A DNA stretch of 64,000 nucleotides from Corynebacterium sp. GTDB taxonomy: Bacteria; Actinomycetota; Actinomycetes; Mycobacteriales; Mycobacteriaceae. The stretch is taken from positions 80,250-144,249 of the forward strand of contig NZ_JAUNLS010000005.1 in the NCBI RefSeq assembly GCF_030532325.1, in the 5' to 3' direction. The position numbers and the translations under genes are program-made. Position 1 is the stretch's first letter; each line of letters starts with the position of its first letter. Below the pieces are notes generated by a model that was not told where the DNA came from, did no database searches, and saw nothing but the letters and a program-made list of their open reading frames with translations. Shown piece after piece: positions 1 to 64,000 of this stretch.

Positions 1-602
1 AACTTGCCCTGTGCCGCCGCGGCGCGCCCGGCCTTGGCCGCCTCCACGGCCGCCGGGCCGTTGACGGGGAAGTCATTCCACTCGATGCGCACCAGGCCCT
101 TGTCCACGTACTCCTTGAGCAACGTGGGCTCGGTGGCGTTGGTGTGGCGGGAGCAGAAGGGGCACTCGAAGTCGGAGAACTCAGAAATGACCACGGGGGC
201 ATCCACCGCGCCGATGGCGAAGGGGTCGTTGTCCTTGCGGCGGTGCACGGCGGTGACGTCGGTGGTGGAGCGCACGTCCTTGCCCGGGCCGAAGATCATG
301 GGGTCGCCGGAGCCGTCGGCGAACTTGGTGCCCGGGGTGGCCTGAGCCGCTGAGTTCTGCTTGGAGTCCTGCCCAGAGTCCTGGCCGGCGCCGTGCGCTG
401 CGTCCTGCGCGGGCGCGCTTGTCGAAGCCGCCTCGCCCTGCGCCGCGCTATCCTCGCCGGAGTTGCGCTCGCCGAGCAGGAGGCCGACGACGAGCGCGAG
501 CACGACGATGATCGCGAGCAGCGCCCAGACCAGCGGGTTGATGGTGGACAAGGCTGACTTTTTGGAGTCGCTGCTAATGGGCTCGTCGTATGAGATTGGC
601 AT
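1..602 (-). CDS. DsbA-like thiol-disulfide oxidoreductase, membrane-anchored (partial, C-terminus beyond the left edge)
   Basis: Read on the minus strand from ATG at 602, the protein begins MPISYDEPISSD and has one hydrophobic segment at about residues 24-44 (INPLVWALLAIIVVLALVVG). A low-complexity Ala/Gln/Ser linker follows, then a thioredoxin-like domain starting near residue 110. The redox motif FECPFC (CxxC) is visible, followed by an EWNDFPVNGPAA stretch typical of DsbA_2/Thioredoxin_4 proteins. By family, the domain would sit outside the cytoplasmic membrane and oxidise or reshuffle disulfides in secreted proteins. About 200 residues are present; the rest lies off the window. It is divergent from nothing nearby: rmlA, on the same strand, ends 62 nt upstream of its start. 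Confidence 0.85.
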   Translation of the reverse strand, partial: MPISYDEPISSDSKKSALSTINPLVWALLAIIVVLALVVGLLLGERNSGEDSAAQGEAASTSAPAQDAAHGAGQDSGQDSKQNSAAQATPGTKFADGSGDPMIFGPGKDVRSTTDVTAVHRRKDNDPFAIGAVDAPVVISEFSDFECPFCSRHTNATEPTLLKEYVDKGLVRIEWNDFPVNGPAAVEAAKAGRAAAAQGK

Positions 603-664
603 GCGACTACTCTAACGTCTTTGCCTCCGGCAGCCTACTTCGCGCAGTACCTTTAGTTGGGCCC

Positions 665-1546
665 TTAGTTGGCGGGCTGGGCGTCCTCCCGCGCGGCGGC
701 GAGCAGGTAGTCGCCGTAGCCGGATTTGAGCAGCGGCTGGGCCAGATCGTTCAACTCGGCAGCGTCGATGAATCCCTCGCGGAAGGCCGCGACCTCCGGG
801 GAGCCGATGACCGTGCCGGTGCGCTTTTGCATGACCTCCACGTAAGCGGAGGCCTCACTCATGGAGTCCACGGTGCCGGTGTCCAGCCAGACATCGCCGC
901 GCTGCATGCGCTTAACGCCCAGCTGCCCGCGGCGCAGGTACTCCTCGTTGACGGCGGTGATTTCCAGCTCCCCGCGCGCGGAGGGGGTGATGGACTTGGC
1001 AATCTCCACCACGGAGTTGTCGTAGAAGTACAGGCCCACCACCGCGTGGCTGGACTTGGGGTGGGTGGGCTTTTCCTCGATGGACAGCGCTTGGCCGTGG
1101 GCATCGAACTCTACCACGCCGTAGCGCTGCGGATCGGAGACCTCGTAGGCAAAGATGATGCCTCCCTGCGGGCTGCGGCACTCGGCCAGCGCGGTGGAGA
1201 AACCGTGGCCATCAAAGATGTTATCTCCCAGCACGAGGGCGACGTCATCCTCGCCGATGAAGTACTCGCCGATGAGGAAGGCCTGGGCCAGGCCCTCCGG
1301 CTTGGGTTGGACGGCGTAGTGGAGTTGGAGGCCGAGCTGGGAGCCATCGCCCAGCAGGCGCTGGAAAGCCGCGGAATCCTCCGGGGTGGTGATGATGAGG
1401 ATCTCCCGGATACCCGCCTGGATGAGGGTGCTCAGCGGGTAGTAGACCATGGGCTTGTCATAGATGGGCATGAGCTGCTTCGAGATGCCCTTGGTGATGG
1501 GGTAGAGGCGAGTGCCGGAGCCGCCTGCGAGGATGATGCCCTTCAT
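665..1546 (-). CDS. rmlA: Glucose-1-phosphate thymidylyltransferase
   Basis: RmlA makes dTDP-glucose from dTTP and glucose 1-phosphate, the first step to dTDP-L-rhamnose, which in mycolata supplies the rhamnose of the peptidoglycan-arabinogalactan linker. The protein (293 aa) starts [16 protein letters not shown], the nucleotidyltransferase signature. It also contains [22 protein letters not shown], the LGDNIF metal/substrate motif, and EEKP. I chose ATG 1546 because the family starts at MKG; an upstream in-frame ATG at 1564 would add six residues. It lies downstream of rmlCD on the same strand, separated by a hairpin-bearing gap of about 140 nt. Confidence 0.95.
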
Positions 1547-1619
1547 GGAGGTCAAGCCTAACATTAGGCTCTGCAGCCAGCGTCACGCTGAGCCTGCCCC
1601 GAGCTTCCCATCCAACTTC

Positions 1620-1664
1620 ACACCCAGCTTCACACTGTGTGATGCTAAGTGTGAAGCTAGGTGT
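1620..1664. repeat. 16-bp inverted repeat between rmlCD and rmlA
   Basis: ACACCCAGCTTCACAC (1620-1635) and GTGTGAAGCTAGGTGT (1649-1664) are complementary at 15 of 16 positions, with a 13-nt loop. It sits just after the rmlCD stop codon and before rmlA on the transcribed strand. No U-run follows, so it is not a standard terminator. It could be an attenuating or processing hairpin, or a protein-binding palindrome. Confidence 0.6.
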
Positions 1665-1686
1665 TATGTTCGGCGAAAACTGGGTG

Positions 1687-3054
1687 TTAAGCCGGGTAAA
1701 GGCCCAGGTAGAGCGCCAGGGCGGCCCGCCAGTTCATGGGTGTGAAGCCGGTGGCCTGAATCTTGTCCAGGCTGAGTGTGGATTCCTTGGGGCGGGGTGC
1801 CTCCGGCCCGGCGATCTCGCGGTATTGCTCGGTGCTGACGGGCGTGACCTCGGAAGGATCGTGGCCCACCCCGGTGAACACGGCCATGGCAATCTCGTCG
1901 CGGCCCACCACGTCCCCGGAGTTGGAGATGTTGTAGACGCCGTACTCGGACTCGCCCTCGGTGCGCAGCAGGTGAATGATGCCCTTGGCTAGGTCCTCCG
2001 CAAAGGTGGGGCGCCCGCGCTGATCATGAATCACCTTCGGCTGCACATTCTTCGCAGCCAGCGCGCGCATGGTGCCCATGAAGTTGGGGCCGTCACCAAA
2101 GACCCACGAGGTGCGGATGACAAAGTGGCGCGGGGCTGTGCGCGCGGCGGTCTCGCCGGCGGCCTTGGAGGCGCCGTAGGCAGACAACGGGGAGGGCAGC
2201 TCCTCCTCAGTGTGGACCTCCTGGCTGCCATCAAAGATGTAATCGGAGGAGACGTGCACCAGGGTGAGGCTGTTCGCCGCGGCGATGCGCGCCAGCTGGG
2301 CGGGGGCCTCGGCGTTGACGGCCCAGGCACCGGCGCGATCCGTCTCGGCACTATTGACGTCGTTGTAGGCCGCGCAATTAATGATGGCGGAGTACTGCTT
2401 CCACGGGCGCGGGGCAGGCGAGGTCACGTCAAAGTCTGCGCGCGTGCAGAACTCCACCGGTCCCAGGCCGGCTGCGGGCAGGAGCTTCTTCAGCGCCCGG
2501 CCCAGCTGCCCGTTGGCCCCGGTGACCAGGATGCGGCGGGCGGGCATGGGAGAAACCGCAGCAAGCTGCGGGTGCGCCTTGTCCTTCTCGGAGATCTCGG
2601 TGGGCTCCAGCGGCCAGTCCACCATGCCGAGGTTCACGCAGGTGTAGGTGGCCTCCGGCGACCAATGATCGTTGACCAGGTAGGAGTAGGCGCACTCCTC
2701 GAGGGCCTGGAAGCCGTTGGCCACGCCGCGGGGCACGAAGACCGCCACGTCGGGGCGCAGCTCGTGGGTGACCAGTTGACCGTAGGTCTCAGATCCCTCG
2801 CGCAGATCGCACCACGCGCCGAAGGCCCGGCCGCTAGCCACGCTGACCAGCTTGTCCCAGGGCTCGGCGTGTAGCCCGCGGGTCACACCAGCGGCGTTGT
2901 GGGAGACGTTGTTTTGTACCGGCTGGAAGTCCGGCAGCCCAGCGGCCACCATCTTCTCGCGCTGCCAGTTCTCCTTGAACCAGCCGCGGTTATCGCCGTG
3001 CACGTCCAGCTCAACGATGAGTAGGCCCTCGATGGGGGTGGGGGTGACCTTCAT
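1687..3054 (-). CDS. rmlCD: Bifunctional dTDP-4-dehydrorhamnose 3,5-epimerase / reductase (RmlC-RmlD fusion)
   Basis: Two enzymes of dTDP-rhamnose synthesis are fused in one chain of 455 aa. Residues about 1-165 are the RmlC cupin epimerase (FKENWQREKM, QNNVSHNAAGVTRGLHAEPWDK, with the active-site His in GLHAE). Residues about 172-455 are the RmlD short-chain reductase (RILVTGANGQLGRALKK for NAD(P)H, then SSDYIFDG and YGASKAAGE with the catalytic Tyr/Lys). The same fusion is known in other corynebacteria. It starts at ATG 3054, 58 nt after the rmlB stop on the same strand, so rmlB-rmlCD-rmlA read as one unit. Confidence 0.93.
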   Translation of the reverse strand: MKVTPTPIEGLLIVELDVHGDNRGWFKENWQREKMVAAGLPDFQPVQNNVSHNAAGVTRGLHAEPWDKLVSVASGRAFGAWCDLREGSETYGQLVTHELRPDVAVFVPRGVANGFQALEECAYSYLVNDHWSPEATYTCVNLGMVDWPLEPTEISEKDKAHPQLAAVSPMPARRILVTGANGQLGRALKKLLPAAGLGPVEFCTRADFDVTSPAPRPWKQYSAIINCAAYNDVNSAETDRAGAWAVNAEAPAQLARIAAANSLTLVHVSSDYIFDGSQEVHTEEELPSPLSAYGASKAAGETAARTAPRHFVIRTSWVFGDGPNFMGTMRALAAKNVQPKVIHDQRGRPTFAEDLAKGIIHLLRTEGESEYGVYNISNSGDVVGRDEIAMAVFTGVGHDPSEVTPVSTEQYREIAGPEAPRPKESTLSLDKIQATGFTPMNWRAALALYLGLYPA

Positions 3055-3112
3055 GGAGTCTTCTTTCTACCTCTGCTTGGTCCTATTCTGACTGGTCTTT
3101 TGCAGCCTGGTG

Positions 3113-5562
<2,450 letters not shown>

Positions 5563-5623
5563 AATGGCTGCGATCCTACCGCCCGTGGTTGAGGGGGTGG
5601 AGTTGACCCTCAGGCCGTGACTC

Positions 5624-6703
5624 TTAGATACCCAGTGCCTTCTGGAATACCGGCCAGGACTTCTCCAGATCCTCGCGCCAGCCCGGCCAGGAGTGGGTGC
5701 CGACGTTGCGGAAGTTGTAGGTGGCCGGGATGCCTTGCTTATCCAGCTTGGCCTTGAGGTGGTGAGTGCAGTTATTCACCGCTGCCTCGATGATGCCGCC
5801 CTCGACCTGCAGCTGGGCGGAACCGATGTAGGCCGCGGCCGGGTTCATACCCTTGTTGATGTAGTAGGAGGGGGTGTCCTGCTCGCCGGCTAGGCCGGAG
5901 GCAGACGAGATGTACAGCGCGGTGCCGCGCAGCTTCTCGGAGTTGAGCAGGGCGTCGTTGTAGTAGTTATTCTTCGAGCCCTGCGGGCCCCACATCTGTT
6001 CCGGCTGGGCGCCGCCGCGGTTCACGGTCAGGCGCATGAACTGGTACTCCAGCGGGGAGGAGGTGGCGGCGCAGCCGGCGTAGGAACCGACGGCGTCATA
6101 AAAGCCCTGGTGGTGCTGGGCAAAAAGCAGCGAGGAGGTGGCGGACATGGACATGCCGGCCACGGCGCGCTTATCGCTGGCCTGCAGGCGCTGCTCCAGC
6201 GGCCCCGGCAGCTCCTTGGTGAGGAAGGTCTCCCACTTCTGCGGGCCCTTGAGGTAGGTGCCGTTGGGGGCCTGTTCCCAGTCGGTGAAGTAGGAGAAAG
6301 CGCCGGACTGTGGGATCACCACGTTGACGTTCTTCTCGGAATAGAAGTCAACAACGTTGGACAGGGCCACCCAGTCAGAGTTCTGCTCCGCGGAACCCGC
6401 GCCATTGAGCAGGTAGATGGTGGGGCGGTTGGGGTCCTTGGCCGGGATGACGGCCAGGGGAACAACGCGTCCATCCATGGCGGGGGAGGTGGCCTGCAGC
6501 TTGAGCACGCGCGGGTCATCCTTGTAGGTGGTGTACCACTTCTGGGCGGCGACCTCCTCGGTGGGCTGCAGATCGGAAATCTCAGACAGTGGGGTGTTGC
6601 CTGCGACCTGCTGCGGGGTGACTGGTGCGGCGCTGGCTGCGGGTGCCAACAGCGCGGAGGCTGCGATGACACCTGCGGCGAGCACAGAGCTGAAACGCTT
6701 CAT
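5624..6703 (-). CDS. cmt: Trehalose corynomycolyltransferase (antigen 85-type esterase)
   Basis: A secreted alpha/beta hydrolase of 359 aa that transfers corynomycolates between trehalose carriers and acceptors in the outer envelope. It has a signal peptide (MKRFSSVLAAGVIAASALLAPAASA). The nucleophile elbow is AVAGMSMSATSS (Ser near residue 184), and the catalytic His lies in VGTHSWPGW near the C-terminus. The WETFLTKELPGPLEQRL helix is shared with its neighbour. It lies 36 nt downstream of the second mycolyltransferase, same strand, so the two form a tandem pair. Which of Cmt1-Cmt5 it matches cannot be decided by eye. Confidence 0.92.
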   Translation of the reverse strand: MKRFSSVLAAGVIAASALLAPAASAAPVTPQQVAGNTPLSEISDLQPTEEVAAQKWYTTYKDDPRVLKLQATSPAMDGRVVPLAVIPAKDPNRPTIYLLNGAGSAEQNSDWVALSNVVDFYSEKNVNVVIPQSGAFSYFTDWEQAPNGTYLKGPQKWETFLTKELPGPLEQRLQASDKRAVAGMSMSATSSLLFAQHHQGFYDAVGSYAGCAATSSPLEYQFMRLTVNRGGAQPEQMWGPQGSKNNYYNDALLNSEKLRGTALYISSASGLAGEQDTPSYYINKGMNPAAAYIGSAQLQVEGGIIEAAVNNCTHHLKAKLDKQGIPATYNFRNVGTHSWPGWREDLEKSWPVFQKALGI

Positions 6704-6739
6704 TGACTTCTTTCTACGAAATGCGTGGACTGGATTATC

Positions 6740-8290
6740 TTACTGCGCTGCTGCGGCAGTGTCCTCATCCCTGGTGACGTTGCCCTCAGGCTGATCCGGG
6801 GTGGCCGGCTTGATGGGCTCTGCCGGCGGGTTGACGGTGCTAGGGTCAACGGAATCCGCCGGGTGCAGGCCCTCCGGCGTGGCCTTGTCCGCGGTGATCA
6901 GATCAGCGTCAGCGGTCTTGTCCGTGTTCTCGCTCTCGGGAGCTTCCGGCTCAATGACCTCGCTGCCCGGGGTGCCGGCCTCGAATTCAGCGGCCTCTTC
7001 CGGTGCGGCCTCGGCCTTGGCAAAGGCGCGCTCCAGGGTGGGCCAGGACTTGGAAATGTCCTCGATCCAGCCCGGCCAGGAGTGGGTGCCGGTGGCGCGG
7101 AAGTTCCAGTCTGCCTTCACGCCCTCGTGGTCCATCTTGGCCTTGAGGTCGTGGGTGCAGGAGCTCACGGCGGCCTCGATGACGCCGCCCTCGACGACGG
7201 TGGTGGAGGAGCCCTGGAAGGCGGCCTGCGGGCTGACTCCCTGCCGCAGGCGGTAGGAGAAGGTGTCCGTCATGCCAGCCAGGCCGGAGCCTGCGGAGAC
7301 GTAGACCTCAGAGTTGCCCATGTTGTTCTTGGTGGCGTTGATGAGGCCGTCATTGTAGCGGTTGTACTCGCCGCCCTTTGGTCCCCACATCTGCTCGGTG
7401 GTGCCGCCGCCGCGGGAGACGGTCTGCTCTGCAAAGAAGTTGGGGAAGGGATAGGAGGTCGCGGCGCAACCGGCGTAGGACGCAATGGCGTCGTAGAAGT
7501 TCGGATTGTGCTGGGCCAACACCAAGGCGGAGGTTGCGGCCATGGACATGCCGCCGATGGCGCGCTTTCCGTTGGCACCGATGTGCTCCTCCAGCGGTCC
7601 CGGCAGCTCCTTGGTGAGGAAGGTCTCCCACTTCTGCGGGCCCTTGAGGTAGCCGGAGTCCGGGGACTCTACCCAGTCGGTGTAGTAGGTGAAGGCACCC
7701 TCCTGCGGGATGATGAGGTTGACGTTGCGGTCACGGTAGAACTCGTCGAGCTCCTGGATTCCCTCCGTGGAGGGATCGACGTCCTTACCGCTGGTGGAGA
7801 CGATCCAGTCCATGCCCTGGTCCGCGCCGCCTGCGCCGTTGAGCAGGTAGTAGGTGGGGCTGTTGGGCTCCTTGGCCGGGACGTAGGCCAGCGGAATCTT
7901 GCGGCCTTCCATGGCCGGGGAGGAGGCCCACAGGCCCTTGATGTTCTGGCGGTAATCGGGGTACTTGAAAACGAAGAACAGCCACTTGTACTTTTCGGGC
8001 AGCCCCTTCACGGTGAGCAGGTAGCGGCCGTCCTTGCCGTCATAGGTCACGTTTTTGCCGATGGAGTCCTCGTACTCTGCCTTGCTCGGTGGCTGCACGC
8101 CGTTCTTGTCCGCGACGAGGTACTGCTCCAGGACATCGTAGATATCCATCTCGGTGATCTGGGACGGGGTGGCGTCACCGGCAATCTGATCCGGGGTGAC
8201 CGGGGACGCCGATGCGGCGGGGGCAACCACGGAACCGAGTGCGATGGCGGTTGCTGCTGCGAGAGTAGCGAGAGAGCGCGCAGTCTTCAT
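6740..8290 (-). CDS. cmt: Corynomycolyltransferase with an acidic C-terminal extension
   Basis: A secreted mycolyltransferase (516 aa) with a signal peptide MKTARSLATLAAATAIALG ending near APAASA. The nucleophile motif is AIGGMSMAATSALV (Ser near 246) and the His motif is ATGTHSWPGW. After the catalytic domain (to about residue 420) comes a low-complexity tail of about 95 residues rich in Glu, Ala, Pro and Asp, with no LGFP repeats or sortase signal. An insert of about 70 residues after the N-terminus (DIYDVLEQYLVADKNGVQ...) is absent from the shorter neighbour. Tandem duplication followed by divergence is the likely origin. The gene is read toward the 359-aa paralogue. Confidence 0.92.
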   Translation of the reverse strand: MKTARSLATLAAATAIALGSVVAPAASASPVTPDQIAGDATPSQITEMDIYDVLEQYLVADKNGVQPPSKAEYEDSIGKNVTYDGKDGRYLLTVKGLPEKYKWLFFVFKYPDYRQNIKGLWASSPAMEGRKIPLAYVPAKEPNSPTYYLLNGAGGADQGMDWIVSTSGKDVDPSTEGIQELDEFYRDRNVNLIIPQEGAFTYYTDWVESPDSGYLKGPQKWETFLTKELPGPLEEHIGANGKRAIGGMSMAATSALVLAQHNPNFYDAIASYAGCAATSYPFPNFFAEQTVSRGGGTTEQMWGPKGGEYNRYNDGLINATKNNMGNSEVYVSAGSGLAGMTDTFSYRLRQGVSPQAAFQGSSTTVVEGGVIEAAVSSCTHDLKAKMDHEGVKADWNFRATGTHSWPGWIEDISKSWPTLERAFAKAEAAPEEAAEFEAGTPGSEVIEPEAPESENTDKTADADLITADKATPEGLHPADSVDPSTVNPPAEPIKPATPDQPEGNVTRDEDTAAAAQ

Positions 8291-8632
8291 GAAGTTTCGC
8301 TTTCTGTGAAATGGGCAGAATGTGAATGCTTAGGCCTTGCGCAGACTATCGTTGCCTATCCCACCCCCGTTAGCACGTCCCCGCGGGTAGGGGTAGCGCC
8401 CTGAAGGTGGGGCAACGGTCAGCGTCCGCGCAATCGCGCACAGCTCTGGGTAAAGCTATGGACGGGAACCAATGCTACAAGTAAATCAAAGTTGCTGTTG
8501 TTGCGACAGTGGTTTTTATGTCATAATTTTTCCGCCGGAAGCGTGGGAACGAGTAACGCCTTCTCACAGTTTCCCGTTAGTACTTGTGCATACCGGCGAG
8601 AAGTAACACCCCTAAAAAGAAAGAGAAGCACT
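8291..8632. other. Intergenic region between divergent mycolyltransferase and small-peptide genes
   Basis: This 342-nt gap must hold promoters for both directions. On the plus strand, TTGTTG (8498) and CATAAT (8522) with 18 nt spacing are a fair promoter for the 36-aa gene. A C-rich/G-rich stretch at 8360-8425 contains several GGGG/CCCC tracts that could be RamA-like sites, but I cannot assign any. No further gene is seen. Confidence 0.5.
8498..8527 (+). promoter_or_regulatory. Candidate promoter of the 36-aa peptide gene
   Basis: TTGTTG at 8498-8503 and CATAAT at 8522-8527, 18 nt apart, in a locally A/T-rich stretch. A start near 8533 would give a leader of about 100 nt before the ATG at 8633. 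Confidence 0.4.
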
Positions 8633-8743
8633 ATGAACGCTTTCGACACCATTTTGGTCTCCATCAACCAGGTCCTCGGCGAGTGGATCCACGCCGGTTC
8701 CTCTATGTCCTCCGTGGCTGCTCTGAACATGGGGCTGTTCTAA
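8633..8743 (+). CDS. 36-aa small protein, candidate mycomembrane (porin-like, O-mycoloylated) peptide
   Basis: ATG 8633 opens a 36-codon frame, MNAFDTILVSINQVLGEWIH followed by AGSSMSSVAALNMGLF. A purine-rich AAGAGAAG precedes it and it ends just before a strong terminator, so it stands alone as a transcription unit. There is no cleavable signal. The first 20 residues can form an amphipathic helix, and the second half carries two Ser-Ser pairs. PorA/PorH and related corynebacterial outer-membrane peptides are also tiny, lack signal peptides and are mycoloylated on Ser. Together with the mycolyltransferase neighbours this suggests a similar role. I see no clear sequence match to PorA or PorH, so function is an inference; the gene call itself is firmer. 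Confidence 0.65.
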   Translation: MNAFDTILVSINQVLGEWIHAGSSMSSVAALNMGLF

Positions 8744-8784
8744 GCCTATTTCTCTCTGGCCCCTGCGGGGCCTAGACCCGAGCA

Positions 8785-8819
8785 CCCTCGCCCGTGGCGG
8801 CGAGGGAATTTTCGTTTTT
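8785..8819 (+). terminator. Rho-independent terminator of the 36-aa gene
   Basis: CCCTCGCC (8785-8792) and GGCGAGGG (8799-8806) form a perfect 8-bp stem with a 6-nt loop, followed by AATTTTCGTTTTT. Confidence 0.88.
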
Positions 8820-8931
8820 CCGGGCCAAATCCGCCCAGTGGTGCGCGGCTGGGGCGTGGCCGCCCTGAGGGCTCCGCCCTATCTGCGGGGGGAGTAAGAC
8901 AGGAATCACGAAGTTACGTATCCTTGTCACC

Positions 8932-10344
<1,413 letters not shown>

Positions 10345-10385
10345 GAGGAAGACAAAGACACGAGAGCCTGGCTCTCTTCACAAAA

Positions 10386-10426
10386 GGAGGGGCGCCCACC
10401 GCAATGGTGGGCGCCCCTCCTTGGTT
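10386..10426. terminator. Strong, probably bidirectional terminator between lpd and a minus-strand unit
   Basis: A perfect 15-bp stem: GGAGGGGCGCCCACC (10386-10400) pairs with 10406-10420 around the loop GCAAT, preceded by AAAA and followed by TTGGTT. It separates lpd (+) from the converging small genes at 10484 and 10693 (-). Confidence 0.88.
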
Positions 10427-10483
10427 ACGAACCCTGGCTATGAACACCACAAGTCAGGGAACGGGATCACACTCGGGCTCGTA

Positions 10484-10642
10484 CTACGATGAAATCTTGC
10501 TTGGTCTGTCTGAATTAGCCATCTGGCGAACCCGCTCCGTGATCCGCACAGTGGCCTTTCCTTCCCGTTCGCGTTTCACGAGAAGCTTGGCAGCCTCTAC
10601 CTGACCCCGGGAGTATTTGGGCGTGGATTGCCGTGCACTCAT
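10484..10642 (-). CDS. 52-aa basic hypothetical protein
   Basis: A short minus-strand gene starting MSARQSTPKYSRGQVEAAKL and ending DRPSKISS. A GGAGG Shine-Dalgarno sequence lies about 8 nt upstream of ATG 10642. It is rich in Arg/Lys and likely helical, with no recognisable domain. It follows the membrane protein gene at 10693-11004 with a 50-nt gap on the same strand, and its 3' end points at the lpd terminator. The good ribosome site and the position support a real gene; function is unknown. Confidence 0.6.
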   Translation of the reverse strand: MSARQSTPKYSRGQVEAAKLLVKREREGKATVRITERVRQMANSDRPSKISS

Positions 10643-10692
10643 TTACTTCCACCTCCACTTTGATTGTCCTGAACAGTGTAGTCTTGTCCCCG

Positions 10693-11004
10693 CTATTTGT
10701 CTTCGACCTCGTTGGGTGAGGAATTAATGATGCTTGAGAGGATGGCATCGATTAGTCGCTGGTCTTCGTAGACGAGGTGTGTTGCATCATCTAGTGCGTC
10801 AAGCGCTTGAACCCCAAGACTCACCTTGCCTTGGGCGACTAAATCTACGGCCCACCTTAGGTTGCGATGCCATTCCTCGCTTCGGCTGCGCTCGCGGTCA
10901 TGTGATTGTTGTTTGCGTTGTAGAAAGTAGGTACCTGCCTGCGTGACAATAGCGACAGAGAGTGCCAAGACAATTGCAGCCCACGCAGGCATACTCGCTC
11001 CCAT
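10693..11004 (-). CDS. Small single-pass membrane protein of unknown function
   Basis: The 103-aa product starts MGASMPAWAAIVLALSVAIV, giving one N-terminal transmembrane helix (about residues 8-24). A cytoplasmic helical domain follows (QRKQQSHDRERSRSEEWHRNLRWAVDLVAQGKVSLG...). I chose ATG 11004 because a run of G residues just upstream can serve as ribosome site; in-frame ATG 11055 would add 17 residues that break the usual N-in topology. Base use is less G/C-rich than in lpd or sdh. It is paired with the 52-aa gene downstream, probably as a two-gene unit. I do not recognise the family. Confidence 0.65.
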   Translation of the reverse strand: MGASMPAWAAIVLALSVAIVTQAGTYFLQRKQQSHDRERSRSEEWHRNLRWAVDLVAQGKVSLGVQALDALDDATHLVYEDQRLIDAILSSIINSSPNEVEDK

Positions 11005-11131
11005 AAATCCCCCCCCTGGGTTTGTTGCTCCTAGAGCGTACTCGGGCTCGAGCATACACAGTCTGGTGTGCTGGGACTTGTTGGGGCTTGTCAGCGAGGT
11101 GCGTCTGCTGGGAACGTGCAGTGCCGGAGGG

Positions 11132-12538
11132 TTAGTAGGGGGCCACGGCGGAGCGGTGGGCGTCGATAGTCAGCGTCTCGTTGATGGCGGGGAAGGCGCG
11201 CTGCGCGCAGTTGGTGCGTGGGCAGGTGCGGCAGCCGGCGCCGATGGGCGTGGCCGCGGACATGTCGCCCAAGTCCAGGCCTTCGGCGTAGACGGTGCGG
11301 TCCGCGTGGCGGGCCTCGCAGCCCAGGCCGATGGCGAAGAGCTTGTTGGTGTCGTTGTAGCGGCCCTGATGGTGCTGCACGGCGCGTGAAATCCACAGGT
11401 AGTTGCGCCCGTCGGGCATCTGCGCGAGCTGGCGGCAGATCACGCCGGGTCGGGAGAAGGTCTCATAGACGTTCCACAGCGGGCAGGTGCCGCCGGAATT
11501 GGAAAAGTGCACGCCGGTGGCTGACTGGCGCTTGGACATGTTGCCGGCGCGGTCCACACGCACAAAGGTGAAGGGGATGCCGCGCTTGTTGGGGCGCTGC
11601 AACGTCGACAAGCGCGAGGCAACCGTCTCATAGCCCACGCCGAAGACCTGGCAGAGGTATTCCACGTCGTAGCCGGATTTCTCGGCCTCAGCGTGCATCA
11701 TGGTGTAGGGCATGAGCGTGGCCGCTGCGTAGTAGCTGGCGATGCCGCGCCGGGCCAGGTTGCGCGAGGCCTCGGAGGTGAAGGGTTCCTCGGCGACGAG
11801 CTCGTTGATGGGCTCGCTGGCCTCCAGGAAGCTGAGCTCGGCGGCCATGCGGAAGGCGCGCTGGCCCACGCCCAGCCGGCTGGCCAGGTGCAGGGTGCCG
11901 GTCGCGGCGTCGAAGCGGTGCAGGGTGCCGTCCATCTGCGAGGTGGTGGTGACGGTGACGTTGTGGCGGTGAGCTAGGCGCTCGGTAAGGGCCCGCTCGG
12001 TCTCCCGGATGCGGAAGGAAGAGACGTCCAGCTCGCCGGCGAGCCTCTCGGCGTGAAGGTCGAGGTCGTTGAGGTAGTTCTGGCGAGCGTAGAAGAAATC
12101 GCGCACCTCGTCGTGCGGCATGGACAGCGCCTGGGCGCCGTCGGTTCGGCGGTTATCGGTGGCCAGGGAGAGCTTGTCGCGCACGTTGCGGTAGCGGCGG
12201 TGGATGTCTACCAGGGTGCGCGCCACGGTGGGGTGGTTGTACACCAGCTCGGAGAGCTCTTGCAGCTCGACGGGGGAGGGGCAGAGCTCCTTGTCCTGGA
12301 TGACGTCTTGGATCTCGGCGAGGAGGCGGGAGTCATCGTCACGGGAGAAGAAGGTGGCATCGACGCCAAAGACCTCTGTAATGCGCAGCAGCACGGGAAC
12401 GGTGAGCGGGCGGACATCGTGCTCAATCTGGTTGACATAGCTTGCGGAAAGTCCCAGCGTGGCGGCCAGAGACGCTTGGCTCAAGTCGCGTTCGCGGCGC
12501 AGTTGGCGCAGGCGCGAACCCACGTACGTCTTACTCAT
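11132..12538 (-). CDS. ramB: XRE-family regulator of acetate metabolism RamB
   Basis: The 468-aa protein has an N-terminal Cro/C1 helix-turn-helix (residues about 5-60: [32 protein letters not shown]), a central IrrE/ImmA-like region without an intact HExxH, and a C-terminal Cys-containing ScfR/MsbR-type domain ([33 protein letters not shown]). This is the RamB/short-chain-fatty-acyl regulator architecture. In C. glutamicum RamB represses acetate and glyoxylate genes and lies between lpd and sdh, as here. The start ATG 12538 fits the family; TAACGT lies 7 nt upstream (12546-12551), so the mRNA is likely leaderless. TGCAAA-like motifs upstream suggest autoregulation. Confidence 0.92.
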
Positions 12539-12941
12539 GTGGGCCACGTTACCTGCCGGGCGGCGGCTGTAACAGGATTTTTGCAAGCATTCTGCGAAGC
12601 TTTGTAACGTCCCTGCAAAACGTCGTGGCTGAGTTCGCTTGCGTGACGGGTGTGACGGGGGTGGCTAAACGAAAGTTTGACGGCTAAAGGGGTGGGATAG
12701 TCACTCGTGAGATCTCCTGTGATGAACATCATAATCGCCTGCGGAAATACGCAATGTCCATATTGCGTAAAGGTTAGCGATCAAGGTGACGGGCGTTTCG
12801 CGGGAGTGATTCTAAGGCGATCCTAGCCTCAGCAAATTTCTACGGGCAGGGCGATGAAGAGGAAGCGCCTGGAAATCGCCCAAAATTGAGTGGTGGCCAG
12901 CGGGAAAGCCTGCGTAAGGTAAGAGCGACTATGGAGGTGTC
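12539..12941. promoter_or_regulatory. Divergent regulatory region ramB / sdhC
   Basis: About 400 nt separate the two starts. I see RamB-like elements near ramB: TTGCAA at 12581, TGCGAAGC at 12593 and CTGCAAAACG at 12613. TGTGATGAACATCATA at 12718-12733 partly matches the GlxR consensus TGTGA-N6-TCACA. A perfect inverted repeat lies at 12748-12769 and is listed separately. Assignments are by motif resemblance only. Confidence 0.45.
12748..12769. repeat. Perfect 8-bp inverted repeat upstream of sdhC
   Basis: TACGCAAT (12748-12755) and ATTGCGTA (12762-12769) flank a 6-nt spacer about 170 nt upstream of sdhC. The size and symmetry fit an operator for a dimeric regulator; I do not recognise the motif. 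Confidence 0.6.
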
Positions 12942-13697
12942 ATGTCTGTAAGAAATCCTGACCGTGAGGCAATCGCTCACGGCCGCATTACTAATGAAAC
13001 AATTCGTCCTAAGCCGGGAATTCCGTCCTGGGCTTTGAAACTGACGATGGCAGTAACCGGCCTGTTCTTCGCTCTCTTCGTTGTTGGCCACATGGCCGGC
13101 AACCTGAAGCTGTACCTGCCGGCTCACAACGGCCAGGAGGCGCTCGACGTATACGGCGCGTACCTCCGCGACCTCGGCGACCCGCTGATCCCGCACGGCC
13201 ACCTACTGTGGATCATCCGCATTGTCCTGCTGGCCTGCGTTATCGCCCACATCTACGGTGCCTTCGCGCTGACCGCCCGCTCCAAGGCTTCCCGCGGCAA
13301 GTTCAAGCGCACCAACCTGATGGGCGGCATGGATGCCTTCGCCGCTAAGACCATGCTGGCCACCGGCGCCATCCTGCTGCTCTTCATCATCTTCCACATC
13401 CTGGACCTGACCGCTGGTGTCGCTCCGATTGCTCCGGAGTCCTTCGTCCACGGTGCGGTGAAGGCCAACATGATTGCTACCTTCTCCCGCTGGCCGGTCA
13501 CCATCTTCTATGTCCTGGCTATGTGCTGCCTCTTCCTGCACCTGACCCACGGCATCAAGCTCGCTGCGTCTGATCTGGGCATCACCGGTGCCAAGTGGCG
13601 TCAGACCTTCGTCGTCCTGGCCTACATCATCCCGGCCGTCGTGTGCCTGGCCAACATCGTTATGCCGTTGTCCATCGCCCTGGGCTTGGTCAGCTAA
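12942..13697 (+). CDS. sdhC: Succinate dehydrogenase cytochrome b subunit
   Basis: The membrane anchor and quinone site of complex II, 251 aa with five hydrophobic helices (for example LKLTMAVTGLFFALFVVGHMAG, IIRIVLLACVIAHIYGAFAL, MLATGAILLLFIIFHILDL). The His residues in FVVGHMAGN, CVIAHIYG, FIIFHILDL and FLHLTHG are the expected haem ligands of a di-haem single-anchor type (B-type) enzyme, in which SdhC and SdhD are one chain. A GGAGG site lies 7 nt before ATG 12942. First gene of the sdhCAB operon. Confidence 0.95.
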   Translation: MSVRNPDREAIAHGRITNETIRPKPGIPSWALKLTMAVTGLFFALFVVGHMAGNLKLYLPAHNGQEALDVYGAYLRDLGDPLIPHGHLLWIIRIVLLACVIAHIYGAFALTARSKASRGKFKRTNLMGGMDAFAAKTMLATGAILLLFIIFHILDLTAGVAPIAPESFVHGAVKANMIATFSRWPVTIFYVLAMCCLFLHLTHGIKLAASDLGITGAKWRQTFVVLAYIIPAVVCLANIVMPLSIALGLVS

Positions 13698-13711
13698 AGG
13701 AGTTTTGACCC

Positions 13712-15726
<2,015 letters not shown>

Positions 15727-15727
<1 letters not shown>

Positions 15728-16476
15728 TGAAACTGACACTTGAGATCTGGCGTCAAGCCGGACCGACGCAAGAAGGCAAGTTCGAGACCGTCCAGGTTAA
15801 CGACGCCGCCGAGCAGATGTCCATCCTCGAGCTGCTGGACCACGTCAACGACGGCCTCATCGAGGCCGGCGCTGAGCCCTTCGCTTTCGCCTCCGACTGC
15901 CGCGAGGGCATCTGTGGTACCTGTGGCCTCCTGGTCAACGGCCGCCCGCACGGCCCAGGGCAGAACACCCCGGCCTGCCAGCAGCGCCTGTTCCAGTTCA
16001 AGGACGGCGACACCATCAAGCTGGAGCCCTTCCGCTCCGCCGCCTACCCGGTCATCAAGGACATGATCGTGGACCGCTCCAAGCTGGACCACGTCATGGA
16101 GCAGGGCGGTTACGTCTCCATGGATGCCGGCACCGCTCCGGATGCTGATACCTTGCACGTCAACCACGAGACCTCCGAGTTCGCGCTGGACCACGCAGCC
16201 TGCATCGGCTGTGGTGCCTGCGTGGCTGCCTGCCCGAACGGTGCGGCCCACCTGTTCACCGGCGCCAAGCTGGTTCACCTCTCCCTCATGCCGCTGGGCA
16301 AGGAAGAGCGTGGCCGCCGTGCCCGCAACATGGTCGACGACCTCGAGCAGAACTTTGGCCACTGCACCCTCTACGGTGAGTGCGCCGATGTCTGCCCGGC
16401 TGGCGTGCCGCTGACCGCTGTGTCTGCTGTCACCCGCGAACGTGCACGGGCCGCTTTCCGCGGCAAGGACGACTAG
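15727..16476 (+). CDS. sdhB: Succinate dehydrogenase iron-sulfur subunit
   Basis: The electron-transfer subunit of complex II (249 aa). The [2Fe-2S] ligands are in SDCREGICGTCGLLVNG with a later C in NTPACQQ. The [4Fe-4S] ligands are in CIGCGACVAACPNGA, and a third cluster is served by CTLYGECADVCPAG. The ATG overlaps the sdhA stop (TAATG), so translation is coupled. Confidence 0.96.
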
Positions 16477-16523
16477 GCTATAGTCATTCACAGGAATAAC
16501 AGAAACGAGAGAAAGCTTCCGCC

Positions 16524-16892
16524 ATGAGCGATAACCACGCAGTTGCTGATCACGCAAGTGAGACGTACCCGGAGTTCTCCGGAAAGATCCAGGACTCTTA
16601 CATCGAGGGCTACGAGCCCGTCTCCTACGCCGCGCCGCACTCCTCTTTGCTGCGCACCTCCACGTGGGTTGGCATGGGTCTCATCCTCTCCCTGCTGCCG
16701 GCAGCTGGCATGATCATCTGGGGCTGGAGCACCTACCTCTGGCCGGACGGCACCGCTGGTGCTGACTACAAGACCTCCCTGGTCTGGGGCATCATCTTCC
16801 TAGCCGTCATCCTCGTGGCCGGTGTCTTTGGCATCCGCTACGGCCGCCGTTACTACCGCCAGTACCGCAAGGAGACCGGCCGCGTCAACTAG
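16524..16892 (+). CDS. Small two-TM membrane protein downstream of sdhCAB
   Basis: The 122-aa protein has a polar N-terminus of about 45 residues, then two hydrophobic helices (WVGMGLILSLLPAAGMIIWG and LVWGIIFLAVILVAGVFGI) and a basic tail (RYGRRYYRQYRKETGR). It lies 47 nt after sdhB with an AGAGAAAG purine run before ATG 16524 and ahead of the operon terminator. The same kind of gene follows sdhB in other corynebacteria. Position suggests an accessory role for complex II or its membrane surroundings, but no motif proves it. Confidence 0.8.
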   Translation: MSDNHAVADHASETYPEFSGKIQDSYIEGYEPVSYAAPHSSLLRTSTWVGMGLILSLLPAAGMIIWGWSTYLWPDGTAGADYKTSLVWGIIFLAVILVAGVFGIRYGRRYYRQYRKETGRVN

Positions 16893-16941
16893 CTCGGCTC
16901 CTGCAGCCATGAGCTAGCGCGCTAAGTTTCTGTGATAGCGC

Positions 16942-16990
16942 CAACCCCCGCACCCCGCTTCGCCGGGTGGCGGGGGTTGCTGCTTTTTCT
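16942..16990 (+). terminator. Terminator of the sdhCAB operon
   Basis: CAACCCCCGC (16942-16951) pairs perfectly with GCGGGGGTTG (16970-16979), with inner CACCCCG/CCGGGTG pairing, followed by CTGCTTTTTCT. Confidence 0.88.
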
Positions 16991-17053
16991 ACTCAGGCAC
17001 GCCATACCTAAGCCCCGCGTACTCCCCAAAACCCGTGAGTGAGGATGATCTCT

Positions 17054-18292
17054 ATGACTTCCCCAATTACTTCTACCGCGCAGGAAAAGCGCAACGCCCG
17101 CCGCTTCGTGTGGGCCCAAGGCCTGCAAAGCATCGGTGACCAGATCGTGGCGGCAAAGACCGTCCTGCCCTGGCTGCTGCAATCCGCCGGCGCGCCGGCC
17201 TTCTTCATCGGTTTGCTCGTGCCGATCCGTGAGTCCGGCTCGATGCTCCCGCAGGCCTCGCTCACCCCGTGGGTGACCTCGCGGGCGCAGCGCAAGGGGA
17301 TCTGGGTCATGGGCGGCATTGGCCAGGCCATGGCCGCCGCCCTCATGGCCGTGGCTGCCCTGCTGCTGGAGGGTACGCCCCTGGCCGTGGCGATCCTCGT
17401 GCTGCTGGCCGTGCTGGCACTGTGCCGCGCGTTGTGCTCGATTGCCTCCAAGGATGTGCAGGGCCGCACCATCTCTAAGGGGTCGCGCGGGCAGATCACC
17501 GGGCGCGCCACGGAGCTGGGCGGCGCGGCGGCGCTGCTGGTGGGTGTGGGGCTGTGGTTCCTCACCGGCGATATCGATCTCCTTGTCATCGTGGCGTTGA
17601 TCGCCGCCGCGGCGTTGTCTTGGGTGGTGGCCTCGGCGATCTTCTGGCGCATCGAGGAGCCCGTGGAGGATGCCGAGCAGAGCGAGAGCAACAAGAACGC
17701 CGGCATGGCCGATGCCTGGCGCCTGTTTACCGGCAACGCCGACTTCCGCGCCTTCGTCATCGCCCGCGGCCTGCTGCTGGTCACCGCGCTATCCACGTCC
17801 TTCATCGTGGTGCTGGGCCAGGGCAACGGTTCTGACCTGGGCGGGCTGGCCGCCTTCGTGGTGGCCTCGGGCCTCTCGGCGCTCATTGGCGGGCGCATCA
17901 GCGGTATGTGGTCCGATGTCTCCTCCAAGAACGTCATGAGCTACGGCGCGCTGGTGGGTTCCATTCTGCTCTTCGTGTTGGTGGCCTGCGCTGCGTGGCT
18001 GCCGGAGGAGGTCAACGCCTGGGTCTTCCCGGTGGGCTTCCTCCTGGTTAACCTCACCCACACCGCGGTGCGCGTGGGCCGCAAGACCTACATCGTGGAC
18101 ATGGCGGAGGGCGATGATCGCACCCGCTACGTTGGCGCGGCCAACACGCTCATGGGCTTCATCCTGCTGGGGGTGGGTGCGATCTCCGGTGGCCTGGCCA
18201 TGCTGGGCCCGGCCTGGGCGCTGATATTCCTGGCCTTCTCCGGGCTGGCGGGCGTTATGGCCTCCCGTAACCTCAAGGACGTCTCGGCCTAA
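17054..18292 (+). CDS. Major facilitator superfamily permease
   Basis: A 412-aa polytopic protein with about 12 hydrophobic segments. The N-terminus (RFVWAQGLQSIGDQIVAAKTVLPWLLQSAGAPAFFIGLLVPIRESGSMLPQ) resembles the MFS_1/DUF-type transporters found beside sdh in corynebacteria. A hydrophilic loop near residues 205-225 (EEPVEDAEQSESNKNAG) separates the two halves. A GAGG site about 9 nt upstream favours ATG 17054 over in-frame starts at 17039 and 17045. The substrate cannot be told from sequence. It stands alone between two terminator-like stretches. Confidence 0.8.
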   Translation: MTSPITSTAQEKRNARRFVWAQGLQSIGDQIVAAKTVLPWLLQSAGAPAFFIGLLVPIRESGSMLPQASLTPWVTSRAQRKGIWVMGGIGQAMAAALMAVAALLLEGTPLAVAILVLLAVLALCRALCSIASKDVQGRTISKGSRGQITGRATELGGAAALLVGVGLWFLTGDIDLLVIVALIAAAALSWVVASAIFWRIEEPVEDAEQSESNKNAGMADAWRLFTGNADFRAFVIARGLLLVTALSTSFIVVLGQGNGSDLGGLAAFVVASGLSALIGGRISGMWSDVSSKNVMSYGALVGSILLFVLVACAAWLPEEVNAWVFPVGFLLVNLTHTAVRVGRKTYIVDMAEGDDRTRYVGAANTLMGFILLGVGAISGGLAMLGPAWALIFLAFSGLAGVMASRNLKDVSA

Positions 18293-18361
18293 GCCCAGGG
18301 GGCGCCGCGCTTGGCGACGCCCCCAGCAGCGCCGCTCCCCACGTTGCAGGCGGCGCCCCAG

Positions 18362-19315
18362 TTAATCCTGCTGGAGGCACCACTCGGCGGCGCGGCGCTG
18401 GCCCTCGTTCAGGCACACACGCGGCTCGAATCCTAGAATTCTGCGGGCCTTGGCAATGCTGTAGCCGCCGGTGCGCCGCATGAGGTAGTGCATGGTGTTG
18501 GGGTTGGTCTCGGTGCTTTCGCCGCGGAGCGAGGAGACAGCGGAGATGATCCCCGATGCACCAATGGCCGCGGCGCTGGGTAGTACGGGGAAGGAGCCGG
18601 TCTTGGTGTACGTGGCCAGCGTGCGGAAGAACTCCTTGCAGGTCACCACGGTGCCGTCCGTGAGATTGAAGATCTCACCGGCGGCCGCAGGCGTCTCCAC
18701 GGCGGAGGCGATGCCGCGGGCGAGATCATCGATGAAGATGGGTGTGAAGTGCCCCTTGCCCCACATGGGCAGAGCAAACATCTTCTTCTTCATGGCCTCG
18801 TAGGGCAGCTGGGTCCAGGGCCGCGAGCGCGGGCCGTAGACATCACCGGGGCGGATGATGACTCCCTCGATGTCACCCTTGATCATGGCGTGGTAGACGG
18901 GAATCTCTGAGAGCACCTTGGTGTCCATGTAGGCCACGCCGTTGGTGCGGATGGGGGAGTCCTCATCGAGCTGCTCGGGTACATCGGGGTAGACCACCAC
19001 GGAGGAGATATGAACAAAGCGCTTGACGCCTGCGGCCCGGGCGGTATCGAGAATGCTCTTGGTGCCCTGGACGTTGACCCGGAAGGCCTCCTCGTGGGAC
19101 ATGGCGTAGGAGACCATCGCGGCGGTGTGCACCACGGCGTCGACGTCCTGGAAGTGCTCCGCGCCGGCGCCGGGCTTGCTTACGTCGGCGGCAAAGATGT
19201 TCTGCTCTTCGTGGGCGTGGCGGCCAAGGCCCACCACCTCGTGGCCGCGGGAGCTGAGTTCTTGGGCCACGGCGGCGCCGATGAATCCGGCCGCGCCAGT
19301 GATGAGAACCTTCAT
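18362..19315 (-). CDS. NAD-dependent epimerase/dehydratase family protein
   Basis: An extended short-chain dehydrogenase of 317 aa. It starts MKVLITGAAGFIGAAVAQEL (NAD-binding GxxGxxG), has VHTAAMVSYA, the SSVVVY segment, and YMDTKVLSE in place of the catalytic YxxxK. The family acts on nucleotide-sugars, sterols or other hydroxyl/keto substrates; this one resembles 3-beta-HSD-like members more than sugar epimerases. ATG 19315 was chosen because the family starts at MKVLITG. An operator-like repeat lies 27-58 nt upstream, implying control by a dedicated repressor. Confidence 0.82.
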   Translation of the reverse strand: MKVLITGAAGFIGAAVAQELSSRGHEVVGLGRHAHEEQNIFAADVSKPGAGAEHFQDVDAVVHTAAMVSYAMSHEEAFRVNVQGTKSILDTARAAGVKRFVHISSVVVYPDVPEQLDEDSPIRTNGVAYMDTKVLSEIPVYHAMIKGDIEGVIIRPGDVYGPRSRPWTQLPYEAMKKKMFALPMWGKGHFTPIFIDDLARGIASAVETPAAAGEIFNLTDGTVVTCKEFFRTLATYTKTGSFPVLPSAAAIGASGIISAVSSLRGESTETNPNTMHYLMRRTGGYSIAKARRILGFEPRVCLNEGQRRAAEWCLQQD

Positions 19316-19341
19316 GGTGGGGACTCCGTCCTGTCGAGGGA

Positions 19342-19373
19342 GCATTGTTTGAACGATATTGTATGAACAATGC
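19342..19373. promoter_or_regulatory. Operator-like repeat upstream of the epimerase gene
   Basis: GCATTGTT (19342-19349) and AACAATGC (19366-19373) form perfect 8-bp arms. Between and across them run two near-copies, ATTGTTTGAACGAT and ATTGTATGAACAAT, matching at 11 of 14 positions. The pattern fits TetR/MarR-type binding just upstream of ATG 19315. Confidence 0.55.
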
Positions 19374-19512
19374 AGCGTAAAGCTGAAGCTACTTCTCAAG
19401 CTAGCAGGGGATTTTGCTTGGCGCGCGCGATGCTGCGCGTGCGCATATCCTTGCCGGTGGAAGTGCCAGCCACTAGAGTGGTTGACATATCACCAAAATA
19501 GGAGGAATTCAC

Positions 19513-19950
19513 ATGCTGTCCATTTTCAAGAAGAAGCCCGAGCAGTCCACTCTGTCCAAGGTCGGCTCCCTGGCTGGCCGTGCCGCTATCCTGCCGCTGT
19601 TCATCGTTGGTGCCAAGAACGCACTGGGCTACGCGGAGGGCCTGGGCGGCATGACGGAGGCCGCCGCCAAGAAGGCCGGCCTTGGCTCCCTTCCCGTTGC
19701 CGGTGAGAGCCTGGTCAAGCTCAACGCCTACGCCCAGATGGGTCTGGGCACCACGCTGGCCCTGGGCATCTTCCCCAAGCTCAGCGCCGCTGGCCTGGTG
19801 GGCTCCCTGGTTCCGACCACCCTCGTGGGCCACAACTTCTGGGACAAGGACGATGAGCAGGAGAAGAACGATCAGAAGCTGCAGTTTGTGAAGAACGCTG
19901 CGGTCATCGGTGGCCTGCTTTACATGGCCACTCGCGATAACAAGCGCTAA
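19513..19950 (+). CDS. DoxX family membrane protein
   Basis: A 145-aa protein with four hydrophobic stretches (for example RAAILPLFIVGAKNALGYAEG, LVKLNAYAQMGLGTTLALGIFPKLSAAGLVGSLVPTT) and the DoxX hallmark of a short polar loop before HNFWDKDDEQEKNDQ. A perfect AGGAGG lies 8 nt before ATG 19513. DoxX proteins in actinobacteria form membrane oxidoreductase complexes with SodA and rhodanese-like partners; no such partner is adjacent here. A GC-rich hairpin follows the gene. Confidence 0.82.
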   Translation: MLSIFKKKPEQSTLSKVGSLAGRAAILPLFIVGAKNALGYAEGLGGMTEAAAKKAGLGSLPVAGESLVKLNAYAQMGLGTTLALGIFPKLSAAGLVGSLVPTTLVGHNFWDKDDEQEKNDQKLQFVKNAAVIGGLLYMATRDNKR

Positions 19951-19974
19951 AGAGAGTGACTCCGGGTATGAGAC

Positions 19975-20012
19975 AAGGAGGGTAGGGCTGTTGCTCTGCC
20001 CTCCCTTCTATG
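19975..20012 (+). terminator. Probable terminator after the DoxX gene
   Basis: AAGGAGGG...GGGC and GCCCTCCCTT can form a stem with one small bulge around TGTTGCTCT. A weak T-rich tail (TTCTATGTGATTG) follows. Confidence 0.45.
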
Positions 20013-20048
20013 TGATTGTGCTGACTAAGCGGGGCTAAGCTACCGGGT

Positions 20049-20402
20049 ATGGACAGGCATCGAGAGACCCCTACGGAAGGGGCCGGGAGTCGGAAGGCGA
20101 TTGCAGGGCGCAAAGGCGGGCAAGAAGCCTCACGGCGATGGCGAGATGATCCCCAAGGGGAGTATGCAAAAGCGCAGCGTAAGAAGTTAGCCGCCGCAAA
20201 TCGGGCCAGAGCACGCGATGCGTCCTTGGTAAAGGCTTTTGTGCAAATGCTTATCCTCGATGCCAGAGCAAGGGGGGTGCCCGACCCTTCTACGAGGGCG
20301 TTGGCGGCTGAATGCGGCCTTTCGCAGGTGCGGATCAGACAGATCCGTAAAGAGCTGGGACTGGCGGCGCCGAAAGGGCGCCCAAAAAAGATAAGGCCGT
20401 AA
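20049..20402 (+). CDS. Small basic HTH protein resembling the C-terminal domain of corynebacterial plasmid Rep/RepB proteins
   Basis: 117 aa, strongly basic. An RKGGQEASRRWRDDPQGEYA segment near residue 23 is followed by KKLAAANRARARD and a helix-turn-helix-like end, STRALAAECGLSQVRIRQIRKELG, then GRPKKIRP. The GG-x-AS-RRW ... Y..xxRxxLxxANxxR ... HTH ... GRPRK layout recalls the C-terminal region of Rep or RepB proteins of small actinobacterial plasmids, from memory of that family. TAAGCT lies 7 nt before ATG 20049 with no Shine-Dalgarno, so it may be leaderless. No helicase or primase domain is present, so it is a stand-alone DNA-binding protein or a remnant of an integrated plasmid. Confidence 0.6.
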   Translation: MDRHRETPTEGAGSRKAIAGRKGGQEASRRWRDDPQGEYAKAQRKKLAAANRARARDASLVKAFVQMLILDARARGVPDPSTRALAAECGLSQVRIRQIRKELGLAAPKGRPKKIRP

Positions 20403-20658
20403 GCAGGTTAAAATTAGCCTAAGCTGCGGGAGTGAATCGCGGTGCGACGTGAATTTGTACTCGTTACCTGCTGCTTAGTTTTTAGTTCTCACGGATTTTT
20501 CTGCTTACGGCGGCTGCATTAAATAATAAAAAGCCCCAGTTAGGGTGTGTACGAAAGGGTATTTCGTTATAAAAGGGGGGGTAGAGCGCTTTTTAAATAC
20601 CCTGGGGTTTGTCGGGGATAAAAAGAACCCCGAGAAATGTTGATTGCTAAGGGGAGAA

Positions 20659-21258
20659 ATGAAGATCGGACGTGTGAGTGCAGGCACGGCAGCTGTAGTG
20701 ATGGCGTTGTCAGGTCTGTTCGCGCCTGTTGCAGCTGCATCAGAGCATGGTGCAGGGAGCGTAGATTCGGCAACTACTGACATCGCGGGCGGGAATCGTT
20801 TCTCAAAGGAAAAGGTTTTGGCTGTAGGTGCTGACGGTATCGTCCGAAAAATTGTCACGAAAGACAATGGCGAAGGAGGGGACAATACGCTAGCGAATAA
20901 GTTGGAGCTGGCCAAGGGAGACACAGTGGAGATCTCCGACGACGCCCAGGTAGCCACTGTGCGGCAAGCAGATGGCAGCGTGCTGGGCGAGTTTGTTGCC
21001 CCAGTAATGAATGTCGGGGGCTCTGAGGTGCAAGGGCAGTTCGCATATGAAGATGGCAACCTCTTGACTACGTTTAAAGACGATGTATTTGTTCCCTACG
21101 GCTGCTGGCAGGGCACTACTGCAAAGTGGACTTGGCGCGTGGCAGCAGGACTTGCTTGTGGAGCGTTGGGGGTTGTCTCGGTCCCTGGTGGCTTTGCATG
21201 TGGTCTAGGAGCAGCAGGTGCTGAAGACGCGATGGATATTGATGGGCACGCTTGCTAG
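20659..21258 (+). CDS. Secreted protein of unknown function with a Cys-containing hydrophobic C-terminus
   Basis: 199 aa. AGGGGAG lies just before ATG 20659. A signal peptide is clear (MKIGRVSAGTAAVVMALSGL...APVAAA). A hydrophilic middle region follows, then a distinct C-terminal segment from about residue 145: it opens VPYGCWQGTTAKWTWR, runs through LACGALGVVSVPGGFACG and ends DIDGHAC. This contains the only four Cys residues and a hydrophobic Gly/Ala-rich stretch. Precursor plus compact Cys-containing hydrophobic tail resembles bacteriocin-type precursors cleaved to release a C-terminal peptide, but I recognise no named family. The two-TM gene downstream would be a natural immunity candidate. 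Codon use is visibly more A/T-rich than in flanking core genes. Confidence 0.65.
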   Translation: MKIGRVSAGTAAVVMALSGLFAPVAAASEHGAGSVDSATTDIAGGNRFSKEKVLAVGADGIVRKIVTKDNGEGGDNTLANKLELAKGDTVEISDDAQVATVRQADGSVLGEFVAPVMNVGGSEVQGQFAYEDGNLLTTFKDDVFVPYGCWQGTTAKWTWRVAAGLACGALGVVSVPGGFACGLGAAGAEDAMDIDGHAC

Positions 21259-21356
21259 AGCTGCCTTAGGGAAGAGCTTTCACAAGTCATGGCCGATTTC
21301 CCATATGACTCGAGCCAGAAGGTGGATTCACCTGAGAGAAGAAAAGGATAGATCAG

Positions 21357-21581
21357 ATGAGCAAGTTTAATGATCCGAAGTCTGTTATTCGAAGTGTCGT
21401 TTCGGTTTTATTGGGCATAGCAGCCTACTGCGTCATCGTAGCGCCACTGTTTAAGAGCGGTGCTTACTGGGAGAACGTCAAGGAAACCTATGCGTCGGTA
21501 GGTGTAGGGCTGAGCACCGCGGTGCTCGTAATCGGTGTGGTATGGCTAGTATTCCTCAGCGTGCGCAATAAGGGGAAGTAG
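21357..21581 (+). CDS. 74-aa two-TM membrane protein, candidate partner of the secreted protein
   Basis: It starts MSKFNDPKSVIRSVVSVLLG and has two transmembrane helices (about residues 11-29 and 47-67) joined by a short loop containing YWENVKETYASVG, with a basic C-terminus (RNKGK). AAAGGA precedes ATG 21357. It follows the secreted-protein gene by 98 nt on the same strand with no terminator between, so the two are probably co-transcribed. Size and topology match known small immunity proteins, but also many unrelated small membrane proteins. Confidence 0.6.
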   Translation: MSKFNDPKSVIRSVVSVLLGIAAYCVIVAPLFKSGAYWENVKETYASVGVGLSTAVLVIGVVWLVFLSVRNKGK

Positions 21582-21717
21582 CTCGTACGAGGCCAAAACT
21601 GGGGTTCTGTTTCAATGGGTATGCAATGCCTATTGCCAGAAATGATCGCCCATGCTCTAGCGTTGCAGAGTAAGGCTTTCGCATCACTTCTGGTTGCAAC
21701 ACTTCAAGGAGAACCCC

Positions 21718-23037
21718 ATGACGCACCGCGCGGACGCGCCCGCAGAGCACAGCTCCTCGTTGGCCGCATTCCCCACGGCCGGTAATGACGAAGAGCGCCG
21801 CGCCACGCTGCGCCGCTGGAAGGGTATCGCCTTGTCCTTCCTCATCGGTGCGGCGGTGATCTTTCTGGGGTGCTCGTGGTGGCAGGCATCGCCAAGCGGG
21901 GCCCCGGTGTGGGTGGGCTACGTGCGCGCCGCAGCCGAGGCAGGAATGGTGGGTGGCCTGGCGGACTGGTTCGCCGTGACCGCGCTCTTCCGCCACCCCA
22001 TGGGCATCCCCATTCCGCATACCGCGCTCATCCCCAACAACAAGGACCGGGTGGGCGATACCCTAAGTGACTTCGTGGAAAAGAACTTCCTCACCCCGGA
22101 CGCGCTCAGCGCGAAGATCCGGGACGCGGAGCTGCCGCTGTGGCTGGCCAAGCAGGGGGTGGAGCCCGGCCGGGCCGCGGAGGTCAGCGAGTGGATCGGC
22201 GTGCGCGCCGCCAGCGTGGTGCGTGACCTCGACCCGCAGGAGGCGGAAAACTTCATCAAGACCCAGGTGGTGGACCGTCTGGCGGAGCCGGAATGGGGCC
22301 CGCCGCTGGGCCGGCTGCTGGAGGGCTACATCAACGACGGCAAAGCCCGCCCGCTGGAGGATGACCTCATCAACTGGGCGCACGGCAAGATCCTCACGAT
22401 GGAAGAGGCCGTGGTCACCACCATCGACGAGCGCATGCCCGGCTGGGCGCCGCGATTTGCCCGCGAACTGGTGGGGGAGAAGGTCTACCGCGAGCTGGTG
22501 GCCTTCGCCGACGAGGTACGCGCCAACGGCAACCACGAGGCCCGCCTGGCCATCCGCCGCAACCTGGCCAAGCTGGCCGCGGACCTGCAGTGGGACCCGG
22601 ACATGCGGGCGCGCGTCGAGGGCATCAAGCAGGAGATGCTCGGATCTGATCAAGCGCAGCAGGCGCCGGCAGCCATGTGGCGCACGGTGTCCACCACGCT
22701 CATCGATCAGCTGGAGGATCCGGAGTCCTTCCTGCGGATGAAGATCGCCGGCAAGGTGGAGGAGCTGGCCCACCGCCTGCTGGAGGACGAGGAGTTCCTG
22801 GCCCAGGCCAACGAGTTCGTGGACAAGGCTGCGCGCTACGCGGTGGAGAAGTTCGCCCCGGAGATCATCGCCATCATTCCGGAGACCATCAAGAACTGGG
22901 ACGCCAAGCAGGCCTCCCAAGAAATCGAGCTCATGGTGGGCAAGGACCTGCAGTTCATTCGCCTCAACGGCACTGTGGTGGGTGCGCTGGCCGGATTGGT
23001 TATCTACACTGTGAACCATCTGCTTTTTGGCCTTTAA
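21718..23037 (+). CDS. DUF445 family membrane protein
   Basis: 439 aa with one N-terminal TM helix (GIALSFLIGAAVIFLGCSWW), the DUF445 signature GGLADWFAVTALFRHPMGIPIPHTALIPNNKDR, a long helical middle and a C-terminal TM (LNGTVVGALAGLVIYTVNHLLFGL). AAGGAG lies 6 nt before ATG 21718, favouring it over in-frame 21694. YjiN-type proteins are membrane-anchored helical rods of unknown role. It heads a run of four same-strand genes (to 24422). Confidence 0.88.
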   Translation: MTHRADAPAEHSSSLAAFPTAGNDEERRATLRRWKGIALSFLIGAAVIFLGCSWWQASPSGAPVWVGYVRAAAEAGMVGGLADWFAVTALFRHPMGIPIPHTALIPNNKDRVGDTLSDFVEKNFLTPDALSAKIRDAELPLWLAKQGVEPGRAAEVSEWIGVRAASVVRDLDPQEAENFIKTQVVDRLAEPEWGPPLGRLLEGYINDGKARPLEDDLINWAHGKILTMEEAVVTTIDERMPGWAPRFARELVGEKVYRELVAFADEVRANGNHEARLAIRRNLAKLAADLQWDPDMRARVEGIKQEMLGSDQAQQAPAAMWRTVSTTLIDQLEDPESFLRMKIAGKVEELAHRLLEDEEFLAQANEFVDKAARYAVEKFAPEIIAIIPETIKNWDAKQASQEIELMVGKDLQFIRLNGTVVGALAGLVIYTVNHLLFGL

Positions 23038-23085
23038 CAATCCCCACACACAAGCGCGCAGGCGCTTTGCTAAGGAGTGACGAGC

Positions 23086-23625
23086 ATGTCCGTATTCGAT
23101 TCCATCAAGAACGCCGGTGCCTCCGCCCTGGATGTGGCCAAGGACTTTGGTGACCGCTTTAAGGAAGAGCGCCAGAACCAGGCGCAGAGCGCGCAGGCAG
23201 ACCGCATCGTGCGCAACAACGGCGGCGCCGAGAAGGAGGAGTCCCTCCTGGACCGCATCTCCGCCACCGCGAAGAACCTCGGTGACTCCGTGAGCGCCGC
23301 CGCCGAGGGCACCCGCAAGTCCGAGGCCTTTGACAAGGCACGCGCGGACTTCAACTCCGCCGTGGCCGAGTCCCGTGAGGGCATGCAGGAGGCCGTGAAC
23401 TCCGCCAAGGAGCGCGCCAACCAGCGCAAGGAAGGCGCCGAGTCCCCGCAGGGCACCACTGCCGCGCAGACTCCGCAGGCGCCGAACCCCTACCAGCCCA
23501 AGGCTGAGGAGGCCCCCATCATCGACGGCGAAGTAGTCTCCGAAGACACGCAGGCAGCAGACACTCAGGCAGGAAGCGCTCAGGCAGAGGGCGCACAGCA
23601 CGAGAGCGCAGATAAGGACAACTAG
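23086..23625 (+). CDS. Helical, heparin-binding-haemagglutinin-like protein
   Basis: 179 aa, no signal peptide, largely charged and predicted helical (SIKNAGASALDVAKDFGDRFKEERQNQAQSAQADRIV), with a low-complexity Ala/Gln/Glu C-terminus. AAGGAG lies 8 nt before ATG 23086; an in-frame GTG at 23077 is less well placed. At this position, between DUF445 and DUF2516 genes, other corynebacteria have proteins annotated as haemagglutinin-like. The label rests on position and composition only. Confidence 0.7.
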   Translation: MSVFDSIKNAGASALDVAKDFGDRFKEERQNQAQSAQADRIVRNNGGAEKEESLLDRISATAKNLGDSVSAAAEGTRKSEAFDKARADFNSAVAESREGMQEAVNSAKERANQRKEGAESPQGTTAAQTPQAPNPYQPKAEEAPIIDGEVVSEDTQAADTQAGSAQAEGAQHESADKDN

Positions 23626-23633
23626 CACCCGAC

Positions 23634-23924
23634 ATGCAGCAGTTTCTGTACGTACTTTCCCACATCCCGCACTGGACGATGATGGCCGTCTCCATCTTCG
23701 CGGTGATCGGCGCCATCCTCGCGGCCACCACGCGCGAGGACGCCTTCCGCGCCGGGGACCGCCAGGCCAAGTGGGTGTGGGTGGGGCTTCTGGCGGGCTC
23801 CGCGTTGGTGATGAACATCCCCGTCCCCATCCTCTCCTGGGTGGGTGCGGTGATCACCGGCATCTACTGGTTCGACGTGCGCCCCCAGCTGCGCTCCATT
23901 ATTCGGGGTGACTACAGCTACTAA
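23634..23924 (+). CDS. DUF2516 family membrane protein
   Basis: 96 aa with three hydrophobic segments and the family ending WFDVRPQLRSII. It lies 8 nt after the helical-protein gene and 12 nt before the DeoC-like gene, all same strand. The same order (DUF445, helical protein, DUF2516, deoC) is found in other actinobacteria, pointing to a conserved operon of unclear purpose. Confidence 0.85.
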   Translation: MQQFLYVLSHIPHWTMMAVSIFAVIGAILAATTREDAFRAGDRQAKWVWVGLLAGSALVMNIPVPILSWVGAVITGIYWFDVRPQLRSIIRGDYSY

Positions 23925-23936
23925 GGCACGCTACTC

Positions 23937-24422
23937 ATGGAATTCTTGCTCGACGCTTCCGCGCAGCAGGTGCGCGAGCGCTGCCCAGGTGCCACCGTGG
24001 TGGTCTCCCCGCACCATGTCACTGCGGCGGCGGCTGCAGGCGCGGAGCGCATCATCTCCGTGGCCGGCTATCCCACCGGCCGCCACCACAGCCTCATCAA
24101 GGCCTCCGAGGCGCGCCTGGCCGTGCAGTCCGGCGCGGCGGAGGTGTGGGTGGCGGTGGACGCCCTGCTGGACAGCGCTACCTCGCTCCTCTCCGAGCTC
24201 ATCACCATCCGGGAGGCCTGCCCGCCGCCGGTGCGCCTGGGGCTCATCACCGCCCAGCCGCAGCAGGCCCAGGTAGCGGAAAAGGCCGGCTACGACGTCA
24301 TCGTCGCACCGGCCGGGACGCAGGACGCCCAGGGCGCTGAGGGCGCCCTGGGCAGCAGCCTGCCCGTTGTCCGTCTACCTAGTGCGCATCTTCCTATTGT
24401 CCGAGGGCACTCATCTGATTAA
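23937..24422 (+). CDS. Shortened DeoC-like protein (deoxyribose-phosphate aldolase relative) lacking the Schiff-base lysine
   Basis: 161 aa, whereas DeoC enzymes have about 220. The N-terminal half is clearly DeoC-like: VVVSPHHVTAAAAAGAERI followed by SVAGYPTGRHHSLIKASEARLAVQSGAAEVWVAVD. In the second half, the segment where the catalytic KTSTG should lie reads IVAPAGTQDAQ, so the Schiff-base lysine is missing, and the remaining barrel strands are absent. An aldolase function is therefore unlikely. Its last 29 nt overlap, tail to tail, the end of the LmeA-like gene. Either a gene decaying in place or a family member with another role. Confidence 0.75.
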   Translation: MEFLLDASAQQVRERCPGATVVVSPHHVTAAAAAGAERIISVAGYPTGRHHSLIKASEARLAVQSGAAEVWVAVDALLDSATSLLSELITIREACPPPVRLGLITAQPQQAQVAEKAGYDVIVAPAGTQDAQGAEGALGSSLPVVRLPSAHLPIVRGHSSD

Positions 24423-25170
24423 GCGGCAGGTTCTCGGCGCTGATCGTCATGGCCAGCTCGCCGGCGCGCACGTCCACGTTTTCTACCTTCATGCCCTGGC
24501 CGAGGAGCTGATCGGACATGCCGGATTCGAGGGCGTCGCTAATCGTGGCGGTGACTTGCTCCGGTAGGTCGAAGCCCAGGAGGGAGGCGCTCTGCGCGTT
24601 GATGCGCAGCTGGCCCTCGTTGACCGCCGGCTTGAGTGAGAGTGTGGCCAGGCCGCCGGCGAATTCGACGTCGAGGGTGTCCGCTTCATCGTTGGCGGTA
24701 ATCGCCGTGACCACCAAGTCCCCGATGGCCTGGTTGCCGGACTTCTCCGCGATACCGCGCTGGAAGGTGGCCAGCAGGAAGTCATCCGGCACCGTGGTGG
24801 TGGCCTCCATAGAGCCGGCGGTGGGGTTGTCCTGGGAGAGGGAGACGTCCTCCATGGTCACATCAGAGGCCGGCTGGCCCTTGATCTCGGTGCCGTTGAT
24901 CTGCAGCGTGGACGGGGAGTGCATCTCCATGTACGGGATGGAGCCTCCCAGCATGCCAAAGATCAAGGGGGTAGCGCCGAAGCTTACGCTGGGATCCTCG
25001 GTGACCTCGATGCCCTCCTCCTTGGCGGCTTGGGCGAACTGGTCTTTCATCTGCTGGCCCATGAACCAGCGCAGACCAAACTCGGCCAGCAGGATGAGCA
25101 ACAGCAGCGCGACAAGCACGCCGACGAAAATTTTCCATGCCGTCTTCGCGGCGGTTTTCTGGGAAGCCAT
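24394..25170 (-). CDS. LmeA-like (DUF2993) phospholipid-binding envelope protein
   Basis: 258 aa. An N-terminal TM/signal anchor (TAWKIFVGVLVALLLLILLAEFGLRWFMG) precedes a beta-rich domain with the DUF2993 pattern (INGTEIKGQPASDVTMEDVSLS, LATLSLKPAVNEGQLRINAQSA). In mycobacteria LmeA supports lipomannan elongation outside the membrane. ATG 25170 fits the usual MASQKT-type start. It lies 10 nt after the methyltransferase stop, same strand. Confidence 0.82.
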   Translation of the reverse strand: MASQKTAAKTAWKIFVGVLVALLLLILLAEFGLRWFMGQQMKDQFAQAAKEEGIEVTEDPSVSFGATPLIFGMLGGSIPYMEMHSPSTLQINGTEIKGQPASDVTMEDVSLSQDNPTAGSMEATTTVPDDFLLATFQRGIAEKSGNQAIGDLVVTAITANDEADTLDVEFAGGLATLSLKPAVNEGQLRINAQSASLLGFDLPEQVTATISDALESGMSDQLLGQGMKVENVDVRAGELAMTISAENLPLNQMSALGQ

Positions 25171-25180
25171 GCGCACCAGC

Positions 25181-25981
25181 CTATAGAGGATGGCCCAGCA
25201 GCTTCCACTCAACCGTGAGCGTGTTATCGCTTAATCGGCGGCGCACCGGGTGAGCCTGGGGGAGTGCTTCCCGGGCCTTGCGCCAGCGCACCCGCGGGCC
25301 GTAAGGGGCCCAGCCGGCGGCGCGATCCCAGGCGTCGTCAGCCGCGCGCAGCAGCTCGTGGATGGGCTCGCCGGGCACGTTGCGGTGGATGAGCACCTTG
25401 GGCAGGCGCTCGGCGAGGTCACTCGGGCGCTCCACATCGAAGGGATCCCAGGCCAGGGTGAGGGTGCGCGGCCCGGAGGAATCGAGGAGCACCCAGGCGC
25501 TGCGGCGGCCCAGCTCGTCGCACGTGCCCTCGATGAAGAAGCCGCCGGGGGCCAGCCGGGAGGTCACGGCCTCCCAGGCCTCGGCCACCTGGTCTACGTC
25601 GTACTGGCGCAGCACGTTGAATGCCCGCACCAGCTGCGGGCGGTAGCCGGCCAGTTCGAAGCCGCCGAGCTCGAAGGTGACGCCGTCGCGCGGCGGCAGC
25701 ACGCGCTCGGGGTTGATCTCCAAGCCGGTGACCCGGGTGTGCGGGTTGACCCCGCGCAGCCAGCGCGCCCACTCCACGGTGGTGGTGTGCGAGGCCCCGT
25801 AGCCTACGTCGAGCGCCAGCGGGCTGGCCGTGCTGCGCAGAAGCGAGGTGATCTCCGGGTGGGAGGCCACCCAGCGGTCGCAGCGACGCAGCCGGTTTTG
25901 GTTGGTGGTTCCCCGGGTGATGACGCCAAAAGGCCGACCAGCGCTCGCGTGAGCCCGCAGGTTATGAGCGTGGTCGGCCAT
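25181..25981 (-). CDS. Class I SAM-dependent methyltransferase
   Basis: 266 aa with the SAM-binding motif LALDVGYGASHTTTVEWARWL near residue 55, the acidic strand-2 residue in VTGLEINPERVLPP, and a later GGFFIEGTCDELGRRSAW. The substrate is unknown. In corynebacteria this gene lies beside murB and the LmeA-like gene, which suggests an envelope or translation-related substrate but does not show it. Only 26 nt separate its ATG-proximal end from the DUF2505 gene stop. Confidence 0.8.
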   Translation of the reverse strand: MADHAHNLRAHASAGRPFGVITRGTTNQNRLRRCDRWVASHPEITSLLRSTASPLALDVGYGASHTTTVEWARWLRGVNPHTRVTGLEINPERVLPPRDGVTFELGGFELAGYRPQLVRAFNVLRQYDVDQVAEAWEAVTSRLAPGGFFIEGTCDELGRRSAWVLLDSSGPRTLTLAWDPFDVERPSDLAERLPKVLIHRNVPGEPIHELLRAADDAWDRAAGWAPYGPRVRWRKAREALPQAHPVRRRLSDNTLTVEWKLLGHPL

Positions 25982-26007
25982 GAGATAGGGACAGGGACAA
26001 CAGGGGT

Positions 26008-26499
26008 TTAGAGGTTCTCAGAGATCCACTCTTCGGTGAGCTTGGCCTCGTTGGTGTAGAGCTCATCGAGGGCCTCGGCCACCTTCGGCTCGATGGCAGC
26101 GCCCATCATCGGGATCTTGACGGAGACGTCGGTGACGTAGGTGACCTTGGTGCTCTCGCCCTCGCCCACGTAGGTGACCTCGCCGGTGAAGTCCACCGGG
26201 GTGCCCTTGACGTCAGCAACAACGGAGTTGGTGAAGGAGCCCTCTGCCAGCTCACCGATGGTCACGGTGCGCTTCTCCTTGAGATCCTGGGACACCATGG
26301 CGCGCACGGCCTCCGGCAGCAGGGAGGTGGGCAGCACCTCGAAGAGGACGGCGGTGGAGCCGGTGAACTCGTGGACGGAGCCCGGTTCCGGGGAGAGCTT
26401 CGCGGCGATGAGCTCCCAGTAGCCCTGGGTGCTTAGGGCTTTGTGCACCTTCTCGATGGGCTGGTTAATGGTTACGGTGTTTTCACTACGGGTTGACAT
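26008..26499 (-). CDS. DUF2505 family protein
   Basis: 163 aa, START/SRPBCC-like fold expected for the family: MSTRSENTVTINQPIEKVHKAL at the start, central FTGEVTYVGEGESTKVTY, and IPMMGAAIEPKVAEALDEL near the end. ATG 26499 is chosen because TAGTCT lies 7 nt upstream (leaderless pattern); the much longer open frame beyond is antisense to murB. No enzymatic motif is visible; a hydrophobic ligand pocket is likely from the fold. Divergent from murB. Confidence 0.85.
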   Translation of the reverse strand: MSTRSENTVTINQPIEKVHKALSTQGYWELIAAKLSPEPGSVHEFTGSTAVLFEVLPTSLLPEAVRAMVSQDLKEKRTVTIGELAEGSFTNSVVADVKGTPVDFTGEVTYVGEGESTKVTYVTDVSVKIPMMGAAIEPKVAEALDELYTNEAKLTEEWISENL

Positions 26500-26523
26500 G
26501 CCTAACAGACTACCTTGGTAGGC

Positions 26524-27669
26524 GTGCTTGATGAATTTATGACGCTTTCCGCAATCGAGGGCGTGACCGTGGACACGCAGACCTCCTTCGCCGACATGAC
26601 CACCCTGCGCATCGGCGGCACCCCGCGCGCCACGGTGCACTGCGCGAGCACCGAGTCCGCCGTGGCCGCCCTGCGCGCCCTGGATGAGGCTGGCACCGAC
26701 TACCTGGTGCTCGGCGGCGGCTCCAACCTCGTGGTGGCTGAGGGCGAACTCGACGTCGTGGTGGTGCGCCTGGACTTCGAGGACATCGACGTCTCCGTGG
26801 CCAGCGGCGTGCTGCGCGCGGAGGCCGGCGCCACCTGGGACGACGTAGTGGATCTCTCCGTGCAGTGTGGCCTGGGCGGCATCGAGTGCCTCTCCGGCAT
26901 CCCCGGCGACGCCGGCGCGGTACCCGTCCAAAACGTCGGCGCCTACGGTGCGGAGACCTCCGACGTGCTCACGCGGGTCTACCTCTACGAGAAGTCCACC
27001 CGGCAGGCCTCCTGGGTTCCGGCCTCCGAGTTGGAGCTTTCCTACCGCTACTCCAACCTCAAGTTCACCGGCCGCGGCGTGGTACTGGCCATCGAGCTGC
27101 AGCTGAGCACCGACGGGCTTTCGAAGCCCCTGCGCTTTGGCCAGCTCACCCGGAACCCCGGTGAGCGCCTGCCCGTGGCCGCGGTGCGCGATAAGGTCCT
27201 GGCCCTGCGCCGCTCCAAGGGCATGGTGCTCGACCCCTCCGATCATGACACCTGGTCCGCCGGCTCCTTCTTTACCAATCCCATCGTGGACGCCTCGCTT
27301 GCCGACGCCATCCAATCCTCCGTCCGCACCTACCGTGGCGACGCCGATGCCGATTCCATGCCCCGTCACCCCGTGCCTCCGCGGCCGGGCAGCCCAAGTT
27401 CCAATACCTCAAGCCCGAATTCCCACCCCCAGGAGAAACTCTCCGCGGCCTGGCTCATTGAGCGCGCCGGCTTTGTCAAGGGCTACCCGGGCGCCGAGTC
27501 CGGTGCCCGCGCCACGCTGTCCACCAAGCACACCCTGGCCCTGACCAACCGCGGCGAGGCCACTGCCGATGACATCGTGGCCCTTGCCCGCGAGATCCGC
27601 GCCGGGGTGCAGGAGGCCTTTGGTGTCACGCTGGTGCCGGAGCCCATTTGGCTGGGCGTGGAGATTTAA
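26524..27669 (+). CDS. murB: UDP-N-acetylenolpyruvoylglucosamine reductase
   Basis: MurB reduces UDP-GlcNAc-enolpyruvate to UDP-MurNAc with NADPH via FAD. FAD motifs TTLRIGGTPRATVHC and YLVLGGGSNLVVAEGE, then GIECLSGIPGDAGAVPVQNVGAYG and the catalytic serine region SAGSFFTNPIV. A Pro/Ser-rich insert of about 30 residues (HPVPPRPGSPSSNTSSPNSH) interrupts the substrate-binding domain before AAWLIERAGFVKG. Start uncertain: GTG 26524 has TACCTT 7 nt upstream; TTG 26515 and ATG 26539 are alternatives. It shares a gap of about 25 nt with the divergent DUF2505 gene. Confidence 0.92.
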   Translation: MLDEFMTLSAIEGVTVDTQTSFADMTTLRIGGTPRATVHCASTESAVAALRALDEAGTDYLVLGGGSNLVVAEGELDVVVVRLDFEDIDVSVASGVLRAEAGATWDDVVDLSVQCGLGGIECLSGIPGDAGAVPVQNVGAYGAETSDVLTRVYLYEKSTRQASWVPASELELSYRYSNLKFTGRGVVLAIELQLSTDGLSKPLRFGQLTRNPGERLPVAAVRDKVLALRRSKGMVLDPSDHDTWSAGSFFTNPIVDASLADAIQSSVRTYRGDADADSMPRHPVPPRPGSPSSNTSSPNSHPQEKLSAAWLIERAGFVKGYPGAESGARATLSTKHTLALTNRGEATADDIVALAREIRAGVQEAFGVTLVPEPIWLGVEI

Positions 27670-27700
27670 CCGGCGCACGCCCGCTCTTGGCCCTGCCCGC

Positions 27701-27764
27701 CCCGCGCTCGGGTGCAGCCCACCCGCGCTCCCAGCCCGCGCTCGGGTGCTGCCCACCCGCGCTC
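27701..27764. repeat. Two direct copies of a 30-bp GC-rich repeat
   Basis: 27701-27730 and 27735-27764 differ at one base; each contains CCCGCGCTCGGGTGC then GCCCACCCGCGCTC. The 34-nt period is not a multiple of three, arguing against coding use. Confidence 0.75.
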
Positions 27765-27783
27765 GGCCGCCACCCCCGCCTCG

Positions 27784-27845
27784 TGTGGGCCCATTGCACA
27801 CAAGGCCTTCGAAAGCCGGGTTTTCGGGGGCTTGTTTGGTATGAC
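27784..27845 (+). repeat. Dispersed intergenic repeat with a conserved hairpin, copy 1
   Basis: Matches the reverse complement of 49703-49764 over about 62 nt, including CATTGCACACAAGG and the stretch TTTTCGGGGGCTTGTTTGG. CTTCGAAA and TTTCGGGG pair as a stem through two G-U wobbles; an outer ACAAG/CTTGT helix extends it. Confidence 0.7.
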
Positions 27846-27967
27846 GCCACAGCGCTCGGTTGCGTCATCAAGAAGTGCTCCGATTGCGCGCAACGCTGCC
27901 ACGTTTTACGTTTAGGCCACGCCCACACATCACAACCACACAGCACTCAGATCGGGGGGCTGCAGCC

Positions 27968-28819
27968 GTGGAGATCATCAAAGACAAGAATCCAGGAAGA
28001 CTTGTTGCTGCCGGCAAGGCCATCAAAATTTGCCATGGCTTCTACGTGGACACGCAACCCACGCCGGAAGAACTTGCCGTTGCCCTAGGCCAACGTTGGC
28101 CTGACGGCGCACTCGACGGCTATACAGTCACCCAATACCACCTAGGTAAAGGCCTGAGTTTCCCACTCCAATTCATGCGCGCCAATGGGGTAGAACACAA
28201 CCCTTACTTTCACACTCGCCGCGCGAAGCCGAAAGGGGTGTTCCAGTGGGATGGCATGAACTTGTGCAATCCGTTACAAGCGCTGGAGCGGATGGAAGAA
28301 GCGCACGCCGTTGAATTCTTGGAAAAATTCCTCACGGGCAACGACGGCGCACGTCAGCTCGCCATGTGGAAAATGTATGTTCCGCGGTTGTCTGCGCATA
28401 CCCGCCGAGTGTTGGATAGTGCCATTATTGGGGCGGATAGCCTGTGGGAGCGCGCTCTCAGCCGAGCTCTGCAGGAGCACTTTGACGTGCGCAATAATTA
28501 CAAAATTGGCCCATATCGCTGGGACGTGGTCCTTCCGGAGCACCAGGTGGCCATCGAAATCGATGGTTACGCCTACCACAACGGCGAAAACCGCCGGAAC
28601 TTTGAGAAGGATCGCCACAAGCTTAACGACGCCGTCCAGCGCCACTGGCGCCCCCTTCACTTCACCGCCGTCACGATTGAGCACTACCTTGACCGAGTCG
28701 TGGCACAAGTGATTGCCGTCGCCCGCGGCTCAGGCGGCTACCCCTCCCCGCCGTGGGACTGGCATCACTTGTGGAACAATCGCGGGCCCCAGGACCCAGG
28801 ATTTGACCCCTGGTCTTAG
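27968..28819 (+). CDS. DUF559/Vsr-like endonuclease-fold protein with an AbiEi-like N-terminus
   Basis: 283 aa from GTG 27968. The C-terminal part (about residues 170-260) is DUF559-like, a PD-(D/E)XK-type fold: WDVVLPEHQVAIEIDGYAYH, then NRRNFEKDRHKLNDAVQRHW. The D in WDVV and the E-x-D in IEIDG fit the catalytic positions. The N-terminal part (GRLVAAGKAIKICHGFYVD, TQYHLGKGLSFP) resembles the winged-helix start of AbiEi-type proteins. Such DUF559 proteins are common in actinobacteria, with no settled function. The upstream extension of the frame runs through the intergenic repeat and was excluded; a G-rich run precedes GTG 27968. Confidence 0.7.
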   Translation: MEIIKDKNPGRLVAAGKAIKICHGFYVDTQPTPEELAVALGQRWPDGALDGYTVTQYHLGKGLSFPLQFMRANGVEHNPYFHTRRAKPKGVFQWDGMNLCNPLQALERMEEAHAVEFLEKFLTGNDGARQLAMWKMYVPRLSAHTRRVLDSAIIGADSLWERALSRALQEHFDVRNNYKIGPYRWDVVLPEHQVAIEIDGYAYHNGENRRNFEKDRHKLNDAVQRHWRPLHFTAVTIEHYLDRVVAQVIAVARGSGGYPSPPWDWHHLWNNRGPQDPGFDPWS

Positions 28820-28843
28820 CTGAACTGACCTAGAACAACAGAC

Positions 28844-29677
28844 CTAGATCAACGTTTCTTCGCTGAGATTAATGAGCCTGCGCGCGCCGAATCGCTCCGC
28901 CACCACCGCCAGCTGCCCCTGCGCGGGGTCGTCGGCGCTGACCATAAACAAGATATTTCCTGTCCTGCTCTCCCCGGGCTCAAAATATGGTGCTCCGTCG
29001 AAGGCGTTGGGAAGCTTCTGCGGCGGGCTGTTGGGGTTGATCACCACCCCGTCTGGCTCGATGTAGGTAATGGAGCCGGGCGCGGAGGAAAAGTCGTGGG
29101 AATCCAAGGCCTGCTTAACGGTGATATTGACCATGATGTACTTCCAACCTTCCTCCGGCGGGGTGTTGGAGGGGTCTGCGGCCAGGATTTCCTCGGTGGG
29201 GTCAAAGTCCACGCTGTTGATGGTGTAGGACCAGTCCTCGGTGGAAAAAGCCTCACCGATGTGCAGCGGTGCTTTCTCCGCTTCGGGGATTTCGCTCTGC
29301 GGGGTCGGCCGCGGGTAGTCCTCGTAGGACTTGTCCGTGGAGACGAACTCCAAGTTCCACACGGCGGACCACAGCATGGCCAGCGGGTACATCACCGCGA
29401 TGATCAACACAGTGACCGGCAGGGTGCGGGAGCTGTTCTTTGTCACTATTCCCGCCACCGCGATGACGCGGGCCACGATGAAGAGCAAGATGGTGGCCTG
29501 AGCATTGATGCCGATTACTGCGGCCCCCATGGCAATCATCAGCACAATGAACGCCACGAGGCCCAAGACATTTTGCTTCTTGGGCTGCGGCTCGGAGCCC
29601 GAATTCTGGGGGCCCGAATTCTGCGGACCCGCATTGTCGGGGCCCAGATTCTGAGTAGGGGGCGGGGGAGCGGTCAC
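28844..29677 (-). CDS. Membrane protein with a C-terminal DUF4352-like domain
   Basis: 277 aa. A Pro/Asn/Gly-rich N-terminus contains a repeated GPQNSG unit encoded by about four copies of a 15-bp repeat (29598-29655). Three TM helices follow (about residues 37-115), then an extracytoplasmic domain (APLHIGEAFSTEDWSYTINSVDF ... GWKYIMVNITVKQALDSHDF ... YFEPGESRTGNILFMVSADD) with the DUF4352/telomeric-repeat-like beta pattern. Probably displayed outside the membrane; function unknown. It lies 42 nt after luxS on the same strand. Confidence 0.75.
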   Translation of the reverse strand: MTAPPPPTQNLGPDNAGPQNSGPQNSGSEPQPKKQNVLGLVAFIVLMIAMGAAVIGINAQATILLFIVARVIAVAGIVTKNSSRTLPVTVLIIAVMYPLAMLWSAVWNLEFVSTDKSYEDYPRPTPQSEIPEAEKAPLHIGEAFSTEDWSYTINSVDFDPTEEILAADPSNTPPEEGWKYIMVNITVKQALDSHDFSSAPGSITYIEPDGVVINPNSPPQKLPNAFDGAPYFEPGESRTGNILFMVSADDPAQGQLAVVAERFGARRLINLSEETLI

Positions 29678-29719
29678 GTGAGTGCTCCTTAGGGAAGAGG
29701 GGAGAGAACTGCTCCCAGA

Positions 29720-30193
29720 TTAGAGCACGTCGAGCCACTCGTCCTTGTGAGCGAGGTACTCGCGCGCGGCAGCTTGCGCCCCCTCCAGGGAGTGGCTAGC
29801 GCCCCACCCGCACTGGCGCTCGTTGGCGGCCGGAACCTCGGTGGCGTTGAGGATATCGTTGAGGGCTTTTTCCAGGGCGTAGAGCAGCTCGTCCTGCTCC
29901 ATGTTGTTGGTGATGGCGTAGAAGCCGGTCTGGCAGCCCATGGGTGCAAAGCCGATGAGCTTGTCGGTGTACTCGCGCATGAAGTTGGCCATCATGTGCT
30001 CGATGGAGTGCACCGTGGGCATCTCCAAGTGCTCCTTGTTGGGCTGGCAGAAGCGCAGGTCATACTTGATGATTTCCACGCCGCCGCCCAGGTCGGTGCG
30101 GCCCGCCACGCGCACGTAGGGGGCCTTGACCTTGCGGTGGTCGAGTTCGAAGGATTCAACGTTGGATTTCGCACTGGCAGATTTCTCAGTCAT
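29720..30193 (-). CDS. luxS: S-ribosylhomocysteine lyase
   Basis: LuxS cleaves S-ribosylhomocysteine to homocysteine and the AI-2 precursor DPD. The 157-aa protein has the metal ligands His62 and His66 in HSIEH, the catalytic Cys87 in MGCQTGFY, and a third ligand Cys in ERQCGWG. Length is usual. No pfs (SAH nucleosidase) gene lies beside it here. AI-2 formation is a family inference; no AI-2 receptor is seen in the window. Confidence 0.94.
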
Positions 30194-30286
30194 GCCACCC
30201 AGGCTACGTGCCCTGGCCCCACCACGCAGTTATTCATGCAGCCACCCTCCCGGCCATCACCCACGCCTTAATTTAGACTGAAAAGT

Positions 30287-31504
30287 ATGAGTGAGAAGAC
30301 CATCGTCCCTGCCCACAGCACAAAGATTGTGCGCATCGACGATAATGGCCGTAACCCGCTTGAACGCAGCAACCGCCTGAGCAAGGCCTCTTGGGGCCTA
30401 GTGCTTCGCCGCACGTGGACTGATTTTTGGCATGAGAGCTTCCTGGACCGCGCGGCGACGATGACCTACTTCACCCTCATGGCCTTCGCCCCGGCCGTGC
30501 TGGCTGCCTATTCCATCGCCACGCTCATCTTTGCCACCCGGCAGGATGAGGTGCACGAGCTGGTCTCGGAGGTGGTCACCGAGTTTGTGCCCGCCCGCAT
30601 GCAGGAGCAAGCGATGTCCCTGGTGGAGACCATCATCGGCTCCACTGCGGAGGGCACGTGGGCGCTGATCATTTCGGTGCTGGTCTCACTGTTTTCCGCC
30701 TCCGCCTATGTGCGGGCGTTCTCGCGTACGGCCAACATGGTCTATGGCCGCACTGAGGGCCGCGGGCTCATCCGCACGTGGGCGATCATGTGGGTGCTCA
30801 CCATCGTCTTGGTCATCGGCGCGGTCTGCCTCATTTTTGCCAACATTCTTCGCGATACCATCATCACCGGCATCCTCAAACCCGTCGCCCGCCCGCTTCA
30901 GCTGCAAGGCTTCGTGGACTTCATGCTGCAGATCTTCCTGCCGGTGTGGAATTGGATCCGCTTCCCGGTAACGGTCATCTTGGCCATTACCCTCATTGCC
31001 CTCCTCTTCCACTTCACCCCGAACGTGCGCCCGCGCCGCTTCCGCTGGGCCACGCTGGGCTCCATCACCGCGCTCATTGCCATCGCCGTGGTGTGGCTGC
31101 TCTTCAGCGTCTTCCTGCGCGTGTACGCCGCCGCCAGCGCCTACGGTGCGCTGTCCACGGTGATGGCCATGTTCATCGCGGTGTGGATCATGAACTCCGC
31201 CCTCATCGTGGGCATCAAGCTCGATGCCGAGGTCCTGCGCGCCAAGGAGCTGCAGGTGGGCCTGCGTTCCGAGCGCTACATCCAGGCCCCGCCGCGCTCC
31301 GAGTCCGCCGCCGAGGCGCAGGTGCGCGCCCAGCAGGAGCTGGAGGAGAAGTCCCGGGCCCTGCGCAAGGGCACGGAGACCACCGACTCCACCGACCCCG
31401 ATACTGAGTCCACCGACACCGACTCCACCAACGCTGACGCCGAGCTTGACGACGACCCTCCATCCAACACCCACCCCGAACCCACCGACGCCGAAGAATC
31501 CTAA
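30287..31504 (+). CDS. YihY/virulence factor BrkB family membrane protein
   Basis: 405 aa with six hydrophobic segments and the family patterns RAATMTYFTLMAFAPAVLAAYS and SAYGALSTVMAMFIAVWIMNSALIVGIKLDAEVLRAKEL. The last 90 residues are a polar tail ending in an Asp/Thr/Ser-rich low-complexity stretch (TDSTDPDTESTDTDSTNADAELDDD). TAGACT lies 7 nt before ATG 30287, so the mRNA is likely leaderless. These proteins were once called RNase BN, a role now assigned elsewhere; function is unresolved. Confidence 0.87.
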   Translation: MSEKTIVPAHSTKIVRIDDNGRNPLERSNRLSKASWGLVLRRTWTDFWHESFLDRAATMTYFTLMAFAPAVLAAYSIATLIFATRQDEVHELVSEVVTEFVPARMQEQAMSLVETIIGSTAEGTWALIISVLVSLFSASAYVRAFSRTANMVYGRTEGRGLIRTWAIMWVLTIVLVIGAVCLIFANILRDTIITGILKPVARPLQLQGFVDFMLQIFLPVWNWIRFPVTVILAITLIALLFHFTPNVRPRRFRWATLGSITALIAIAVVWLLFSVFLRVYAAASAYGALSTVMAMFIAVWIMNSALIVGIKLDAEVLRAKELQVGLRSERYIQAPPRSESAAEAQVRAQQELEEKSRALRKGTETTDSTDPDTESTDTDSTNADAELDDDPPSNTHPEPTDAEES

Positions 31505-31550
31505 GCCAAACAGCCCTAAAAGTACTTTTCGTGCCACAGGACGAGCTGAG

Positions 31551-31591
31551 CGTGGATCAAAAAGTGTCTGTGAAGCATTTTTTGATCCACG
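31551..31591. terminator. Bidirectional terminator-like palindrome with flanking direct repeats
   Basis: CGTGGATCAAAAA (31551-31563) and TTTTTTGATCCACG (31578-31591) form a 13-bp stem, with A-runs on one side and T-runs on the other, between two converging genes. GAGCTGA occurs just outside on each side (31543-31549 and 31594-31600). Confidence 0.7.
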
Positions 31592-31622
31592 AAGAGCTGA
31601 AGTGGTGATGTTCGTAGGAGAC

Positions 31623-32381
31623 CTAGTTACCTAAGTACTGGCGGTGTTCGTGGAGAGCCGTGATTAGTTGTGCTGTCCGCTCAGCATCGGGTCTACTTGC
31701 TGATGCATGGTTGATTTTCGCGATGCGTGGTGTATCGCCACCGAACACGCTCGCAACCACGTCAGCGATGGGGCCGCTGGTGCGCTTTTTACCCGTGAGC
31801 CACTCGTAGGCATGGCCTCCAAGAGCCACAAGAAGAGGCGGGACGCCTCCGTTGCCGCGGGTACAAATAGCGAGCTCCCTTCGTAAAAGCTCGGCGCACC
31901 GCGCAACGTGGTCATGTACGCCTGCGTCAGCCGCGATCTGTCGTTGGAGCTCGACACCGTTCCGAGTAGGCACGAGTTTGAACACATCCGTCATGTAGGG
32001 CGCAGGAGCAGACTGCCCAGAGTCATGAGGAAGTGCATCAAGAGCTGGCGGAATCGATTTTGACAGCCGCGCATCACCGGCATGACCAGCGGTATGAAAA
32101 TTGTGCCAGTCTTGAACTTCCTCGTCCGGTAGCGTCGCGCCCCAGTTCACACCAAGCAAGACAACTGACGTTGTTAGTGGCGCAAGCGCGTGAAACTCGG
32201 CTTCGTTACGCGCGGTGATCTGGGTGCGATCCTGTTGTGATCTTCCCCAACGCGCCCAGGATGTTGCCTGTCCTAAGCGAAACTTTCGGCTCGCAATGGT
32301 GGGATCGGGGATCGATGGATCACTGATGTCCAACGTGCGAAGTTCCTCGTAGATTTCCCAGGACACGGTCCAAATCGCCAT
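31623..32381 (-). CDS. Uracil-DNA-glycosylase-superfamily-like protein
   Basis: 252 aa. The order of motifs recalls the UDG fold: VVLLGVNWG (motif 1 position), a later PYMTDVFKLVPTRNG, the strand PPLLVALGGHAYEWL, and IAKINHASAS, whose His would occupy the leucine/His-loop position. Usual catalytic residues of known families are not clearly preserved (NWG instead of NPG or DPY), so activity is uncertain. It stands alone, opposite in direction to its neighbours, with A/T-leaning composition. Alternative: an uncharacterised protein with a similar Rossmann-like core. Confidence 0.55.
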   Translation of the reverse strand: MAIWTVSWEIYEELRTLDISDPSIPDPTIASRKFRLGQATSWARWGRSQQDRTQITARNEAEFHALAPLTTSVVLLGVNWGATLPDEEVQDWHNFHTAGHAGDARLSKSIPPALDALPHDSGQSAPAPYMTDVFKLVPTRNGVELQRQIAADAGVHDHVARCAELLRRELAICTRGNGGVPPLLVALGGHAYEWLTGKKRTSGPIADVVASVFGGDTPRIAKINHASASRPDAERTAQLITALHEHRQYLGN

Positions 32382-32627
32382 AGATCGCCCTGCCTTTGTG
32401 CTCCCATATTCTTCTTGCGTTGCTGTACAACTCTACGACGACGAACCTGGCCATTTCTGTACTTGAGCCAGTTCAGGCAAACCTTCTGCACATGGTGTGG
32501 ACGCGACGTAGGCCTTGGCATACAGTGAAACGTGATCGAACCCTGGTCAGGCCTCTTGCTTCGTAAAGAACAATGCACAAATGACTGGGGCCTTTTCATT
32601 TTTCGGAGCGAAGGAAACGATACACAC

Positions 32628-33215
32628 GTGAGTACACCCAACGATGACTCCAGCGAACCAAACACGAATCCCGACGGCCCCCTTGAGTTGCGCCGCCTTG
32701 TGCTTGACGACGCTCCTTGGGTCCAGGCCCTCTTCCAGTCCAATGCCCGCGATAACCTCACCGAGGAGCAGCGCCGGCGCAGCGGCTTTGTGCAGGGCAA
32801 CCTTGATACAGAGATGATCAAGCAGCGCGTCGATGGCCCGGCATCCGTCGTGGCACTTGTTGGTGACACCGGCGTGGGCGTCATCCTCAGCGCGGAGCCC
32901 GATACCTTCCCAAAGGGCCCGCCGGCGCTGGCCGTGGCTGCCGCCCGCGAGGCAGGCCTGGAGGATTTCTACCTCTACGGCCCCGGCGTGGTGGATGAGA
33001 ACTACCGCGGCCGTGGCATTCTGCGCACGTTGAAGGATGAGTCCATCCGGGCGACTGCGCAGAGCGGAAAGTACCTCTGGGCCGTGGGTTTTGTGGAGCA
33101 CTCTAACGAGGCCTCCATGGCGGCCCACCGCAAGACCGGCTGGCGTTCGGTGGGCAGCTTCACCTTCAAGGAACGCGAGTATGAGGTCATCGCGCACCCA
33201 GTCGAGCCGTCCTAG
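32628..33215 (+). CDS. GNAT family N-acetyltransferase
   Basis: 195 aa from GTG 32628, with AAGGAAA about 10 nt upstream. The acetyl-CoA loop is represented by VVDENYRGRGILRTLKDESIRAT (RGxG/A motif) around residue 125, and VGFVEHSNEASMAAHRKTGWRSVG matches GNAT motif B. The first 20 residues are a disordered Asp/Asn/Pro-rich stretch. Substrate unknown. The gene has no operon partner. Confidence 0.8.
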   Translation: MSTPNDDSSEPNTNPDGPLELRRLVLDDAPWVQALFQSNARDNLTEEQRRRSGFVQGNLDTEMIKQRVDGPASVVALVGDTGVGVILSAEPDTFPKGPPALAVAAAREAGLEDFYLYGPGVVDENYRGRGILRTLKDESIRATAQSGKYLWAVGFVEHSNEASMAAHRKTGWRSVGSFTFKEREYEVIAHPVEPS

Positions 33216-33293
33216 GTCTCGCAGCGCAGCTGCCCCAGGTGCAGCTGCCTAAGGCTGCCTAAGATACACCTGCTCCACGCGGGCTAATGGGCT

Positions 33294-33920
33294 CTATTTG
33301 AAGCTGACCTTGATGGCGTAGTCCTTCTTGTCCGTGTTGAGCAGCACGGCTTCCACGTGCGTCGTAGCAAGCGTGGAGGCCTGCTCCTTTGCGCGATCGA
33401 GAAGGCCCTTGTCGATGGCAGACTGTCGGTTGTGCTTGGTCTTTTCCGCCAAGAAGGACGTCACGTCCTCTACGGAGTTGGGGTTGAACGGGTTGAAGGA
33501 CTGGTCATAGACAACGACGGAGGAAGGATCGATGTGCGCGTCGAGCACCTGAGGCTCGGGCAGCTTGACGCTGACCTCTTGTTTCGCGTCGTCGATGTCC
33601 ACCTTGACGTCGGAGAGATCACTGATGCCTGCGGTCACCGTGCCGGAGAACGTAATGAGGAAGTTCTTCCCGGACAGCGGAACGTGCCATCCGAATAGCT
33701 TGCGGCCCTCATCGGTGCGCTCGCCCACGTCGGTGAAGGCGTACTTCTGGGTGGTCAGTTCCGCCATGTCCTCGAAGGAATCCGCGATGGTGGTGGAATC
33801 GATCGGCGGCTGTTTCTTGCCGATGTAGCCTCCAAAGTAGAGGCCGCCAAAGACGAGCAGGAGGACGATGATCAGTGCGAGCGCTGCATTGAGCATGCGG
33901 CGGAGACGGCCAACTAACAT
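33294..33920 (-). CDS. DUF4230 family membrane-anchored protein
   Basis: 208 aa with an N-terminal anchor (MLNAALALIIVLLLVFGGLYFGG) and a periplasm-facing domain typical of DUF4230: AELTTQKYAFTDVGERTDEGRKLFGW, ITFSGTVTAGISDLSDVKVDI, VKLPEPQVLDAHIDPSSVVVYDQ. Complete for the family. ATG 33920 is the first start; an in-frame ATG at 33896 (MLNAAL) is also possible. Confidence 0.82.
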   Translation of the reverse strand: MLVGRLRRMLNAALALIIVLLLVFGGLYFGGYIGKKQPPIDSTTIADSFEDMAELTTQKYAFTDVGERTDEGRKLFGWHVPLSGKNFLITFSGTVTAGISDLSDVKVDIDDAKQEVSVKLPEPQVLDAHIDPSSVVVYDQSFNPFNPNSVEDVTSFLAEKTKHNRQSAIDKGLLDRAKEQASTLATTHVEAVLLNTDKKDYAIKVSFK

Positions 33921-34039
33921 GGCTTTCCTATCTATGAAGTTTCCCTGGTTGCGGGACGATGCCGGTGCACTCAGTTGCGGTGTTCGTCCCCGATGTGTTT
34001 GCTTTTGAACAAACCGGAGAAATCATAGCAGGAGTCACA

Positions 34040-34132
34040 ATGCTCTTCGATATTCGTGCTTCGTTCACACCTCTTGCGGATCAAATCGTGGATTTGATAT
34101 TGGGTTTGTCAATTAGATGCAGCGGCAATTGA
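34040..34132 (+). CDS. 30-aa leader-like ORF overlapping the start of the DNA methyltransferase gene
   Basis: ATG 34040 follows an AGGAG site with ideal spacing. The frame encodes MLFDIRASFTPLADQIVDLI followed by LGLSIRCSGN and stops at 34132, 13 nt inside the methyltransferase frame, whose own ATG 34117 lacks a clear ribosome site. This geometry suggests translational coupling. It could also be the true N-terminus of the methyltransferase interrupted by a frameshift. Confidence 0.45.
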   Translation: MLFDIRASFTPLADQIVDLILGLSIRCSGN

Positions 34133-35700
34133 ATCGTACTTGGTTGGAAGAGCACCGAGGCTCTCAGCGTCTGTCCTTCCGTCTACACTTGTTTTCCGAT
34201 TACAGTGACGTACTATCTCAAGGGGCTTTCTTGTCGGAAGAACTATTGGCACGGTCCGAACAACGACGCGTCGAAGCGCTTGACTCGATTGGGCGCGACA
34301 AACTCGACGAGGCTGAGCAATTTTTCACCCCTATTGAAGTAGCAACTCTGATGGCAGACATGCTTGTCACCGAGAAAATTAGCTCTGACACAGTTCGACT
34401 TCTCGACCCAGGCGCAGGTTCAGGAATTCTCACTGCAGCTGCCGTGTCGAAAATTGCTGAAACAGCCCCCTGGGCGCGTATTGAAGTTGTCGCGGTCGAA
34501 AAGGACGTGGCAGTGCTTCCACAACTAACGGCGACGCTCGAAGACATTGCCGCCACCTACCCGCAGGTGACCTACCAACTTTTTAACGTTAGCTTCTTTG
34601 ACTTTGGAACTAGCCAATTGAATTTGCTTGCTGATAGTGGAGAATCTATAGATCCGTTTGATTTCTGTATTCAAAATCCGCCGTACGCTAAACTTGCGGC
34701 TAAGTCTGCCGAATCATTGCAGCTCAAAGCTGAAGGAATTCACGCCCCGAACTTGTATGCAGGTTTTATGGCTGTGGCTCATACTCTTCTCAAAGACGGT
34801 GGAGCCATGGTTTCCATCACCCCACGTAGTTGGTACAACGGCTCTTATTTTTCGAAGTTCCGTGAGTTCTTGTTCGACGACGGGTGTGTCACTGCCATTC
34901 ATACATTCGACTCTCGCCGCGAGGTTTTTGCAGATACCAACGTGTTACAGGAAACTATCATCACCCGTACCGATAAGTGTGACACCTTCCCAGACGAGGT
35001 AACTATTTCTGTTTCTCGCTCTCAGGCGCATGACATTGCCTCGCGTACCGTGCCTTGGTCAAGCATTCTCGTCTCTGGTGTTCTCTTTGTTCCTGCTACT
35101 GACAAAGACGCCGACGCTGTTGCTTGGATGAACCTGAATGCTGATTACGAACTAAAAAGGTTGCCGTTTACTGTGTCCACGGGTCGCGTGGTCGACTTCC
35201 GTTCCCGCGACAAGCTCGTGAACGAGCGAACTGATTCAACAGTTCCTATGATTTACCCGGCTAACTTCACAACCGCCTCGGTCACCCACCCCCGAGATGG
35301 ACTGAAGAAGCCGCAGTGGTACGTTACGGCCGAGAAAGAATCTGACAAGATGCTCGTTCCTCCAGGAAGTTACGTTCTGATCAAACGTTTTTCTGCTAAA
35401 GAAGAAAAGCGTCGTATCACCGCCACTGTCTATTCCAGCGATGAGTTCGCAGCGTTCGATAATAAGACGAATTTCTTCCATGTCGGCGGGCAAGGTCTTG
35501 AACCTGATCTGGCGAAAGGACTTGAGCTGTGGTTGAACTCGAGCCGGGTAGATAACTTCTTCCGCGTGTTTTCAGGGCATACGCAAGTCAACGCAGGCGA
35601 TCTAAAGCTTTTGCCTTACCCGAGCGTCTCGCAGCTTGTAGAACTCGCGCAGACAGGGTTGGCGCCTGATTTGGCCGTCTGCGAAGTGTTCGGCGACTAG
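34117..35700 (+). CDS. Type II N6-adenine DNA methyltransferase of a BsuBI/PstI-type system
   Basis: 527 aa. SAM-binding motif I LLDPGAGSGILTAAAV near residue 95, the N6-adenine catalytic motif NPPYAKL near residue 187, and a C-terminal target-recognition region. EQFFTPIEVATLMADML near residue 70 is the usual lead-in of this class. The immediately following gene is a BsuBI/PstI-family endonuclease (9-nt gap), so the pair is a complete type II system; by homology it should modify the adenine of CTGCAG and protect the host. Codon use is more A/T-rich than in flanking core genes, supporting acquisition. No controller (C) protein gene is present. Confidence 0.9.
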   Translation: MQRQLNRTWLEEHRGSQRLSFRLHLFSDYSDVLSQGAFLSEELLARSEQRRVEALDSIGRDKLDEAEQFFTPIEVATLMADMLVTEKISSDTVRLLDPGAGSGILTAAAVSKIAETAPWARIEVVAVEKDVAVLPQLTATLEDIAATYPQVTYQLFNVSFFDFGTSQLNLLADSGESIDPFDFCIQNPPYAKLAAKSAESLQLKAEGIHAPNLYAGFMAVAHTLLKDGGAMVSITPRSWYNGSYFSKFREFLFDDGCVTAIHTFDSRREVFADTNVLQETIITRTDKCDTFPDEVTISVSRSQAHDIASRTVPWSSILVSGVLFVPATDKDADAVAWMNLNADYELKRLPFTVSTGRVVDFRSRDKLVNERTDSTVPMIYPANFTTASVTHPRDGLKKPQWYVTAEKESDKMLVPPGSYVLIKRFSAKEEKRRITATVYSSDEFAAFDNKTNFFHVGGQGLEPDLAKGLELWLNSSRVDNFFRVFSGHTQVNAGDLKLLPYPSVSQLVELAQTGLAPDLAVCEVFGD

Positions 35701-35709
35701 ATTTTAACC

Positions 35710-36663
35710 ATGGCAACTTTTGAAGAAGCTCAGCAAATCCTCGAAGCCTTTGGTTTTACTTCCAAGCAAACCAACATCATGAGCCAGCGCACCTTACTGT
35801 CCCTCTGTGGACTTACGTTGGACACTGACTCCACTTGGGATAAAGCAACCAATGCGCGGATGGGTGTTCGTGCCATTATGGATTGGATCCGCGAGCACCT
35901 TGAGTTTCAGGTAGCTGAAAACACCCGAGAGACCATTCGTAGACAAGTCCTCAAACAATTCACTGAAGTAGGCTTCACGCTTCACAATGACGATGATCCC
36001 AAGCGGCCACCAAATAGTTCGAAGAATTGTTACAAAATTTCCGAGTCGGCGCTCGAGGTAATCCACACTTTTGGAACAGCTGAGTGGGGTTTAGCAGTTG
36101 CCACATACAAGAAAAACTCTCAAACTCAAGTAGAGCTCTACAGTGCAGCCCGAGAACTCGGTTCCTTTGACGTTGTATTTCCTTCAGGCATGGAGATCAA
36201 GCTGCAGGCGGGAGGTCAAAACACGTTGATTGCGGACATGATAGAGAAGTTCTGTCCGCAATTTATTGATGGTGGAAAGATTCTTTATGTTGGCGATGCT
36301 GGAGACAAGTATGTCGTCTACGACACGGAAACCCTAGCTCAGCTTGGGGTAGTTCTGGATAGGCACGGCAAGATGCCCGATCTGATTGTCTTTGATGAGA
36401 AGCGCAACTGGCTATTTCTCATGGAAGCAGCAAGCACCCACGGCCCTGTAGACCACTCGCGCTACCTTGAGCTGCACGATCTTTTCGGTTCTTCATCTGC
36501 GGGACTCGTGCTCGTAAGCTGTTTTCCTGACAAGAAAACCCTGCGTAAGTTTATTGCGGACTTGGCATGGGAAACGGAAGTGTGGGTAGCAGATGAACCA
36601 ACCCATATGATGCACTTGAATGGGTCGCGGTTCTTGGGGCCGTATGAAGCTCCTGGCCGTTAG
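35710..36663 (+). CDS. BsuBI/PstI family type II restriction endonuclease
   Basis: 317 aa, complete. Signature stretches of the family are clear: HNDDDPKRPPNSSKNCYKIS near residue 95, GGKILYVGDAGDKYVVYD near 195, HGKMPDLIVFDEKRNWLFLMEA near 220 (PD...ExA/K-like catalytic region), STHGPVDHSRYLELHDLF, and WETEVWVADEPTHMMHLNG with RFLGPYE at the end. PstI and BsuBI cut CTGCAG, so that site is the prediction. It lies 9 nt after the methyltransferase gene, consistent with one mRNA in which the methylase is made first. Confidence 0.92.
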   Translation: MATFEEAQQILEAFGFTSKQTNIMSQRTLLSLCGLTLDTDSTWDKATNARMGVRAIMDWIREHLEFQVAENTRETIRRQVLKQFTEVGFTLHNDDDPKRPPNSSKNCYKISESALEVIHTFGTAEWGLAVATYKKNSQTQVELYSAARELGSFDVVFPSGMEIKLQAGGQNTLIADMIEKFCPQFIDGGKILYVGDAGDKYVVYDTETLAQLGVVLDRHGKMPDLIVFDEKRNWLFLMEAASTHGPVDHSRYLELHDLFGSSSAGLVLVSCFPDKKTLRKFIADLAWETEVWVADEPTHMMHLNGSRFLGPYEAPGR

Positions 36664-36961
36664 TAATTGAATGCTATGCTTATGAAATTTTAGTCATAAC
36701 CTTGTCGGTCTAAGCTCTGTGGAGGGGGTCCCAGTCAGAATCTTGTCGATGAGTAGGTCTCACTGAGGTTGAGTTAACAGAATGGTTCCGGTTGCGTGGC
36801 CCGACTCGGTGAGCGCAGTGAAGTTCGAAAGACCACGGGAGGGGGATTTGTAAGGAATCGGAGTACCCCACCGCCATCGTCTGCTTAGGTCTCCGGCCTT
36901 GCTGTGTTAATTTCAGCCCAATGTTATTGCCTTCCAGCCTGGGGAGCTATAATATTGGGGC
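36664..36961. other. Intergenic region after the restriction gene
   Basis: About 300 nt with no convincing gene. It ends in a near-consensus promoter for the next gene (listed separately). Two G-rich tracts (GGAGGGGG) are present; I see no strong terminator hairpin. Confidence 0.5.
36927..36953 (+). promoter_or_regulatory. Promoter for a leaderless mRNA of the unknown/ImmA-IrrE pair
   Basis: TTGCCT (36927-36932) and a perfect TATAAT (36948-36953), 15 nt apart. The -10 box ends 8 nt before ATG 36962, so transcription should start at or next to the start codon. Confidence 0.65.
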
Positions 36962-37633
36962 ATGTTAAACATTTCCCAAAGCGCAGACGAGCAACTATTC
37001 CGGAATCTCGTACCTCCTCTGATCGAATGGCTTCAAAACGGCTGGGACCGCTACAATTCTCCCGCTACTGCTTTCCCGAGTAAAGGCCGCGAAAATCGAA
37101 GTGGAATGGTCTGTACGACAGTAATGAAAGATTGTTTCCTTGAAAACGACAACGTTCAGATCGGCCCAGCCATCGTTGATTGCGAAGAAGCCCGTTCTTC
37201 CTTAAGCCTTTCGATCAAGCTGAAGGCGCCTGGGGTATCTATTGTGCTTCGCTCTGACAAGACGTTTGACAAGAGCTTGAGCCAGCCACGCCCAGCGGCG
37301 CGCGCACTAGACAAAGAACCGTCCCAGTTTGCGCTCTTTGAAGACTCCGACATCATTTCCATGTTCGCAAAATCTCCAAGCAAGTTTGCGGTAGTCACGT
37401 GGTCTTGGAAACAGGTGCCGACCGATAGTGAAGTAGGCTATGAAGTCCGATGGGATTTAAAGATGTATTTCTCTGCTCAAGGAGATTCAGTCGCTACTGC
37501 GCGCTTTAAATATGGTTTCAAGACTTCTGGCGTCGCCGGACAATCGCTTGGACAGCTCGAGGCGTTTATCCCGACCGAAAATGACCTCCAGTTCATTGTA
37601 GATGAAGATGCAGAGAAAGATAGGACATCGTAA
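36962..37633 (+). CDS. Unknown protein coupled to an XRE-ImmA/IrrE protein
   Basis: 223 aa, no signal peptide or TM segment, mixed alpha/beta with strand-rich stretches (SSLSLSIKLKAPGVSIVLRS, KFAVVTWSWKQVPTD, GYEVRWDLKMYFSA, ATARFKYGFKTSG). I recognise no family. Its promoter places the transcription start at the ATG, and its stop overlaps the next start by one base (TAATG), so the two proteins are made together in a fixed ratio. That is the usual layout of toxin-antitoxin or effector-regulator pairs. Position next to a restriction system adds to a defence context. Confidence 0.7.
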   Translation: MLNISQSADEQLFRNLVPPLIEWLQNGWDRYNSPATAFPSKGRENRSGMVCTTVMKDCFLENDNVQIGPAIVDCEEARSSLSLSIKLKAPGVSIVLRSDKTFDKSLSQPRPAARALDKEPSQFALFEDSDIISMFAKSPSKFAVVTWSWKQVPTDSEVGYEVRWDLKMYFSAQGDSVATARFKYGFKTSGVAGQSLGQLEAFIPTENDLQFIVDEDAEKDRTS

Positions 37634-38643
37634 TGGGCACCCCCGAGTATGGACCAGGACGTCTCAAGCAGTTACGCCTACGAGAGGGGCTTACCCAAGT
37701 TGAATTTGCTGAAGTAATTGGTTCTTCGCAATACCATGTTTCGCGGATGGAGCAAGGTATAGAGCCGATTCCAGTACAAGTTCTTGCAAAAGCTACACGG
37801 AAATTCGAATTGCCGGCAGAATACTTCAGCCGCCCCGCCCACATGTATGGGCGGGCATCCTTAAATTTTCGCCGGACGAAAATGCCTGCGAAACTACAAG
37901 ACAGGATTAGTGCCCACTTTGCTGAACTAGAAGAAATGATCCAGCAAACCCAACTTCAAATTCCCCAGGCAGGCATTGCGATAGAGCGTCCAGAGTCGGA
38001 AGATGAGCTTTCTTTAGAGGTGATTTCAAAAATTGCCGACAGTATTCGCAGCACTCTTAGACTCGGGGGTGGGCCTGTCGGAAATGTAACAAGGGCAATG
38101 GAGAGTGCTGGGATAGTTGTGGCTCCCCTGAAAATTGAGGGGCTATCGCTCGATGAATTTGAGGGAGTTTCTTCGCCGCAGCCGAACCCCCGGATCCGGG
38201 TAACTGCATACGCGCCTTCTCGGTCTGGAGACAGGCACCGCTTCACCCTTGCCCATGAGCTTGGGCACCTTGTTCTCCATGCTCTGCGTCGGCCTAATAC
38301 AGAATCAGTCCGAGAATCAGAAGCTCACAAATTCGCAGGTGCTTTCTTACTGCCGCAGGAACTAATCGCGGATTCAATCACCGAAACGACCACCTTGGCG
38401 CAGTTTGCAAAGATCAAGTCCAAGACTGGCGTTTCGATACAAGCAATTGTAAGGCGTGCACGTGACCTTTCATTGATCTCTCAAGAAAGACACAAGAGCC
38501 TGATGATCCAAATTTCGAGTCGTGGTTGGCGGAAAGAGGAGCCCGTAGTTGTTCAAATGGAGAGAGAAATCCTCTTTCCGCGAATCGTCGAAGAACTTGA
38601 GTCACGCAATGTAGTGTCGATTTTCACGCCCAAACGACGCTAA
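37633..38643 (+). CDS. XRE-HTH regulator with ImmA/IrrE (DUF955) metallopeptidase domain
   Basis: 336 aa. N-terminal helix-turn-helix (residues about 9-62: LKQLRLREGLTQVEFAEVIGSSQYHVSRMEQG) followed by an ImmA/IrrE domain with the zinc motif HELGHLVLH near residue 208 and a later acidic ligand region (ESEAHKFAGAFLLP). Such proteins cleave or displace a partner repressor, or act as COG2856-type antitoxins. The intact HExxH argues for peptidase activity. Unlike common pairs, the partner is not DUF4411 but the unknown 223-aa protein upstream. Confidence 0.88.
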   Translation: MGTPEYGPGRLKQLRLREGLTQVEFAEVIGSSQYHVSRMEQGIEPIPVQVLAKATRKFELPAEYFSRPAHMYGRASLNFRRTKMPAKLQDRISAHFAELEEMIQQTQLQIPQAGIAIERPESEDELSLEVISKIADSIRSTLRLGGGPVGNVTRAMESAGIVVAPLKIEGLSLDEFEGVSSPQPNPRIRVTAYAPSRSGDRHRFTLAHELGHLVLHALRRPNTESVRESEAHKFAGAFLLPQELIADSITETTTLAQFAKIKSKTGVSIQAIVRRARDLSLISQERHKSLMIQISSRGWRKEEPVVVQMEREILFPRIVEELESRNVVSIFTPKRR

Positions 38644-38909
38644 TTGTGCTTTGCAAAAGCCGATCGAGCAAAGAACCCTAGTAATGACCCAATTACTTAA
38701 TAGTCCGACTCTGTGTACTTGACTCTGGCCAAGAGTTTGTGTGCTGCCCCGCTCCCCAGCTCGCATGCGGTTCATGTAAGAAGTGGCAGGATAAACTGCG
38801 TACAGACGTAACCTGCACGCAGACGGTGGATCAAGAAGTACCTCATCAGTACTTATTGCCCACCGTTCTTTCATTTCTACGTGTGTTTCCACGCGGCCGG
38901 AGCTAGAGC
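38644..38909. other. Intergenic region between the defence island and fas
   Basis: 266 nt with no gene seen. It contains a hairpin at 38823-38871 that can end fas transcription. The switch from A/T-richer to G/C-rich sequence happens here, marking the right edge of the 34-38.6 kb island. Confidence 0.5.
38823..38871 (-). terminator. Hairpin downstream of fas
   Basis: Outer arms ACGGTGG (38823-38829) and CCACCGT (38860-38866), inner arms AAGTAC and GTACTT around CTCATCA. It lies about 45-85 nt past the fas stop. No strong T-run on the minus side, so efficiency is uncertain. Confidence 0.5.
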
Positions 38910-41900
38910 CTAGACCACCGGGAAGATGCCATCCTCCCCGAGGCGCGCGTCGGCGTCGAGAAGCATGGCAATCTCGGCGGCCTTGGCGGCTTCTGCGCTG
39001 TGGGTGGGCAGGCGGCGGCCCTCGATGACCTCGAAGAGCGGGGCGCGGCCCAGCATGCCAGCCTCGAAGCGGGCGCGGCCGGCGGCCAAGCGCTGCTCGG
39101 CGCGCTGGCGCCAGTGCGTTGCAGCCTTATCGCCGCGCTGCTGGCGGATGGCCTCCTCAAAGACCCCGGGGTGGGCGTAGACGATGAGCGCGCCAACATG
39201 CCCGAAGCCCAGCGAGGTCAGCGCGGCGGCCTTCACCGGCTGGCGGGAGCCCAGATCCAGCGGGGAGCGCAGCCACACCAGATTCTTTGCCTTGTCCGCG
39301 ATGAGCGGATCCACGCAGTCGAGGGAGACGTTGGCGGGAATGCGGCCGGTGCGGAAGACATCGATAAGCCCGCCCGTCTGGAAGAGCGCGGCACCCGCCT
39401 TGGAGTGGCCGGTCAGCGACTTTTGCGAAATCACAAAGAGCGGCTGATCCGCATCGCGGCCGATGGCGGGCCACAGCAGGGAATGCAGCTCAGACTCGTT
39501 GGGATCGTTGGCGTTGGTGGAAGTGTCATGCTTGGACAGCACTGAGACATCGTTGGGGCTCAGACCCAAACCGCGCAGGGAGCAAGCCAGGCGGGAGTTC
39601 TCCCGGCCGCGGCCAGCCCCCAGCGCACCCAAGCCGGGGGCCGGGATGGAGGTGTGGGCGCCGTCGCCGTAGGAGGCCGCGTGCGCGACCACCGCGAGAA
39701 CCGGAAGGCCCAGCTCAGCGGCGAGAGAGCCGCGGACCAGCACCGCGGTGCCGCCGCCTTCGCCCTCCAGGAAGCCGCCGCGGCGGCGATCATTGGCGCG
39801 GGCGATGAAGCGCTCATCAATGCCCTTGGCGGTCATAGCTTTGGTCTCCGCGGTGGCATTCATGTCGCCGAAGCCGGTAAGGGACTCCACCTGGACATCG
39901 TCGATGCCGCCGGCGATCACCACGTCCGCCTTGCCCAGAGCGATCTTGTCCACGCCCTCCTCAATGGACACCGCCGCCGTGGCGCAGGCGCCGATGGGGT
40001 GAATCATCGAGCCATAGCCGCCCACCAGGGATTGCATGGTGTGTGCGGCGATGACGTTGGGCAGGGCCTCCTGCAGGATGTCGGAGGGGCGCTCCTCACC
40101 CAGGAAGCGGGTGACAAAGACCTTGTGCAGGGATTCCATGCCGCCGATGCCCGTGCCCTGGGTGGTGGCCACCTGGCCGGGGTGGATGCTGCGCAGCAGC
40201 TCAGCGGGGCTGAAACCGGCCAGGGTAAAAGCATCCACCGCGCTGACCAAGTCCCACACCGCCATGCGGTCCAGGGAATCGAGCATGTGCTCCGGAATAC
40301 CCCAGCGGGAGGCGTCGAAGTCATCCGGCATCTGCGCGGCCACCGTGCGGGTGAGCGTGGCCCTGCGCGGCACGTGCACCGTGGCGCCCTGGCGGCGGGT
40401 GACCTGCCATTCGTCGTCGACCTGTGCGATGGAGGTGAACTCGGGGTCAGCCTCCAGCACGTCGCGGGCGGTGGCCTCAGAGTCCACGGCGAAGGTGACG
40501 TCCCGGTCCAGGAAAACCGCGGTGAGGTCGATGGATCCCTGGTTGACCAGGTGGTACTTGTCCGTGAGCTGGCGGATGCCGCAGCGGGCCACGACCTCGT
40601 CGCGGAAGCGGGAGTAGATCTCTTCCTCGGCGATCTCTTGGGCGCTATCCTCGGCACCGGAGGTGTCATACCAGGCCGGTCGGGGATCCTCGCGCCACTC
40701 TATGAGCCCGGTCATCCACGCCAGCTCGATGACGCCGGCCGCGGTGAGCTCGGCGCTGCCGTCGCGCTGCAGGCCGTACTCAGCCTCGAAGCGGGTGCGC
40801 CCGGAGCCCCAGGAGGAGACCTCGCCGATGCCAGCGATGACCACCATGTCCTCCAGGTCCGTGGAGACCTGGCCCACCGGGGCCGCCAGACGCGGCTGCA
40901 CCGGTTGGTGCTGGTTGGGCAGGGCGGTGATGGTGGCGGGGGCGGTGCTGCCGGTGCTGGTGCTGTCGGTGCTGCCGGCGGGCGAGCTGTTGGTGGGCTT
41001 CGCGTCTGTGGCGTCGGCAGCCAGCGCGGTGAGGGAGACCCCCTCCAGCCCGCCGGTGAGATCGGCCTCGATGGGGGCCTTAGCGGCCGCGGCGCGCTGC
41101 TGCGGGGTGCTCAGCGCCAGCAGCTCAGTGGAGATCTCCTCCGGGCTCCACACGTGGACGCCGGCGGCCTGTGCGGCGGGCACGAGAACGTCGTTGCCAC
41201 CCATGAGGTGGGTGCCGGCCACCCAGCCGATCTTGGCCTGGGCCAAGGTGACCCCCTCCGGCCAGCCGGCCTCCACCTTCCACTTGGCCAGGATGGCATC
41301 CAGTGCGGCCTTGACCTCGCCGTAGGCGCCGTCGCCGCCGAAGGTGCCGCGGTTGGGCGAGCCCGGCAGGACCACGTGGCAGCGGGCGTCGGGCTCGCGC
41401 TGGCTGAGTGCCGAGAGCCCGGCGATGGTGCGCTCCACGGACCACAGCAGCAGGCGGGCTTGGGTTTCGGTGGCCCCGGAGGCATCGGCCAGCGAGCCGG
41501 ATACTCCGGGCGCGGCGAAGGGGAAGGCCAGCGTCGGGGTCAGCGCCGGCTTGAGCACCTTGACCTCGTTGCCCACGGATTCGCGCTGCTCGGAGCCGAT
41601 CCACTCGATGAGCGCGTCAACATCGCGGTAGCTGGAGAGGTTGGCGGGCACCAGCCACAGTGCGGAGCCGGCCGCGCCGTGGCGAGCGTAGAGCGTACGC
41701 GCGAACTCCTTGCGGGCTTGGCTCACCCGCGAGGCGGTCATGATGACGGTGGCGCCGCCCTCCAGAAGCCGGGCGACGAGCGCCTCGGCGATGGAGCCGG
41801 GTGCGGCACCCGTGACCAGGGCGACATCCGCGGCGAACTCCCCGGCAGGGGAGTCTGCCGTGGGCTGCTCGGCGGCGCGGGCGATGGCCTCCAGGCGCTT

Positions 41901-44900
41901 GCTGAGTGCGCTGGTGCCCGTGCCCTGCGCCGGGGCGTTGGCGTTCTCGGCACGCGCCCACCAGCGGGCCTGGGCGGCCACGGTGGCGCCGGTGCCGCGG
42001 AAGGACTCGGGGGAAGCCAGCGGATCCTCGGCGGGGATTTCTCCCAGGGCCACTCGGGCGAGGCGCTCGCGGGCGGTGGCCCAGGAGTCGTCGAAAAGCA
42101 CGGCCTTGGCGGCGTCGAAGGCAGGGGTGACCGCCTTGACCCAGCCGGTGCCCAGCTCCGCCTCGACGGCGTCGATGACGCTGGTATCGGGTGCCTCGGC
42201 GCTCTCCGGGGCGTTATCCAGGCCCAGCTGGGCGAGGGTCTGGCGGGCCAGGGTGGCCAGGATGCCGGCCTCTCCCGTCACGCTCTCGGCGTAGGCCTCC
42301 AGTGCTGCTGAATCCACCACGCCACCGCCGCCGGCGGAAGCCGCCGAGCCCTTGGACACGCTCACGCCGTGGGCGGTGGCGACGTTGGCGATGGCGGCGT
42401 CGATGAGCTCGTGTGCCGCCGCCTTGGTGGTGGCCGCGGTGGGCAGGGTGCTCAAGGAGCCGCCGCGCACGGAGTCCTCCTCGCGGGTGCCCAGCAGGAT
42501 CTCGGCCTCGACGTGGGGCACCCAGGACTGCGGCAGGCCCCAGGTGCCGGTGACGTACTCGCCCACCGCGGCGGGCTTGAGGCCAGCAGCGCCGAAGAGC
42601 TGGCGCAGGCGCGCGGCGACGGCCTCACCCAGCACCGGGCCAAAGGCGGAGTAGCCGGGCGCAGCACTGGCCACGGTGGCGCGCAGGGAGGAGACGTCGG
42701 CGTCGGCGGCGCCATCGATGGCGGGCACGTCGATCTCGGAGGACATGTCCATGAGCAGCTGGTTGCGGCGGGAGGAGACACCGTTGGTGAGCTCCTCGAC
42801 GGTATCGCTATCCACAATCTGCTCGCGGCGGATCTTGTTCTGGAAGGCAAAGAGCACCATAATGGCCTCGGCCGCGCCGAAGGGCAGCTCCGGGGCGGCG
42901 CCTGCTGCTTGTGCCGGTGCGGACTCTGTATGTGCCGGCGCTGCTTCTGCCGCGGCGGGAGGCTCGGGTGACTCGACAGTGCTGGTTTCGGGGTTGTCGG
43001 GTTCGGTGCCCTCGGGTTCGGTGGGGGAGGGGAGGGCGTCGGCAAGCATGACGCGCTCCTGATCGCGCTCGACGTTGAGGACGTCGATGCCGCTGACCCC
43101 GGCCACCGCCAGGGAGCGCTGCGCCAGGTTGCTCAGCGTGGGCGAGGAGGCCAGGCCCACCTCGATGATCTGATCCACCTTGTCAAAGAGGAACTCCTGG
43201 GTCTCAATCCAGCGCACCGGGGAGGCGAACTGCCAGGAGAGCAACTCGATGAGCAGCAGGCGGCCCAGCGCCTGCGGGTCCATGGACTCCGCGTCGATGC
43301 CCTCGAGTTTTCCGGAGGGAGCCAGCGGGGCGACGGCGTCCACAAAGTCCTGGCTGAGCTCGAAGGGGCGGGCCACCAGGTTGGGGATGTAGCGGCCCAC
43401 GAGGTTCTCCAGGGGAAGCTCGGCGGGCAGCAGCTCATCGAGCTTCTCGGCGAAGGCCGGCACGCCCTCGCGCAGCACGCGGGAGTGGAAGGGGACGTCG
43501 ATGCCGGGCACTAGCACCGCGGCGCGCGGGGCGCGGGCAGTGACCTTATCCACCAGGGCCTGAATACCCGCTTTGGTGCCGGCCACGGAGTACTGCTGGC
43601 CGCGGATGTTGTAGTTGACAATCTCCAGGAACTCGCCGGTCTCCTCGGCGAGGGAGTCCACGAAGCGATCCACCTCCTCGCCGTCCAGGCCCACCATGTT
43701 GGGGCGCAGTGCGGCCATGGCGTAGTTGGAGTTGCCCTCCTCATCGCGCGGCACCAGGCTGCTCATCGCCGAACCGCGCGAATAGACCACGTCAATGACG
43801 CCCTCGAGCTCAAAGATGTGCGCCAGGGAGGCCAGCGCGGTGTACTCACCCAGGGAGTGCCCGGCGTAGAAGGAGGTGGGGGCTAGGGCGTCGGCGTCGC
43901 GTAGGCGCTCGGTCTGGGCGTAGGCCACCACGGCCAGGGCCACCTGGGTGAACTGGGTCAGGTGCAGCACACCCTGCGGGTGCCGGAAGGTGGTGCCGCG
44001 CACGTGGAGCTCCGTGGGGTTTTCATCCACGATGCGCTGGATGGAAAAACCATGGCGGCTGCGGGTATGCCGGTCAGCGCGGCGCCAGATCTCACGGGCG
44101 GCGGGGCTGGCGGCGCGGTCGCCTGCACCCATGCCCTCGGTCTGGATGCCCTGGCCGGGGTAGACGTAGGCGGTGCGTGGGGCGGCCATGAGCGCTTGGG
44201 CGCGGGAGACCACCGTGCCGTCGATGCGGCAGGTGACCTCGAGGGCGGCGTGGATGCCCTTGCGGCCCACGCGCTCGACGGTGATCTCGATGTCATCTCC
44301 CAGCTGCACCATGCCGTACATGGAGTAGGTCCAGCCCACCACCCGGCCGTGGCGGGCGGCGACGTGCTGGGCGGTGGCAGAAAGCCACATGCCGTGCACC
44401 AAGGGGGCGTCGAGGGCCACCAGCTGCGCGGCGTTGAAGGAGGTGTGGATGGGATTGTAATCGCCGGAGACCAGCGCGAAGGGCGTCATGTCTTGCGGGG
44501 CGGTGACATGCGTGCGGTCCACGAAGGAACGCGGGGTGGCTACCACCTTGGCGGCGGACTTGCCCCCGCCCCACTCGGGTGCGGGAGCCGGGGCGGCGGT
44601 GCCGCTGGCGCGGCCGCGGATGGCAAAGCGCTGCACCTGGGTGGCCACCACCGCGCCGGGCTCGCCGGCCGGGCCGGGGGCGACCTCGGGGCCGTTGCGC
44701 AGCTCGAGCTCCACTGTGACAATGCGCCCGGAGGCGGATTCCTCGATGGAAGTACAGCGCGAGGTGACGTCGATGCGGCGGGAATCAGCCAACTGCTCCA
44801 GGGGCACGCGCAGATCCACCACGTGGTCCAGGTGCACGGCGTTGAGCAGGCCCTCGATTACGGGGTAGCCGTCGGCGAGCTGGCCGGAGCCCAGCGCGGT

Positions 44901-47900
44901 GTAGATGGCCGGCCAGCAGGGGCCGACGAGCACGTCCGGGGTTCCTACTGGGGTTGGGTTGCTTGGGCTGGCGGGGTTGCTTGGGCTGGCGGGGTTGCTT
45001 GGCTGTAGGGCGGCGCCGGTGACCGCGGTGTGCGCCGCCAGCAGGGAGGCCGGCAGGTGGAAGGAATAGTGCGCCACTCCGAAGGGAGACTCCGGCAGGC
45101 CCACGGTCTCCGGCTCGATGCGGGGCATCTCGGTGATGGAATCGCCCTGCTCCGCGGTGGAGCCCACGCCGGCCAGGCCCTCAAGCAGGCTAAAGACGGC
45201 CTGGGGCAGGCGCTCCTCGGAGACCACCGGGGAGCCGCCCGTGGCCACGTCCGCGGGGAGATCCACCGGCACGGTGACCTCGCGGACGTAGAAGGGGCGC
45301 TGCTCAGCGGGCAGATCGTCCCAGTAGGAATCAGCGGTGATGACGATCTCCCAGCCTCCTTCCTCGTCCTGGCGCAGGCTGAAGGCCTCGGCGTCCATCT
45401 CATAGGCCGGGTTGGCCATGAGGTGGCCGTGCCACAGCAGGGTGGGGGAGGAGGTGATGAACTCGGCGGCGTTACGAGCTGAGCGCAGGCGGGAGAAGAC
45501 CTCCTCGGCGGCGGCGCCGGCCCTGAGTAGGGCGTCGGTGGTGGCCTGCTCGAAGCGGGCGAGCAGCTCCGCCACCGGCTCGTTCTTGCGCGTGATGCCG
45601 GCCACGGCCACCGGGCCGGGGATGATGCGGACTTGATCGGCGGTGTAGCGCGGATCCTGGGCCTGCCACAGGGTGTCCTTGCCAAACCACGTTGTGAGAT
45701 CGCCGTCGATGGCCGGCACCCAGGGCATGGGCTTGACGTGCTTGTAGTGCAGGGAGATCCACCAGGCGGCGTCGCGCGGGCTGACGGTGACCTCGTGGGC
45801 GCTGGGGTAGGCCTCGAGGAGGGTGGCCACGGCGCGTGGGGCGTCGCTGACCTCCTCGACGTTGGCAAAGAGCGTGGGGATCTCGCCGTGATCGGCCGGA
45901 TTAAGGCGGGCCTCGACGCGGTGGAGGAGATCGAAGAAGCGGTCATCCCAGGTGGGATCCACAAAGGGGTGGGCCAGTTCCACGAAGCGCTCCAACCACT
46001 GCGCGTAGGTCATGGTCTCCACGTCGCCGAAGTAGGGCTTGGAGGTCTTGTTGAGCGCGGCGATGATCTCCGCGCGGTGGGCGGCGTAGTCCTCGATGCG
46101 CAGCGAGGTGATGAGCCGGGAGGCCGCGGCGAAGGAGTTGTCTAGATCGTGGATATCGGCCAGCAGGTGGGACTGGGAGGAGGCCACGCCCTGGGTTCCG
46201 CGGCCGCGGCCCACCCAGCCGCCGTTGACCTTAGGATCGATGCCCGGGGTGTTTACCAGCAGATCCTTGACCGAGTCGGTGGCCTTGGCCTCCTTGGTGG
46301 CCATGGCGACGGTGCCGATGAAGACGGCGTCGACAGGCGCGGCGGGCAGATCGTAGGCCAGCGCCCAGCGGCCCGTGAGGTACTCCGCGGCGCGTTCGGG
46401 GGAGTAGATGCCGCCGCCCACGGCCAGCACCACGTTGCGGTGCGCGCGGACCTCGGCGTAGGTCTCCAGCAGCATGTCATCGAGGTTGACCCAGGAGTGG
46501 TGGCCGCCGGCGTGGCCGTCCTCGACCTGCATGATGATCTGGTGCTGTGGGTAGGCCGCGGCGATGGCGAGCACCGCGCGGATCTGGGCTGCGGTACCCG
46601 GCTTGAAGGAGATGTAGGGGAAGCCCTCGGCATTGAGGCGGGCGATGAGCTCGCCGGCCTCCTCCACCTCCGGGATGCCCGCGGAGATGCAAACTCCGTT
46701 GAAGGAGGCCCCGGCCGCGCGGGCCTTGGGCACGATGCGGCTTTGGCCAAACTGCAGGTTCCACAGGTAGCGGTCAAAGAACATGGTGTTGAACTGGGCG
46801 GTGCGCCCCGGGCGAAGGTGCTGCTCCATGACGGCGAGGTGGGAACGGAAGACCTCGTCGGAGTACATGCCGCCGCCGGCCATCTCCGTCCAGTGACCGG
46901 CGTTGGCGGCCGCGGCCACGATCTCCCCGTCCGCGGAGGTGGGAGTCATGCCGCCGAGCATGATGGGGGACAGGCCCGTGAAATCGGAGAAGCGGGTCTG
47001 CGTCACCGTGCGCCCGCCCGGCAGGGTGACCAGGCGCGGGGCGAACTCGGAGTAGTCCACCGCGGCGGGCAGGGAGGCACCGGGGGTGGCCAGGGCGTCG
47101 ATCTCCTGCGGGGAGCCGGCACCGATGACGGTGATGCCGGTGCCCTCCAGCACGCGCCGGGTCATGGCGGCCAGTGCGCGGTCAAGCACGATGAGCTGGC
47201 GGGAAGTCAGTTGTGCCAGCGCCTGTGGCCAGTTGTGCTGGTGCACCAGGATGGCCTGGGACTGCTCGGAGGCCGTGGCGGTGTCCAGCCCGCAGTCCGC
47301 GGCCAGCGCCACCGTGCGCTCGGCGGCGGGGATAAGCAGTGGGTTGTGGAAGGGCAGGGCGACGTCCAACTCATCGAAGCGCGGCTCGAGTGGGTCGCCG
47401 CCGGCCTCGCGTTTCTCCAGCGCCGCGTTGAACTCGGTGGTCGTTGCCTCGAGGGCCTCGCGGGTGGCCTGCAGATCCTCCGGCGTGCCGGAGAGTGCTA
47501 CGTGGCGGCGGCCGTTGATCACGGCGATGACCGTGCTGCCGCGCAGGTGGGCGCGGATGAGCTCCTGGTCCAGGCCGCGCACGGAGAGCATGTGGGAGCG
47601 GGTGTCGCTGCCGTAGGTGGAGGAGGCGGCCGTGCCCATGAGGGTGGCCAGCGCGAGGGCCTCGGCGGGATTGACCGCGGCCACCTCGCCCAGGCTGCCC
47701 TGGGAGTGCCCGGCGGTCTCAGTGGACTCGCTGACCTCTACGCCGAGCTCGCGTAGCTGCGCGAGTGCGGCCACCTGGCTGAGCACGATGCCGGGGATGG
47801 ACACGGCCGGGGAGGCGTCCTGCGCGGTGGCCTGCCAGGGGGTGCCCTGCTCGCCGGCGGTGATGAGCTGGCTGAGGCGCTCCAGCGCGCCGGGGCAGGC

Positions 47901-48080
47901 CGAGGCGATAACACGTGCTGCGGGGCCGGTGAGCTGGCGTGCTTCGCTGAGGACCTCCCGCAGGTAGGCGGTGGTGGCCGGGGTGCTCGCGGCGGTGACA
48001 ATCCAGGACTGCCAGGCGCAGCCTTGGCCGGCGAAGAGCAGCGCGGGGGAGTGCAGCGAATGCAACGGGGTCAAAGACAT
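38910..48080 (-). CDS. fas: Type I fatty acid synthase (single-chain, 3056 aa)
   Basis: A multienzyme making long-chain acyl-CoA for phospholipids and corynomycolates. Domains in order, rough residues: acetyltransferase (LFAGQGCAWQSW near 15, AGHSQGSLGE near 125); enoyl reductase (GLSPIMLGGMTPTSADGE near 370); dehydratase/MaoC hot-dog (SGDYNPIHTSF near 1210); malonyl/palmitoyl transferase (YPGQG near 1310, AGHSLGEYTALA near 1407); ACP with the phosphopantetheine Ser in TNGVSSRRNQLLMDM near 1770; ketoreductase (ADVALVTGAAPGSIAEALV near 2083); ketosynthase (Cys in HPIGACATAAVS near 2698, His in KHDTSTNAND and LTGHSKAG). No phosphopantetheinyl transferase domain follows, as usual in bacteria. 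Three low-complexity linkers (around 1030-1045, 1690-1730, 2360-2385) join domains. Nested inverted repeats lie upstream of ATG 48080. Confidence 0.96.
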   Translation of the reverse strand: MSLTPLHSLHSPALLFAGQGCAWQSWIVTAASTPATTAYLREVLSEARQLTGPAARVIASACPGALERLSQLITAGEQGTPWQATAQDASPAVSIPGIVLSQVAALAQLRELGVEVSESTETAGHSQGSLGEVAAVNPAEALALATLMGTAASSTYGSDTRSHMLSVRGLDQELIRAHLRGSTVIAVINGRRHVALSGTPEDLQATREALEATTTEFNAALEKREAGGDPLEPRFDELDVALPFHNPLLIPAAERTVALAADCGLDTATASEQSQAILVHQHNWPQALAQLTSRQLIVLDRALAAMTRRVLEGTGITVIGAGSPQEIDALATPGASLPAAVDYSEFAPRLVTLPGGRTVTQTRFSDFTGLSPIMLGGMTPTSADGEIVAAAANAGHWTEMAGGGMYSDEVFRSHLAVMEQHLRPGRTAQFNTMFFDRYLWNLQFGQSRIVPKARAAGASFNGVCISAGIPEVEEAGELIARLNAEGFPYISFKPGTAAQIRAVLAIAAAYPQHQIIMQVEDGHAGGHHSWVNLDDMLLETYAEVRAHRNVVLAVGGGIYSPERAAEYLTGRWALAYDLPAAPVDAVFIGTVAMATKEAKATDSVKDLLVNTPGIDPKVNGGWVGRGRGTQGVASSQSHLLADIHDLDNSFAAASRLITSLRIEDYAAHRAEIIAALNKTSKPYFGDVETMTYAQWLERFVELAHPFVDPTWDDRFFDLLHRVEARLNPADHGEIPTLFANVEEVSDAPRAVATLLEAYPSAHEVTVSPRDAAWWISLHYKHVKPMPWVPAIDGDLTTWFGKDTLWQAQDPRYTADQVRIIPGPVAVAGITRKNEPVAELLARFEQATTDALLRAGAAAEEVFSRLRSARNAAEFITSSPTLLWHGHLMANPAYEMDAEAFSLRQDEEGGWEIVITADSYWDDLPAEQRPFYVREVTVPVDLPADVATGGSPVVSEERLPQAVFSLLEGLAGVGSTAEQGDSITEMPRIEPETVGLPESPFGVAHYSFHLPASLLAAHTAVTGAALQPSNPASPSNPASPSNPTPVGTPDVLVGPCWPAIYTALGSGQLADGYPVIEGLLNAVHLDHVVDLRVPLEQLADSRRIDVTSRCTSIEESASGRIVTVELELRNGPEVAPGPAGEPGAVVATQVQRFAIRGRASGTAAPAPAPEWGGGKSAAKVVATPRSFVDRTHVTAPQDMTPFALVSGDYNPIHTSFNAAQLVALDAPLVHGMWLSATAQHVAARHGRVVGWTYSMYGMVQLGDDIEITVERVGRKGIHAALEVTCRIDGTVVSRAQALMAAPRTAYVYPGQGIQTEGMGAGDRAASPAAREIWRRADRHTRSRHGFSIQRIVDENPTELHVRGTTFRHPQGVLHLTQFTQVALAVVAYAQTERLRDADALAPTSFYAGHSLGEYTALASLAHIFELEGVIDVVYSRGSAMSSLVPRDEEGNSNYAMAALRPNMVGLDGEEVDRFVDSLAEETGEFLEIVNYNIRGQQYSVAGTKAGIQALVDKVTARAPRAAVLVPGIDVPFHSRVLREGVPAFAEKLDELLPAELPLENLVGRYIPNLVARPFELSQDFVDAVAPLAPSGKLEGIDAESMDPQALGRLLLIELLSWQFASPVRWIETQEFLFDKVDQIIEVGLASSPTLSNLAQRSLAVAGVSGIDVLNVERDQERVMLADALPSPTEPEGTEPDNPETSTVESPEPPAAAEAAPAHTESAPAQAAGAAPELPFGAAEAIMVLFAFQNKIRREQIVDSDTVEELTNGVSSRRNQLLMDMSSEIDVPAIDGAADADVSSLRATVASAAPGYSAFGPVLGEAVAARLRQLFGAAGLKPAAVGEYVTGTWGLPQSWVPHVEAEILLGTREEDSVRGGSLSTLPTAATTKAAAHELIDAAIANVATAHGVSVSKGSAASAGGGGVVDSAALEAYAESVTGEAGILATLARQTLAQLGLDNAPESAEAPDTSVIDAVEAELGTGWVKAVTPAFDAAKAVLFDDSWATARERLARVALGEIPAEDPLASPESFRGTGATVAAQARWWARAENANAPAQGTGTSALSKRLEAIARAAEQPTADSPAGEFAADVALVTGAAPGSIAEALVARLLEGGATVIMTASRVSQARKEFARTLYARHGAAGSALWLVPANLSSYRDVDALIEWIGSEQRESVGNEVKVLKPALTPTLAFPFAAPGVSGSLADASGATETQARLLLWSVERTIAGLSALSQREPDARCHVVLPGSPNRGTFGGDGAYGEVKAALDAILAKWKVEAGWPEGVTLAQAKIGWVAGTHLMGGNDVLVPAAQAAGVHVWSPEEISTELLALSTPQQRAAAAKAPIEADLTGGLEGVSLTALAADATDAKPTNSSPAGSTDSTSTGSTAPATITALPNQHQPVQPRLAAPVGQVSTDLEDMVVIAGIGEVSSWGSGRTRFEAEYGLQRDGSAELTAAGVIELAWMTGLIEWREDPRPAWYDTSGAEDSAQEIAEEEIYSRFRDEVVARCGIRQLTDKYHLVNQGSIDLTAVFLDRDVTFAVDSEATARDVLEADPEFTSIAQVDDEWQVTRRQGATVHVPRRATLTRTVAAQMPDDFDASRWGIPEHMLDSLDRMAVWDLVSAVDAFTLAGFSPAELLRSIHPGQVATTQGTGIGGMESLHKVFVTRFLGEERPSDILQEALPNVIAAHTMQSLVGGYGSMIHPIGACATAAVSIEEGVDKIALGKADVVIAGGIDDVQVESLTGFGDMNATAETKAMTAKGIDERFIARANDRRRGGFLEGEGGGTAVLVRGSLAAELGLPVLAVVAHAASYGDGAHTSIPAPGLGALGAGRGRENSRLACSLRGLGLSPNDVSVLSKHDTSTNANDPNESELHSLLWPAIGRDADQPLFVISQKSLTGHSKAGAALFQTGGLIDVFRTGRIPANVSLDCVDPLIADKAKNLVWLRSPLDLGSRQPVKAAALTSLGFGHVGALIVYAHPGVFEEAIRQQRGDKAATHWRQRAEQRLAAGRARFEAGMLGRAPLFEVIEGRRLPTHSAEAAKAAEIAMLLDADARLGEDGIFPVV
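44956..45004. repeat. 18-bp tandem repeat inside fas (linker)
   Basis: Two full copies and one partial copy of GGGTTGCTTGGGCTGGCG encode a repeated PSNPAS linker between the enoyl reductase and dehydratase regions. In-frame, so copy-number change would only lengthen the linker. Confidence 0.8.
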
Positions 48081-48116
48081 AGTTCCTCACAACGGGGTAG
48101 GGGCATGACTGACTGG

Positions 48117-48151
48117 GCGATTAGTAAGGTCAAAGTAACTAATCGCGATTA
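48117..48151. promoter_or_regulatory. Nested operator-like inverted repeats upstream of fas
   Basis: GCGATTAGT (48117-48125) and ACTAATCGC (48138-48146) are perfect 9-bp inverted arms with a 12-nt spacer. TAATCGCGATTA (48140-48151) is a perfect 12-bp palindrome overlapping the second arm. The block lies 37-71 nt upstream of the fas start and probably overlaps its promoter. FasR-type control is a natural guess. Confidence 0.7.
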
Positions 48152-48307
48152 CGCCACCGTAGCCTACTGCCGCGTACTTTGGCCGCCGACGCGCGCCAAA
48201 TGTGAGGTTTTTCTCACGTTTCTTGGTGGAGGGGTGGTGCGGGTTAAGATGAGCTTCTTTCGTCTGCGTTGCGTGCCCCGCCAGCGCCCTCACCCCCGGA
48301 GAACTTC

Positions 48308-49546
48308 ATGCCTCGACGTTCCATTCGTCCTGCCTCTTTCCGCCGCGCGCTTGCCTCCTGTGGCGCCGCACTGACCATCGCCGCTGGCACCGTGAGCCTG
48401 GCCGCTGCGCCGGAGGCTCAGGCTGCATCTTCTATGGCCGACTTCAAGGCCGGCAGCTCCGAAGCCCTCTACAGCACCGTCTCCCCGGTCATCGCGCAGT
48501 GGTCCCAGAACCCCGCCACCGCCGGCCAGCTCACCGAGCTCTACCGCATGCTGCAGGCCACCCCGCTGCGCGGGCTGCCGCTGTGGAACCTGTGGGGCGA
48601 GCCCACCCCCTACCCGCCCTCGAGCGAGCGCGACTTCGACGCCCCGCACCTGGTGCGCCGTGAGAAGGACGAGCGCTTCGACGTCGAGCGCCTGTGGGTA
48701 GCCTCCCCAGCCATGCGCCGCGAGGTGCAGGTGCAGATCCAATACCCCAAGGACCGCACCGCGCCCGCGCCTATGCTCTACCTCCTCGACGGCGTGTCCG
48801 CCCCCGTCCAGTCCGGCTGGCTGCGCAAGGGCGACGTCCAAGGCGCCCTGGCCAACGAGCACGTCACCGCGGTCATGGCCGTGGAAGCCGGCGGTACCAA
48901 CTACACCGACTGGAATGAGACCGACCCCTACCTCGGCCGCTCAAAGTGGGAGACTTTCCTCACCCAGGAGCTGCCCGGCGTGCTGGAGGCGGAGTCCACC
49001 GGCATTGCCTTCAACGGTGAGCGCTACATCGGCGGGCTCTCCATGGGCGGGGCAGCCGCCGCCCGCCTGGCCAACCTGCACCCGCAGCTCTACACCGGCG
49101 CCTTTTCCATTTCCTCCTGCTACTCCACCACCAGCACCTCCGGCCGCGAGCTGCTCAACCTGGCCACCCGCGCGATGGGCGGCAAGCCGGAGAAAATGTG
49201 GGGCGTGGGCAACACCCCGCAGCGCCTGCGCAATGACATCACCGCCAACCCGGCGGGCCTGGCCTCGATGCGCACCTACTTCTATGTGGGCAACGGCAAC
49301 GCCAGCCAGCAGGACCTGCAAACCATCCGCCCGGATGGCGTCTCCACTCTGGTGGGGGATATCGCCCTGGAGAAGCTGGCCAATACCTGCACCCATGAGC
49401 TTGAGGATTCCATGACCTCCCGCGGCATGGCGGGCAACGCCGAGTTTGATTACCACGACAGCGGCGTGCACGAGTGGTCCTACTACAAGCGCCAGCTGCC
49501 TGCGGCGTGGGCCTCTGTCTCGCAAGGGAAGTACACCTACCGCTAA
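48308..49546 (+). CDS. cmt: Corynomycolyltransferase (antigen 85-type), third copy
   Basis: 412 aa with a long signal peptide (MPRRSIRPASFRRALASCGA...SLAAAPEAQA, twin-Arg-like at the start). Nucleophile elbow YIGGLSMGGAAAARL (Ser near 243), catalytic His in DSGVHEWSYY at the end, and WETFLTQELPGVLEAE in common with the other two. GGAG lies 7 nt before ATG 48308. It is divergent from fas, so the shared gap carries control elements for both fatty acid synthesis and mycolate transfer. The sequence is more distant from the two tandem copies than they are from each other. Confidence 0.92.
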   Translation: MPRRSIRPASFRRALASCGAALTIAAGTVSLAAAPEAQAASSMADFKAGSSEALYSTVSPVIAQWSQNPATAGQLTELYRMLQATPLRGLPLWNLWGEPTPYPPSSERDFDAPHLVRREKDERFDVERLWVASPAMRREVQVQIQYPKDRTAPAPMLYLLDGVSAPVQSGWLRKGDVQGALANEHVTAVMAVEAGGTNYTDWNETDPYLGRSKWETFLTQELPGVLEAESTGIAFNGERYIGGLSMGGAAAARLANLHPQLYTGAFSISSCYSTTSTSGRELLNLATRAMGGKPEKMWGVGNTPQRLRNDITANPAGLASMRTYFYVGNGNASQQDLQTIRPDGVSTLVGDIALEKLANTCTHELEDSMTSRGMAGNAEFDYHDSGVHEWSYYKRQLPAAWASVSQGKYTYR

Positions 49547-49944
49547 ATCTCAGGTGGGCCCCTGCGCGGGTTGAGCTGCGTGCGGATTGAGCTGAGCACA
49601 AACCGCCCTAAATGGCGAAAGTCGCGCCAATCGAGCGCTGAAATCCGAGACTTTTGCCAATTGGGGCGGTTTGGCATGCACGCCGCCTGCTGAGCGTGTG
49701 GGGTAATACCAAACAAGCCCCCGAAAACTCGAGTTTCGGGGTCCTTGTGTGCAATGAAGCCACAGCAGCACCCACCGGGAGGTGGCAGTGTCACCGCTGC
49801 GAAGGAAGAGCGGCCTGCGCGGCACCCACATTTTTTGTAGGCTAAGCATCACCGCGTCCTGAGTGCCCATCACGGGGGAAGGGCACCGCATATCCGGAAC
49901 GCGGGAGATCACTACAACGAAGATGACCACTACTTGGGGGGACA
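49547..49944. other. Intergenic region with dispersed repeat copy 2
   Basis: About 400 nt without a convincing gene. Short open frames on both strands come from the repeat at 49703-49764. Sequence near 49585-49675 is A/T-richer with a GCGCCAATCGAGCG-type palindromic patch of unclear meaning. Confidence 0.55.
49703..49764 (-). repeat. Dispersed intergenic repeat with a conserved hairpin, copy 2
   Basis: In minus orientation it matches 27784-27845. CCCCGAAA and TTTCGGGG pair perfectly around CTCGAGT, where copy 1 uses G-U pairs. The stretch CGGGGGCTTGTTTGGTAT is identical in both copies. Confidence 0.7.
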
Positions 49945-50973
49945 ATGTCTAAAAAGGTATCCAAAAACAAAAAGGATCAACGCACAAAGAAGCAGAAGGA
50001 CATCAAGACTCCGCCGCGGCTGAGCAAGCGCCGCGTCATCGCGGCGGCGAAGCGGGTGGGCCTGCACTACGAGGAGTTACAAGACGGCACACCGGCGCTG
50101 CGCATTCCCGGCGGGCGCATCGGCTTTTCTGTGGATGAGCACCAGGGCTTCCTGCACAGCACCGGCTATTGGGACAAGGACGTAGAGTTCAACCCAGACG
50201 CGCCGCCGATTGAGCTGCAGATTAATGAGCTTAACCGTGGCCTCGTTCCCGGCACCGTCAAGGCCGTGCCCTGTGGGGGATCCGCGCGCCACTGGCACGT
50301 GGAGGTCGCCGCGCTTGTCTTCCCACTGGATCGCGCCACCAACGCGCAGCTCGATCTCATGATCGCCACGCAGGCCAAACGCATGGTCGAGGCATTCAAG
50401 AGGCTCGACGCCGAGCTTGATGGCACACCCCGCCCGCACGCCGTTGCGCAGCCCACGGGAACCGGGGTGCGCCCGGTGGCGCGGAAGCGTACCAGCGCCA
50501 CCTATGACATCCAGGAGACTGATTGGGGGCGCTTCGTGGAGTTTTTCCTGCCCTTCGTGCTTGATGTGGAGGATTTCTATGCGGATGGCTACCTGCCGGA
50601 GGACGTTGACAGGATTACCCTTCAGGGGTCCTGCTACGACATGGAGATTGAGCCCGCCTATGACGGGACGGAGGATATCCTATTCACTGCGACTGTGCCG
50701 GCCGCGCGCTGCACGTGTGACTTTGCACAGGTGTTGGAGTGGTCCAGGCAGACCAACGAGTGCCAAGACGTTATCACCACGTGCGTGGTGGTGGACAATG
50801 ATGAGCTCTTCCTTCACTGCAGCGCCAGGATGGTCACCGAATGGGGACACACCATGCAGCAGTTCCTGACGGCGGGGCCGGGGCTCGTCCCGTCGCTGCG
50901 GTCCTGTGCAACGGATTTCCTTGAGGAATTTAACCCAGGCCAGTTCGAGAGCTTCCAGGACGTCGCGGCTTAA
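49945..50973 (+). CDS. YbjN-domain-containing protein
   Basis: 342 aa. A Lys-rich N-terminus (MSKKVSKNKKDQRTKKQKDIK) precedes two YbjN-like domains (about 30-155: LSKRRVIAAAKRVGLHYEEL ... HWHVEVAALVFPLDR; about 185-335: WGRFVEFFLPFVLDVEDFYADG ... LFLHCSARMVTEWGHTM). YbjN proteins have a type III chaperone-like fold; roles in corynebacteria are unknown. GGGGGG precedes ATG 49945. Its stop codon coincides with the stop of the truncated fadD copy at 50970. Confidence 0.75.
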   Translation: MSKKVSKNKKDQRTKKQKDIKTPPRLSKRRVIAAAKRVGLHYEELQDGTPALRIPGGRIGFSVDEHQGFLHSTGYWDKDVEFNPDAPPIELQINELNRGLVPGTVKAVPCGGSARHWHVEVAALVFPLDRATNAQLDLMIATQAKRMVEAFKRLDAELDGTPRPHAVAQPTGTGVRPVARKRTSATYDIQETDWGRFVEFFLPFVLDVEDFYADGYLPEDVDRITLQGSCYDMEIEPAYDGTEDILFTATVPAARCTCDFAQVLEWSRQTNECQDVITTCVVVDNDELFLHCSARMVTEWGHTMQQFLTAGPGLVPSLRSCATDFLEEFNPGQFESFQDVAA

Positions 50974-50975
50974 CG

Positions 50976-51041
50976 GGACGCTGAGCGCTCTTTCAGCAGC
51001 GCGAGCAGGTCCGCCTGCACCTCGCGGCGGCGGACCTTGCC
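50976..51041. repeat. 66-bp direct repeat, copy A (duplicated fadD 3' end)
   Basis: Identical over 66 nt to 51989-52054, which is the coding 3' end of fadD. On the minus strand, copy A still reads ...ALLKERSAS then Arg and a stop (TAA at 50970-50972), so it looks like the original fadD terminus cut off from its gene. Confidence 0.9.
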
Positions 51042-51114
51042 GATAAAAACGCTGTAGTGTTGTCACTGAGACATGTGTTCCTAGGGGGGGATAGTCCTGC
51101 AGCCGGTCATGTGA

Positions 51115-51142
51115 TTGCGATCTCACTAGTTAATAATAAGGT
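51115..51142 (+). promoter_or_regulatory. Candidate promoter of the secreted-protein gene
   Basis: TTGCGA (51115-51120) and TAAGGT (51137-51142), 16 nt apart, in an A/T-rich stretch ahead of ATG 51172. Confidence 0.35.
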
Positions 51143-51171
51143 GAGGCGATATTAGGAAGAGGAATGTTTTT

Positions 51172-51513
51172 ATGAGGCGAATAGCTAGTCGATTTCTATT
51201 AATCGCTGGTGCGTTCTCTTTCGCGCTGACGCCTGTTCCCCCTTCGGCGTTGGCAGCTGCAGTTACGGCTCAATGCCAAGTGATAAAAATTGGACTTGGT
51301 GGGGATATCGTTGGCCACGTTTATGGAAATGCTTCGAACCTCAACGATGCCAAGAAAGACGCGAATCGGTACGTTCCATTCGGGCACTATAAGCGGCATT
51401 GCAAGGCAGTTAGTCCGCGTAAATCTGGGTATTTTCCCGGAGGTGGCGGGGGCTTTAGAGGGGGAAGTTTCGCTGCCCCTGGGGCGGAAACGGGGGACTG
51501 GGGCAGGGGTTAA
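51172..51513 (+). CDS. Small secreted protein with Gly-rich C-terminus
   Basis: 113 aa with AGGAAGAGGA before ATG 51172. The signal peptide is MRRIASRFLLIAGAFSFALT...ALAAA. The mature part of about 85 residues has two Cys (AQCQVIKIGLGG and KRHCKAV), is basic, and ends in a Gly-rich tail (YFPGGGGGFRGGSFAAPG). I recognise no family. It is the main cargo gene of the repeat-flanked segment and is exported, so an extracellular or surface role is likely. Confidence 0.65.
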   Translation: MRRIASRFLLIAGAFSFALTPVPPSALAAAVTAQCQVIKIGLGGDIVGHVYGNASNLNDAKKDANRYVPFGHYKRHCKAVSPRKSGYFPGGGGGFRGGSFAAPGAETGDWGRG

Positions 51514-51536
51514 AATTACAAAACTGTCATGAAATC

Positions 51537-51935
51537 TTAGTCTTCGATGTTCCGAGTCGGTGTCCAGCGCTCAAGTTTTCTGAATCCAACGCTGCTCGGA
51601 AAAGCATCTGCTGGTGCGCGTTCTTCGTCCAAAAGGAAAAAGGATGTTAAGGGTTCATCGTGACTGGTGAGAACCTTATCGGTGGCATGGACAATTGTTG
51701 TGTAGATAAAAAGCCGCAGATCTTTGTGGTTCTCGTGAGGTCGTTCAATCTTGAATTGAGAGATGAGATCTTCCTGCATTTCCTTAGAGTCTATTTCGGA
51801 CGCTTCAGCGCATGTGAAAAGGATGCTAATGCCCTCGTGTTTTTCGGCTTTGCACACTCTGTTGAGATACCGATTGTGAGCCCGTTCTAAGCTGGGCTCA
51901 TTCGCCACAAAATAAGTGTCCACTGCAACAATCAT
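51537..51935 (-). CDS. 132-aa hypothetical protein
   Basis: Starts MIVAVDTYFVANEPSLERAH with AGGA about 8 nt upstream of ATG 51935. Strand-helix alternation (IVAVDTYFV, ISILFTCAEAS, RLFIYTTIVHATDKVL, SFFLLDEE) suggests a compact alpha/beta fold; no TM or signal. It converges with the secreted-protein gene (23-nt gap) inside the repeat-flanked segment. No family recognised. Confidence 0.6.
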   Translation of the reverse strand: MIVAVDTYFVANEPSLERAHNRYLNRVCKAEKHEGISILFTCAEASEIDSKEMQEDLISQFKIERPHENHKDLRLFIYTTIVHATDKVLTSHDEPLTSFFLLDEERAPADAFPSSVGFRKLERWTPTRNIED

Positions 51936-51982
51936 TAAACAGTCCTATCCGCTGAATGTCTTCGTGCAGCTTAGCTGAACGC

Positions 51983-53722
51983 TTAGCTGGACGCTGAGCG
52001 CTCTTTCAGCAGCGCGAGCAGGTCCGCCTGCACCTCGCGGCGGCGGACCTTGCCCAGCTGGTCGGAGGCCAGGTGCTCGAAGTGGTAGAAGGTACGCGGG
52101 ACCTTGTAGCGGGTCAGCCGCTGGCGGCAGAACTCCTTCATGCCCTCGGGGTCGAGGGCGGCGCCGTCGTGCAAGATGACGCAGGCCACCACGTCCTCGG
52201 AGCCATCGGCGCGCGGGCGGCCCACGATGGCCACGTCGGTGACGTCGGGGTGCTCGCGGATGACCTCCTCGACCTCCGCGGGGTAGACGTTGAAGCCGCC
52301 GGTGATCACCATTTCCTTGATGCGGGAGACGATCTTGATAAAGCCATCGGGCTCCATGACGGCCATGTCCCCGGTGCGGAACCAGCCGTTGTGGAAGGCC
52401 TTGGCGGTGGCCTCCGGGTTGTTGAGGTAGCCCTGGAAGACCTGCGGCCCGCGGGCCAGCAGCTCGCCGGGGGTGCCATCCGGCTGGGTCTCGTCAAGGT
52501 TATCCGGGTTGGCAATGCGGATCTCGGTGTCGGGGAAGGGGATACCGATGTAGCCAGGGCGCCGGTTGTGGTTCATGGGGTTGCCCACCAGCACCGGGGC
52601 GGTTTCCGTCAGGCCGTAGCCCTCCACCAGTAGCCCGCCGGTCATCGCCTCCCACTCGGTGACGGTCTCGGTGGGCAGGGTGGCCGCGCCCGAGAGGCTG
52701 TTGGCCACGCCTTCGATGCTGATGTCCTTGGCGCGGGCGGCCTCCATGATCTTGGTGTAGAGCGTGGGAACACCCGGCAGCCAGGTGGGCGGGTGCTTCT
52801 TCATGATGTCCATGAGCAGTGGAATCTTCGGCGCCGGGGTGAGGATGAGCTCGCCGCCGATGTACACGCCCAGCGCCGCGATGAGCGTGAGGCCGTAGGT
52901 GTGGAACATGGGCAGCGCGGCGAGCATGCGCTCCGGCTTCTGGCCCAGCGCGGGCACCCAGGCCTCGCCCATCTTGACGTTGGCGCAGATGTTGCCGTGG
53001 GAGAGCTGCGCGCCCTTGGGCGCGCCGGTGGTGCCGGAGGTGTAGAGGATGAGGGCGGTGTCGGAGGGGGTGACGGGGGCGTCGCCAAGCTGGCGCCCGG
53101 TGCCGCCGATGGCGCTGCCGGTGAGGACGTTCCAGCCCACGGTATTGGGCGCGGGGCCGGTGAGCTGGTTGCGCTTGTCGCGGATGAAGGGCAGCGGGAT
53201 GCGCAGCAGCGCTTGCTGGCGCCGCGGCATGGCCTCGGTAATGTCCACGGAGACGATGGTCTCCAGCGGGGTGGTGGAGCGCAAGGACTCGAAGGTGGGG
53301 CTGACCTTGTCCCACACGATGGCCACGCGGGCCTGATGATCCTGGAACATCGGCTCCAGCTCGCCGGCGGTATACAGCGGATTGTGCTCCACCACGATAG
53401 CGCCCAGCTTGAGCACCGCGTAGAAGGCCGCCACGTGCTGGGGGCAGTTGGGCAGGGCGATGGCCACGCGGTCACCGGGGCGGATACCAAAGGCCTTGAG
53501 GCCTGCCGAGGCTGCCCGGACCATCGCGTCCAGCTCCCGGTAGTTCATGCGGCGGCCGAAGAACCAGGTGGCGGGCCAGTCGCCGTGGGCGGAGAGGTTG
53601 TCGTTGTAGAAGTCCAGCAGCGTGGCCTCGCCGTAGTCCAGGGTGTGCGGCGTCCATTCCGCGTAGTGCTTGAGCCAGGCTTTGGACTGGTAGGCAGAAG
53701 CGGCGGCGGGGGATTCGGGCAC
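51983..53722 (-). CDS. fadD: Long-chain acyl-CoA/AMP ligase (FadD), copy 1
   Basis: 579 aa ANL-superfamily enzyme that activates fatty acids with ATP. AMP-binding motif ILYTSGTTGAPKGAQLSHGN near 235, GYGLTETAP near 380, the GWFRTGDMAVMEPDGF and KEMVITGGFNVYPAEVEEV motifs, and the catalytic Lys region KVPRTFYHFEHLASDQLGKVRRRE. AAGGAG precedes ATG 53722. It is closely similar to the next fadD copy, a tandem duplication. Its 3' 66 nt are repeated at 50976, and a palindromic operator-like site lies 43-63 nt upstream of the start. Confidence 0.93.
   Translation of the reverse strand: MPESPAAASAYQSKAWLKHYAEWTPHTLDYGEATLLDFYNDNLSAHGDWPATWFFGRRMNYRELDAMVRAASAGLKAFGIRPGDRVAIALPNCPQHVAAFYAVLKLGAIVVEHNPLYTAGELEPMFQDHQARVAIVWDKVSPTFESLRSTTPLETIVSVDITEAMPRRQQALLRIPLPFIRDKRNQLTGPAPNTVGWNVLTGSAIGGTGRQLGDAPVTPSDTALILYTSGTTGAPKGAQLSHGNICANVKMGEAWVPALGQKPERMLAALPMFHTYGLTLIAALGVYIGGELILTPAPKIPLLMDIMKKHPPTWLPGVPTLYTKIMEAARAKDISIEGVANSLSGAATLPTETVTEWEAMTGGLLVEGYGLTETAPVLVGNPMNHNRRPGYIGIPFPDTEIRIANPDNLDETQPDGTPGELLARGPQVFQGYLNNPEATAKAFHNGWFRTGDMAVMEPDGFIKIVSRIKEMVITGGFNVYPAEVEEVIREHPDVTDVAIVGRPRADGSEDVVACVILHDGAALDPEGMKEFCRQRLTRYKVPRTFYHFEHLASDQLGKVRRREVQADLLALLKERSASS
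51989..52054. repeat. 66-bp direct repeat, copy B (3' end of fadD)
   Basis: Identical to 50976-51041. It encodes the last 22 codons of fadD copy 1 before the final residue and stop. In the insertion model this copy restored the reading frame after integration. Confidence 0.9.
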
Positions 53723-53764
53723 GGTGGCACTCCTTGGGAGAGACGGGGACAGGGTCAGTTACAG

Positions 53765-53785
53765 GAAACAAAACAATTTTGTTTC
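53765..53785. promoter_or_regulatory. Operator-like palindrome upstream of fadD copy 1
   Basis: GAAACAAAA (53765-53773) and TTTTGTTTC (53777-53785) are perfect 9-bp arms with a CAA spacer. On the minus strand a TATACT -10-like hexamer lies just upstream (complement of 53791-53796), so a bound repressor would cover the transcription start. Confidence 0.65.
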
Positions 53786-53854
53786 GCACAGTATAACCAT
53801 GTCCCGGCCGGGCTCCCCGCTAGCCCGGCCACGCCGTGGCGGGCAGGGCCGGAG

Positions 53855-55561
53855 TTACTTCTCAGCCTTGAGGCGAGCGAGCAGATCCTCCTGCACCTCG
53901 CGGCGGCGGATCTTGCCCATCTGATCCTTGGCCAGGGTCTCAAAGTGGTAGAAGGTGCGCGGGACCTTGTAGCGGGTCAGGCGCTCGCGGCAGTAATCCT
54001 TGAGGGCCTCGGGGTCGAGCGCGGCGCCGTCGGCAAGCGCAATGCAGGCCACGACGTCCTCGGAGCCGTCGGAGCGCGGGCGGCCCACCACGGCGGCGTC
54101 CTCCACGTCCGGGTGAGCCAGCAGGACTTCCTCCACCTCGCCGGGGTAGACGTTGAAGCCACCGGTGATGATGATCTCCTTGATGCGGCTGACCAGGCGG
54201 ATGAAGCCATCCTCCTCCATGATGCCCAGGTCACCGGTGCGGAACCAGCCGTCGTGGAAGGCGTTCTCGGTGGCCTCCGGGTTGTTGAAGTAGCCCTTGA
54301 ACACCTGCGGGCCGCGGGCGAGCACCTCGCCCTCCTGGCCGTCCGGCATGGTCTCGTCCAGGTTATCCGGGTTGGCAATGCGGATCTCGGTGTCCGGGAA
54401 GGGGATGCCCACGTAGCCGGGGCGGCGGTCCGAGGTCATGGGGTTGCCCACGATGATGGGGGAGCACTCGGTCAGGCCGTAGCCCTCCACCAGCAGGCCG
54501 CCGGTGTACTTCTCCCACTTCTCCACGGTGCTCACCGGCAGGGTGGAAGCACCGGAGAAGGCCGCGCGCACTCCGTCGAGGGAGATGTTGTCCTTCTCCG
54601 CGGTGGCCACGATGCGCTCGTAGAGGGTGGGCACGCCCGGCACCCAGGTGGGGGTGTGCTTCTTCATGAGGTTCATGATGAGCGGCATCTGCGGGCTGGG
54701 CAGCAGCACCAGCTCGCCGCCGATGAGCTGGGACAGCGTGACGTTCATGGTTAGGCCGTAGGCATGGAAGAAGGGCAGGGCGGCCAGCATGCGCTCGGGC
54801 TTATCCCCCAGGCCCGGCACCCAGTGCTTGCCCTGCAGCAGGTTGGCAAAGAGGTTGCCGTGGGAGAGCTGCGCGCCCTTCGGCGCACCCGTGGTGCCCG
54901 AGGTGTACATGATGAGCGCGATGGAGTCCTTGGTGATCTCCTCCGGGGTGGTGATATCGGAGCCGTCGCCGCCGATGGCGTTGCCGGTCAAGGTCTCCCA
55001 GGGCACCGTGTTGGGTGCCGGGGCAGAGAGCTGATCGCGCTTGGACTTGAGGAAGGGCAGGCGCAGGGCCACGCGCTGGGCGGTGGGCATGGCATCAATC
55101 ATGTTGATGGAGACCACGGTTTCCAGGTTGGTGGTGGCGCGCAGCTTCTCCAGGGTGGAGGCCGTCTTGTCCCAGGAGATGGCGATGCGCGCGCCGTGAT
55201 CCTGGAAGAGCCCCTCCAGCTCGTGGGCGGTGTAGAGCGGGTTGTGCAGCACCGCGATGGCCCCCAGTTTGAGTACCGCGTAGAAGGCCGCGACGTGCTG
55301 CGGGCAGTTGGGGGCAACAATGGCCACGCGGTCACCGGGGCGCACGCCGAAAGCGCGCAGGCCGGCCGCGGCGCGGCGCACCTGACGGTCCAGTTCCGCA
55401 AAGGTCTGCGTGCGGCCAAAGAAGTAGGTGGCGGGGCGGTCCGGGTTCAGCGCCAAGTTGTTGTCGTAGATATCCAGGAGCGTCGTCTCACCGTACTCCA
55501 GGGTGTGCGGGGTCCATTCCGGATAGAACTGGAGCCACGCCTTGGACTCGTATGCCGACAT
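53855..55561 (-). CDS. fadD: Long-chain acyl-CoA/AMP ligase (FadD), copy 2
   Basis: 568 aa, colinear with copy 1: ALIMYTSGTTGAPKGAQLSHGN, GYGLTECSP, GWFRTGDLGIMEEDGF, KEIIITGGFNVYPGEVEEVL, KVPRTFYHFETLAKDQMGKIRRRE. ATG 55561 (MSAYESKAWLQF) was chosen over in-frame 55612 because AAAGG lies just upstream and copy 1 aligns from here. It ends 132 nt before copy 1 begins and starts 75 nt from the divergent mshA. Two ligases side by side suggest different chain-length or pathway use (for example mycolate precursors against beta-oxidation), not shown by the sequence. Confidence 0.93.
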   Translation of the reverse strand: MSAYESKAWLQFYPEWTPHTLEYGETTLLDIYDNNLALNPDRPATYFFGRTQTFAELDRQVRRAAAGLRAFGVRPGDRVAIVAPNCPQHVAAFYAVLKLGAIAVLHNPLYTAHELEGLFQDHGARIAISWDKTASTLEKLRATTNLETVVSINMIDAMPTAQRVALRLPFLKSKRDQLSAPAPNTVPWETLTGNAIGGDGSDITTPEEITKDSIALIMYTSGTTGAPKGAQLSHGNLFANLLQGKHWVPGLGDKPERMLAALPFFHAYGLTMNVTLSQLIGGELVLLPSPQMPLIMNLMKKHTPTWVPGVPTLYERIVATAEKDNISLDGVRAAFSGASTLPVSTVEKWEKYTGGLLVEGYGLTECSPIIVGNPMTSDRRPGYVGIPFPDTEIRIANPDNLDETMPDGQEGEVLARGPQVFKGYFNNPEATENAFHDGWFRTGDLGIMEEDGFIRLVSRIKEIIITGGFNVYPGEVEEVLLAHPDVEDAAVVGRPRSDGSEDVVACIALADGAALDPEALKDYCRERLTRYKVPRTFYHFETLAKDQMGKIRRREVQEDLLARLKAEK

Positions 55562-55636
55562 GTGTGACCTTTCGGTTGCGTAACTTACAGCACCGGCCAG
55601 TATAGACCGCACATGCCCGGTCTAGAATGAGTCACT

Positions 55637-56902
55637 ATGCGCATCGCGATGATTTCCATGCACACCTCGCCTATTGAGCAGCCGGGCTCGGGCGACGCCG
55701 GCGGGCTTAACGTCTACGTCCTCAACACGGCGCGCCAGCTGGCTAAAAAAGGCATCGCGGTGGACATCTACACCCGCGCCACCCGCCCCAGCCAGGGCGA
55801 AGTGGTGGAGGTGGAGGAGAACCTGCGCGTCATTAACATCGTGGCCGGGCCCTACGAGGGGCTGAGCAAGGAGGAGCTGCCCACCCAGCTGGTGGCCTTT
55901 ACCGGCGGCATCTATAACTTCTCGCGCTGCTTCAATGTGCACTACGACGTCATCCACTCCCACTACTGGCTCTCCGGCCAGGTGGGCTGGCTGCTGCGGG
56001 ATCTGTGGGACGCGCCCCTGGTGCACACCGCGCACACCCTGGCCGCGGTGAAGAACAAGCACCGCAGCATCGAGGACACCGAGGAATCGGAGGCGCGCCG
56101 CATCTGCGAGCAGCAGCTGGTGGATAATGCTGACATCCTGGTGGTCAACACCGAGCAGGAGACCCGGGACCTGGTGGAGCATTACGACGCCGACCCGCAG
56201 CGCATCGTGGTGGTCTCGCCGGGCGCGGACACCGAGCTCTACACCCCGGGCACCGACCGCATGACGGAGCGCTCCCGCCGCCAGCTGGGCATCCCGCTGC
56301 ACGCCAAGGTGGTGGCCTTCGTGGGCCGCCTGCAAAAGTTCAAGGGCCCGGAGGTGCTCATCCGCGCCACCGCCGAGCTCATGAAGCGCGACCCCGAGCG
56401 CAACGTGCGGGTGGTCATCTGCGGCGGGGCCTCGGGCGCAAACTCCTCGCCGGATACCTACCACTGCCTGGCCCGCCAGCTCGGCGTGGAGCGCACCGTG
56501 CGCTTCTTGAGCCCGCGGCCCCCGCAGGAGCTCGTTGCCGTCTACCAGGCCGCGGACATCGTGGCGGTGCCCAGCTACAACGAGTCCTTCGGGCTGGTGG
56601 CCATGGAGGCGCAGGCCTCCGGCACCCCGGTGGTGGCCGCCGCGGTGGGCGGGCTGCCCATCGCCGTGGCGGACGGCCAGACCGGCCTGCTCGTGCACTC
56701 CCACTCGCCGGAGGATTGGGCCGATGCCCTCGAACAGCTGCTTGACGACGACCCCCGGCGCATCGCCATGGGCGAAGCCGCCGTCGAGCACGCCCAACAG
56801 TTCAGTTGGGCGGCGGCGGCCACCCAACTGGAGAAGATCTACGCTGAGGCCATGACCATTGAGATCCCGGACTGCCACGCGCGCCGGGCGACGGGCTACT
56901 AG
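55637..56902 (+). CDS. mshA: D-inositol-3-phosphate glycosyltransferase (mycothiol synthesis)
   Basis: MshA transfers GlcNAc from UDP-GlcNAc to inositol 3-phosphate, the first step of mycothiol. 421 aa, GT-B fold of family GT4: [28 protein letters not shown] at the start, [15 protein letters not shown], the C-terminal [17 protein letters not shown], and the nucleotide-sugar motif [23 protein letters not shown] (E-x7-E). TAGAAT lies 8 nt before ATG 55637 (nearly leaderless). The position before gpmA and senX3-regX3 is conserved in actinobacteria. Confidence 0.95.
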
Positions 56903-56975
56903 GCCGGCCGCGCGCCGAGTGTTTCCGGCGGGATTTTCGTGGCGGGGCCGCAGACATCGTGGCATGCTTGAGACC

Positions 56976-57722
56976 ATGACTAACGGAAAGCTGATTCTTC
57001 TTCGTCACGGACAGTCCGAGTGGAACAAGTCCAATCAGTTCACCGGCTGGGTGGACGTCAACCTGACCGAGCAGGGCGAGGCCGAAGCCAAGCGCGGCGG
57101 CGAGCTCCTCAAGGAAAAGGGCATCCTGCCCGACATCGTGTACACCTCCCTGCTGCGCCGCGCGATCCGCACCGCCAACATCGCGCTGGATGCCGCTGAC
57201 CGCCACTGGATCCCGGTGGTGCGCGATTGGCGCCTCAACGAGCGCCACTACGGCGCACTACAGGGCCTGAACAAGGCGGAGACCAAGGACAAGTACGGCG
57301 AGGAGCAGTTCATGGCCTGGCGCCGCTCCTACGGCACCCCGCCGCCGGAGCTCGATGACTCCTCCGAGTACTCCCAGGCCAAGGACCCGCGCTACGCCAA
57401 CCTGGAGTCCGTCCCGCGCACCGAGTGCCTCAAGGACGTCGTCGCCCGCTTCGTGCCCTACTTCGAGGAAGAGATCCTGCCGCGCGTCAAGCGTGGTGAG
57501 ACCGTCCTCGTCGCCGCGCACGGCAACTCCCTGCGCGCGCTGGTCAAGCACCTGGACAACATCTCCGAAGAGGACATCGCTGGCCTCAACATCCCCACAG
57601 GCATCCCGCTGGTCTACGAGATCGCCGAGGACGGCTCCGTGGTCAACCCGGGCGGCACCTACCTGGACCCGGAGGCCGCTGCAGCTGGCGCCGCCGCGGT
57701 TGCTGCTCAGGGCGGCAAGTAA
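56976..57722 (+). CDS. gpmA: 2,3-bisphosphoglycerate-dependent phosphoglycerate mutase
   Basis: Interconverts 3- and 2-phosphoglycerate. 248 aa, the normal dPGM length. Catalytic phospho-His in [12 protein letters not shown] (near 12), second His in [15 protein letters not shown], and [19 protein letters not shown] 56976 gives the standard [12 protein letters not shown] start; in-frame ATG 56964 would add four residues. It follows mshA by 73 nt. Confidence 0.95.
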
Positions 57723-57777
57723 GTCCAACTAAGCGCCAAGTGAGCGCGGCACCCTCCGGGGCGCCTACACTAAGCAC

Positions 57778-59034
57778 GTGAGTTTTCTTTTTGGTTTCCT
57801 CGTCGGAGCGGCGGCCTGCGGGCTCGCCGTTCCGGCGATTGCGCGTATCCGGGAGCGCATCGAGCGCCGCGCCCGCGCGGCCGAGGCCAACAAGATCACC
57901 AATGTCAACCAGGTCCTCCACCTGGCGGTGCAGGGCTCGCCGGCGGGCGTGGCCGTGCTCGCGCGCAATAAGGACGTCATCTTTTCCAACGCCGCGGCCC
58001 ACGAGATGTCGATGGTGCATGATCGCACCATTAACCCGGACATCTGGTCCGTGGCCGAGGAGGTCTTCGAGGACAAGGAAGACCGCACCCTCGACTTGTC
58101 CATTCCCAAGCGCCGCACCGGCAACCGCGTCACCCAGGTGCGCGCGGTGGTCAAGCCGCTGACGCTTAACGACGATCGCTTCGTCATCATCTACGGCACC
58201 GACGAGTCCGAGTCCGTGCGCATGGAATCGGCCCGCCGCGACTTCGTGGCTAATGTCTCCCACGAACTCAAGACCCCGGTCGGGGGCATCGCCCTGCTGG
58301 CCGAGGCCCTCCTGCAGGACCCGGAGGATCCCGAGCACGTGGCCTACTTCGGCGGCAAGATTCACAAGGAATCGCTGCGCATGGCGGAAATGGTCAACGA
58401 GCTCATCTCCCTGTCCAAGCTGCAGGGAGCGGAGGCGCTGCCGGAGATGGAGCCGGTGGAGCTCGATGACATCATTGACGAGGCCGTCGCCCGCAACCAG
58501 CTGGCCGCCGAGGCCCAACAGAACCAGCTCACCTGCGGACAGCCCCTCGGCGTGAAGGTGATGGGGGATAGGTCCTTGCTGGTCACCGCCATTTCCAACC
58601 TCATCTCCAACGCCATCCACTACTCGCCGGAGGAGATGCCTGTCTCCATCACCCAGAAGGTGGTGGGGGATAACGTGGTGCTCGTGCGGGTCACCGACCG
58701 CGGCATCGGCATCGCCCCGGAGGATCAGAAGCGGGTCTTCGAGCGCTTCTTCCGCGTGGACAAGGCGCGCTCCCGACAGACGGGTGGAACGGGCCTGGGC
58801 TTGGCCATCGTCAAGCACGTGGTGGCCAACCACGGCGGCAACATCAAGCTGTGGTCGCGGCCCGGCACCGGCTCGACGTTTACCATCGAGCTGCCCATTT
58901 ATGCCGAGGAAAAGCCAGCGGATACGCTGGAAGCGCAGGATAATAAGAAGGATGGGGCTTTAAGCTCCGCTGCTCAGGGCCTCCCGCGTGCCGTGGCGCG
59001 GGTGGCAGCACGTCGAAAGGATAAATCACAATGA
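57778..59034 (+). CDS. senX3: Sensor histidine kinase SenX3-like
   Basis: 418 aa. One TM segment at the very N-terminus (FLFGFLVGAAACGLAVPAI), a PAS-like domain (about 45-140: LAVQGSPAGVAVLARNKDVIFSN), the dimerisation/phosphoacceptor His in FVANVSHELKTPVGG near 161, and the ATPase domain with N box NLISNAIHYSP, G1 DRGIGIAP and G2 GTGLGLAIVKHV. The SenX3/RegX3 pair senses phosphate limitation in mycobacteria; in corynebacteria the orthologue lies in the same place after gpmA. TACACT lies 6 nt before GTG 57778, a leaderless start. The stop overlaps regX3. Confidence 0.92.
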   Translation: MSFLFGFLVGAAACGLAVPAIARIRERIERRARAAEANKITNVNQVLHLAVQGSPAGVAVLARNKDVIFSNAAAHEMSMVHDRTINPDIWSVAEEVFEDKEDRTLDLSIPKRRTGNRVTQVRAVVKPLTLNDDRFVIIYGTDESESVRMESARRDFVANVSHELKTPVGGIALLAEALLQDPEDPEHVAYFGGKIHKESLRMAEMVNELISLSKLQGAEALPEMEPVELDDIIDEAVARNQLAAEAQQNQLTCGQPLGVKVMGDRSLLVTAISNLISNAIHYSPEEMPVSITQKVVGDNVVLVRVTDRGIGIAPEDQKRVFERFFRVDKARSRQTGGTGLGLAIVKHVVANHGGNIKLWSRPGTGSTFTIELPIYAEEKPADTLEAQDNKKDGALSSAAQGLPRAVARVAARRKDKSQ

Positions 59035-59729
59035 CGACTATCCTCATCGTCGAAGATGAAGAGTCGCTTGCCGATCCACTAGCGTTCCTCCTCCGCAAGG
59101 AGGGCTTCGAGGTCATCCTCGCACCCGATGGGCCCAGCGCGCTTGAGCAGTTCAATGCCAACTCCATCGACATCGTGCTGCTGGACCTCATGCTGCCGGG
59201 CATGTCCGGCACCGACGTGTGCAAGCAGCTGCGCGCCACCTCCTCCGTGCCGGTCATCATGGTCACCGCGCGCGACTCCGAGATTGACAAAGTGGTGGGC
59301 CTCGAGCTCGGTGCCGACGACTACGTGACCAAGCCCTACTCCTCCCGCGAGCTCATCGCCCGCATTCGCGCGGTGCTGCGCCGCGGCGGGGACAACGCCG
59401 CCGACTCCGCCGGGGACGAGCCGGAGGAGCAGATCCTTGAGGGCGGCCGCGTGCGCATGGATGTCGAGCGCCACACCGTGCTTGTCGAAGGCGAACCCGT
59501 CTCCATGCCGCTCAAAGAATTCGATCTGCTGGAGTACCTCCTGCGCAACGCGGGCCGCGTGCTGACCCGCGGGCAGCTCATTGACCGCATCTGGGGCGCC
59601 GATTATGTTGGCGACACCAAGACCCTCGACGTGCACGTCAAGCGCCTGCGCTCCAAGATCGAGGCCGAGCCCTCCCGCCCGCAGCACCTGGTGACGGTGC
59701 GCGGCCTGGGCTATAAGTTCGAGCTCTAG
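59031..59729 (+). CDS. regX3: Response regulator RegX3-like (OmpR/PhoB family)
   Basis: 232 aa. Receiver domain with the acidic pair in VEDEESLADPL, the phospho-acceptor Asp in IDIVLLDLMLPGMSG near residue 52, and Lys in DDYVTKPYSSREL. C-terminal winged helix (about 135-230) with LLEYLLRNAGRVLTRGQLIDRIWGADYVGDTKTLDVHVKRLRSKI. ATGA overlap with senX3 couples their translation. Confidence 0.94.
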   Translation: MTTILIVEDEESLADPLAFLLRKEGFEVILAPDGPSALEQFNANSIDIVLLDLMLPGMSGTDVCKQLRATSSVPVIMVTARDSEIDKVVGLELGADDYVTKPYSSRELIARIRAVLRRGGDNAADSAGDEPEEQILEGGRVRMDVERHTVLVEGEPVSMPLKEFDLLEYLLRNAGRVLTRGQLIDRIWGADYVGDTKTLDVHVKRLRSKIEAEPSRPQHLVTVRGLGYKFEL

Positions 59730-59749
59730 CCCGCGAGTCTTCGTTCCCG

Positions 59750-60637
59750 CTAGTTCTTGTCCGCCGGGTGGCGCGTGAGCTCCACGCCCGCCGCGGCGGC
59801 TTGTTCACGCGCGGTGCAGTGCCGGGCCAGGATCTCGTAGCACTTCTCGCCCATGAGGGCGATGAGCTCCGTCTTCTGCGACTTCCACAGCGGCTCCTCC
59901 GCGGTGTGGCAGGCCGGGTCCGCGGAGCAGTACCAATCAAAGTCCTCGCCGCCGTTGCCCCAGCCGCGGCGGTCGTACTCGCCAATCACCGTGCGCAGGA
60001 TCTCCTGGCCGTCTGTGCGCTCCTCATAGTCTTCGTGGCGGCGAATGGGCAGCTGCCAGCACACCTCTGGCTTGACCACGGTTAGCTCCTCGCCCTCGGC
60101 GATGGCCCACTGGTGGATGGCGCAGCCCGGGCCCGTTTGCCAGCCGGTGCGGTTGGCAAAGATGCACGCGCCGCCAACAACCGGCGTCTTCAGTGCCGGC
60201 TCCGGCTCGCCGTCCTCGCCGTCGAGCTCGTCCCACTCCAGCCAGGGCTCCAGCTCGGTGGGATCCTCGGCGGCGAGGTACTCATCTACCCCCGCCGGGC
60301 GCAGCTGCCAGAAGCGCGCGGGCATGCGCGTGACGGCGTCGTAAAGCTGCTCGCGGTCAGTCTCATCGGCCATGTAGGCGCCGTGCACGCAGCACCCGAC
60401 GTCGGGCTGCTGCTTGTCGATGCCATGACACGCCGGCGTACCAAACTGGCAGCTGTAGTGCGATTCCAGCCAGGTCAGATCGACGGAAAAGACGTGCTCG
60501 GGATCATCCGGATCCGTGAACTCAAACCATTCACGCGGGAAGTCAGGGGCCTTTTCACGGCCGGCGAGGATGGAGGCGGCGGCGGGAGAGGTCGCGGGAA
60601 AACCCAGGTAAACCTCGTTCGAATTTGGGCGATTCAC
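59750..60637 (-). CDS. Cys-rich conserved actinobacterial protein
   Basis: 295 aa, no signal or TM. Cys and His residues occur in recurring motifs: [27 protein letters not shown] near 75, [23 protein letters not shown] near 160, [14 protein letters not shown] near 195, [17 protein letters not shown] near 240. This spacing suggests a metal or Fe-S cluster site. It is conserved between regX3 and ppx in relatives, but I know of no assigned function. Resembles DUF3109-type cysteine-cluster proteins in layout only. It faces the divergent ppx gene across 33 nt. Confidence 0.75.
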
Positions 60638-60670
60638 ACCTAACCACGGTAGACCTACTACTCTAGAGGC

Positions 60671-61600
60671 GTGCGATTAGGTGTATTAGATGTCGGTAGT
60701 AATACCGTCCACCTCGTGGCTGTCGATGCCACGACGGGTGGTCGGCCTACCCCGATGAGCGACTGGAAGACCCCGCTGCGCCTGGTGGAGCAGCTGGATG
60801 AGGATGGCAACATCCACGACAAGGGCCTGAAGAAGCTGATCTCTGCGGTCGGTGAGGCCAAGGAGCTTGCCTCCAAACTGGGTTGTGCCGAACTCATGCC
60901 CTTTGCCACCTCTGCGGTGCGTTCCGCGACCAATTCCGCGGAGGTCCTCGACCAAGTGGAGGACGCCACCGGGGTGCGCCTGGAGATCCTCTCCGGCGAG
61001 GAGGAAGCCCGCCTGACCTTCCTGGCTGCCCGCCGCTGGTACGGCTGGTCCGCCGGCCGCATCACCAACCTCGACATCGGCGGCGGCTCCCTGGAGCTGT
61101 CCACCGGCACTGACGAGCACCCGGAGCTGGCCTTCTCGCTGGATCTGGGCGCGGGCCGCCTGACCCACAACTGGTTTGATACAGATCCGCCGGAGAAGGC
61201 CAAGGTGAACCTGCTGCGCGATTATATCGACGCTGAGCTCGCCCCCGTGGGGGAGAAGATGCGCGCGCTGGGCCCGGCCGGCCTGGGGGTTGGCACCTCG
61301 AAGACCTTCCGCACGCTGGCCCGGCTGACGGGCGCTGCGCCCTCGTCCGCGGGCCCCTTTGTCAAGCGCACCCTGACCGCACCGGGCCTGCGCCAGCTGA
61401 TTTCTTTCATCTCGCGCATGACTGCGGCGGACAGGGCGGACCTGGAGGGTGTAAGTTCTACCCGGTCGCATCAGATCGTCGCGGGCGCGCTCGTGGCTGA
61501 GGCCAGCATGCGTGCGCTGGGAATTGAGAAGCTGGAAATCTGCCCGTGGGCACTGCGCGAAGGTGTGATTCTGCGCCGTACCGATAAGGGACTGGAATAG
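60671..61600 (+). CDS. ppx: Ppx/GppA-family phosphatase (exopolyphosphatase)
   Basis: 309 aa, ASKHA fold. Phosphate-1 motif [19 protein letters not shown], central [14 protein letters not shown], phosphate-2 motif [14 protein letters not shown], and [16 protein letters not shown]. It would release phosphate from polyphosphate or hydrolyse pppGpp. Lacks the C-terminal HD domain of long Ppx proteins, normal for actinobacterial short forms. TACTCT lies 6 nt before GTG 60671, a leaderless start. Neighbour of the phosphate-sensing senX3-regX3 pair. Confidence 0.9.
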
Positions 61601-61609
61601 GAAGTAGAC

Positions 61610-62572
61610 GTGGCTGACGAGAAGCAATTGACCGTTGCCGAGCTGCTGGCTCGTAACGCTAAGGAACGAGGCACCGAGGGTACCTCCCGCCGTCGCCGGC
61701 GCCGCAGTGTGGAGGAGGGCGGAATCTCCGTCGCTGAGCTGACGGGTAACCTGCAGAAGGTCAAGGCCACGCCGACGCAGGCACGCCACTCCAGCGTGCC
61801 GCTGGATGAGACCGCGCCGGTGATCCCGGCCCCGAAGGCCGAGGACTCCTCCAAGCCCGCCGAGAAGGCAGCTGAGAAGCCGGACGAAAAGCCCGCGAAG
61901 GCCGAGAAGTCTGCGCAGGACAAGGCAGCAGAGAAGCCTGCAGAAAAGCCGGCCGAGGCCCAGAAGCGCCAGCCCTCCACCGAGGACACCCGCGTGATCA
62001 AGCGCGTCGAGAAGACCCCAGTCAAGGCTGAGGCCGGGTCCAAGCCTGAGACCAAGGCTGAGAACAAGCCCGCGGCCAAGGCCGGCGAAAAGAAGGCCGC
62101 TGCTCCGGCTGCGGACACCTCTGAAACGCAGCTCAAGGACACAACGGAAGAGAAGGACGCCAAGGCTGAGGCCTCTGCCGTTGACGCGGCCCGCACGCCG
62201 GCTACTGCCGAGACCGCTGACTCCCGGGAGACCACCGGCGAGCTCGAGCCCGTGCGTGACGAGGATCTGGACAAGGACCTCGATGAGTACTCCGATGAGG
62301 AGGACGACGAGGAAGAGGAGAAGCTCAACCTTTTCTCGGTTCTTATCCTGACCGTGGTGGGCGTTGTGCTGGGCGCGGTGGTGTTCAAGGGCTTCGAGAT
62401 CCTCTGGGACCGCTTCGACCGCCTCATCGTTGCCATCCTGGGCGTCGTGGTCACTGGCGTCATGGTGGGCTTGGTCCACGCACTGCGCACCAACCGCGAC
62501 GGACTCTCCATGTTCCTGGGGGCCATCGTGGGCCTGGTGCTCACTTTCGGCCCCTTGCTCATCGTCATGTAA
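61610..62572 (+). CDS. Membrane protein with a long Lys/Ala/Glu/Pro-rich cytoplasmic domain
   Basis: 320 aa from GTG 61610 (AGGAAG upstream), 9 nt after ppx. The first 230 residues are charged low complexity with repeated EKPAEK/AEKP units and a basic patch (GTSRRRRRRSVEEGG) that could bind nucleic acid or membrane lipids. An acidic run (DEDLDKDLDEYSDEEDDEEEE) precedes three TM helices (about 240-318). Homologues follow ppx in other corynebacteria; function unknown. Confidence 0.82.
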   Translation: MADEKQLTVAELLARNAKERGTEGTSRRRRRRSVEEGGISVAELTGNLQKVKATPTQARHSSVPLDETAPVIPAPKAEDSSKPAEKAAEKPDEKPAKAEKSAQDKAAEKPAEKPAEAQKRQPSTEDTRVIKRVEKTPVKAEAGSKPETKAENKPAAKAGEKKAAAPAADTSETQLKDTTEEKDAKAEASAVDAARTPATAETADSRETTGELEPVRDEDLDKDLDEYSDEEDDEEEEKLNLFSVLILTVVGVVLGAVVFKGFEILWDRFDRLIVAILGVVVTGVMVGLVHALRTNRDGLSMFLGAIVGLVLTFGPLLIVM

Positions 62573-62589
62573 AGCAGGCGTCGTCTACA

Positions 62590-62633
62590 AGGCTCTGGTG
62601 AGAGTTTAGGCTCTTGGCCAGGGTCTTTTTGTT
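62590..62633 (+). terminator. Probable terminator after the ppx unit
   Basis: GGCTCTGG and CCAGGGTC can pair with mismatches, with inner GAG/CTC pairing, followed by TTTTTGTTA. The stem is imperfect. Confidence 0.45.
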
Positions 62634-62696
62634 ATCTGCCGCACCGATCGAGTCTTTGTTGTAAAAGAGGATATTCTCCCTCAGATTGGGATCTAA

Positions 62697-63881
62697 CTAT
62701 GAATCGAGCGGGGTCCTTGTAATTGAAAAAACTCCCAGCAAAATGGTTATGACACCACCGCGCATCATCAATGAGATCACATTGGAGGGGGTGACGAATA
62801 GCCCAGCGATGTAAGACGAAAAGACAAAGAAATAGATGCAAAAAACAAATGCGGGGATTAATTTAGCTCTTCGATCTTCCGGGATCGACTTCATAAGCAG
62901 TGACGTAACGGAGACATTTTGCCCACCGTTTCCAATTCCTAAAAGAAAGCCTGAAACGAGGGCTAAGACAACATTCCACGGTAGGAATAGTAAGACTATC
63001 GCTGCCCCAGTAATGATGCCGGATAACCCTATGCCAATTTGCGTGTTACGCTTGGCGATTGCTTGTATTAGAACTGGGCCTAGAACAAGCCCTATACTGA
63101 TGGAAGCGCCCACAAGACCGTAGTCTGACTCTCGTCTCCCCTGTACGTCGAGCAGATATATGACAATGCCTACGTTAACTACTGAGCCAAAGAAGGCTAC
63201 GCCCATAGGCGGCAGTAGTCTTACGGCTAACCTAGGAAGCGTCAATAATTCGACTATTGAACCTGAAAAGCTTGCTTTGGTTTTAGACGAGGATTCTTTC
63301 TCTTCCGTTGTTGGGCAAAGCACGGGGGGGGGGAGCTGCCTTAATGCGAACGAGGCGCTTACTAAGCAGAAGCCGGCACTAGCCAGATAGATATATAAAG
63401 AACCGATGGGGTATAGCAGGCCTCCCAATGCCGGTCCAACAACGAATCCTGCATTCCTGATGGTTGTTATCCACTTGTTTACTGAATCAAATTGTTGCTT
63501 TTCAAAAGACTCAGTGACGATGAGTAAAACAATCACCCAGAGGAGCGCCCCAAGGAGTCCGAGAGCGCCGCCAAACAAGATCGCGAGGATAGGAGCGCGG
63601 TTTTTATAGAGGTAGACGCAGAGAAGTACAACGACGGCTTCGCCGTAAAGTACTGAAGAAGCCATCCGCGTTAAATTTTTTCCCTGAATAAGGACCTGTT
63701 GTGATAAAGGGCTAGCGAGCAGCGCACCGGCTGTGGAGAAAGCGAAAAGAAGTGAGGGCCACAGTCCACGTCCATTGTCTATTTCAAGAAGGAGGACAGT
63801 TGCAATCAGTTCATCGACGACGCTTGCGAAAAATAGAAGTGCAAGGGCTAATATCCGGTGGGTCTTAGTCTTTAAGGTCAT
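62697..63881 (-). CDS. MFS transporter, A/T-rich
   Basis: 394 aa with about 12 TM helices: LALALLFFASVVDELIATVLLLE, ILFGGALGLLGALLWVIVLLIV, GFVVGPALGGLLYPIGSLYIY, FFGSVVNVGIVIYLLDVQGRRESDYGLVGASISIGLVLG. The pattern resembles MFS_3 (macrolide/enterobactin-type) exporters; substrate unknown. Start uncertain: ATG 63881 gives a normal MFS N-terminus, while the frame extends to 63992. It is clearly more A/T-rich than the preceding core genes, which marks the start of another accessory region continuing past the right edge. Confidence 0.75.
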   Translation of the reverse strand: MTLKTKTHRILALALLFFASVVDELIATVLLLEIDNGRGLWPSLLFAFSTAGALLASPLSQQVLIQGKNLTRMASSVLYGEAVVVLLCVYLYKNRAPILAILFGGALGLLGALLWVIVLLIVTESFEKQQFDSVNKWITTIRNAGFVVGPALGGLLYPIGSLYIYLASAGFCLVSASFALRQLPPPVLCPTTEEKESSSKTKASFSGSIVELLTLPRLAVRLLPPMGVAFFGSVVNVGIVIYLLDVQGRRESDYGLVGASISIGLVLGPVLIQAIAKRNTQIGIGLSGIITGAAIVLLFLPWNVVLALVSGFLLGIGNGGQNVSVTSLLMKSIPEDRRAKLIPAFVFCIYFFVFSSYIAGLFVTPSNVISLMMRGGVITILLGVFSITRTPLDS

Positions 63882-64000
63882 GGTGAGAGTGAATAAATGC
63901 AAAGCCCTAAGCTTGCTTAAAGTTGGCGGTTTAATGTGCGGCTTTGTGGGGGGGATGTGGGAATGCTCAGGGTGCTGGCATGCATTCCGCAAATGGGAAG

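What the first reader, a model, noticed from the sequence alone, without database searches (positions are those of the whole stretch)
50970..52054. 1-kb element inserted at the 3' end of fadD with 66-bp perfect duplication
Positions 50976-51041 and 51989-52054 are identical over 66 nt. The second copy is the true 3' end of fadD; the first still reads in frame to its own stop (ending SAS-R instead of SASS) and lies directly against the converging YbjN gene, as an undisturbed fadD end would. The enclosed segment is A/T-richer and carries a secreted protein gene and an unknown gene. This is how site-specific elements integrate at a gene's 3' end and regenerate it, but no integrase is inside, so it may be a minimal satellite, a remnant, or a novel carrier of a secreted product.
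Basis: partly seen in the sequence, partly recalled or inferred. Interest (0 to 1): 0.75.

Follow-up and report, generated by a model that had tools for sequence, protein, structure and literature searches.

The report
Toxin-immunity-like cassette inserted beside fadD
A Corynebacterium seems to have taken up a small foreign DNA piece that probably encodes a secreted antibacterial protein and its antidote; the piece sits at the end of a fatty-acid gene between two copies of that gene's last 66 letters, so the gene stays whole.

Summary
Window 50976-51041 and 51989-52054 are identical over 66 nt (72 of 74 extended left) and enclose 947 bp at 48.5% GC (median here 64.5%). Copy 1 is the old ybjN-fadD junction: in the 11 other Corynebacterium genomes with a strong ybjN match, the two stops overlap (7), lie 2 bp apart (3) or 18 bp apart (1). 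The insertion is real.

The integrase reading is not supported: no recombinase was found in the window or beside fadD at 89 other junction loci (88 genomes), and the genome has no third close copy of the 66 bp. The flanks fit a single crossover with DNA carrying a fadD end, which has a laboratory precedent; an integrase would leave the same pattern.

The cargo is the more interesting part. The secreted 113-aa protein and the 132-aa protein belong to a gene-pair family, often with a third secreted gene, that matched no family library convincingly. The secreted protein's family has hits in 41 of 242 Corynebacterium genomes. Near-identical units of about 0.5-0.9 kb lie in different contexts. Toxin plus immunity is the best reading; activity is untested. 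Long flanking duplications are not a rule of the family.

The parts
   Evidence: no Pfam hit; strong matches in 11 other genomes lie next to fadD
50976..51041 (.). copy 1 of the last 66 bp of fadD (left repeat), adjoining ybjN as in relatives; no start codon in the fadD frame
51042..51988 (.). inserted DNA, 947 bp, 48.5% GC
   Evidence: absent at the junction in the 11 relatives checked
51172..51513 (+). 113-aa protein, putative secreted toxin ('tox'): signal peptide by eye, two conserved Cys, invariant KRHC
51537..51935 (-). 132-aa partner without signal peptide (by eye), putative immunity protein ('imm')
51969..51992 (.). 12-bp near-tandem repeat of the fadD end / junction (GCTTAGCTGAAC GCTTAGCTGGAC)
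51989..52054 (.). copy 2 of the 66 bp, the working 3' end of fadD
51007..51037 (.). imperfect inverted repeat inside the 66 bp, ending 4 nt from the breakpoint (folding z -3.1 for 51001-51045, only -1.4 for 50976-51060)
51983..53722 (-). fadD (long-chain-fatty-acid-CoA ligase), intact

Best explanation
A two-gene cassette (small secreted Cys-containing protein plus a partner without signal peptide, most likely an interbacterial toxin and its immunity protein) was acquired horizontally and inserted between ybjN and fadD. Shown: the repeat, the empty junction in relatives, the gene family and its near-identical units in different contexts. Inferred: the incoming DNA carried a fadD 3' end next to the cassette, and a single crossover inside the shared 66 bp (after circularisation, or with an illegitimate join on the other side) placed the cassette so that one fadD end stayed with ybjN and the other completes fadD. 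No dedicated integrase is needed. Inferred, not shown: the secreted protein harms competing bacteria and the partner protects the producer.
For: Empty site: in the 11 other genomes with a strong ybjN match (E below 1e-38) the ybjN and fadD stops overlap in 7, are 2 bp apart in 3 and 18 bp apart in 1; five weaker matches (E 2e-4 to 9e-4) were not examined. Flank logic: copy 1 has the chromosomal left side (ybjN stop) and the element's right side; copy 2 has a different version of the stop on its left (GCTTAGCT against GCTTAACG, 6 of 8 matching) and the chromosomal right side, as a single crossover in shared sequence would leave them. Precedent: in an E. coli assay, 56 of 60 clones gave the PCR product diagnostic of a lacZ-end duplication; 14 sequenced ones had 109-950 bp, ascribed to truncated circular molecules and a single crossover (PMC3240628: passages; section 12 read). 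Cassette: 49 blocks in 46 loci, drawn from the hit lists, hold both genes in 31, tox only in 11, imm only in 7; in 29 of the 31 tox precedes imm on the same strand (some blocks are orthologous, so not independent). tox and imm distances correlate over 25 of the 31 (Mantel r 0.86, 0 of 2000 permutations; shared descent contributes). Mobility: the unit at G000:C32 is 93% identical over 852 bp to G151/G156 with nothing else aligned, while fadDa is 76% and fadDb 82-84%; two copies in G065 share 909 bp at 94.5%, G221 and G126 737 bp at 98%. 9 of 45 pair loci other than the window hold a recombinase or transposase, 3 of which supplied the query.
Against: No donor was found: none of the 45 other pair loci has a fadD beside the pair (one distant AMP-ligase about 3 kb from a tox-only block). 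A site-specific event gives the same flank pattern. tox and imm match no known toxin or immunity family, so the function is by analogy. Some tox-domain proteins are lipoproteins without KRHC and without a detected imm, which may mean another role. In G036 an eroded fadD-end copy lies 644 bp from fadD with a breakpoint that I read as within about 4 bp of the window's, a possible hint of a preferred site. Structure prediction could not be run.
Confidence: 0.55

Rival explanations
1. Site-specific integration: a minimal satellite or cis-mobilizable remnant whose attachment site is the fadD 3' end, moved by an integrase in trans.
For: Gene-end target, regeneration of fadD and direct repeats enclosing the segment. 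An inverted repeat lies near the breakpoint. An eroded fadD-end copy in G036 has nearly the same breakpoint. G000 holds one tyrosine recombinase with a 408-aa open frame at C33:11477, beside two with 308-309-aa frames that look like XerC/XerD (that naming is recalled).
Against: No recombinase in the window or at 89 other fadD junction loci in 88 genomes (as a control the XerC-like query found the XerD-like gene at 2.6e-58; downstream sequence 0.3-6.9 kb, median 3.1 kb). No third close copy of the core in the genome. One of 88 other genomes has a plausible fadD-end copy. Pair units elsewhere share no ends by eye.
Confidence: 0.2
2. Target-site duplication of 66 bp by staggered breakage and fill-in, or end joining of foreign DNA.
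For: A single clean repeat pair flanks the insert.
Against: No Ku gene found in G000 (among 14 control genomes the family rang in Bacillus subtilis only). The left side of copy 2 still resembles the ybjN-fadD junction for 8 bp beyond the repeat, which a target-site duplication does not predict.
Confidence: 0.1
3. The pair is not antibacterial; the secreted protein and its partner have a cell-envelope or host-directed role.
For: No known toxin domain. Lipoprotein variants without a detected partner exist.
Against: Frequent pairing (31 of 49 blocks), patchy distribution (41 of 242 genomes), partner genes without tox (7 of 49 blocks) and near-identical units in different contexts fit toxin-immunity modules better.
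Confidence: 0.25

Closest known systems
Stand-alone toxin-immunity cassettes of polymorphic toxin systems (PMC3482391; passages seen)
   Same: small toxin gene next to a partner gene, spread by recombination; partner genes without toxin also occur
   Different: short free-standing secreted protein, no large carrier protein seen, no recognised toxin or immunity domain, often a third secreted gene upstream
Secreted protein bacteriocins with immunity protein (general knowledge, recalled)
   Same: signal peptide by eye, small size, conserved cysteines, adjacent partner
   Different: no convincing match in the family libraries used; activity untested
Single-crossover insertion-duplication, seen in an assay for homology-facilitated illegitimate recombination (PMC3240628; passages and section 12 read)
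   Same: foreign DNA inserted at a gene's 3' end with duplication of that end
   Different: 66 bp here against 109-950 bp in the 14 sequenced clones there; donor unknown
Cis-mobilizable elements / integrase-less islands at gene 3' ends (recalled; search listing only)
   Same: direct repeats of a gene end around cargo without integrase
   Different: only 1 kb; no related element with integrase found at fadD

Membership tests
Integrase-dependent or cis-mobilizable element | recombinase inside or adjacent | tested here: not met
   none in the 64-kb window by phmmer
Integrase-dependent or cis-mobilizable element | related elements with recombinase at the same site in other genomes | tested here: not met
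   0 of 89 fadD junction loci in 88 genomes, 0.3-6.9 kb of downstream sequence each, median 3.1 kb; six single-sequence queries, one of them wrong, so limited
Integrase-dependent or cis-mobilizable element | repeats at both ends that regenerate the target gene | tested here: met
Integrase-dependent or cis-mobilizable element | excision as a circle | not testable with these tools
   no reads available
IS / MITE-like element | terminal inverted repeats and a short target duplication | tested here: not met
   no inverted repeats of 16 nt or more at the insert ends (shorter ones not tested); the repeat is 66 bp; the left end has no match better than E 0.002 in the 241 other genomes
Toxin-immunity pair | secreted or delivered protein with adjacent partner across relatives | tested here: met
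   31 of 49 blocks hold both genes; secretion judged by eye only
Toxin-immunity pair | known toxin or immunity domain | tested here: not met
   no convincing match in Pfam, PHROGs, NCBIfam, PADLOC or PDB sequences; PHROGs saw window proteins only, PADLOC four proteins, NCBIfam the tox family and the window imm
Toxin-immunity pair | toxicity and neutralisation | not testable with these tools
   needs experiment
Single-crossover insertion-duplication | flanks reassort between chromosome and donor versions of the shared sequence | tested here: inconclusive
   pattern fits but the donor sequence is unknown

The most novel reading that the evidence does not exclude
The tox-imm family (with or without the upstream secreted gene) is an unrecognised corynebacterial antagonism system whose units of about 1 kb spread without any recombinase by borrowing the 3' ends of neighbouring genes as homology arms, so that each insertion restores the gene it enters.
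Probability: 0.1. Interest if true: 0.75.

Novelty: new member of a known kind. Interest (0 to 1): 0.42.

Why it matters
If the pair is a toxin and its immunity protein, it belongs to a family with hits in 41 of 242 Corynebacterium genomes (the count includes lipoprotein variants and fragments) that the libraries used do not name. The genus is common on skin and in the airways (general knowledge). The fadD junction would also be a clear case of a tiny cargo entering beside a metabolic gene without harming it and without an integrase of its own.

Tried and rejected
Long flanking duplications as a rule of the family: 5 of 49 blocks have flanking direct repeats of 40 bits or more (window, L107, L078 and two neighbouring imm copies in L158), against 8 of 300 control blocks. 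That is not a clear excess, and the L158 repeats lie directly beside the two imm copies. L107 (109 bp, 83%, a gene end) and L078 (45 bp, 89%) remain suggestive. The two pairs of G162 together are enclosed by 191 bp at 82%, which one search did not count. A presence/absence case in related species (G088 against G126) shows no long duplication.

fadD as a hotspot: among 88 other genomes two gave a direct match to the own fadD end downstream at E up to 1e-3: G036 (30 bp, 87%, E 2e-6), which is plausible, and G148 (16 bp, E 3e-4), which looks like chance, since three loci, the window among them, gave minus-strand matches of 4e-4 to 7e-4. G078 has a degraded toxin-like region beside fadD, similar to the left neighbour of the pair in G156:C37 (234 bp at 75%, 127 bp at 76%). 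Too few to claim a hotspot.

Plasmids, phages, viruses: no match to the insert DNA in plasmids or to imm in plasmids and phages; none to the tox subset A3 or the exact 66 bp in viral contigs. IS ends: the left end of the insert has no relative in 242 genomes beyond chance hits. Rfam and tRNA: one sub-threshold Rfam match and no tRNA. The PDB match of the tox profile to a helminth TGF-beta mimic (E 0.015) and the sub-cutoff NCBIfam match (E 0.002) are treated as chance. A mosaic test of fadD gave no clear recombinant tract. End joining: no Ku found.
Full report
OBSERVATION. The repeat is real: 66 identical nt at 50976-51041 and 51989-52054, 72 of 74 when extended left. The enclosed 947 bp is 48.5% GC against a median of 64.5% for 947-bp windows; 3 of 631 are as low. 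GC3 is 0.48 for tox, 0.50 for imm, 0.93 for fadD. The genome has 2.49 Mb in 33 contigs and the insertion lies inside contig C24, about 12 kb from its end.

EMPTY SITE. One search found ybjN matches in 17 of 242 genomes: the own one, 11 others with E below 1e-38, and five with E 2e-4 to 9e-4 that I did not examine. In the 11, the ybjN and fadD stops overlap in 7, are 2 bp apart in 3 and 18 bp apart in 1. Copy 1, whose fadD stop overlaps the ybjN stop in the same way as in the 7, is therefore the ancestral junction, and the segment was added later. In the fadD frame copy 1 is preceded by a stop inside the insert and has no start, so it is a remnant (read).

HOW IT WENT IN. Copy 1 has the chromosomal left flank and the insert's right flank; copy 2 has the insert's left flank and the chromosomal right flank. 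Just left of the 66 bp the copies read GCTTAACG and GCTTAGCT, 6 of 8 identical, and the second is part of a 12-bp near-tandem repeat (51969-51992). So the incoming DNA seems to have carried its own, slightly different, fadD end (inference). A single crossover in the shared 66 bp explains this. A precedent: in an E. coli assay, 56 of 60 clones gave a PCR product diagnostic of a lacZ-end duplication, and 14 sequenced ones had 109-950 bp, ascribed to truncated circular molecules and a single crossover (PMC3240628, passages, section 12). An integrase would leave the same pattern, but none was found in the window or at 89 fadD junction loci from 88 genomes (median 3.1 kb downstream), and the genome has no third close copy of the core, only the 86% end of the second fadD. 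End joining is unlikely, as no Ku gene was found. The repeat contains an imperfect hairpin ending 4 nt from the breakpoint (z -3.1 for a 45-nt stretch, but -1.4 for an 85-nt one); that it favoured a break is speculation. No donor was found: none of 45 other pair loci has a fadD beside the pair.

CARGO. tox homologs were found in 28 of 242 genomes with the window protein and 41 of 242 with a profile (this includes lipoprotein variants and fragments); imm homologs in 15 of 242 with the window protein. I fetched 46 loci drawn from these hit lists, not all hits. They hold 49 blocks: 31 with both genes, 11 tox only, 7 imm only; several blocks are orthologs in related species, so they are not independent, and a diverged partner may have escaped the profiles. 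In 29 of 31 tox lies upstream of imm on the same strand; only the window and G156:C37 (L069) are convergent. In tox, two cysteines (one within KRHC) and the KRHC motif are invariant over 21 sequences. In 19 of 49 blocks a third protein with a signal peptide by eye lies upstream, in some only as a fragment (the profile was built from these loci); one member has a sub-cutoff match to alpha-amylase inhibitors (E 0.048). The window lacks it. tox and imm distances correlate over 25 of the 31 pairs (r 0.86, 0 of 2000 permutations); shared descent contributes.

MOBILITY. Near-identical units sit in different contexts: G000:C32 against G151 and G156, 852 bp at 93%; two copies in G065, 909 bp at 94.5%; G221 against G126, 737 bp at 98%; the imm part of G156:C37 against G102, 497 bp at 98%, the latter at a contig end. 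For G000 against G151/G156 the fadD genes are 76% and 82-84%. G151 and G156 hold the unit in the same context: the unit is 99.6% identical, the 9.8 kb around it 92.6%, the fadD region 84-87%. 9 of 45 pair loci other than the window hold a resolvase, serine recombinase or IS110-like gene, three of them the sources of the queries, against 0 of 89 fadD loci, whose stretches were mostly shorter. The block boundaries show no common ends by eye.

WHAT THE FAMILY DOES NOT SHOW. Long flanking repeats are not general: 5 of 49 blocks against 8 of 300 controls. A pair in G088 lies in about 2 kb that is missing from G126, with no long duplication. Among 88 other genomes only G036 has a plausible fadD-end copy.

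FUNCTION. Neither tox nor imm matches a family at a convincing level: Pfam, PHROGs, NCBIfam, PADLOC, PDB sequences. The best reading is a secreted antibacterial protein with its immunity protein, by organisation and evolution only. Paper searches on corynebacterial bacteriocins, polymorphic toxins and secreted toxins (listings of 12 of 28, 12 of 25 and 10 of 69 papers) showed no description of such a pair; this does not prove absence.

VERDICT. A confirmed and probably recent insertion, most likely ordinary in mechanism, carrying a member of a small, mobile and apparently unnamed family of secreted protein plus partner.

Noticed in passing
window 34117-38643: About 50% GC island with an Eco57I-type methylase, a BsuBI/PstI-type restriction enzyme, an unknown ORF and an IrrE/HTH protein, next to a giant 3056-aa gene at 38910-48080 (fatty-acid synthase type I by eye)
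   Followed up: partly
L078:5319-5798 and 18 other blocks: Third gene upstream of tox in 19 of 49 blocks, signal peptide by eye, sub-cutoff alpha-amylase-inhibitor match
   Followed up: partly
L288 / L244 (G036): Eroded copy of the fadD end 644 bp downstream of fadD, with a small membrane-protein-like frame between
   Followed up: partly
L106 about 4348-4740 (G078): Degraded toxin-like region beside fadD, similar to the left neighbour of the pair in G156:C37
   Followed up: partly
L107:3230-3338 and 4634-4740 (G224): Another pair flanked by a duplicated gene 3' end, 109 bp at 83%
   Followed up: partly
L057, L059, L060: tox-domain lipoproteins (by eye) with KQNC instead of KRHC; no imm found near the G189 and G133 copies
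   Followed up: no
window 5652-6494 and 7041-7928: Direct repeats at about 69% identity, probably tandem paralogs
   Followed up: no
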